From a virus, in IMG/VR virus record IMGVR_UViG_3300040960_002974, positions 1 through 24,643 of that record: a stretch of DNA of 24,643 bases; one strand, 5' to 3'. Each line of letters opens with the position of its first letter. Position 1 is the first letter of the stretch. Below, piece after piece: positions 1 through 24,643 of the stretch. The notes under the pieces are model-generated. The model had not been told where the DNA came from. It was given only the letters and a program-made list of their open reading frames with translations, and made no database searches. Made by a program: the position numbers and the translations under genes.

Positions 1-558
1 GTAGAGCCTACGGCACAATACGATGTGGTAACGAAAGATGTACGCCCCGTTGATGACTGGGAGCGAATCGGTCTTGTTGAAATTGGCGGTGTTGAAGTTG
101 GCGAACTGATTGTTTCGCCTAAAGCATTAGAGGTTATCGGTAATGCAGAGGGCTGCGTTCGTAATCCATACACTTGTCCAGCAGGGTTGGGCACTGATGG
201 CATTGGCAATACACACAATGTCACAGGAGAAACAAAAAGCGATGAGCAAATAGCTATTGATTGGGCTAAGAACATCATCGCTGCACAGAATTGTCTCGCA
301 TCATCCGGTGATGTGTCCTTGATGAGCCAAGGGCAAGTTGATGCTTTCACATCGTTCATATTTAACACGGGCTGCACGCGATTCAGACACAACCGTGATG
401 GTAGCGAGACACGTATTTACCACAAGATAAAACAAGGCTGGTTTACTGGCGCTTGTAATGAGCTGAATTATTGGCGAAAGGGCGGTGGAAAAGTTTTACC
501 AGGCTTGGTTAAACGTAGAGCAAAGGAGACTGAGCTATGCCATTCAAAACGCTCTTAA
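1..558 (+). CDS. Phage endolysin, GH24 lysozyme family (5' end outside window)
   Basis: The reading frame is open from base 1, so the true start lies upstream; the GTG at 25 is only the first start-like codon in view. The protein would hydrolyse the glycan strands of peptidoglycan at the end of the lytic cycle. The catalytic signature E-8aa-C-5aa-T of the P1/P21 type of GH24 lysozymes is visible around the segment AEGCVRNPYTCPAGLGT, followed by GIGNTH. The downstream MSQGQVDAFTSFIFNTGC block and the C-terminal GLVKRRAKETELC (GL..RR..E) are also typical of the family. Whether it carries an N-terminal signal-arrest-release segment cannot be seen. Its end overlaps the following Rz-like gene by 22 bases, as is usual in phage lysis cassettes. 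The family call is firm; the secretion route is unknown. Confidence 0.9.
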   Translation, partial: VEPTAQYDVVTKDVRPVDDWERIGLVEIGGVEVGELIVSPKALEVIGNAEGCVRNPYTCPAGLGTDGIGNTHNVTGETKSDEQIAIDWAKNIIAAQNCLASSGDVSLMSQGQVDAFTSFIFNTGCTRFRHNRDGSETRIYHKIKQGWFTGACNELNYWRKGGGKVLPGLVKRRAKETELCHSKRS

Positions 559-956
559 CGCCTTCTCGTTTATTGATTGCTGGCTTGGCCTTGTCATTAG
601 CCTATACGCAGTGGTCTAACTCTCGACTCGAAAGTAAGTTAGATGAGGCGTTAGTCGTTAATGCTCAAATTAGTGGCTCTTTGAATACTGCCGTCAGCTT
701 TAACGCTGGTCTTCGTTCAACAGTGGATAATCTTTCTAAAAGCTATCAAGAGGCTTTGGAGATAGATTTAGCAGCTGCTCAACGCAATGTGACCATGGAC
801 TCAAACTTAGAAAAGGCACTTTCTGATCTTGCCAAGGATGAAGACGATGAACCGATTAATGATGTTTGTAGCCGCGACGAGCGGATTAGCCCTGCTAACA
901 CTGAGCGGATGCAGCAATACTATGACCAAATCACCAGAGGTCATAACGAAGATTGA
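537..956 (+). CDS. Rz: Rz-like inner-membrane spanin (i-spanin)
   Basis: This 139-residue protein has an N-terminal membrane segment (about residues 10-25, LLIAGLALSLAYT), then a long charged, probably coiled-coil periplasmic region. This is the plan of Rz-type i-spanins, which work with an outer-membrane lipoprotein to fuse the two membranes after peptidoglycan is degraded. The ATG lies inside the end of the endolysin gene after a GGAG-type ribosome site (AAAGGAG about 8 bases upstream). A second reading frame nested in its 3' part encodes a lipoprotein, which is the hallmark of Rz/Rz1 pairs. Sequence similarity to lambda Rz is not evident by eye. The call rests on topology, position and the nested partner. 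Confidence 0.8.
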   Translation: MPFKTLLTPSRLLIAGLALSLAYTQWSNSRLESKLDEALVVNAQISGSLNTAVSFNAGLRSTVDNLSKSYQEALEIDLAAAQRNVTMDSNLEKALSDLAKDEDDEPINDVCSRDERISPANTERMQQYYDQITRGHNED

Positions 957-1146
957 GGAAGTGTATATTCTTCCACCAGCATCGACTCTAATTCCTTGTG
1001 CTTTTCCTTTTACTCGACCTCCCGTTACTCATACAGAAGATGAGATGAAAGAGCGTGATTTAACGTGGCTAACCGCTCTGTCAAAGTGTGCGAAGCAAGT
1101 GGACGATGCAGCCAAATGGGTGCAAGACAAGCAGACTTATAAATAG
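847..1146 (+). CDS. Rz1: Rz1-like outer-membrane spanin lipoprotein (o-spanin)
   Basis: The gene starts inside Rz in another frame and runs about 190 bases past the end of Rz. I chose ATG 847 because AAGGA lies 8 bases upstream; TTG 829 and ATG 838 are in-frame alternatives. The product (99 residues) begins with a short hydrophobic signal and a lipobox LSGC, with the lipidated Cys at about residue 22. A proline-containing stretch (ILPP...RPP) follows, as in Rz1 proteins. It would sit in the outer membrane and bind the periplasmic end of the Rz-like protein for the last step of lysis. An intrinsic terminator follows about 35 bases after the stop, closing the lysis transcript. Confidence 0.83.
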   Translation: MNRLMMFVAATSGLALLTLSGCSNTMTKSPEVITKIEEVYILPPASTLIPCAFPFTRPPVTHTEDEMKERDLTWLTALSKCAKQVDDAAKWVQDKQTYK

Positions 1147-1179
1147 CTCAGCTCAATAGCCACGGCACAATAAACCATT

Positions 1180-1207
1180 AAGCCCGATGAAGTTGTCGGG
1201 CTTTTTA
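1180..1207 (+). terminator. Intrinsic terminator after the lysis genes
   Basis: Stem AGCCCGA (1181-1187) pairs with TCGGGCT (1196-1202), with an 8-base loop and an added A-T pair at the base, followed by a T run. It separates the lysis cassette from the small genes before cos. Confidence 0.85.
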
Positions 1208-1240
1208 TTGCTTAGCGTTTTCACGAGAGTGTTAAGCAAT
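1207..1240 (+). other. Long RNA hairpin (inverted repeat ATTGCTTA / TAAGCAAT)
   Basis: The 8-bp arms at 1207-1214 and 1233-1240 match perfectly. As RNA, several inner positions also pair with G-U wobbles, giving one long hairpin directly after the terminator and just before the ribosome site of the next gene. There is no T run, so it is not an obvious terminator. A role in message stability or processing is possible but unproven. Confidence 0.45.
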
Positions 1241-1261
1241 AATTCAATTGACGAGGTTAAC

Positions 1262-1447
1262 ATGAGTCAGACTCAAGAGTATTTCAAAGCCGTCATTGAG
1301 AGCCAAGCTCAGGCGATGGAATCTTTAATGACCAACCAACCTACATCTAATCCTCAGCTGATGGATGAAGCAAAGCAACTCTTGGAAGAAGCGGTGATCA
1401 AAGCAACCCAAGCTTCACGCGAGGTTACTGATGGCATTTCTAGTTAA
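1262..1447 (+). CDS. Small unknown protein, 61 residues
   Basis: I do not recognise this protein. ATG 1262 is preferred because GAGG lies about 5 bases upstream. A longer version of the frame from 1187 would have to start inside the terminator stem and has no ribosome site. The product is polar, rich in Gln, Glu and Ala, with two stretches that look helical (about residues 5-25 and 32-55) and no membrane segment. Its stop overlaps the start of the next gene by 17 bases, and both genes carry the same GAGGTTA ribosome site, which suggests they are translated together. Function cannot be assigned from sequence. Confidence 0.65.
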   Translation: MSQTQEYFKAVIESQAQAMESLMTNQPTSNPQLMDEAKQLLEEAVIKATQASREVTDGISS

Positions 1448-1706
1448 GCATCATTTATCTCAGGAAGAAATTGAATCTGAATATACGCATTATGCTTATT
1501 TGTTTTGCATTGTGCCTATCTACTTCAACGTCCATAACAACGCAGTGTGCGTTCGTAACTGGTGGCCAGAGTGGTTATTAGATTTGTTTCAAGCGATGTT
1601 TGATTGCTACTGCATCGCAGCAACCACGATCAATCCCGAGATTGACCCTATGTTCCCCATAAAGGTCATTAAACCTATCAAAGAGTGTACGCATGAAATT
1701 GATTGA
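1431..1706 (+). CDS. Small unknown protein, 91 residues, Cys/Trp/Tyr-rich
   Basis: The start at 1431 has GAGG 6 bases upstream. The product is rich in aromatic residues and cysteines (for example YAYLFCIVPIYF and NWWPEWLLDLFQAMFDCYC) and has a moderately hydrophobic N-terminal half, but no clean membrane helix. It overlaps both neighbours: 17 bases with the gene before and 14 bases with the holin-like gene after. This points to a tight small operon placed between the lysis terminator and cos. No family recognised. Confidence 0.6.
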   Translation: MAFLVKHHLSQEEIESEYTHYAYLFCIVPIYFNVHNNAVCVRNWWPEWLLDLFQAMFDCYCIAATTINPEIDPMFPIKVIKPIKECTHEID

Positions 1707-1914
1707 TAATTGGAAAGAGTCGGGAAAGCTCTGGTCTATCCGAGCAGCCATTGCTTTGGTCTTGGCTAATTTATTCATGGCATTGCTGGCGATCTATCAG
1801 GTCCACATTCCAGCAACGCTTTACGCAACACTTAACGCACTGGGTGGTGCAGCGATAGCTCTACTCCGTATCCTCACGCAAGATATTGATGGGGCCACGG
1901 ACTCAAAACTTTAA
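1693..1914 (+). CDS. Holin-like small membrane protein
   Basis: The 73-residue product has a short charged N-terminus (MKLIDNWKESGKLW), two predicted membrane helices (about residues 16-37 and 41-60) and a short charged tail. This matches the size and topology of a class of two-helix phage holins whose N-terminus reads like W..W..W/S.R. A holin would form the lesions that let endolysin reach the cell wall or trigger its release. It sits next to cos and apart from the endolysin/spanin group. Because topology alone defines most holins, an unrelated small membrane protein remains possible. Confidence 0.65.
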   Translation: MKLIDNWKESGKLWSIRAAIALVLANLFMALLAIYQVHIPATLYATLNALGGAAIALLRILTQDIDGATDSKL

Positions 1915-1915
1915 T

Positions 1916-2011
1916 GGGTCCTTCCTAGCCTCTGGAAAAGCCCGAGGGTTGGATACTCGCAGAAAGTCGCTCGTTTTTAAAATTTTCCATTTTTTGGGGT
2001 TTCCGGTTTCC
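1916..2011 (+). other. cos: cos site: cosQ, cosN and cosB elements, lambda-type
   Basis: The segment matches the recalled sequence around lambda cos with the same spacing. cosQ GGGTCCT is at 1916-1922. Thirty bases from its first G comes the predicted 12-base cohesive end GGGTTGGATACT (1946-1957; lambda GGGCGGCGACCT). Then come CGC, TCGCT (1967-1971), AAAATTTTCC (1979-1988) and GTTTCCG (1999-2005), all at lambda offsets. GGTTTCC is present twice in tandem (1998-2011), resembling a TerS-binding R element. TerS begins right after, as expected. The exact nick positions are inferred from the lambda alignment. Confidence 0.88.
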
Positions 2012-2026
2012 TATTGAGAATCTTTT

Positions 2027-2632
2027 ATGTCGTTGTTTAATTCAGAAAAGAAATACACTCAATCGGACATCGCACTTTTGCTTGGACTTAGATCTGACAG
2101 GCAAGTGCGAAACCTTATCCAACAAGGGGTGCTGCCAGCTTCGAAAGGTCGAGACGGTATGAACCCATTGGCTTGTGTACATGCTTATATCACCTACAAA
2201 TCTCAGTATAGAAAAGCTGAAGATGAAGCGGAAAACGAAGGGTATGAAGCGGAAGATGATCAAAAGAAACGAGAACAGCAGCTCAAGAATGATGAACGGG
2301 AGGAGCGCATAGCTCTGAACCGCATTAAACGTCTTGTCTTAGAGAAAAAATACGCACCGATTGAAATCATTGATGATGTCGTAGGAGCTGTGGCCGTGTC
2401 GATAAGAACGCGAACAGACTCATGGCTTCCGAAGATAAAGATGGCTTGTCCAGACATCCCCATGCCAGTGCTTGAGCTTTTAAGAAAAGAAATAGCAATG
2501 GTGATCAATGAGCTCTCAGAAGTACAAGTCGATCTCTCAGACTATGAAGACAGCGATATCGAGAGCGGTTTCGCGAGCTTTGAGTCCTCTGAAGATCACG
2601 ATACCAATGACAGGAGTCGAGTGGGCGGATAA
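2027..2632 (+). CDS. terS: Terminase small subunit (lambda Nu1-like)
   Basis: The 201-residue protein has an N-terminal winged-helix DNA-binding region (about residues 10-40, YTQSDIALLLGLRSDRQVRNLIQ), the place where Nu1-type subunits recognise cosB. A Lys/Glu-rich linker and a helical segment with conserved LxLEKKYAP (about residues 105-115) follow. The acidic C-terminus would contact the large subunit. The gene starts immediately after the cos site and overlaps the large subunit gene by 125 bases, both typical of lambda-like terminase operons. It guides TerL to cos so that concatemeric DNA is cut and packaged. The ribosome site is weak (GAGAA about 8 bases upstream of ATG 2027). Confidence 0.9.
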   Translation: MSLFNSEKKYTQSDIALLLGLRSDRQVRNLIQQGVLPASKGRDGMNPLACVHAYITYKSQYRKAEDEAENEGYEAEDDQKKREQQLKNDEREERIALNRIKRLVLEKKYAPIEIIDDVVGAVAVSIRTRTDSWLPKIKMACPDIPMPVLELLRKEIAMVINELSEVQVDLSDYEDSDIESGFASFESSEDHDTNDRSRVGG

Positions 2633-4475
2633 ATATTTTCGCCTTCCTGAAGGTAGTTCTCAGATAGCCGGTGCTTGGGTCACTCAGCCTTTGCAGGTGG
2701 CTCTGCTAAATATGATGACCAACGACACGATAAAGATCGTGGCCATCAAAAAGTCTGCCCGTTTGGGTTACACCAAGATTATGGTTGCAGCCATGCTCTA
2801 TATGGCTGAACACAAAAAACGTTCGAGTGTTATCTATCAGCCAGTCGACGATGAGTCCGACGAGTTCGTCGTTGATGAAATCGATCCAGTGATTGCCGAG
2901 ATGCCTATTATCCAAAAGGTATTTCCAGACTGGTCAACGAAGAACGAAAAGAACAACTCAGGTAAAAAAGTATTCCAAGGTGCCACGTTAGATTTTCGTG
3001 GTGCAACTTCACCAGGTAACTTTCGTCGTTTGACCAAGCAGTGCTTGTTTGGTGATGAAATCAATGGCTGGCCACGAGAAGTGGGTAAAGCAGGCAAAGG
3101 TGAAGGTAACCCTATCAAACTTGCGCTGCAGCGTTTGAAAGGTGCGAGTTTCCCAAAAGCTGTATTTGGTACAACACCAACAGTCGCAGGTGAATCACAC
3201 ATTTCTGATTTGGTGTCAGATGCTGATTTAACATTTCGCTTCTGCTTGCCTTGTCCACATTGTGGCGTGGAGCAAACCTTAGAGTTTGGAGAGGACCAAG
3301 CAGGTCGTAAAGATTACGGCTTACAGTGGGATGATGAGTTAGACACCGTAGAGAAAAAAGCGCGCAGCGCCCATTACGTTTGCTGCAATCAAGATTGCGG
3401 TGAATCTTTCTATTACAACGACCTTACTCAGATGCAGTTAGATGGTCGTTGGATTGCTGAAGATTTGACTTGGACTAAAAACGGCAACGACTTTTATAGC
3501 CATGAAAATTTCCGAGTTACACCACCAAAGCATGTTGGCGTAGAAATCAACGCGCTCTATTCCCTGAACTTAGATGGTTGGGGTGAGCTGGTAGCGGAAT
3601 GGCTGAAAGCTAAAGGTAAGCCGCTTGATGAAAAAGCGTTTATCAACACCGTTCTCGGTCAAGATTACGAAGAGAACAAAGGTGAAAAGCTAGATTCTGA
3701 GGTCTTGGTGGAAAACCGAGAAGCCTACGATGCAGAAGTTCCTGAAGGTGTTCTTTATCTTACAGGAGGCATTGATAGCCAGCTCAACCGTTACGAATGC
3801 TTCGTATGGGGTTGGGGCATCGGTGAAGAGAAGTGGCTCATTGATACCCAAGTGGTTATGGGTGATTACGACAAAGAAGAAACGCTGCGTCGAGTTGATG
3901 ATGTCATTAACAAAACTTACACCAAGAAAGATGGCACCAAGATGGAAGTCGGTCGCTGGTGTTGGGATACAGGCGGCATCGATAGAGAGAAAGTCGATAA
4001 ACGAAGCCAGAAGCATGGCATCTTCCGAGTGATCCCGATTAAAGGTGCAAGTGCTTATGGTAAACCCATAGCTAACTTCCCTCGCAAGCGAAACAAAGAT
4101 GGTGTTTACCACACCGAAGTGGGTACTGATACCGCGAAAGATTTGCTCTATATGCAGATGCTTAACGTGCCAGACGAAAAGTGTGGCGCAGGTGTTATGC
4201 ACTTGCCGTTGAACGATGAAATCTGTGATGAAGTGATTTGTCAGCAAATCGCCTCAGAGAGACTTGTTGAAAAACGAGTGAATGGTAAGCGTGTCATGCG
4301 ATGGGATAACGAAGGTCGACGAAACGAAGCGCTTGATTGCTTGGTTTACGCCTTAGCTGCCTTGCGCATTTCTAAATCAAAGTTTGGCTTGAAACTAGAA
4401 GAATCAGAGCCAAAACAAAAAACAACCAAGAAAGTCGACATTAGTAAGCTCGGCGAACAAATGGGAGCGAATTAA
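2508..4475 (+). CDS. terL: Terminase large subunit (lambda gpA-like ATPase/nuclease)
   Basis: Close kinship to lambda gpA is readable over the whole 655 residues. The P-loop variant KSARLGYTK lies at about residues 82-90 (lambda KSARVGYSK), a Walker B-like LFGDE at 180-184, and a Cys cluster CLPCPHC / CCNQDC at 246-297. The nuclease region has GIDSQLNRYE, WDTGGID, FRVIPIKGAS and the C-terminal RRNEALDCLVYALAALR block. It cleaves at cos and pumps DNA into the procapsid with ATP. ATG 2508 gives an N-terminus of lambda-like length but has a poor ribosome site; ATG 2544 is an alternative. Translation is probably coupled to the long overlap with TerS. TAATG joins it to the next gene. Confidence 0.96.
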   Translation: MSSQKYKSISQTMKTAISRAVSRALSPLKITIPMTGVEWADKYFRLPEGSSQIAGAWVTQPLQVALLNMMTNDTIKIVAIKKSARLGYTKIMVAAMLYMAEHKKRSSVIYQPVDDESDEFVVDEIDPVIAEMPIIQKVFPDWSTKNEKNNSGKKVFQGATLDFRGATSPGNFRRLTKQCLFGDEINGWPREVGKAGKGEGNPIKLALQRLKGASFPKAVFGTTPTVAGESHISDLVSDADLTFRFCLPCPHCGVEQTLEFGEDQAGRKDYGLQWDDELDTVEKKARSAHYVCCNQDCGESFYYNDLTQMQLDGRWIAEDLTWTKNGNDFYSHENFRVTPPKHVGVEINALYSLNLDGWGELVAEWLKAKGKPLDEKAFINTVLGQDYEENKGEKLDSEVLVENREAYDAEVPEGVLYLTGGIDSQLNRYECFVWGWGIGEEKWLIDTQVVMGDYDKEETLRRVDDVINKTYTKKDGTKMEVGRWCWDTGGIDREKVDKRSQKHGIFRVIPIKGASAYGKPIANFPRKRNKDGVYHTEVGTDTAKDLLYMQMLNVPDEKCGAGVMHLPLNDEICDEVICQQIASERLVEKRVNGKRVMRWDNEGRRNEALDCLVYALAALRISKSKFGLKLEESEPKQKTTKKVDISKLGEQMGAN

Positions 4476-4687
4476 TGTCTGCATTATCGGATGCTGAGTT
4501 CCTAGCCGAACTCAAAAAAGCGTATCAACAATTAGTGCTTGGTAAGCAAGCCAAAGTTATCCAAAAAGATGGTCGTCGAGTGGAATACAACCCATCGGAG
4601 CGGCATATCTTGAAAGCGGAAATTGATAGTCTCGAAATGAAGTTGAATAACACTTCGATTCGTCGTCGGCCAGCGAGGTTGTTTTAG
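4475..4687 (+). CDS. Head-tail joining protein, lambda gpW-like
   Basis: This 70-residue protein matches lambda gpW (68 residues) in length, position between TerL and portal, and sequence. It has a helical N-terminus followed by KVIQKDGRRVEY (lambda RVATVQKDGRRVEF), a second helix and a basic C-terminal RRRPARLF. gpW enters the portal channel after DNA packaging and makes the site to which gpFII and the tail bind. Its ATG overlaps the TerL stop (TAATG) and its TAG overlaps the portal GTG, so translation is coupled on both sides. Confidence 0.93.
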   Translation: MSALSDAEFLAELKKAYQQLVLGKQAKVIQKDGRRVEYNPSERHILKAEIDSLEMKLNNTSIRRRPARLF

Positions 4688-6291
4688 TGAAAAACGTTAC
4701 AATTTTGCATCCTAGTGGCCGACCTGCAAGAGAGGTAATCGGCTTTGAAGGAGCTGGTGCAGGCTTTGGTGGTCAAATGGCTAACTGGGCGCCTCAGTTA
4801 ATGACCAATGATGCGGCACTGCTTCCTAATCTCGATTTAACACAGGCGCGAACTGATGATTTGGTTCGTAACAATGGCTACGCTGCAGGTGGATTAAGAC
4901 TCCACTTAGACAACATTGTTGGTCACCTTTTTAAACTTAACTGGAAGCCAATGTGGAAACGGTTAGGTTGGAAGGAGGAAGATTACCGCAAGATAAAAAC
5001 GGATGTGGAGCAGGCTTGGTTAGAGTTTGCTGAAGATGATCGCTGCTTTATCGATGCAGAACGCAAGCGAACATTTACCATGTTGGTTAGAGCGGCTTGT
5101 GCTCAGCATTTTACTTATGGCGATTCAATGGCTGCAGCCGAGTGGATCAGTCGTCGTCATTCTGACTTTAACACTGCTATCAAAATGATATCGCCTAAAC
5201 GAGTGCGAAACCCTGATGGCAATAACTTCTTGAATGAGAAGATTCGTGGTGGCATCAAACACGGACGTCACGGTAATGCTCAAGGTTATTATGTCTCGGA
5301 CCACAAGTACTTACTTCCATTAGCGAATATTAAGCAAAACTTTCGCTATGTACCGCGAGAAACGTGGTGGGGTCGACCTAAGTTTATTCATGTATTTGAT
5401 GCTCAAGATGATGGTCAAAGCCGTGGGCATTCAAGCCTAATGGCTGTCATGCAGCAAATGCACATGTTGGATAAGCTGCAACAAACCAAGCTACAAAATG
5501 CGATAGTCAATGCGATGTATGCCGCCACTATCGAGTCAGAGCTCGACTCTCAATCTGCTTTTGATTTCATTGCTGGCGGTGAAGATTCGCAAGATAAGCT
5601 TTGGCAATGGATGGCAGCGGTGAATAAGTACCATGCTGGTGCCAATATTCGTTTGGATGGTGTGAAAATACCGCACTTGATGTCTGGTGAGAAACTAAAC
5701 CTGCAGCGACCTAGCAATGCAGATAATGGTTTCAATCAACTAGAAGATTCATTTCTTCAATACATGTCAGCAGGCACAGGCTTACCGAAAGAACTCTTTA
5801 CTTATAACTTCCAAAAATCCAATTACTCCAGCGCTCGAGCTTCGCTTAACGAAGGTTGGCGTTACTTTATGGGTAAGCGGAAAGTGATCGCCAGTCGATT
5901 CGCTACCACCATCTTTGCATTGTGGCTAGAAGAGGCGGTAAGCAAAGGTGTGATCAAGCTGCCTAGCGGCACTAATTTTTGGGAAGCTCGCTCAGCTCTC
6001 TGTCGTGCGGATTGGATTGGCTCAGGCCGAATGTCCATTGATGGCGTGAAAGAGATTAAAGAGGCGATTCTTAAAATTGAATCCGGTCTTTCCACTTATG
6101 AAATTGAGTTGGCCAAGATGGGTGAAGATTACATTGAAATCTTTGAGCAGCAACATCGAGAGATGATTATCCGTAAAGAGAAAGGCTTGCCTCCACCTAG
6201 TTGGATGAACGCAGAAGCTTTTGCTCCTGAACAACCTGAACAAGAACAAAACGGAGGTAACAATGCCACCACCACACCTGAGTCAGTTTAA
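4687..6291 (+). CDS. Portal protein, lambda gpB-like
   Basis: The 534-residue length is nearly identical to lambda gpB (533). Family traits include the early ARTDDLVRNNGYAAGGLRLH segment, VVGH/LNWKP-like hydrophobic strands, the stretch GTGLPKELFTYNFQKSNYSSARASLNEGWR, and a polar Gln/Asn-rich tail. It forms the dodecameric ring at one capsid vertex through which TerL translocates DNA. In lambda the N-terminus is trimmed by the head protease encoded next. The start is GTG, one base overlapping the gpW stop. The end overlaps the protease gene by 29 bases. Confidence 0.96.
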   Translation: MKNVTILHPSGRPAREVIGFEGAGAGFGGQMANWAPQLMTNDAALLPNLDLTQARTDDLVRNNGYAAGGLRLHLDNIVGHLFKLNWKPMWKRLGWKEEDYRKIKTDVEQAWLEFAEDDRCFIDAERKRTFTMLVRAACAQHFTYGDSMAAAEWISRRHSDFNTAIKMISPKRVRNPDGNNFLNEKIRGGIKHGRHGNAQGYYVSDHKYLLPLANIKQNFRYVPRETWWGRPKFIHVFDAQDDGQSRGHSSLMAVMQQMHMLDKLQQTKLQNAIVNAMYAATIESELDSQSAFDFIAGGEDSQDKLWQWMAAVNKYHAGANIRLDGVKIPHLMSGEKLNLQRPSNADNGFNQLEDSFLQYMSAGTGLPKELFTYNFQKSNYSSARASLNEGWRYFMGKRKVIASRFATTIFALWLEEAVSKGVIKLPSGTNFWEARSALCRADWIGSGRMSIDGVKEIKEAILKIESGLSTYEIELAKMGEDYIEIFEQQHREMIIRKEKGLPPPSWMNAEAFAPEQPEQEQNGGNNATTTPESV

Positions 6292-7480
6292 CAACCGAGC
6301 GGTACTCATTGATTCACGCCATGTGATGGATGTGCATCATATTCCCGTAGTCAGCACTAAAGGCTTAACACCTGAAGCGGTAGCTTTAAGAACGGGTTTG
6401 AGTACCTCTAGCGATTATAAGCCTTACTCGTTTCAAGATGGCATTGCCATTATTAAAGCCGAAGGCGTTCTTATCCATAACTATGGATGGAGCAGCTCAT
6501 ACGCAACCGGATATGACGTTATCCAACGTAAGCTTCATTACGCATGGCACGACCCTGATGTAAAAGGCATCCTAATGCTTTTCAATACACCAGGTGGCAC
6601 CGTCCATGGTTGTCCTGATACAGGGGATTTAATCGCTCGTGTTGGGAAAGACAAACCAGTTTGGGGCTTGAGCGAAGACATGGCTTACTCGGCTGGTGAA
6701 TGGCTTCATTCTCAGTGTACACGACGCTTTGTTACGCAATCTGCTGGCCTCGGCAGCGTTGGCGCACGAATCACTCATGTCGATATGTCAAAGGCGTATG
6801 AAGAGCATGGATTCAAAGTCACCATGATCTTTGATGGTGAGCACAAAGTGGATGGTAACCCTTTTGAAGCTTTGCCAGAAAACGTTAAAGCCTCATTGCA
6901 GCAAGAAGTTTCAGAGATTCGACAGCAGTTTGCGTCCATGGTCGCAACGGGCACTGGAATGACCCTTGAAGCGGTGCTGGAAACAGAAGCTCAGTGCTAC
7001 ACAGGACAACACGCCGTTGATATTGGTTTGGCTGAATCCGTCGTTAACCGTATCGATTTAATTCAACAATTCATTGAACACCTGCGTAAGCAGGATAAAA
7101 CCAACTTAGCAGGTATCACTATGTCAGTAACAAATGAAGAGATCACTGCTTCAAAGCAAGACGAACGAACTCGCATTAAAGCGATCACTGCTTGTGAAGA
7201 AGCGAAAGGTAAGAGAAAACTTGCAGAGTACCTTGCTTATGAAACGGATATGTCGCAAGAAGAAGCAGTAAAAATTCTTGCGGCCTCGGAAGCTCAAGGT
7301 GCTGCACCTCAAACTCCTGAAACAAAAGCCGATGGCTTTACTCAGGCAATGGGTAGCGAGCAACATCCGAATCTATCCTCCGATGCTGATGACGCGAACG
7401 AAGAAGAGGATGATGAATCACCTCAAGCTATCGCTGCGCGCATGGCAAAATCTCACCAAGCAGCGAAAGGTTATAAATAA
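6263..7480 (+). CDS. Head maturation protease of the S49 (SppA/gpC) family with C-terminal scaffold
   Basis: ATG 6263 follows an excellent ribosome site (GGAGG, 5 bases upstream). A longer frame from 6221 lacks one. The 405-residue protein has a ClpP/crotonase-fold protease: GVLIHNYG near the N-terminus, ILMLFNTPGGTVHG as the oxyanion region, and MAYSAGEW with the likely nucleophilic Ser, then GLGSVGA. The last ~120 residues are Glu/Ala-rich and helical, the lambda gpC/Nu3 arrangement in which the C-terminus also acts as scaffold. It would process portal and scaffold during capsid maturation. An internal start for a separate scaffold lies at 7121. The stop overlaps the next ATG (TAATG). Confidence 0.93.
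   Translation: MPPPHLSQFNNRAVLIDSRHVMDVHHIPVVSTKGLTPEAVALRTGLSTSSDYKPYSFQDGIAIIKAEGVLIHNYGWSSSYATGYDVIQRKLHYAWHDPDVKGILMLFNTPGGTVHGCPDTGDLIARVGKDKPVWGLSEDMAYSAGEWLHSQCTRRFVTQSAGLGSVGARITHVDMSKAYEEHGFKVTMIFDGEHKVDGNPFEALPENVKASLQQEVSEIRQQFASMVATGTGMTLEAVLETEAQCYTGQHAVDIGLAESVVNRIDLIQQFIEHLRKQDKTNLAGITMSVTNEEITASKQDERTRIKAITACEEAKGKRKLAEYLAYETDMSQEEAVKILAASEAQGAAPQTPETKADGFTQAMGSEQHPNLSSDADDANEEEDDESPQAIAARMAKSHQAAKGYK
7121..7480 (+). CDS. Nested scaffold protein (lambda Nu3-like internal start)
   Basis: An in-frame ATG at 7121 sits exactly at the border between protease and scaffold parts, with an AGCAGG ribosome-like site about 7 bases upstream. It would yield a 119-residue, strongly charged helical protein ending in an acidic stretch (NEEEDDE) and KSHQAAKGYK. 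In lambda the equivalent internal start makes Nu3, the bulk scaffold on which the coat shell assembles, in excess over the full-length protease. The position and composition fit well, but internal initiation is inferred from the sequence only. Confidence 0.65.
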   Translation: MSVTNEEITASKQDERTRIKAITACEEAKGKRKLAEYLAYETDMSQEEAVKILAASEAQGAAPQTPETKADGFTQAMGSEQHPNLSSDADDANEEEDDESPQAIAARMAKSHQAAKGYK

Positions 7481-7824
7481 TGGCTCAGACGACTTTAGAT
7501 TATGCTCACTATATCAGTGGCGACACTAACATCGAGCACGCAACGGTTACGATTGCAGCAGGTGAAAATGTTGCTCAGTTTACACCGTTAAAGTTTGATT
7601 CAACGAGCGGTCACTTCAAAGCAATGACTAACGCTGAATCTAATGCTCAGTATTTATCAGCGTTCGCTGTAGATGCGACAAGCGGTGCTAAATCTCACGC
7701 AGCGATCAAAGCGATTGCTATTACTCCTTCTGCAGTTAATTGGCCTGATGGTTTGGCTGAAGAGAAAAAAGAAGGTGTATTCGCTGGTACGCCAATTAAC
7801 GTGCAAGAGCAGCAAGCTGTTTAA
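7480..7824 (+). CDS. Capsid decoration protein, lambda gpD-like
   Basis: The 114-residue product has the gpD hallmarks: an N-terminal HxxG...AHAT-like strand, TPLKFD (lambda TPLMLD), an Ala-rich middle, NWPDG before EEKKEGVFAGTPI near the C-terminus (lambda LWPEA...KKRTAFAGTAISI). Trimers of gpD cap the three-fold sites of the expanded shell and stabilise it against DNA pressure. It lies between scaffold and capsid as in lambda. An intrinsic terminator follows within 30 bases, probably setting its dosage relative to the capsid gene. Confidence 0.93.
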   Translation: MAQTTLDYAHYISGDTNIEHATVTIAAGENVAQFTPLKFDSTSGHFKAMTNAESNAQYLSAFAVDATSGAKSHAAIKAIAITPSAVNWPDGLAEEKKEGVFAGTPINVQEQQAV

Positions 7825-7852
7825 TCTTTCTGCCACTGTTTTCTTAAAAGTA

Positions 7853-7878
7853 AAAGCCGCTATTTGAGCGGCTTTTTT
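7853..7878 (+). terminator. Intrinsic terminator between decoration and capsid genes
   Basis: A 9-bp perfect stem, AAAGCCGCT (7853-7861) with AGCGGCTTT (7867-7875), has a 5-base loop and six T. The capsid ribosome site GGAG begins four bases after the T run, so any transcript ending here stops just before the capsid gene. Confidence 0.88.
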
Positions 7879-7894
7879 CATGGAGTCTATTTTT

Positions 7895-8926
7895 ATGTAT
7901 AGCCCTGTTGCTACCGCAGTGTTGATTGCACTGCACCAAACGCTACCACCTCAATATGAGCCAGCGTTAAAGAAGTTCTACGTCAAAGGCATTGTCACTT
8001 TTAACACTTCAGAAGTGCTTTTCGACAAAATCAAGAAAGGCCGCAAGCTAGCTCCGCTAGTTTCACCAATGGTTTCTGGTAAACCTCAACGTGCGAAATC
8101 AGCAGTTCAACAATCCATTACGCCAGCTTACGTTAAGCCAACAGATGCAGTGACATCTGATCGCTTAATGAAACGCATGCCTGGTGAACGTCCACTGGGT
8201 GACTTAACGCCAACTCAACGTCGTGAAGCTATCATTTCAGATATGCTCATGGAGTTTGATGCATCCATTGAACGACGTGAAGAGTGGATGCTTGTTCAAA
8301 TGCTTACCACTGGTCGTGTAGTGCTTGAAGGTCCAGACTTTGAAGCAGTAGAAATCGACTATGGTCGAAGTGCTAAAAACCAAGTGACGTTGATTGGTGC
8401 TGATTGTTGGGATCAGCTGGATAAAGATACCAGCACCAAGCCTCTCGAAGACATTGAAGCTTGGGCTGATAACTGTAATTCACTGGCCGATCACGTTGCA
8501 ATGTCCAAGTCGAATTGGTCTTTGTTAAAGCAGTTTAAGTGTGTCAAAGACATCATGGATACTCGTCGTGGTTCTAAGTCTAACGGTGAGCTTGGCCCAC
8601 TTAATAACCAAGCATTTAAGTGGGTTGCAACGGTTGGTGAGTATGAAATTTATGTATCCAATGGTACGTATGAAAACGACGCTGGCGTGGATACGAAGTA
8701 CTTCCCAGATAATGGTGTTCTAGTTGGTTCATCGGCTGCTGAGATTTACATGGCTTATGGCGGTATTCAAGACGTCAAAGCGAATGCTCAGGGCATTGTT
8801 GAAACAGAGCGTTATCCGTCGAACTGGTTCCAAGATAACCCATCGGTAGAAATGCTGCAGATGCAATCAGCGCCAGTGCCTGTCATGTTTGATGCAGATG
8901 ACTTCTGTTTCGCAGCAGTGCGTTAA
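7895..8926 (+). CDS. Major capsid protein, lambda gpE-like
   Basis: The product is 343 residues from ATG 7895 (lambda gpE 341). This start is favoured over ATG 7880 because GGAG lies 9 bases upstream and MYSPVATA matches lambda MYTTAQLL in position. Readable family blocks are VSPMVSGKPQR, TPAYVKP, RRREAIIS/LMEFDASIERREEWM, VEIDYGRSAKNQVT, DTRRGSKS, YFPDNGVLVGSSAA, YGGIQDVKANAQGI, RYPSNWF and MLQMQSAPVPVMFDADDF. It forms the icosahedral shell. Terminators lie directly before and after, isolating it as a separately tuned transcript segment. Confidence 0.97.
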   Translation: MYSPVATAVLIALHQTLPPQYEPALKKFYVKGIVTFNTSEVLFDKIKKGRKLAPLVSPMVSGKPQRAKSAVQQSITPAYVKPTDAVTSDRLMKRMPGERPLGDLTPTQRREAIISDMLMEFDASIERREEWMLVQMLTTGRVVLEGPDFEAVEIDYGRSAKNQVTLIGADCWDQLDKDTSTKPLEDIEAWADNCNSLADHVAMSKSNWSLLKQFKCVKDIMDTRRGSKSNGELGPLNNQAFKWVATVGEYEIYVSNGTYENDAGVDTKYFPDNGVLVGSSAAEIYMAYGGIQDVKANAQGIVETERYPSNWFQDNPSVEMLQMQSAPVPVMFDADDFCFAAVR

Positions 8927-8945
8927 GCAAACATTTAACCCATCA

Positions 8946-8974
8946 AAAGCCGCAGTTTAGATTGCGGCTTTTTT
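8946..8974 (+). terminator. Intrinsic terminator after the capsid gene
   Basis: A perfect 9-bp stem AAAGCCGCA / TGCGGCTTT (8946-8954 with 8963-8971), 8-base loop and a six-T run. It is nearly the same stem sequence as the terminator before the capsid gene. Confidence 0.9.
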
Positions 8975-8989
8975 ATTTGGACAATACTC

Positions 8990-9382
8990 ATGGCGAAAAA
9001 AGATTTAATAGCGGTCATCCTTGGGCTTGAAAGTGATTTGAAAGCTGAAGGTGTGACGTTTGAGTCAAATAACCTGACCGAAAAGGACAACACCGAGGCT
9101 CAGATCAAAGAAGAGATCGTGCGCTTGGAAGCCTTACTGCCATCTGAAGATGATGGAGAAGGTGGATCAGGCGAAGGCTCTGGTGAAACCATAGGCCCAA
9201 CAGGCGAACAAAGTAACACTGACGTGGAAGAAGTTTGGAATATCAAGCTTAACAAAGGTGTGAACATTGAGCTTGTTGTTGATGGTAAGCGTGTCGTTCT
9301 TCAGGGTGGCAAAACACACCAGTTTGGTGCTGCTTATGCCAAAGAAATCCTAGCTAAAAATCTAGGTGTGCAAGAAGAGTAA
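8990..9382 (+). CDS. DNA-packaging protein, lambda gpFI-like
   Basis: The 130-residue protein starts MAKKDLIAVILGLESDL, close in style to lambda FI (MTKDELIARLRSLGEQL). It then has a Glu/Gly/Ser-rich acidic linker (about residues 52-75) and a small C-terminal beta domain ending GKTHQFGAAYAKEILAKNLG, equivalent to the end of FI. In lambda FI helps the terminase-DNA complex meet the prohead and raises packaging efficiency. The location between capsid and FII agrees. The acidic linker is low-complexity, so only the two ends carry family signal. Confidence 0.82.
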   Translation: MAKKDLIAVILGLESDLKAEGVTFESNNLTEKDNTEAQIKEEIVRLEALLPSEDDGEGGSGEGSGETIGPTGEQSNTDVEEVWNIKLNKGVNIELVVDGKRVVLQGGKTHQFGAAYAKEILAKNLGVQEE

Positions 9383-9389
9383 ACTTTCA

Positions 9390-9410
9390 TGGTCCTCACA
9401 TTGAGGGCCA
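9390..9410 (+). other. Short hairpin between FI-like and FII-like genes
   Basis: TGGTCCTCA (9390-9398) pairs with TGAGGGCCA (9402-9410) with one G-U wobble and a 3-base loop. No T run follows, so it is at most a weak terminator or RNA processing signal. Confidence 0.4.
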
Positions 9411-9425
9411 TTATCAGGATTTTCT

Positions 9426-9794
9426 ATGTTTGATGATTTTGACAGCCTGCTTGCGGAAGCAGATAAAGAAATTATGTCCGCTTTTGGCAATGTGGATGTA
9501 TTAGTTCAAGGCGTTGATTCGATTCGTGGGATCTTCGATGCCGAGCAGCAGATAGCAACTCTTGATAATGGTGGCAAGGTATCAACTTACTCAGCAAGAG
9601 TATCTTTGAAAGCCTCAGAAGCTAGTCACCTTGGCCGACGAACCAAGGTCGAAATTAAATTCTCTAATGGTCGCAGCGAGTTTTATCGGGTCATGGATAC
9701 CGAAGATAACAAAGACGGTGAAATGATTGCTTATCTCAAAGTAGATGGAGAGAACGCTAATGCTCAGCAACCAACATCAACTATTCGATATTGA
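9426..9794 (+). CDS. Head-tail attachment protein, lambda gpFII-like
   Basis: The product is 122 residues (lambda FII 117). It begins MFDDFDSLLAEADKEI (lambda MADFDNLFDEAIARAD). It continues with a beta-strand core containing RGIFDAEQ (lambda RGVFDDPE) and a C-terminal VMDTEDNKDGEMIAYL strand pair. FII binds the gpW-portal complex and forms the ring to which the finished tail docks. Here the tail is of P2 type, so the tail-facing surface must fit a different partner than in lambda. The end overlaps the Z-like gene by 35 bases. Confidence 0.87.
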   Translation: MFDDFDSLLAEADKEIMSAFGNVDVLVQGVDSIRGIFDAEQQIATLDNGGKVSTYSARVSLKASEASHLGRRTKVEIKFSNGRSEFYRVMDTEDNKDGEMIAYLKVDGENANAQQPTSTIRY

Positions 9795-10350
9795 TTTAGA
9801 TGAGCTTGAAGCAATCCGTAAAAGCGTAGGCGCAACACCAAAAGAAATGGTGAAAGCCTATGGTCGGGCTCTGGCGAGAACAGCGGTAACATTTAGAAAG
9901 CTTAGCTCCAAACACCTTAAAGAAGAACTGCAGGCAAAAAGTGCCAAAGTGATTCGAAACAGGTTGAAGCAGTTCAAGATAAAAGCGACAGGTAATAATC
10001 TTGATGAGCTCAAGCTTTGGTACGGTTTGAATCCGTTACCAGTGAGCTCTCTTAAAGGGCGCATTAAGCGTATTGGTACTAAGCGTTCGCCCAATGGCGC
10101 AAGCTTCTCTCCCTCATCGTCATCACTAAAGGCTGAAACTTACGATAAGGGCTTTATTGCTCGGTTGAATGGCCCTCGCTCTATCTATCTTCGAACCGGA
10201 AAAGGTAAGTGGAATATTACTGAAGCCAAGGTTGATATCAATGATGAAATTCATGTGGCGATAGAAGACGAGATTTTTAGCCTGATACCAGAGATTTTTA
10301 TTAAGCATTTCACTACAGATTTGAAAGGTCGGGTGGCGATTAGAAAATGA
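9760..10350 (+). CDS. Tail completion / minor tail protein, lambda gpZ-like
   Basis: ATG 9760 is chosen over ATG 9745 because GGAG lies about 9 bases upstream. The 196-residue product (lambda Z 192) is basic with a helical N-terminal half (MVKAYGRALARTAVTFRKLSSKHLKEEL), then RNRLKQF, LKLWYGLNPLPVS and a C-terminal strand-rich part with YLRTGKGKWNI. The family acts at the head-tail joint, where lambda gpZ is needed for tails to attach productively and position the DNA end. It is the last recognisable lambda-type gene before the P2-type tail block. It overlaps the next gene by ATGA. Confidence 0.8.
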   Translation: MLSNQHQLFDIDLDELEAIRKSVGATPKEMVKAYGRALARTAVTFRKLSSKHLKEELQAKSAKVIRNRLKQFKIKATGNNLDELKLWYGLNPLPVSSLKGRIKRIGTKRSPNGASFSPSSSSLKAETYDKGFIARLNGPRSIYLRTGKGKWNITEAKVDINDEIHVAIEDEIFSLIPEIFIKHFTTDLKGRVAIRK

Positions 10351-10925
10351 ATATCAACATGCATGAATACCACGAGGCGATTAAGAATTGGCTACAAGGC
10401 CATGAGCAGCTCTCTAGTTGGTTTAAATTGATAGATCGCTATCCAGAAGAAAGCACCAAGCTTACCACACCGTTTCTTCTCTATTCCGTTGGTGATTGGG
10501 ACAAAGACAGCGAACAACCTGCTGGTGGCCAAAAAGCATGGAATTTGAGCCTAACTTTTCATGTTGGGATCAACAATCTTGATGAAGATAATCCAGAAAA
10601 AACGGGTGCTGACTTGCAGATATTACTGCGTGATTTGGCAATGGCTGCTTGCACACATTTGGACGAATCACGATTCGATCTGAAAGGCTCTGTGGGCAAT
10701 GTCATCGTCTCATCTTGTGAGTATGATGCTCTGGCGACAGAACTGGATGAATACATTGTCTATGCAATTTCAGCCAATCAACGCTTTTTGACCAGTAACA
10801 ACCATGAGTCATTAGCGGCTCAAGAGTTTGTTACAGGCGGTGCATCAAAAGTGGGCTATTCACCGAAGATTGGTGCGGCTCATGAGGCTGATTACGAAAC
10901 GATTTATGATGAAACGGGTGAGTGA
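10347..10925 (+). CDS. Probable tail terminator / tail completion protein
   Basis: The 192-residue product has an alpha/beta composition with a strand-rich core (FLLYSVGDWD, WNLSLTFHVGIN), a helical DLQILLRDLAMAAC segment and a C-terminal VIVSSCEYDA strand. This resembles the small alpha/beta tail-terminator proteins that cap the last tube or sheath ring. It sits exactly between the lambda-type head genes and the P2-type spike gene, where lambda has U and P2 has R/S. No close family was recognised by eye; the role is inferred mainly from place and size. ATGA overlaps couple it to both neighbours. Confidence 0.55.
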   Translation: MNINMHEYHEAIKNWLQGHEQLSSWFKLIDRYPEESTKLTTPFLLYSVGDWDKDSEQPAGGQKAWNLSLTFHVGINNLDEDNPEKTGADLQILLRDLAMAACTHLDESRFDLKGSVGNVIVSSCEYDALATELDEYIVYAISANQRFLTSNNHESLAAQEFVTGGASKVGYSPKIGAAHEADYETIYDETGE

Positions 10926-11557
10926 TGTCTTTAACTGAAATTCAACGCACTCTAAGTCGGATGGAGCAGCGCATTAGCAACCTTATCCGTATAGGTCGTG
11001 TGGCTGAAGTTCAGGATTCACCACCTCGGGTCAAAGTGGAATACGACAAAGATGCCGGCGGGAAGCCAGTATTAACTGCTTGGCTTCGCTACTTTGAAGA
11101 GCGGCAAGGTTTTGTTCAAACGTGGAACCCACCCAAAGTGGGAGAGCAGTGCACCATATTATCGCCTTCAGGCGTGCTGAGAATGGGCGTAGTCTTGCTC
11201 GGTTTAAACACAACCAATAAACCTCCCATTAGCAGCGATAGCAGCGTTCACCAAATTAAGTTTGAAGATGGAAGTACCTTTGCTTTTAATCGCGCCTCTA
11301 GCCAGTGGGACATTTCATTGGGTGGCGGTAGTGCAAGCTTCAATGGTGTGATGTTCACTTTTAACGCTGATCTGTTTGTTAATGGTGACATCATTCAAGT
11401 GGGTGATTTTGACCAAGAAGGCAACATTACAACTACCGGAAATATCATCGGTAACATGGTGTCGGATTCAATTGGGTCCATGGTCGCAATTCGTACCACT
11501 TACAACGGTCATCATCACAACGCTCGTCCTGAACCACCCACTATCTTAATGAACTAG
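10925..11557 (+). CDS. Baseplate spike protein, P2 gpV-like
   Basis: I take ATG 10925 (TGATG overlap) rather than GTG 10922. At 210 residues it matches P2 gpV (211). An N-terminal helix is followed by an OB-fold-like region (IRIGRVAEVQDSPPRVKVEYD ... VGEQCTILSPSG). Then comes a repetitive beta-helix (FNADLFVNGDIIQVGDF, GNITTTGNIIGNMV) and a C-terminal tip with the HHHN motif, where P2 spikes bind an iron ion through a HxH pair. It is the membrane-piercing needle at the tail tip. Confidence 0.92.
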   Translation: MSLTEIQRTLSRMEQRISNLIRIGRVAEVQDSPPRVKVEYDKDAGGKPVLTAWLRYFEERQGFVQTWNPPKVGEQCTILSPSGVLRMGVVLLGLNTTNKPPISSDSSVHQIKFEDGSTFAFNRASSQWDISLGGGSASFNGVMFTFNADLFVNGDIIQVGDFDQEGNITTTGNIIGNMVSDSIGSMVAIRTTYNGHHHNARPEPPTILMN

Positions 11558-11574
11558 CTCTTCAGAGGCAGATT

Positions 11575-11922
11575 ATGCAAGGCATGAACAGAAAAACTGG
11601 GCGCAGGCTCAGTGGCATCGATCATCTCTGGCAAAGTGTGGAAGACATTCTGACGACTCGTATTGGTTCACGAGTGATGCGTCGAACCTATGGTAGCCGG
11701 TTGCCTGATTTGATTGATGAGCCGTTTAATGAAGACACTCGCACTGAAATGATAGCTGCAACGGTTGAAGCCATCCTTAATTGGGAGACGCGCTTCGAAC
11801 CGACGAACGTGAAGATTACTCACACTTACCTAGATGGGAAGTCTCGCATTGAAATAGATTTAACGGGTAATTACTTACCTGATGGAAATCCGATTAAGCT
11901 TGAGGGGATAGTAATTCAATGA
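11575..11922 (+). CDS. Baseplate wedge protein, P2 gpW / T4 gp25-like
   Basis: The 115-residue protein carries the typical N-terminus NRKTGRRLSGIDHLWQSVEDILTT followed by GSRVMRRTYGSRLPDLIDEP, a block conserved in P2 gpW and T4 gp25. These proteins connect the central hub to the wedges and are the point where the sheath initiates. AGAGG lies 7 bases before ATG 11575; ATG 11584 is also possible. It overlaps the J-like gene by ATGA. Confidence 0.94.
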   Translation: MQGMNRKTGRRLSGIDHLWQSVEDILTTRIGSRVMRRTYGSRLPDLIDEPFNEDTRTEMIAATVEAILNWETRFEPTNVKITHTYLDGKSRIEIDLTGNYLPDGNPIKLEGIVIQ

Positions 11923-12797
11923 TCACTGACTATTCATCATTACCACCACCTCTCGTTAAAGAGGAATTGGATTTTGAAACAGAACTACAACGCAACAAAG
12001 ACAAGCTCAAAGAGTTAGAGCCTACGTGGAATGCAGATGTTGAATCTGACACGGCAGTGAAGCTCCTAGAAGTGAATGCTTATAACTCAGTTAATGAGCG
12101 CCAGCGTGTTAATTCAGCTGCTACTTCTGTGATGTTGCCGTGGGCCAAAGGTGAAGATTTAGATGGTTTAGCAGCCAACTTCAACTTGGAAAGGGAAACG
12201 ATTCAAGAAGCAGACGATACGGTTTCACCACCTTTGGAAGAAATTAAGGAGTCTGACGAATCACTCTTTCAGCGTTGTTTTCTCGCATGGAGCAAATTAA
12301 CCAATGCTGGCACACCAAGTTCTTATGAAGCGCATGCACGAGATGCCCATCCAAAAGTTAAGGATGCGAAAGGCAAGCGAATCAAAGGTGGTACCACGGT
12401 TACTTATGTGCTTTCACACGATGGTGACGGTACGCCAACCGAAGAAATTCTGACAGCCGTAAGAACGCATCTAAGCAAAGACAATATACGCCAGCTTTGC
12501 TCTGACAATACAGTAGAAGCTGCCACCATCCAGAACTACACCATAACGGCCATTTTGGATATTCCAGAGTCTTCGCTTGAGGCAGGTGTGATTAACCAGG
12601 CATTAATCAATGTTAAAGCGTATGTTGATAAAGTTCATCACCTTGAATCACTGGTCAGTGAATCCGCATTAAATGCAGCCCTTCATATCGAAGGAGTTGT
12701 CGATGTGAATTTAGGTGATTTTGCCAACATCACGACAGATGAAAGCACAGCGCCTTACTGTACCAAGATAACGATCAGTCGGAAGGTGCAAACATGA
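11919..12797 (+). CDS. Baseplate wedge protein, P2 gpJ-like
   Basis: The 292-residue product (P2 gpJ 302) shows the conserved core LLEVNAYNSVNERQRVNSAATSVMLPWAKGEDLDGLAANFNLER near residues 50-90. The later segments ESLFQRCFLAWSKLTNAGTPSSYEAHARDA and TVTYVLSHDGDGTP are also typical. It is the wedge protein that dimerises around the hub, equivalent to T4 gp6, and changes shape when the baseplate triggers. It is coupled by ATGA on both sides to gpW-like and gpI-like genes. Confidence 0.94.
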   Translation: MITDYSSLPPPLVKEELDFETELQRNKDKLKELEPTWNADVESDTAVKLLEVNAYNSVNERQRVNSAATSVMLPWAKGEDLDGLAANFNLERETIQEADDTVSPPLEEIKESDESLFQRCFLAWSKLTNAGTPSSYEAHARDAHPKVKDAKGKRIKGGTTVTYVLSHDGDGTPTEEILTAVRTHLSKDNIRQLCSDNTVEAATIQNYTITAILDIPESSLEAGVINQALINVKAYVDKVHHLESLVSESALNAALHIEGVVDVNLGDFANITTDESTAPYCTKITISRKVQT

Positions 12798-13345
12798 GTC
12801 TTCTTCCTGCTAATGCGACCAGCTTTGAGCACTCCTTAGAGCAGGTCATGAACTCAGATATGAGCTCACCTATCAGACATCTTTGGAATCCGTTGCTATG
12901 CCCATTGGAGCTACTCTGGGTATTGGCCATCGTATTTCAGGTGGATGAATGGGATGAGAAATGGAGTGAGGCGAATAAACGTCAGACACTCATCGATGCT
13001 TATTTAGTTCATTGCTACAAAGGTACGCCAGATTCAATTAAGCGAATATTGAGGAATGCTGGCTATCCTGATGCTCGAATCGTTGAAGGTACGGGTGATC
13101 TTAATTATGACGGTACTGCTACTTACAACGGTCACTATTATTACGGATTTGAAGAAGCTTGGGCTGAATATCGAATCTACCTTCCTCGGCCAATAACCGA
13201 AGGTCAAGCAAAACAAGTCCAAAGACTAATCATCGCCACCGCACCACTGCATTGTATTCTCAAAGGTTTGCATTACGAAACTGCAGCCTTCTTGTATGAC
13301 GGAACAATCAGTTATGACGGTCAATATACATATGGAGAAACTTAG
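12794..13345 (+). CDS. Baseplate/tail protein, P2 gpI-like, with YDGT repeats
   Basis: The 183-residue product (P2 gpI 176) has the family N-terminus LLPANATSFEHSLEQVM and the segment LWNPLLCPLELLWVLAIVFQVDEWD. These are followed by RQTLIDAYLVHCYKGTPDSIKRIL. A YDGT-x2-Y-x-G-x-Y-x-YG motif occurs twice: about residues 103-118 and again at the C-terminus, 166-181. gpI sits at the wedge and connects to the tail fibre encoded next. The aromatic repeats may be part of the fibre-docking region (inference). Confidence 0.92.
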   Translation: MSLLPANATSFEHSLEQVMNSDMSSPIRHLWNPLLCPLELLWVLAIVFQVDEWDEKWSEANKRQTLIDAYLVHCYKGTPDSIKRILRNAGYPDARIVEGTGDLNYDGTATYNGHYYYGFEEAWAEYRIYLPRPITEGQAKQVQRLIIATAPLHCILKGLHYETAAFLYDGTISYDGQYTYGET

Positions 13346-14043
13346 TGGCTGATAATCATTTACCAGAAGAAGCTGTTTGGGAAAACGGCATTCGTCAGAT
13401 TGAAACTACGGACGTGGTTATAGGTGGGGTAGACGGCGTGCCTAATATAGCGCCCAAGCAATTAGCTAATAGAACCTCATTTTTAAAGAAAAAAGCTGAA
13501 GACCATGAAGGACATGAAAACCCTCATCCTCAGTATGCTAGTAAATCTAGTGTTGACGATTTGTTGGCTGAGAAAACAATAAGTGTAGATAATCTCTATT
13601 ATGCCAGAGACGAAAAACCATCAGGAACAACTAGCGGTAATACTTTAGCTGGTCAATTTAATGTCAGAGACATTAATACTGAAGTTGTCAGCAATATACC
13701 TGGGGTACTGCTCGCCAACAATCAAGTAAGCTTGCCAAAAGGTAACTATTGGATTGAAGCATTAGCACCAGTTTTTGCTGTTAGACACCACCGACTTCAC
13801 TTGTACAATGTTACTGATGGTGAATATCCCTTAAAAGGGCAAAGTGGCTTTGCTCAAAACTCAGGCAGCGCCCAACTCGCCGTAGCATCACTCTTTGGTT
13901 ATTTGTCGATACAAGAAGACAAAATAATAGAGCTTAGACATTATACGGATCAGGCCGTAGCTGGAGGATTTGGGATGTTATCTGATGATGGGTCGCCCGA
14001 AGTATTCGCAGAGTTGAAAATTTGGAGAGTAGGAAATGAGTAA
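13345..14043 (+). CDS. Tail fibre protein (short, P2 gpH-type N-terminus)
   Basis: The start is GTG 13345, overlapping the gpI stop, with GGAG about 8 bases upstream. The N-terminal half has the fibre signature IAPKQLANRTSFLKKKAEDH...NPHPQYASK, where HPQY motifs are common in trimeric fibres. The rest is strand-rich and ends FAELKIWRVG, as many globular fibre tips do. At 232 residues it is much shorter than P2 gpH (669), so the shaft is short. It would bind the host receptor and decide host range. The gene and the next look richer in A+T than the sheath gene, in keeping with exchange of receptor-binding modules. Confidence 0.85.
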   Translation: MADNHLPEEAVWENGIRQIETTDVVIGGVDGVPNIAPKQLANRTSFLKKKAEDHEGHENPHPQYASKSSVDDLLAEKTISVDNLYYARDEKPSGTTSGNTLAGQFNVRDINTEVVSNIPGVLLANNQVSLPKGNYWIEALAPVFAVRHHRLHLYNVTDGEYPLKGQSGFAQNSGSAQLAVASLFGYLSIQEDKIIELRHYTDQAVAGGFGMLSDDGSPEVFAELKIWRVGNE

Positions 14044-14455
14044 ATACGCGTTAATAAGGGAAGGTGTAGTTACGAAAATTAGTTGTAACCCATCGAGTGG
14101 CTTGATCAAGGTTCCTGAATCGGTCGTCGTGGGAATGACACAGAAGGTATTAGGATCAGATATTGTATATGTTGATGAAAACTCATCGTATAAATCAGAA
14201 CAAGTTAAAGCCAAGCGAGAATATGATTGGGCATACAACGAGTTATTAGTTGCAGATGTCGAAATTAATAAACACCTAGACTCATCTGCTGCGGCTTCTT
14301 TTTCAGAACAAGGTTGGCGTAGTTATAGAAATGCTCTAAGAGAGTATTGCTCGTCATCCATAAATGATAACGGCGATATCGAATATAAAGTAAACGATAT
14401 TTCAAATAATCATTTGACCGATGAAGCTGGACGTCCAAGTCCACCAACTAACTAA
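14036..14455 (+). CDS. Tail fibre assembly chaperone
   Basis: The 139-residue protein overlaps the fibre gene end by 8 bases. It has the common architecture of tail-fibre chaperones: an N-terminal small beta domain (YALIREGVVTKIS...) and a helical segment with AKREYDWAYNELL. The diagnostic SEQGWRSYRNALREYC motif (W..YR..LR.Y) follows, with a polar tail. Such proteins fold or trimerise their fibre and are matched to it, so the pair is exchanged as a unit. Two intrinsic terminators follow directly. Confidence 0.85.
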   Translation: MSKYALIREGVVTKISCNPSSGLIKVPESVVVGMTQKVLGSDIVYVDENSSYKSEQVKAKREYDWAYNELLVADVEINKHLDSSAAASFSEQGWRSYRNALREYCSSSINDNGDIEYKVNDISNNHLTDEAGRPSPPTN

Positions 14456-14481
14456 AGCCTGCTTACTCAGCAGGCTTTTTT
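14454..14481 (+). terminator. Intrinsic terminator after the fibre chaperone
   Basis: The stem AAAGCCTGC / GCAGGCTTT (14454-14462 with 14470-14478), a 7-base loop and a T run give a strong terminator overlapping the chaperone stop codon. Confidence 0.9.
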
Positions 14482-14493
14482 AATTCAATTCAC

Positions 14494-14522
14494 AAACCTC
14501 GCTCTGGCGGGGTTTTCTTTTT
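14494..14522 (+). terminator. Second, tandem intrinsic terminator before the sheath gene
   Basis: AACCTCGC (14495-14502) pairs with GCGGGGTT (14507-14514) with one G-U pair, a 4-base loop and a T-rich tail. It makes a tandem pair with the terminator just upstream and ends about 20 bases before the sheath start. Confidence 0.75.
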
Positions 14523-14543
14523 TCTAACCAATGGGAAACCAAC

Positions 14544-16022
14544 ATGGCAAGATTCCTCCATGGCGCAGAAGTTATTGAAGTTAATGACGGTGTGCGCTCA
14601 ATCTCAACGGTCAAAATGGCGGTTATCGGTATTGCAGTGCAATCAGCGATGGCAGCAGGCGCAGTTGCTGCGACGCTAACGCTCGGATCTTCTGCTTTGG
14701 GTGATGACCTTACATTTACAGCTAAAACTGCTGGGCAAGATGGTAATAAAATTAATATTACGATTGCTGAAACGACTGAAGCCAGTCAGGACATTGTCGT
14801 TTCGGTGGCTGGTGATGCTATTACCATCACACTTGGAACCGACGCACAAGGTGACACCATTAGTAAAGTCACCGACGTAGTCACTGCCTATGAAGCAGTG
14901 CCAGAGGCGCTGGCCAAAGCACTTATTAGCACTTCAACTGAAGCGGCTAAAGCTGAAATTCCCTCAGCAATTAACAAGCAGTTCTTAGCAAGCGGTGCGA
15001 ATGAACCCTTCCCACTCTATAAGCCGACATTAGTGCTTGGTAATGAGCGTTATGCGGAAGGTCTCGGTGTTACTTCTCAGGCTTACAAATACATCAAGCA
15101 AATCATGGAGCAGTATGGTGCTGTGGTTGTTGTGGTTCGCGCTGAAACCTCAGCCGATGAAGCGACTCAAAAGTCCAACATCATCAAAGCTATCGATGCG
15201 CTTAAAGATTCGAAGTCAGAAGTAGGCTATACGCCTCGTATCCCGATTGCACCTGGTTACAGTCACGACGACGCCGTTGGTAAGGCATTGGAAAGTGCAG
15301 CGGTTAAGCTTCGTGGTGTTGCCTATCTGGATATGGATGTTGCTGCCACGTTCACTGATGCGATGAAGCGCGTGAAATCATACAACGATCGTGTGGAAAT
15401 TATGTGGCCACAGGATGTGGTGTTTGATACGGACCTAAACACGAACGTGCCAATGCCTAAATCGGTATCCGCAGCAGGCTTGCGTGTGCGTATTGATGAA
15501 GAGCGCGGTGTTCACGTATCTAAATCGAACAAAGACATCTACAACGTTGTGGCGACCAATCAGCAGGTCGAGTTCTCATTAAATGATGCGAGCACACTGG
15601 CCAACATTCTTAACGAAAACCGAGTGAGCACTACGATTCGTGAAGGCGGTTTCCGTCACTGGGGCAACCGTACCTGCGCTATTGATCAGAAGTGGACGTT
15701 TGAAACTACTCGTCGTGTTGCTGACATGATTAATGACAGCATTGAACGTGCGCACATGTGGGCAGTCGATGAGCCAGGTACCACTCAATACATGCAAGAT
15801 GTGCTTGGTGGTATCAATGCTTATCTTCGTCAGTTGAAAAACGAAGGTGTTATCCCGGGCGGTAGCGCATGGCTCGATAAAGAACTCAACACGCCAGAAC
15901 TTATGGCTCAGGGTATTTACTACTTTGATTTTGACTTTGGTGTTTACTATCCGGCAGAGCACTTGATCTTCCGCTCTCGCCTCAACAATGGCTATTTAGA
16001 AGAGGAAATTGCGAATGTCTAA
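14544..16022 (+). CDS. Tail sheath protein, P2 gpFI-like, with inserted domain
   Basis: The ends match P2 FI: HGAEVIEVNDGVRSISTVKMAVIGI at the start, then FPLYKPTLVLGN, GYTPRIPIAPGYS, LRVRIDEERGVHVSKSN, GGFRHWGNRTC, AHMWAVDEPGT, DVLGGINAYLRQLKNEG and YYFDFDFGVYYPAEHL. Sheath subunits contract to drive the tube into the cell. It has 492 residues against 396 in P2. The surplus is one block at about residues 36-152, Ala/Thr/Val-rich with alternating strands (LTFTAKTAGQDGNKINITIA, DIVVSVAGDAITITLGTDAQGDT). It probably forms an extra outward domain. Confidence 0.94.
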   Translation: MARFLHGAEVIEVNDGVRSISTVKMAVIGIAVQSAMAAGAVAATLTLGSSALGDDLTFTAKTAGQDGNKINITIAETTEASQDIVVSVAGDAITITLGTDAQGDTISKVTDVVTAYEAVPEALAKALISTSTEAAKAEIPSAINKQFLASGANEPFPLYKPTLVLGNERYAEGLGVTSQAYKYIKQIMEQYGAVVVVVRAETSADEATQKSNIIKAIDALKDSKSEVGYTPRIPIAPGYSHDDAVGKALESAAVKLRGVAYLDMDVAATFTDAMKRVKSYNDRVEIMWPQDVVFDTDLNTNVPMPKSVSAAGLRVRIDEERGVHVSKSNKDIYNVVATNQQVEFSLNDASTLANILNENRVSTTIREGGFRHWGNRTCAIDQKWTFETTRRVADMINDSIERAHMWAVDEPGTTQYMQDVLGGINAYLRQLKNEGVIPGGSAWLDKELNTPELMAQGIYYFDFDFGVYYPAEHLIFRSRLNNGYLEEEIANV

Positions 16023-16521
16023 TTGGGCTCGTAAATATCAAGGCTTATATGCTGATGGTCGAGAGAAAATCGCAAGCCTACTAGAATACACCCCACCGGT
16101 ACCGACCGTGATTACGGAAGATTTTCGTGCTGGTGGTATGGATATGCCTATTTCTATGGATATGGGGATGGAAAAGCTCGAATCGAGTTTTACCATAGGT
16201 GAAGATCCAGACATCTTAGGATTGTTTGGTATCAAGCAGGACGCAAAACAGGTGTCGTTTTTTATCCGTTCTCACTTGGAAAATGATATTACAGGTGAAC
16301 AGAAAACGGTTATTGAAGAGCTTCGCTGTAAAGTTGTTTCTATTGACATGGGAACAAAAACAGCAGGTAGCTTCTCACCAACCACTGTGACGCTTAACCC
16401 TATGTACTACAAGTACGAATCGGGCGGAAAAGTCATTTGGGAACTTGACCCAATCAACATGGTTCGCATCATTAATGGCGTGGACCAGCTCGCTAAAGCG
16501 CGAGCTTCTCTCGGTAAATAA
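16015..16521 (+). CDS. Tail tube protein, P2 gpFII-like
   Basis: ATG 16015 is used, 8 bases inside the sheath gene end, with GAGG 9 bases upstream. At 168 residues it is close to P2 FII (172). Recognisable are the MDMPISMDMGMEKLESSFTI strand, DILGLFGI, VIEELRCKVVSIDMG and the C-terminal YYKYESGGKVIWELDPINMVRIINGVDQLAK. It polymerises into the inner tube through which DNA passes. It follows the sheath gene as in P2 and is closed by an intrinsic terminator. Confidence 0.94.
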   Translation: MSNWARKYQGLYADGREKIASLLEYTPPVPTVITEDFRAGGMDMPISMDMGMEKLESSFTIGEDPDILGLFGIKQDAKQVSFFIRSHLENDITGEQKTVIEELRCKVVSIDMGTKTAGSFSPTTVTLNPMYYKYESGGKVIWELDPINMVRIINGVDQLAKARASLGK

Positions 16522-16535
16522 TTTCTTTCAATATT

Positions 16536-16564
16536 AGCCCTGCCAATTTCGGTAGGGCTTTTTT
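16536..16564 (+). terminator. Intrinsic terminator after the tube gene
   Basis: AGCCCTGCC (16536-16544) pairs with GGTAGGGCT (16551-16559) with one G-U pair, a 6-base loop and a six-T run. The following gene starts within 20 bases. Confidence 0.87.
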
Positions 16565-16581
16565 ATGTGGCGAATATCATC

Positions 16582-16884
16582 ATGGAAACTATCAAACTCG
16601 ATTACCCAATTAAGCACGACGACAAAACTATCAGCGAAGTAGAAGTCCGACGTCCTAATGTTCGTGACCATATTTGGTTGGATCATCAATCGGCAGCAGC
16701 AAAACGCTCAGGTAAGACGCTTGATGAAGTGGAGAAAGATGCAGAGCTTTATGCTCGTTTGTGCGATCTGTCTGTTGAAGCTATTGGTAAGTTGGATATG
16801 CAAGACTGGGGAAAGTTGCGCAAGTTTTATCTCGAGTGCGTCGTTCCCTCCAAGAGCTCAACGCAAGCGACAGAGACTGCTTAA
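16582..16884 (+). CDS. Tail assembly chaperone, P2 gpE-like (unshifted product)
   Basis: The 100-residue protein from ATG 16582 reads METIKLDYPIKHDDKTISEVEVRRPNVRDHIW, matching the L-x3-PI...G/K-x2-EVxxRRP-x2-D pattern of P2 gpE-type tail assembly chaperones. GTG 16567 is an alternative start, but no good ribosome site is visible for either. The protein coats the tape measure before the tube polymerises. A slippery heptamer at 16809-16815 lets part of the ribosomes shift to a second frame (separate entry). Its place between tube and tape measure is as in P2. Confidence 0.9.
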   Translation: METIKLDYPIKHDDKTISEVEVRRPNVRDHIWLDHQSAAAKRSGKTLDEVEKDAELYARLCDLSVEAIGKLDMQDWGKLRKFYLECVVPSKSSTQATETA

Positions 16885-16994
16885 TTTTTAAGTTAGCCAC
16901 CCATACTGGCTGGCAACCCTCGGAGATAGAAGCGCTCGATATGGAGCGCTTTTTCTTTTTTGTAGAACAAATGCCAAAGAAGGCGACTAAATGA
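16582..16994 (+). CDS. Tail assembly chaperone E-E' fusion made by -1 frameshifting
   Basis: After Lys78 of the E-like protein the sequence G GGA AAG (16809-16815) is a canonical X XXY YYZ slippery site. It is the same heptamer known for lambda G/GT. The -1 frame is open from 16791 to the TGA at 16992-16994 and adds 59 residues, giving about 137 residues. The added part contains THTGWQPSEIEALDMERFFFF, which looks like the conserved tail of P2-type E' proteins. The E' frame has no good start of its own. Its TGA overlaps the tape-measure ATG (ATGA), so frameshifting may also couple tape-measure translation. Confidence 0.85.
16930..16961 (+). terminator. Intrinsic terminator embedded in the E' coding region
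   Basis: A perfect 8-bp stem AAGCGCTC / GAGCGCTT (16930-16937 with 16944-16951), 6-base loop and TTTTTCTTTTTT tail. It lies inside the shifted E' frame, whose T tail encodes a run of Phe, and just before the tape measure gene. Confidence 0.75.
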
Positions 16995-18679
16995 GCGCAG
17001 CCCAACATCTAAAATCGGTGGTCACGCTCGGTGGGGCCGTGGACCCATCATTTAAAAACATGGCTAGTGAGGTGGATAAACACCTCGGTAGCGCCACCAA
17101 AGAAGTAAAAACGCTTGAGCGTGAGCAGAAGAATCTCACTAAACAAATCAAGAAAGCTAAGTTAGCCGGTGCCGATGTTTCTCTTTTAACGAAACGATAC
17201 GACAAGCTTGGTGATGAAATAGACCAAGCCAGTCGAAGTGCCGAAGGGTTTCAAGCCGCCAGCGATTTAAAAGGCAGTTTGAAGTCAACCGCCACTTATG
17301 CTGCAGCGACAACTGCAGGCTTAGTTGGTGTTACTGGGTCCGTCATCGCATTAACCAGTGCGACGAATGCAGCCACAGCAGAGCAGGCAGGATTTGCTAA
17401 AGCCTATGGCATGAGCATAGAGCAGTTTAATGCTTGGGGCGGTATTGCAGCTCAAGCAGGGCTTAATGCGGAGAATACCGGTGATCTTGTTGAAGAACTG
17501 ACTAATAAATTTGGCGAGTTCAAACGGTTTGGTGAACAGTCATCTGTTTCTGATGTGTTTGGAGCGCTTGGTATTGACGCCGCCATGATGGATGGCCTGT
17601 CAGCAGCCGAACAGTTTGAGTTTGTGATGCGTCGCCTTGAGAAAGTAGGTGATGCTCAGCAAGCCGCATCTTTAGCGGATATGTTGTTTGGTGGTGAGGG
17701 TAACAAGGTTGTCACTTACATCAAGAACTCGGGGAAAAGCCTCAATGAGCTTCTTGATGCTCAGAAAGCCATAAACAATCTGACGCAAGAAGGTGCAGAC
17801 GGAGCGTTAAAGTACAATACTGCTTTAAATTCAGTCACAAAATCGATGTACACAGCATGGCAAGATGTTGCTGGTGTTGTTGGTGGTGAAGTTGCTCCTG
17901 TCTTTGATGACCTATCGATAAGTGTTAGCTCTTTTGTTCGAGAGAACAGAGCAGAGATCATCGACTTTCTAAGCAGTGCTGTTGAAGGTTCATTGGCGTT
18001 CGCACGAGGTGTATTCACGCTCGGCAGTGCGGTTAATGATGTTGTCCAAGTTTTTGGCGGTTGGGAGACTGTTGCTGCAGGTGTTGCTGGCTTAATGGCT
18101 GGCAAGATGGTTGTTGGAGTTGCAGGTGTTGTTTCCGGTATCGGAACAATGGTCACCACGCTTGGTGCTGCTAAAACCACTATGTTGGGTCTTAATGCCG
18201 TTATGGTAGCAAACCCTATTGGTGCTGTTGCTGCAGCAGTGGGTTTATTGACTGCTGCAGGTGTTGCTCTTTATCAAAATTGGGATGCTGTTAAAGAGTG
18301 GTTTGAACCGTTCTTTGGTTGGTTCGAGGCTAAGTGGCAAGGTTTCCTTGAGCTTGGCGAAAAAGCCAAAGGCATGCTCAAGTCCGTGACTGGCTTCTTG
18401 GGTTTTGGTGAAGGTGACCAAGGTTCCTCTCAAGGCTCTACGGGTTACTACGGTGGTCATACTCAAAACGCACCAAGCTCTTATGGTTATGGAGCAAGAG
18501 CGCAGGCCGCAAATCAAAGCACGTATGCTGCAGCTGGTGGTAATACTGTTCACCAGAAAGTAGAGAAAATCGAAATACACGCTGCGCCTGGTCAATCCTC
18601 AGAAGATATTGGTAAAGAAGTGGCCAGCCGACTAGGTGGAGAGCAAGATGCGATGTTTGACCTCGCTATGGGGGATTAA
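16991..18679 (+). CDS. Tail tape measure protein, P2 gpT-type
   Basis: The 562-residue protein has a coiled-coil N-terminus (about residues 25-80, EVDKHLGSATKEVKTLEREQKN). A helical body and a strongly hydrophobic stretch with Gly/Ala/Val helices (about residues 355-430) follow. A Gly/Ser/Tyr-rich low-complexity linker (about 475-520) and a conserved C-terminus (HQKVEKIEIHAAPGQSSEDIGKEVASRL) complete it. It sets tail length; at roughly 0.15 nm per residue this predicts a tail of about 80 nm. P2 gpT is 815 residues, so the tail should be shorter than that of P2. It follows E/E' with ATGA overlap and joins the U-like gene by TAATG. Confidence 0.92.
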   Translation: MSAAQHLKSVVTLGGAVDPSFKNMASEVDKHLGSATKEVKTLEREQKNLTKQIKKAKLAGADVSLLTKRYDKLGDEIDQASRSAEGFQAASDLKGSLKSTATYAAATTAGLVGVTGSVIALTSATNAATAEQAGFAKAYGMSIEQFNAWGGIAAQAGLNAENTGDLVEELTNKFGEFKRFGEQSSVSDVFGALGIDAAMMDGLSAAEQFEFVMRRLEKVGDAQQAASLADMLFGGEGNKVVTYIKNSGKSLNELLDAQKAINNLTQEGADGALKYNTALNSVTKSMYTAWQDVAGVVGGEVAPVFDDLSISVSSFVRENRAEIIDFLSSAVEGSLAFARGVFTLGSAVNDVVQVFGGWETVAAGVAGLMAGKMVVGVAGVVSGIGTMVTTLGAAKTTMLGLNAVMVANPIGAVAAAVGLLTAAGVALYQNWDAVKEWFEPFFGWFEAKWQGFLELGEKAKGMLKSVTGFLGFGEGDQGSSQGSTGYYGGHTQNAPSSYGYGARAQAANQSTYAAAGGNTVHQKVEKIEIHAAPGQSSEDIGKEVASRLGGEQDAMFDLAMGD

Positions 18680-19095
18680 TGGCTGAACATGTAATGATGA
18701 AGCTACAGAACTCGAAGCGAGGCTTTAAGTTCTCAATTCATACCGCGACTTATCAATCTTTAACCAAGACCTTTGGTTGGGTCTGGTCCTCAAGCAAGCG
18801 CTTTGGTCAGTATGATTCATTGCAATTCAATGGACCAGAAAACCCAACCATGACATTACCAGGTACTGTTTATCCCGAGTTCAATAATGTAGGTGTTGAT
18901 CAGCTAAAGGCTTTGGAGAACCTTGGTAACGATGCAGAGCCTATTCTTATTATCTCTGGTGTCGGTGATGTGCTTGGCTACTGGGTAATGACTAGCTTTA
19001 CAGAAACTGAAGCTCGCCACATGGTGGCGGGTATCCCAACCAAGCAAACTTTCAACTTGGAGCTTAAATACTATGGCAAAACTCTACAGAACTAG
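18679..19095 (+). CDS. Tail protein, P2 gpU-like
   Basis: The 138-residue product has family features: an early beta segment FSIHTATYQSLTKTFGWVWSSSKRFG, the middle DSLQFNGPENPTMTLPGTVYPEF, and the GDVLGYWVMTSFTETEARH block before a C-terminal strand. P2 gpU is needed for tail assembly and is placed in the baseplate/tail-tip region. It begins on the tape measure stop (TAATG) and overlaps the X-like gene by 23 bases, keeping the P2 order T-U-X-D. Confidence 0.93.
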   Translation: MAEHVMMKLQNSKRGFKFSIHTATYQSLTKTFGWVWSSSKRFGQYDSLQFNGPENPTMTLPGTVYPEFNNVGVDQLKALENLGNDAEPILIISGVGDVLGYWVMTSFTETEARHMVAGIPTKQTFNLELKYYGKTLQN

Positions 19096-19279
19096 CGCAG
19101 GTGATGTGTTGGACAGTATTTGTTATGCAGAGTATGGGACCGAGGCAGCGATCATTACAGTACTGGAGGCGAATCCACATCTCTCAGAACTTGGTACTAA
19201 ATACCAAGCAGGTGTTGAGATAGTGTTGCCAGATTACACGCCACCAGCCGAAGAAGATGAGGATGTGTTGTGGAGCTAA
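19073..19279 (+). CDS. Tail protein X, LysM-like (P2 gpX)
   Basis: At 68 residues it matches P2 gpX (67). It has the small LysM-like fold signature: RTSAGDVLDSICYAEYG near the N-terminus, then TVLEANPHLSELG and GVEIVLPD. These small proteins reinforce the tail hub and may contact peptidoglycan or neighbouring hub proteins. It overlaps gpU-like upstream by 23 bases and gpD-like downstream by 10 bases. Confidence 0.93.
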   Translation: MAKLYRTSAGDVLDSICYAEYGTEAAIITVLEANPHLSELGTKYQAGVEIVLPDYTPPAEEDEDVLWS

Positions 19280-20274
19280 CGTATACACCTCAATTTCAGA
19301 TCCTCGCCAATGGCAGTGATATTACCACTGCCATCAAAAAGTCTTTCAAAGAGATTACTATCTCGGATGTGAGTGGAGATAAAGCCGATACACTGACAAT
19401 TTTGCTTGATGGTAGCCGAATAGGAAAGCTGCCGAAGAAGAATGCTGCACTCCAAATAGCATTAGGCTTTAACTATAAGCTTTATAAACAAGGCGTATTC
19501 TATATCAGTTCCATTTCAGACAGTGGTTTTCCTGAAGTAGTGACAATCAAAGCGACCTCTATCCCAATGGGAGGGAAGGAGTTGCCCACTAATATTCAAA
19601 CCCAACGCACTCAAAGTTGGGAAAATACCACCATAAGCGATTTATTAAACACGGTGGCCAAGCGCAATAAGTTGACCCCGATAGTAAATGAAGAGCTAGG
19701 TGCTATTGTGCTCGAGCACGAAGACCAAACAGCAGAGTCTGATATGGCTCTTGTTAACCGTTTAGCAAGGCAATATGGCGCAATCAGCAAAGTGGCCAAC
19801 GAGAACTGGTTGTTCTTGAAAATGGGTGAAGGCAAGAACGCATCTGGTACAAAAACGTTACCAACGCACGTTATCCATAAGTCGAGTTGTAGTAATTACA
19901 GTCACAGTTCGAGCACAAGAACGGAAGCATCCAGCGTTATCGCTAAATGGCAAAATGCAGAAACGGGTGAGAACGGTGTGGAGCGAGCTGGTAGCGGTGA
20001 GCCTGCTTTTGAAATCTCTTACCCATACCCAACACAAGCAGAAGCACTCGCAGCTGCAAAAGCTAAAGCCGATTCACTAAGTAAAAGCAGTGATTCGTTT
20101 AACCTCACGACTGAAGCCACTCATAAACTCATTAAAGCATTTGCGGAAGGTCACATTGAACCGAAAGGTTGGAGAAGTGAAATTAGTGATCGCAAATGGA
20201 ATATTAAGCAGATAGACAAAAAGTTATCTAAAGGTGGAGGTTTGACGATAAGCATTTCCTCAGAAGCTGCCTAG
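19270..20274 (+). CDS. Baseplate hub protein, P2 gpD-like
   Basis: The 334-residue product begins at GTG 19270 inside the X-like gene. Family marks include ISDVSGDKADTLTILLD near residue 30, FYISSISDSGFPEVVTIKATS, RTQSWENTTISDLLNTVAKRN, ESDMALVNRLARQYGA, and the C-terminal KGWRSEISDRKWNIKQIDKKLS with TISISSE. It is the hub (T4 gp27-like) that holds the spike. P2 gpD is 387 residues, so this version is somewhat short. It is the last gene of the + strand late block; a long hairpin follows. Confidence 0.93.
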   Translation: MELTYTPQFQILANGSDITTAIKKSFKEITISDVSGDKADTLTILLDGSRIGKLPKKNAALQIALGFNYKLYKQGVFYISSISDSGFPEVVTIKATSIPMGGKELPTNIQTQRTQSWENTTISDLLNTVAKRNKLTPIVNEELGAIVLEHEDQTAESDMALVNRLARQYGAISKVANENWLFLKMGEGKNASGTKTLPTHVIHKSSCSNYSHSSSTRTEASSVIAKWQNAETGENGVERAGSGEPAFEISYPYPTQAEALAAAKAKADSLSKSSDSFNLTTEATHKLIKAFAEGHIEPKGWRSEISDRKWNIKQIDKKLSKGGGLTISISSEAA

Positions 20275-20293
20275 TCAAACCTACCAAAATTTT

Positions 20294-20337
20294 CACAACA
20301 ACGCTTCGCCACCTGCTTATGCAGATGCGTTGTTGTG
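20294..20337. terminator. Long inverted repeat between convergent genes
   Basis: Perfect 11-bp arms CACAACAACGC (20294-20304) and GCGTTGTTGTG (20327-20337) enclose an inner CTGC/GCAG hairpin. The right arm encodes the last codons of the minus-strand 62-residue gene. T runs on either side are short, so this is a probable but not classic bidirectional terminator. Confidence 0.55.
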
Positions 20338-20505
20338 CTCTTTACTTGTTAACCTTCTCAATTCGTCAGCGGCTTGCTGCAATGTAATGCTGCTTGACCT
20401 ACACATCTCACTTGTCAAAACGACTCCTTCACCAGAAGCGGCTGCTGTTGATAGCCATTCCAGCCTTCCAATTAAATCCAATTCACTAATTAATGATTTG
20501 CTCAT
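20317..20505 (-). CDS. Small unknown protein, 62 residues
   Basis: The chosen ATG (20505) has a strong AGGAG 8 bases upstream on the minus strand; a longer frame to 20526 has none. The product starts MSKSLISELDLIGRLEWLST, has a short Ala/Gly segment with GEGVVLTSEMCR, and ends in a helix QQAADELRRLTSK. It looks like a small soluble helical protein. No family is recognised with confidence. It is transcribed divergently from the XRE-type regulator, sharing a 227-bp intergenic region with an inverted repeat. That layout suggests it may be controlled by, or act on, that regulator (inference). Confidence 0.7.
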   Translation of the reverse strand: MSKSLISELDLIGRLEWLSTAAASGEGVVLTSEMCRSSSITLQQAADELRRLTSKEHNNASA

Positions 20506-20623
20506 ATACCTAGCTCCTACTAACATTTTTATTATTAGCTTATAGCCTGCTTTTGTATCAGGTCTATACAGCCTGTTGTTTAAGACGTTGTTTTAAATGA
20601 CTTCATAGCGTCATTGGGCAATA

Positions 20624-20658
20624 TATTACCAATAACCATTATAAAAGAACTGGTAATA
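20624..20658. promoter_or_regulatory. Inverted repeat, candidate operator between divergent genes
   Basis: TATTACCA (20624-20631) and TGGTAATA (20651-20658) are perfect 8-bp arms 19 bases apart, centred in the intergenic region of the 62-residue gene and the XRE regulator. A second, shorter repeat AATGAC/GTCATT lies just upstream (20596-20615), and CGTCATT recurs at 20680. These are plausible binding sites for the adjacent regulator. No convincing promoter with good spacing was found here. Confidence 0.45.
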
Positions 20659-20732
20659 CCACGGCTTTATCTATGAATCCGTCATTAGTGGCGGTTTTGA
20701 TGTAATAAAGAGCCAAATTTGACGTGGTGAAA

Positions 20733-21071
20733 ATGAAAAAATGCGATCCAATCGTGTCAGTATTGAGACGGTTTAGAGAAAACCGAAAGATTTCTCAGGG
20801 GGAAATGTCCAAAAGGACAGGGATTCCTCTCAGAACTTTGCAGCGTGTGGAGTCTGGAGAAAGTGACATGAATCTTTCTCATTACCGGAAGTATTTAAAA
20901 GTACTTGAAGTGGCCGATATGGATGTATCCATAGCTCTTCATTCGCATGAATTTGCAACGGAGCTTGATGTTGCGGCGGTGGCTAGAATGTTGCCTCCAG
21001 ACATAAAGAAGTTACACCTTCAATATATGCTTGGCCTTGTTAAGCTGGTTCAAAACCAAGAGAAGAAATAA
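20733..21071 (+). CDS. XRE-family helix-turn-helix regulator
   Basis: The 112-residue protein has a clear Cro/CI-type helix-turn-helix in its N-terminal part (RRFRENRKISQGEMSKRTGIPLRTLQRVESG), followed by YRKYLKVLEVADMDVSIALHS. A C-terminal helical region (AAVARMLPPDIKKLHLQYMLGLVKLV) is probably for dimerisation. There is no peptidase domain as in LexA-like prophage repressors, so it does not look like a RecA-cleavable immunity repressor. ATG 20733 is used; GTG 20727 and 20724 are in frame and the ribosome site is unclear. It sits divergent to the 62-residue gene and ends in a strong terminator. Its targets are unknown. Confidence 0.82.
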   Translation: MKKCDPIVSVLRRFRENRKISQGEMSKRTGIPLRTLQRVESGESDMNLSHYRKYLKVLEVADMDVSIALHSHEFATELDVAAVARMLPPDIKKLHLQYMLGLVKLVQNQEKK

Positions 21072-21103
21072 GAAGGCACATCAGGTGCGCCTTCTTGTTT
21101 TTT
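21070..21103. terminator. Terminator shared by the convergent XRE gene and minus-strand operon
   Basis: AAGAAGGC (21070-21077) pairs with GCCTTCTT (21089-21096), with further AC/GT pairing across a bulge and a small loop. On the + strand GTTTTTT follows; on the - strand a T-rich stretch follows. It lies between two convergent stop codons, so it probably works in both directions. Confidence 0.82.
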
Positions 21104-21254
21104 ATCGTGCTAGTTCTTGGTAACAAGCCTTAGCTACGGCTTCACCCATACCTTGATGTTGATTCTCTAACCACTCAATTACCAAGTGGGCAGGTAAGTG
21201 GATTAAATCGGCTAGTTTTTGCGAACGAATAAAGGTATAGTCTTCTTTAGACAT
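21102..21254 (-). CDS. Small unknown protein, 50 residues
   Basis: This short gene has AGGAG 6 bases before its ATG (21254) and a stop next to the convergent terminator. The product reads MSKEDYTFIRSQKLADLIHL, then PAHLVIEWLENQHQ, and ends in KACYQELAR. It is soluble and apparently two- or three-helical. I do not recognise a family. It is the last gene of the minus-strand group that begins with parA. A gap of 107 bases with a hairpin separates it from the gene upstream, so it may be expressed at a different level. Confidence 0.65.
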   Translation of the reverse strand: MSKEDYTFIRSQKLADLIHLPAHLVIEWLENQHQGMGEAVAKACYQELAR

Positions 21255-21288
21255 AGTCATCTCCTGGCGGTTTTGGTTGTGTCACACA

Positions 21289-21322
21289 AACCCACTGTTC
21301 CCGCAGTGGGTTTTTGCTTTTT
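21289..21322 (+). terminator. Strong hairpin with T tail between small minus-strand genes
   Basis: A perfect 9-bp stem AACCCACTG / CAGTGGGTT (21289-21297 with 21304-21312) with a 6-base loop and the tail TTTTTGCTTTTTT on the + strand. No + strand gene ends here, so it may block read-through into the parAB operon. On the minus strand its tail is only TTTGTGTG, so termination there would be partial. Confidence 0.75.
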
Positions 21323-21361
21323 TAGAACTAGATAGCCTCATTTCAGCATTAAACTATCGCT

Positions 21362-21586
21362 CTATTCCTTATTAATTGACATAGACTCTATAAACACTTT
21401 GTTACCGATCTTAAAGCCCTTTACTGAACCATTTTCATCAGCGAACTGAAAGGCTTCCCCGTTTTCTCTAAATTCTTTAGCTAATTTATGAGAGGCAATA
21501 AACGTCTTAGATACCCTCTTATCAAACACAACACGATTCACGTCCGATTGAAGTAACTCTAAGTATTGCTGGTGATAATTAACCAT
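21362..21586 (-). CDS. Small unknown protein, 74 residues
   Basis: A GGGGAG ribosome site lies 6 bases before the ATG. The product has a helical N-terminal half (YHQQYLELLQSDVNRVVFDKRVSKTFIASHKLAKEF) and a C-terminal small beta part (EAFQFADENGSVKGFKIGNKVFIES). It is soluble and moderately charged. No family recognised. It starts 13 bases after the stop of the small membrane protein gene upstream, so it belongs to the parA-led operon. Confidence 0.72.
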   Translation of the reverse strand: MVNYHQQYLELLQSDVNRVVFDKRVSKTFIASHKLAKEFRENGEAFQFADENGSVKGFKIGNKVFIESMSINKE

Positions 21587-21599
21587 TCAAAACTCCCCT

Positions 21600-21767
21600 T
21601 TAATTGTTTCTTGCTTTCATTCTAAGCAAATCACGACCTAGCTTTTCCAGTTCTTGTTGTTGAAGAAAGTCCTTTCGCTCACTCATCATTTTATGATTCC
21701 AACGCAGGAGAACCGTGACAAATAGCAACGCTAAGATAATGACTCCACCTACTGCCCATATGTACAT
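21600..21767 (-). CDS. Small single-helix membrane protein, 55 residues
   Basis: The gene has a GGGGG ribosome site 5 bases before ATG. The product starts MYIWAVGGVIILALLFVTVL, one clear membrane helix (residues about 3-21). A charged, probably coiled-coil tail (NHKMMSERKDFLQQQELEKLGRDLLRMKA) faces the cytoplasm or periplasm. Similar small proteins occur as phage moron or lysis-related genes, but nothing specific can be assigned. It lies 10 bases after the stop of the 81-residue gene and 13 bases before the 74-residue gene, well inside the operon. Confidence 0.7.
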   Translation of the reverse strand: MYIWAVGGVIILALLFVTVLLRWNHKMMSERKDFLQQQELEKLGRDLLRMKARNN

Positions 21768-21777
21768 TTAAACCCCC

Positions 21778-22023
21778 TTAGCGCCTTTTGGCGTGAGCCT
21801 TGCGGCCTACAATTTGAGTTCGAACCGAATAGAGGTAACTTAAACACTCTTGCTGCTCTTTGGTTGCGTCTAATTGAGCTCTTACATCATTCTCAATGCC
21901 CTTAATGTAAGAATTAATCTCTTCCTCTGAAACGCTTCCAATGCGAGCGCCTTCGTACTTACTGGTAAAGAAGGCTAGATTCTTAGCTTCCATCTTCTGA
22001 ACTATAACCTGTGGTTTAGACAT
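21778..22023 (-). CDS. Small unknown protein downstream of parB, 81 residues
   Basis: A strong GGAGGA ribosome site precedes the ATG. The product starts MSKPQVIVQKMEAKNLAFFTSKYEG and has a long helical charged centre (SVSEEEINSYIKGIENDVRAQLDATKEQQECLSYLYSVRTQI). It ends basic (VGRKAHAKRR). A role tied to partition or DNA binding would fit its place 40 bases after parB and the basic tail, but this is only inference. No family recognised. Confidence 0.72.
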   Translation of the reverse strand: MSKPQVIVQKMEAKNLAFFTSKYEGARIGSVSEEEINSYIKGIENDVRAQLDATKEQQECLSYLYSVRTQIVGRKAHAKRR

Positions 22024-22063
22024 TCATTCCTCCATGCTCGTTAGAGCGTACCAAGTTTTTTGC

Positions 22064-23020
22064 TTAGAATTTTTCTAACGCTTCATTTGACAAGGTCTTA
22101 TCAATAAATTCCTCAATGGCCTTTAGCGAGTCATCTGAAACCTTTGGAATATTGATCGTAGCGTTGCCATTCTTTAATGCGACCGTGGCCCCCATTGCCA
22201 GCTCGCGAGGTTTCATTGGTTCAGGCTTGCTAATGCCACATTTCTTAATGAAGAATCCCACCAACTCCTCAGCGTTGTATTTTCCTTTCTCTTTACACCA
22301 CGCTTCAAAGAAAGTGATCAACCCATCCTGTTGCTGTTCATCCAGTTTTTTGTATGCTTTGAATAGCGTTTCACCTTGTCTGGCGCTCAAGTCATTAGGG
22401 CTAGGTAAAGCTTTGATGAATGGCTTAGGAAGCATAGCGGTGTACACTTCTCGCATCATTGCACGACGACCTTTACCTACAGCCACGGATGCTTCCTCTT
22501 GGCTTTTGCCACTATTCAATAAACGTAATGCCTTTTGACCTTGTTCATATGCCGAGGTTGGTCGGTAATTGTTGCCGACTTCGCTCAGGTAATTCATCTG
22601 ATCGTCTGATAGGTCGCCAACCCAAATATAAAAGTCACTCTTTGCTGTTATGGCAGTAAAACGACGTCGGCTACCGTCAGCTACCTGAATAACACCACAC
22701 TCTTCACGGCCGAAAGCGGGTACTTCTTGTCCGTACTCTTTAAATGTTGGCAAAATGTCTGAAATGGCGAATTCATCGAGTAGCTCTTGATCACGCTCGT
22801 TCTCTAGCCAAACCATGGTCGATAGGTCGACTTTTTTGGCAGGAATCTTCTTGAGCGTAAAAGTAACTTCGACGCCCTTAACAGGCTTAGTGAGTGTGTT
22901 TCCTACCTGTTCGTCTAGCTTTTCAGATACTTTTACAGGTGCGCTTTTGTCGCGCTTACCTCTGATTCGAACCGTTGAGACGCTGGACTCTTTTATTTCA
23001 ACATTGAGATCGTTTTTCAT
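22064..23020 (-). CDS. parB: Partition protein ParB (P1 ParB / F SopB type)
   Basis: The 318-residue length matches SopB (323). A basic, flexible N-terminus is followed by the ParB N-domain with the diagnostic box ADGSRRRFTAI at about residues 114-124 (the arginine patch that binds CTP in this family). Then come the helix-turn-helix part SGKSQEEASVAVGKGRRAMMREVYTAML and a C-terminal dimerisation region with strand-helix ATINIPKVSDDSLKAIEEFIDKTL. ParB loads at parS and stimulates ParA ATPase to separate plasmid copies. The start lies one base after the parA stop, with GGAGG inside the parA end, so the two are translationally coupled. The parS site is not certain. Confidence 0.94.
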   Translation of the reverse strand: MKNDLNVEIKESSVSTVRIRGKRDKSAPVKVSEKLDEQVGNTLTKPVKGVEVTFTLKKIPAKKVDLSTMVWLENERDQELLDEFAISDILPTFKEYGQEVPAFGREECGVIQVADGSRRRFTAITAKSDFYIWVGDLSDDQMNYLSEVGNNYRPTSAYEQGQKALRLLNSGKSQEEASVAVGKGRRAMMREVYTAMLPKPFIKALPSPNDLSARQGETLFKAYKKLDEQQQDGLITFFEAWCKEKGKYNAEELVGFFIKKCGISKPEPMKPRELAMGATVALKNGNATINIPKVSDDSLKAIEEFIDKTLSNEALEKF

Positions 23021-23021
23021 G

Positions 23022-24185
23022 TTATTCAGCCTCCCACATCGGTTTTAAGATAGTGTCTAGAATCTCATTGAATGGTGCGTCATAAATTGCCGTTGCACGT
23101 TTCCAAGCTGCTGGAGAGCTTCGCTCAGATGCGCCATTTTGCTCGTAGATAGTGACGCCCTTGCGTTGACCTTTCCCCACTTCATCGGTGAAGTAAACGC
23201 CGCTGTTTAGTGGCATTCCGCTCCAGAATCGGTGCATGTCCTGCACGTTCTTTAGGCTTGAGCTGTGTTCAGCACCTAGTTTGGTCGGTAATACGCGCAC
23301 ATATGGCTCGTCTAGCTGCTCTGGACCGTTAGGCTGGTATATATCTCGAATCAACCCCATAAGCTGGCAAGTCGAGTTCATGTCGTTCACTTCGGCAGAT
23401 GTTGCGATAAGTACCACATCGCTTGCGCAGATCATATTGGTTGTACCTAGACCCAAATCAGGGTGGCCATCAATGATGATAACGTCGTAGCTATCTTGCA
23501 CAGTCATTAGACCGGCTCGTAACATTTGGTCGGCTGGATATTCGATATCCGCATCAAGCAGTTCGCTTTCGATACGCTGCAGCTGCAGGTTGCTTGCGAT
23601 GATCTCTAGCTTTGGCCATGCAGTTTCGTTTATGCAGTATGTTAAGTCGTCTTTCTCGCCTAGCATGAACGGCAGTACCGTGTCGTTCACATCGGTATTC
23701 AGCTCAGGATGGTAGCCGAAGTACATCGAACCGTGCGCTTGTGGGTCGATGTCAACGAATAGAACGCGATAGCCTTTTAGTGATAGCCATTGCGCCAGAT
23801 GCACGGCTGTCGAGGTTTTCCAGCAGCCTCCTTTACCACCAGGAACTGATACCGTGATTGGGTAGGTTTCCATTACCTGGTAGGGCTGCTTTTTAAATAC
23901 GTCGCGCATATGGTCGATTTGGGCCAGCGTGTAACCTAATCGGATTGGACGAGGTGAGTTGGATTCCTTGTATTCCGGTTGCGGCAGGCGACCTTCTTTC
24001 TCGGCCTTGCGGATAGCTTCGCTTGTAACACCAATCATGTCTGCAGCTTCATTTATACCAAAGCGACGATTTAGAACTCTGGCTTGTGGCGAGTCATCAC
24101 CAAACTTCTTCTTGGCTCTTGCTCTTGACCAGTCGTTGAATGAGTCGATGCACGCCTGCATCTGCTCAGAAAGTGTTTGTGACAT
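23022..24185 (-). CDS. parA: Partition ATPase ParA (P1 ParA / F SopA type)
   Basis: The 387-residue size is that of large type Ia ParA proteins (P1 ParA 398, SopA 388). An N-terminal DNA-binding region with helix-turn-helix INEAADMIGVTSEAIRK (about 44-60) is followed by RPIRLGYTLAQIDHMRDVF. The deviant Walker A motif GGKGGCWKTS is at 116-125, Walker A' VLFVDIDPQ at 141-149, and Walker B-like VIIIDGHPDLG. It moves ParB-bound plasmids over the nucleoid and, in this class, represses its own promoter through the N-terminal domain. Ribosome site GGAGA precedes ATG 24185. A sigma70-type promoter with repeated GTTTGC motifs lies just upstream. Confidence 0.96.
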   Translation of the reverse strand: MSQTLSEQMQACIDSFNDWSRARAKKKFGDDSPQARVLNRRFGINEAADMIGVTSEAIRKAEKEGRLPQPEYKESNSPRPIRLGYTLAQIDHMRDVFKKQPYQVMETYPITVSVPGGKGGCWKTSTAVHLAQWLSLKGYRVLFVDIDPQAHGSMYFGYHPELNTDVNDTVLPFMLGEKDDLTYCINETAWPKLEIIASNLQLQRIESELLDADIEYPADQMLRAGLMTVQDSYDVIIIDGHPDLGLGTTNMICASDVVLIATSAEVNDMNSTCQLMGLIRDIYQPNGPEQLDEPYVRVLPTKLGAEHSSSLKNVQDMHRFWSGMPLNSGVYFTDEVGKGQRKGVTIYEQNGASERSSPAAWKRATAIYDAPFNEILDTILKPMWEAE

Positions 24186-24205
24186 TTCGTATCTCCATCT
24201 TTAGC

Positions 24206-24265
24206 GGTTTGCACTAAATATAATGGTTTGCCTTTTTTGTGTAAACCACTTTTATTTTTGCAAAC
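24206..24265 (-). promoter_or_regulatory. parA promoter with repeated GTTTGC operator motifs
   Basis: On the minus strand, -35 TTTACA (24245-24240) and -10 TATATT (24222-24217) are exactly 17 bases apart. Four related motifs cover it: GGTTTGC at 24206-24212 and 24225-24231, its complement form GTAAACC at 24241-24247, and GCAAAC at 24260-24265. They overlap the start region, the spacer, the -35 box and the upstream flank. This is the layout expected for autorepression by ParA (with ParB as corepressor in the P1 and F systems). Binding is inferred. Confidence 0.78.
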
Positions 24266-24598
24266 TGTAGTAATGCACTTATTGTGATTTAACTCTCATA
24301 AAATGGTAAGGATTAACCATTCACAATGTTGTCTTTGTTTCTCTAACAATCAGCTCTTTGCTATTTCCGTTTTTATTTTCTTTTAAATCATGTACTTATA
24401 TATAAATAGGAAGAAGGGAAATAGAAGCATGAAATCTAAGTAACTAGATAAAGAGGCTAGTTTTTGATGATTAGCCTCTCGTAACACAAGATTGGGCAAA
24501 AGTGGTATGAATGAAAAGTTACAAAATAATAAATATACATAGGTTAAATTGCGATAATGCAAAACGTTACACATTTATAATGTATCGTCATTTATAGA
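24266..24598. other. AT-rich non-coding stretch between parA promoter and terminal palindromes
   Basis: No convincing gene was found. It holds a 6-bp inverted repeat AATGGT/ACCATT (24302-24321), an 8-bp inverted repeat (separate entry), and the motif ACGTTACA at 24564-24571, which recurs in the nearby 16-bp palindrome. It is a plausible place for the parS centromere and telomere-proximal protein sites. Confidence 0.6.
24452..24479. repeat. Inverted repeat AGAGGCTA / TAGCCTCT
   Basis: Perfect 8-bp arms at 24452-24459 and 24472-24479 are separated by 12 bases. No strong T run follows on either strand, so it is not a clear terminator. It could be a protein-binding site such as part of parS, or a weak terminator for transcripts heading from the end towards parA. 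Confidence 0.5.
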
Positions 24599-24614
24599 TA
24601 TGTAACGTTACATA
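24599..24614. repeat. 16-bp perfect palindrome next to the end
   Basis: TATGTAACGTTACATA is a perfect palindrome centred at 24606/24607, separated by one base from the terminal palindrome. Its length and symmetry resemble ParB-binding parS sites, but it could equally be an accessory arm of the telomere resolution site. An ACGTTACA copy lies 35 bases upstream. Confidence 0.7.
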
Positions 24615-24615
24615 C

Positions 24616-24643
24616 CACTAAGTATTTACGTAAATACTTAGTG
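24616..24643. other. Terminal 28-bp perfect palindrome, candidate telomere (telRL/telR)
   Basis: The arm CACTAAGTATTTAC (24616-24629) is followed by its exact complement, so the palindrome is centred at 24629/24630 on TTTACGTAAA and stops at the last base of the window. Protelomerases of N15-type phages cut and rejoin such palindromes into hairpin ends. In N15 the partition genes lie towards this telomere, as here. An assembled read running around a hairpin end gives exactly this kind of terminal inverted repeat. Confidence 0.72.

Follow-up and report, generated by a model that had tools for sequence, protein, structure and literature searches.

A lambda-type GGGAAAG slippery heptamer in a P2-type tail assembly chaperone gene with a predicted -1 frameshift product

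The tail gene region and the E/E' overlap

The DNA analysed here (the window) comprises positions 1–24,643 (24,643 bases) of the IMG/VR virus record IMGVR_UViG_3300040960_002974. By Pfam and PHROG assignments, its tail genes follow the order sheath, tube, E/E', tape measure, U, X and D, which is that of the F operon of P2, and the features around gene E are listed in Table 1. Two overlapping reading frames are found between the tube and tape-measure genes, as in the chaperone frameshift genes of tailed phages. The first, E, starts at ATG 16582 (an alternative in-frame GTG is present at 16567), ends at TAA 16882–16884 and encodes a protein of 100 aa (11.5 kDa). This protein passes the cut-off of Pfam PF10109 (56.5 bits versus 25; E-value 2.8e-15), a family described by Pfam as 'phage tail assembly chaperone proteins, E, or 41 or 14'. 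Comparison of the E profile with solved structures gave no real match.

Table 1. Features of the E/E' region and the adjacent tail genes (window coordinates).
Feature	Position	Strand	Evidence
FI-like tail sheath protein	14544..16022	+	Pfam PF17482; phrog_23, E 4e-95
FII-like tail tube protein	16009..16521	+	Pfam PF04985, E 3e-36
E, tail assembly chaperone, zero-frame product	16582..16884	+	Pfam PF10109 TAC_7; phrog_166
-1 open frame	16791..16994	+	Frame analysis; E' profile match
Slippery heptamer G_GGA_AAG (zero frame), predicted to re-pair as GGG_AAA in the -1 frame	16809..16815	+	Sequence; conserved in L016–L019
E' part, translated after the predicted shift	16815..16991	+	Within -1 frame; TGA 16992–16994 overlaps tape-measure ATG
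E' segment past the E stop, where only the -1 frame is coding	16885..16991	+	Third-position differences from L016
T, tail tape-measure protein, start overlaps E' stop (ATGA)	16991..18679	+	phrog_3654, E 2e-138; several tape-measure PHROGs

The original prediction was that this gene uses the GGGAAAG heptamer of phage lambda, and the elements it relied on were read in the sequence as claimed. The codons of E at 16807–16815 are TGG GGA AAG, giving G GGA AAG in the E frame. The -1 frame opens just past a TAA (16788–16790) and closes on the TGA that covers the tape-measure ATG. Read through the heptamer, the predicted fusion includes TGWQPSEIEALDMERF, and recomputation returned the same length of 137 aa. 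GGGAAAG is the sole in-frame heptamer in E, and a P2-type T_TTT_TTG is absent from the end of E in the window.

The label 'P2-type' given to the gene holds for the tail, by protein family and gene order, but not for the phage as a whole, which is a mosaic of lambda-type head genes (terminase, portal, S49 protease), a capsid-E-type coat protein, the P2-type tail, and ParA/ParB-like genes (window 2508–8926; 22064–24185, minus strand). The ParA/ParB-like genes suggest a phage-plasmid life style. No tRNA genes were found in the 24,643-nt window. A terminator-like hairpin with a T-run lies between the tube gene and E (16536–16566). Similar hairpins lie no more than 90 nt before E in 21 of the 63 genes compared, versus 7 of 573 random stretches, and the hairpin may reduce expression of E and the tape-measure gene relative to the tube gene.

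Conservation of the heptamer and the -1 frame

The window's clade includes four non-identical homologues, with E proteins 95% (L016), 57% (L017), 43% (L018) and about 40% (L019; 39–41%) identical to that of the window. All four carry G_GGA_AAG at identical codons, together with a -1 ORF containing the motif TGW/TSW-xxSEIE, so the slippery heptamer is conserved in the right phase inside the overlap. In L016, L017 and L018 the following ATG shares bases with the E' stop, as in the window. Among the 20 degenerate invariant columns of the five E genes, only four retain a single codon; these are a His, an Asp, and the adjacent GGA and AAG, and GGA accounts for 11% of the Gly codons in the window. 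L018 has GTG (Val) in place of TGG ahead of GGA, so that the residue differs but the heptamer still begins with G. Beyond the E stop, the window and L016 differ at six positions, all of them third positions of the -1 frame. These comparisons indicate that both the heptamer and the -1 frame are under selection. The original prediction had staked itself on both being conserved in relatives, as they are in L016–L019.

The sister pair to this clade, L009 and L020, keeps the -1 frame and E'. At the homologous codons (L009, 2230–2290; L020, 2230–2310) both read TAC ACA AAG TGT, i.e., C_ACA_AAG, and no X_XXY_YYZ heptamer was found in their E/E' genes, which counts against the frameshift reading. Their -1 frame opens two codons before the AAA, and the simplest guess is that slippage possibly takes place on the A_AAG tetramer.

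Identity of the E' part

The -1 product had been described as E'-like, and this was borne out by profile comparison. An alignment of E' from the window's family matched an alignment of P2-type E' sequences that includes P2 itself (hhalign probability 95.9, E 5.6e-9, 40 columns), and the product is thus E'-like in a broad sense. The curated PF06528 model, considered as a direct label for E', was rejected; with an E limit of 10 it detected neither the window's product nor those of L017 and L018, while P2's own E' scores 78 bits against it.

Predicted frameshifting and alternative explanations

With high confidence, E/E' can be regarded as encoding a P2-type tail assembly chaperone whose expression involves programmed -1 ribosomal frameshifting at G_GGA_AAG. 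In this Vibrio-type phage, two tail-assembly proteins are very probably made from the one gene, by some ribosomes slipping back one base. The majority of ribosomes would read the zero frame to its end and produce gpE (100 aa). We infer that a minority slip at the heptamer, where the tRNA-Gly on GGA would re-pair with GGG and the tRNA-Lys on AAG with AAA; these ribosomes would continue in the -1 frame and produce gpE-E' (137 aa). If lambda gpG/gpGT is a guide, the tape-measure protein, encoded by the next gene, would be bound by the N-terminal part common to both products. The E' part would bring in tube subunits, and the shift rate would determine the gpE:gpE-E' ratio. The G_GGA_AAG sequence is highly shift-prone in E. 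coli (PMC5009743), and GGGAAAG is the slippery sequence of gpG of TP901-1 (PMC4493119).

Downstream RNA structure was considered as a stimulator and rejected. The folds in the 70 nt after the heptamer were weak and differently shaped among the heptamer-bearing genes, with z-scores from -2.2 to about 0 (window, -1.5; L016, -2.2; L017, -1.5; L018, -0.04; L019, -0.4), and none was conserved. By eye, no Shine-Dalgarno-like stimulator was seen upstream of the heptamer. Neither result gives a basis for predicting the shift rate. Two of the experiments that had been proposed for the site need modification. The change of GGGAAAG to GGAAAAG, intended as synonymous, replaces Gly with Glu, and the suggested GK-VAQV peptide would be lost in mass spectrometry with trypsin, which cleaves exactly at GK|V; a peptide spanning the shift requires another protease or a missed cleavage.

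An independent start of E' within the -1 frame, at GTG 16836 or later, with E' made as its own protein and the heptamer incidental, is very improbable. L016 and L018 have a GTG at the corresponding position, and the record of Vibrio phage Valp1 annotates the E' part as its own CDS. However, no Shine-Dalgarno sequence precedes GTG 16836, the codon is TTG in L017, and it is absent from L019, where the first candidate start falls within the TGW motif. Retention of GGA AAG at the codon level, and the fused arrangement in the annotation of P2, also argue against a separate start.

A fortuitously open -1 frame without frameshifting was assessed by synonymous shuffling, with the E protein held fixed and the codon usage of the window. 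GGGAAAG arose in the stretch in 4.2% of shuffles, and GGGAAAG together with a -1 frame open to the E stop in about 0.7%, a frequency at which one window alone is not proof. The chance of a further 36 open codons past the E stop is about 11%. Across the 29 ORFs of the window there are 21 in-frame X_XXY_YYZ heptamers, and only that of E has a -1 frame passing the stop of its gene, defined as more than 20 nt beyond it; in E it runs 110 nt. The window contains three copies of GGGAAAG, at the E site, at 6644 and at 1722. The copy at 6644 is in an ordinary frame and out of slippery phase; that at 1722–1728 is a second slippery-frame G_GGA_AAG, in a DUF7940 gene (1693–1914), and looks incidental, its -1 frame closing after 13 codons. 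A chance origin of the E/E' overlap is untenable because homologues down to 39% identity keep the heptamer, the -1 frame and the E' motif, and the third-position bias in the -1 frame also speaks against it.

Joining of the two frames by RNA polymerase slippage, which occurs in some viruses and bacteria (PMC5009743), can be set aside with similar assurance, as GGGG followed by AAA is short of the usual homopolymer run and the phase of the heptamer is exactly that required for two tRNAs to slip in tandem.

Comparison with known E/E' and G/GT genes

The heptamer scan was controlled with known sites, and scans of the same kind returned GGGAAAG for lambda G and TTTTTTG for P2 E. Both precedents named in the original prediction were thereby confirmed, lambda G/GT using GGGAAAG and P2 E/E' shifting at a T-run, the latter in agreement with published work (PMC3091744, PMC3931495). 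The P2 slip site is conserved in P2-like phages of Burkholderia and Stenotrophomonas (PMC3091744, PMC3931495). The window shares with P2 E/E+E' the site between the tube and tape-measure genes, the two domains, the -1 shift (predicted in the window) and the overlap of E' with T (PMC3931495, PMC3091744). It differs in the site itself, which is T_TTT_TTG in P2, whereas the G_GGA_AAG of the window is displaced about nine codons upstream when the two are aligned (DWGK versus the terminal F-L).

Lambda G/GT has an identical heptamer and phase and agrees in gene position and inferred role (PMC5009743), but its T part extends much further, 416 nt beyond the G stop compared with 110 nt past the E stop. 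E of the window matches the P2/Mu-type TAC_7 family by Pfam and PHROG, and is not an obvious relative of lambda gpG. An analogue is gpG/gpGT of Vibrio phage phi 2 / X29, a Vibrio myophage in which the counterpart is likewise a TAC_7 protein with an annotated -1 fusion (PMC5690320); its heptamer, unlike that of the window, is TTTTTTG. The closest isolate phage by protein is Vibrio phage Vb_VaM_Valp1 (34%). Its E/E' gene and those of its relatives have the same layout as the window, but the heptamer is GGGTTTT at the C-terminal G-F, and E' is annotated separately, unlike the reading proposed here. Gene 41 of Mu has no X_XXY_YYZ heptamer in the overlap, and no E gene was picked out in K139 or HP1 as comparators.

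Exchange of slippery sequences among P2-type E genes

The overlaps of 63 distinct E genes, obtained from searches centred on the window's family and not a random sample, carry T6N (27), GGGTTTT (16), GGGAAAG (9), AAATTTT (4) or none of these (7). T6N, GGGTTTT and AAATTTT are placed at the end of E (at F-L, G-F and N-F, respectively), and in the window's clade GGGAAAG lies about nine codons before these sites, at D[W/V]GK.

A second lineage with G_GGA_AAG was found among Vibrio-type prophages, represented by L062 (from a Vibrio-genus genome, reverse strand) and L090–L092 (IMG/VR), where it is read as TTG GGA AAG. No match to this lineage was found among 50,697 phage records. Its sister genes keep T_TTT_TTG in TGT TTT TTG, while in L062 and L090–L092 the T-run has been silently erased to TGT TTC CTA, retaining Phe-Leu, and a change from Gln-Lys to Gly-Lys 18 nt upstream of the former T-run has created GGGAAAG. 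By parsimony, T6G is ancestral in this lineage. In a tree of E built without the site and everything after it, the second lineage is placed far from the window's clade, and the starred branches require GGGAAAG to have arisen at least twice; only 68 columns were available, and other parts of the tree are weak. Judged from these sequences, the slippery sequence has been exchanged at least twice within the P2-type E family.

Programmed -1 frameshifting of tail assembly chaperones has long been known, and the window is one more case. The new part is evolutionary, namely the independent heptamer swap within P2-type genes indicated by the comparison. No report of GGGAAAG in a P2-type E gene was found in the papers searched; an earlier listing (e.g., Xu et al. 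2004, Christie et al. 2002) is possible. A broader proposal, to which we give about even chances, is that P2-type E/E' genes readily change the sequence and position of the slip site while keeping the fusion, and that the gpE:gpE-E' ratio, rather than the site, is under selection. The lineages of the window and of the second Vibrio prophage group would each have acquired GGGAAAG at a point upstream of where the T-run usually lies, and L009 and L020 may use the A_AAG tetramer alone. Sister genes with the same layout but different heptamers serve as a natural experiment on how the chaperone ratio is set.

Searches of P2-like phages for T6G only will miss E/E' fusions; several records leave E' unannotated or call it a separate gene. 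The records of Enterobacter phage Arya, Escherichia phage HeidiAbel_Bas97 and Serratia phage MQ-4 (L050–L052) and of Acinetobacter phage Alexa (L053) contain no E' CDS. The overlaps of all four carry AAATTTT in the slippery frame, and E-E' fusions appear to have been missed in their annotation.

Follow-up and report, generated by a model that had tools for sequence, protein, structure and literature searches.

A 28-bp terminal palindrome as the probable right hairpin telomere of a linear Vibrio phage-plasmid

The viral DNA analyzed here, a window of 24,643 bp, stops on the last base of a perfect palindrome that lies beyond a plasmid-type parA gene. Is this palindrome the tip of a linear replicon, or does it have some other origin? 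The linear phage-plasmid lifestyle and the protelomerase family are already known from N15, PY54, VP882, phiHAP-1, and VP58.5. Linear phage-plasmids of Vibrio were reported again in 2026 (PMC13230959). We assign the window, with a probability of about 0.95, to a temperate Vibrio phage with a contractile tail that persists as a linear plasmid prophage; the window would be its right arm, and the last bases of the window would form the right hairpin telomere.

The terminal sequence, CACTAAGTATTTACGTAAATACTTAGTG, is its own reverse complement over 28 bp and is the longest perfect palindrome found in a scan of the window. Apart from this sequence and a 16-bp palindrome nearby, no perfect palindrome of at least 16 bp was found in the 24.6 kb. 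The scan and the gene annotation bear out the original observation of a perfect 28-bp palindrome, centered on ACGT and flush with the last base beyond a plasmid-type parA. The end is also that of the parent record: the record (G000) is a single 24,643-base contig, classed as linear by IMG/VR. A chance origin was rejected, as the probability of a perfect palindrome in the last 28 bases is approximately 4e-9 given the composition of the window and 3e-8 given that of the AT-rich last 460 bases; for a perfect 28-bp palindrome anywhere in the window it is approximately 1e-4. The final 54 bases, taken as single-stranded DNA, fold much better than shuffled sequences (z = -5.7, 0/200).

Because a terminase large subunit is present, the replicon is a phage. 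The window also encodes portal, capsid, sheath, and tape measure proteins (Table 1). The leftward genes parA and parB are the last before the end, and a myovirus lysis-packaging-head-tail block makes up the remainder of the window. The palindrome lies 430 bp from parA, on its upstream side, and a promoter-like site for parA on the minus strand (24245-24217) is no more than expected by chance. No protelomerase, replication gene, or left telomere was found in the 24,643 bp, the left arm being missing from the record; in particular, the window encodes no RepA-type replication protein, and the relative ST2-1pr encodes a PriCT-2 protein. Relatives have a conserved inverted repeat close to parB (AAACCCC...GGGGTTT, once per region searched); it was considered as a centromere and set aside, as the version in the window, CCCACTGTTCCCGCAGTGGG followed by T-runs, looks like an ordinary terminator. 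Tail-fibre-like genes are located at 13345-14455, between the baseplate and sheath genes; the equivalent region is the break point between two phage records described below, ST2-1pr and ST2-2pr.

Table 1. Features of the window relevant to the right end, with coordinates on the 24,643-bp stretch.
Feature	Position	Strand	Remarks
Terminase large subunit	2508-4475	+	GpA_ATPase / GpA_nuclease, PHROG 15
Contractile tail sheath (myovirus)	14544-16022	+	Pfam Phage_sheath_1C, PHROG 23
Small HTH regulator, 115 aa	20724-21071	+	Pfam HTH_3, E = 2.8e-8; adjoins parB in relatives, same place in ST2-2pr
parB, centromere-binding partition protein, 318 aa	22064-23020	-	PHROG 1146, E = 8.9e-88
parA, plasmid partition ATPase, 387 aa	23022-24185	-	Pfam AAA_31, E = 3.9e-31; PHROG 164 (ParA-like), E = 1.2e-79
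Non-coding right-end region, parA to telomere	24186-24643		
Further half-box AACGTTAC, 60-67 bp from dyad	24563-24570		Putative functional box; similar box in left arms
Outer palindromic box, 16 bp, TATGTAACGTTACATA	24599-24614		Second-longest perfect palindrome in the window
GTAACGTTAC box, 19-28 bp from dyad	24602-24611		Probable protelomerase-binding box; conserved at this distance in both arms of all group-A relatives
telR core	24616-24643		Half-site 24616-24629 plus 14 bases past the dyad (24629/24630); same 28-mer at both telomeres of relatives
Central TACGTA	24627-24632		Predicted 6-base stagger; hairpin turn expected at 24629/24630 (by analogy with TelA; contig G007 starts at the dyad)

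A palindrome near parA could instead be a terminator or a regulatory operator that coincides with the contig end by accident, and partition operators can contain inverted repeats. The dyad is perfect, however, with no unpaired spacer; its G+C content is 29%, there is no G+C stem with a T-run, and a terminator scan returned nothing at the 28-bp palindrome. This explanation, which we regard as extremely improbable, is refuted by the identical 28-mer beside a protelomerase gene at the other end of relatives and by related contigs that read around the site.

Among GenBank records, Vibrio phage ST2-2pr (MZ496294.1, L004) comes closest to the window's end, with 94.6% identity over 22064-24643 (2.6 kb). 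The structural genes of the two ST2 records differ from those of the window. ST2-2pr likewise terminates past parA, its final 126 bp forming a perfect palindrome around the identical 28-mer. A companion record, ST2-1pr (MZ496293.1, L005), ends in another perfect 126-bp palindrome with the same core, beside a 687-aa protein labeled hypothetical. The flanks of the two palindromes are arm-specific. Both records were deposited as circular and complete, and they map in a single order onto G002 (45,051 bp), a contig with parA at one end and a protelomerase gene at the other: ST2-2pr covers 7-11,386 at the parA end and ST2-1pr covers 12,261-45,051 at the protelomerase end. ST2-1pr has an open frame cut off at its internal start, and the start of ST2-2pr lies inside another, which fits a break in the tail-fibre region. 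On this mapping, a single linear phage-plasmid genome comprises ST2-2pr as its right arm and ST2-1pr as its left arm.

An exact search of IMG/VR for the 28-mer returned one other contig, G001 (80,970 bp), which carries it at its exact middle with 40,485 bases on either side. The inner 868 bp of each side are exact inverted copies, as are the outermost 2,971 bp, and a protelomerase gene comes next on both sides of the center. Judged by this layout, G001 is a head-to-head dimer about the left telomere. A related palindrome and a protelomerase gene had been expected at the other end of the genome; both were found in relatives, where the protelomerase gene lies beside the identical 28-mer in ST2-1pr, G001, and Vibrio zhanjiangensis.

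The 687-aa protein of ST2-1pr matches Pfam ResT-TelK_cat (E = 2e-27) and TelK_muzzle, as well as PDB entry 2v6e, the solved phage protelomerase TelK (E = 4e-60). The catalytic residues R291, K316, R404, H437, and Y446 are invariant in 11 aligned phage protelomerases. By homology, this "hypothetical" protein is a protelomerase of the TelK/TelN/ResT type. A scan of genome collections located the protelomerase only in Vibrio, and the PLSDB plasmids include only two relatives.

We then surveyed IMG/VR for the neighborhoods of relatives of the window's ParA (15 loci) and of the protelomerase (8 loci). A contig end falls just past parA in 14 of the 15 ParA loci (at 224-530 bp in 13 and 1,248 bp in one), and the protelomerase gene starts 46-209 bp from a contig end in half of the other set (4/8). 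Among these contigs, a perfect palindrome reaches the very end in G008 (48 bp, on the left), in G009 (98 bp on the left, 68 bp on the right), and in G010 (94 bp on both sides). As the arms differ outside the core, the palindromes of G009 and G010 do not derive from an intact R-L site; arm-specific palindromes at both ends can therefore only have come from hairpin read-around or from replicated L-L and R-R junctions. By this reasoning, both contigs represent linear genomes whose two tips were read around. G007 begins right at the dyad, and G011 begins one base before it. Chimerism in library construction or assembly can also produce palindromic contig ends, but the same core occupies the corresponding position in independent records that come from different assemblies and hosts, and some of these have intact telRL sites away from assembly ends; we consider chimerism refuted and assign it a negligible probability. 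In keeping with the predicted fold-back at the dyad, related contigs read back on themselves there.

Together, the same palindrome at the other end of relatives, the N15 gene order, and the contigs reading back at the dyad support the right-telomere assignment. These sequence comparisons confirm, at the level of homology, that the 28-bp palindrome represents the right half of an N15-type telomere-resolution site and marks the right extremity of a linear Vibrio virus genome.

A narrower question is which form of the molecule was sequenced. The record might represent virion or circular DNA with an intact telRL at which the assembler halted in the ambiguous palindromic core, the last 14 bases then being the left half-site. 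At this point the sequence reads identically for hairpin read-around and for an intact telRL, because the 14 bases past the dyad lie in a stretch common to both arms, being identical between them on each side of the dyad. Further out, the two would differ: read-around of the right arm past the dyad would give ...GGTATGTAACG..., mirrored beyond 24643 as ...TTAGTGGTATGTAACG..., and an intact telRL would continue into left-arm sequence such as ...GGTGAGTAACG.... Intact junctions between parA and a protelomerase gene do exist, in V. vulnificus Per2, G012, Valp1, and K242, and V. zhanjiangensis carries an intact R-L junction with the window's own 28-mer. Reads of at least 100 bases should nevertheless have crossed into the left arm, as in the records with intact junctions, and the majority of relatives with parA go no further than the dyad. 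We consider sequencing of an intact telRL rather unlikely, and the sequenced molecule itself likely ended in a hairpin.

Dimers of TelA, TelK, and TelN make a 6-base staggered cut in a palindrome and form 3'-phosphotyrosine links, after which the strands are refolded and sealed (PMC3558466, PMC10612081); the stagger of TelA is 6 bp (PMC3558466). In an analogous cycle, the circular or virion form would join the right half-site (24616-24629 plus the GTAACGTTAC box) to the matching left half-site upstream of the protelomerase gene, creating a palindromic telRL. A dimer of the phage protelomerase would bind the core and the boxes through predicted contacts and would make staggered cuts about TACGTA by way of its tyrosine, at positions taken from the TelA model. 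Each strand would then be folded back and sealed, so that both ends carry a hairpin. The L-L and R-R junctions that arise on replication would be resolved by the same protelomerase, and ParAB would segregate the linear plasmid.

Alignment of the arms toward the dyad separates the sites into two groups. In group A, which includes the window, the core is ACTAANYATTTAC, the center is TATTTACGTAAATA (CATTTACGTAAATG in G008), and the GTAACGTTAC box occupies 19-28 bp from the dyad. The left and right arms of group A agree for approximately 30 bp and then diverge apart from scattered GTTAC half-boxes; the left arms have a box similar to AACGTTAC approximately 66-73 bp from the dyad. Group B (Valp1, K242, G009, and G010) shares the center TATTTACGTAAATA and has CACACGTGTG or a similar sequence as the box at 19-28 bp.

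The enzymes were compared by domain, with approximate borders drawn from Pfam matches and the TelK alignment. Within group A, identities are 64-100% in the catalytic domain and 55-100% in the stirrup; between groups A and B, they are 52-57% and 28-34%, respectively. The G008 enzyme is 39-46% identical to other group-A enzymes in the N-terminal and muzzle domains and 55-61% in the stirrup, and its site keeps the GTAACGTTAC box. The C-terminal 100 residues cut across this grouping: Per2 is 82-84% identical to K242, Valp1, and G010 and 81% identical to Val-yong3, and the other domains of Per2 and Val-yong3 are 19-27% identical. This correlation among related sequences suggests that the stirrup reads the outer box and that the C-terminal domain is shuffled freely. 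One model, to which we give even odds, is that of modular, recombined telomere systems with a fixed center TATTTACGTAAATA, an outer box swapped between GTAACGTTAC and CACACGTGTG-like forms, a stirrup that changes with the box, and a C-terminal domain that is shuffled independently. If so, the telomere specificity of the window would be orthogonal to that of group B despite the common core, and such enzyme-site pairs would allow one to read which enzyme domain recognizes which part of the site. As a separate observation, the C-terminal ~100 residues are 81-84% identical between distant Vibrio protelomerases that are 19-56% identical over the remainder, regardless of telomere type; the loci concerned are L005 31281-33344, L018 8227-10326, L016 4609-6612, and L011 363-2405.

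How does this system compare with known telomere phages? N15 (TelN/telRL) is likewise a linear phage-plasmid with a palindromic resolution site, and the order parB-parA-telRL-protelomerase is common to N15 and the relatives of the window. The N15-like right end foreseen for the window, with its partition region, is present as parA and parB at 22064-24185. In contrast, the 56-bp telRL of N15, an E. coli phage, is centered on CGCGCG and is unrelated to the window's site except for TACG..CGTA about the center; the relatives' protelomerase is ~29% identical to TelN. The suggestion of a new specificity therefore holds in that the site differs from N15 telRL, but the site is not unique, as the same 28-mer is present in public Vibrio records. 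Valp1 and K242 are alike in the 14-bp center and in having homologous parAB, with a protelomerase 41% identical to that of ST2, and differ in having CACACGTGTG where group A has GTAACGTTAC, at the same distance from the dyad. VP882 and phiHAP-1 share the central TACGTA and a homologous protelomerase (~30% identical), although the flanks of their site (CCCATACTATACGTATAGTATGGG) are unrelated. In VP58.5/VHML-like phages, which are marine telomere phages from Vibrio (PMC11054321), the telRL center is TCTAATTAGA and the protelomerase is ~22-28% identical.

No paper giving the core sequence was found in the literature searched, which excluded the original descriptions of VP58.5 and phiHAP-1, and we found no recognition of the 28-mer as a telomere in the public Vibrio records that contain it. 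The Valp1 and HY01 papers name a protelomerase, and their passages on telomeres and hairpins describe no telomere site. We judge that the kind of system is known and that the site group is newly recognized, undescribed in the literature searched. Few protelomerase-site pairs are known, and this group enlarges the set by a further type of telomere site and the enzymes that go with it; such pairs also serve as tools for the production of closed linear DNA.

Hairpin ends are also a trap for databases: one linear phage-plasmid is stored as two circular phages (ST2-1pr and ST2-2pr), others as 81-kb mirror dimers (G001 and V. chagasii p2), and phage HY01 has lost its telomere and parA. Contigs that end flush with a palindrome next to parA or a protelomerase gene offer a usable signature in the search for further cases. 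Palindrome lengths (28, 48, 68, 94, 98, and 126) were considered as the assembler word length minus one. Since every perfect palindrome has an even length, we keep this as a side remark: it is favored solely by two cases in which the ends of an assembly match in length (126/126 and 94/94) and by the value of 126 against a common k = 127.

The HY01 record (MT366580.1, L010 2789-4247) has lysis-type genes and a tRNA in place of parA and telRL, and a passage of the HY01 paper states that ParA is absent. A draft-genome contig (L046) that is 100% identical to HY01 over parB has parA adjoining parB and continues toward the telomere; judging from this alignment, the HY01 record is probably misjoined by misassembly in the parA/telomere region. 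In V. chagasii p2 (NZ_AP025468.1, L019 8066-16070), a plasmid whose record is an 81-kb circle, the sequence beyond the dyad repeats what precedes it in inverted and degraded form for more than 7 kb, with 66-91% identity in pieces. This copy likely reflects a long-read turn-around at the hairpin.
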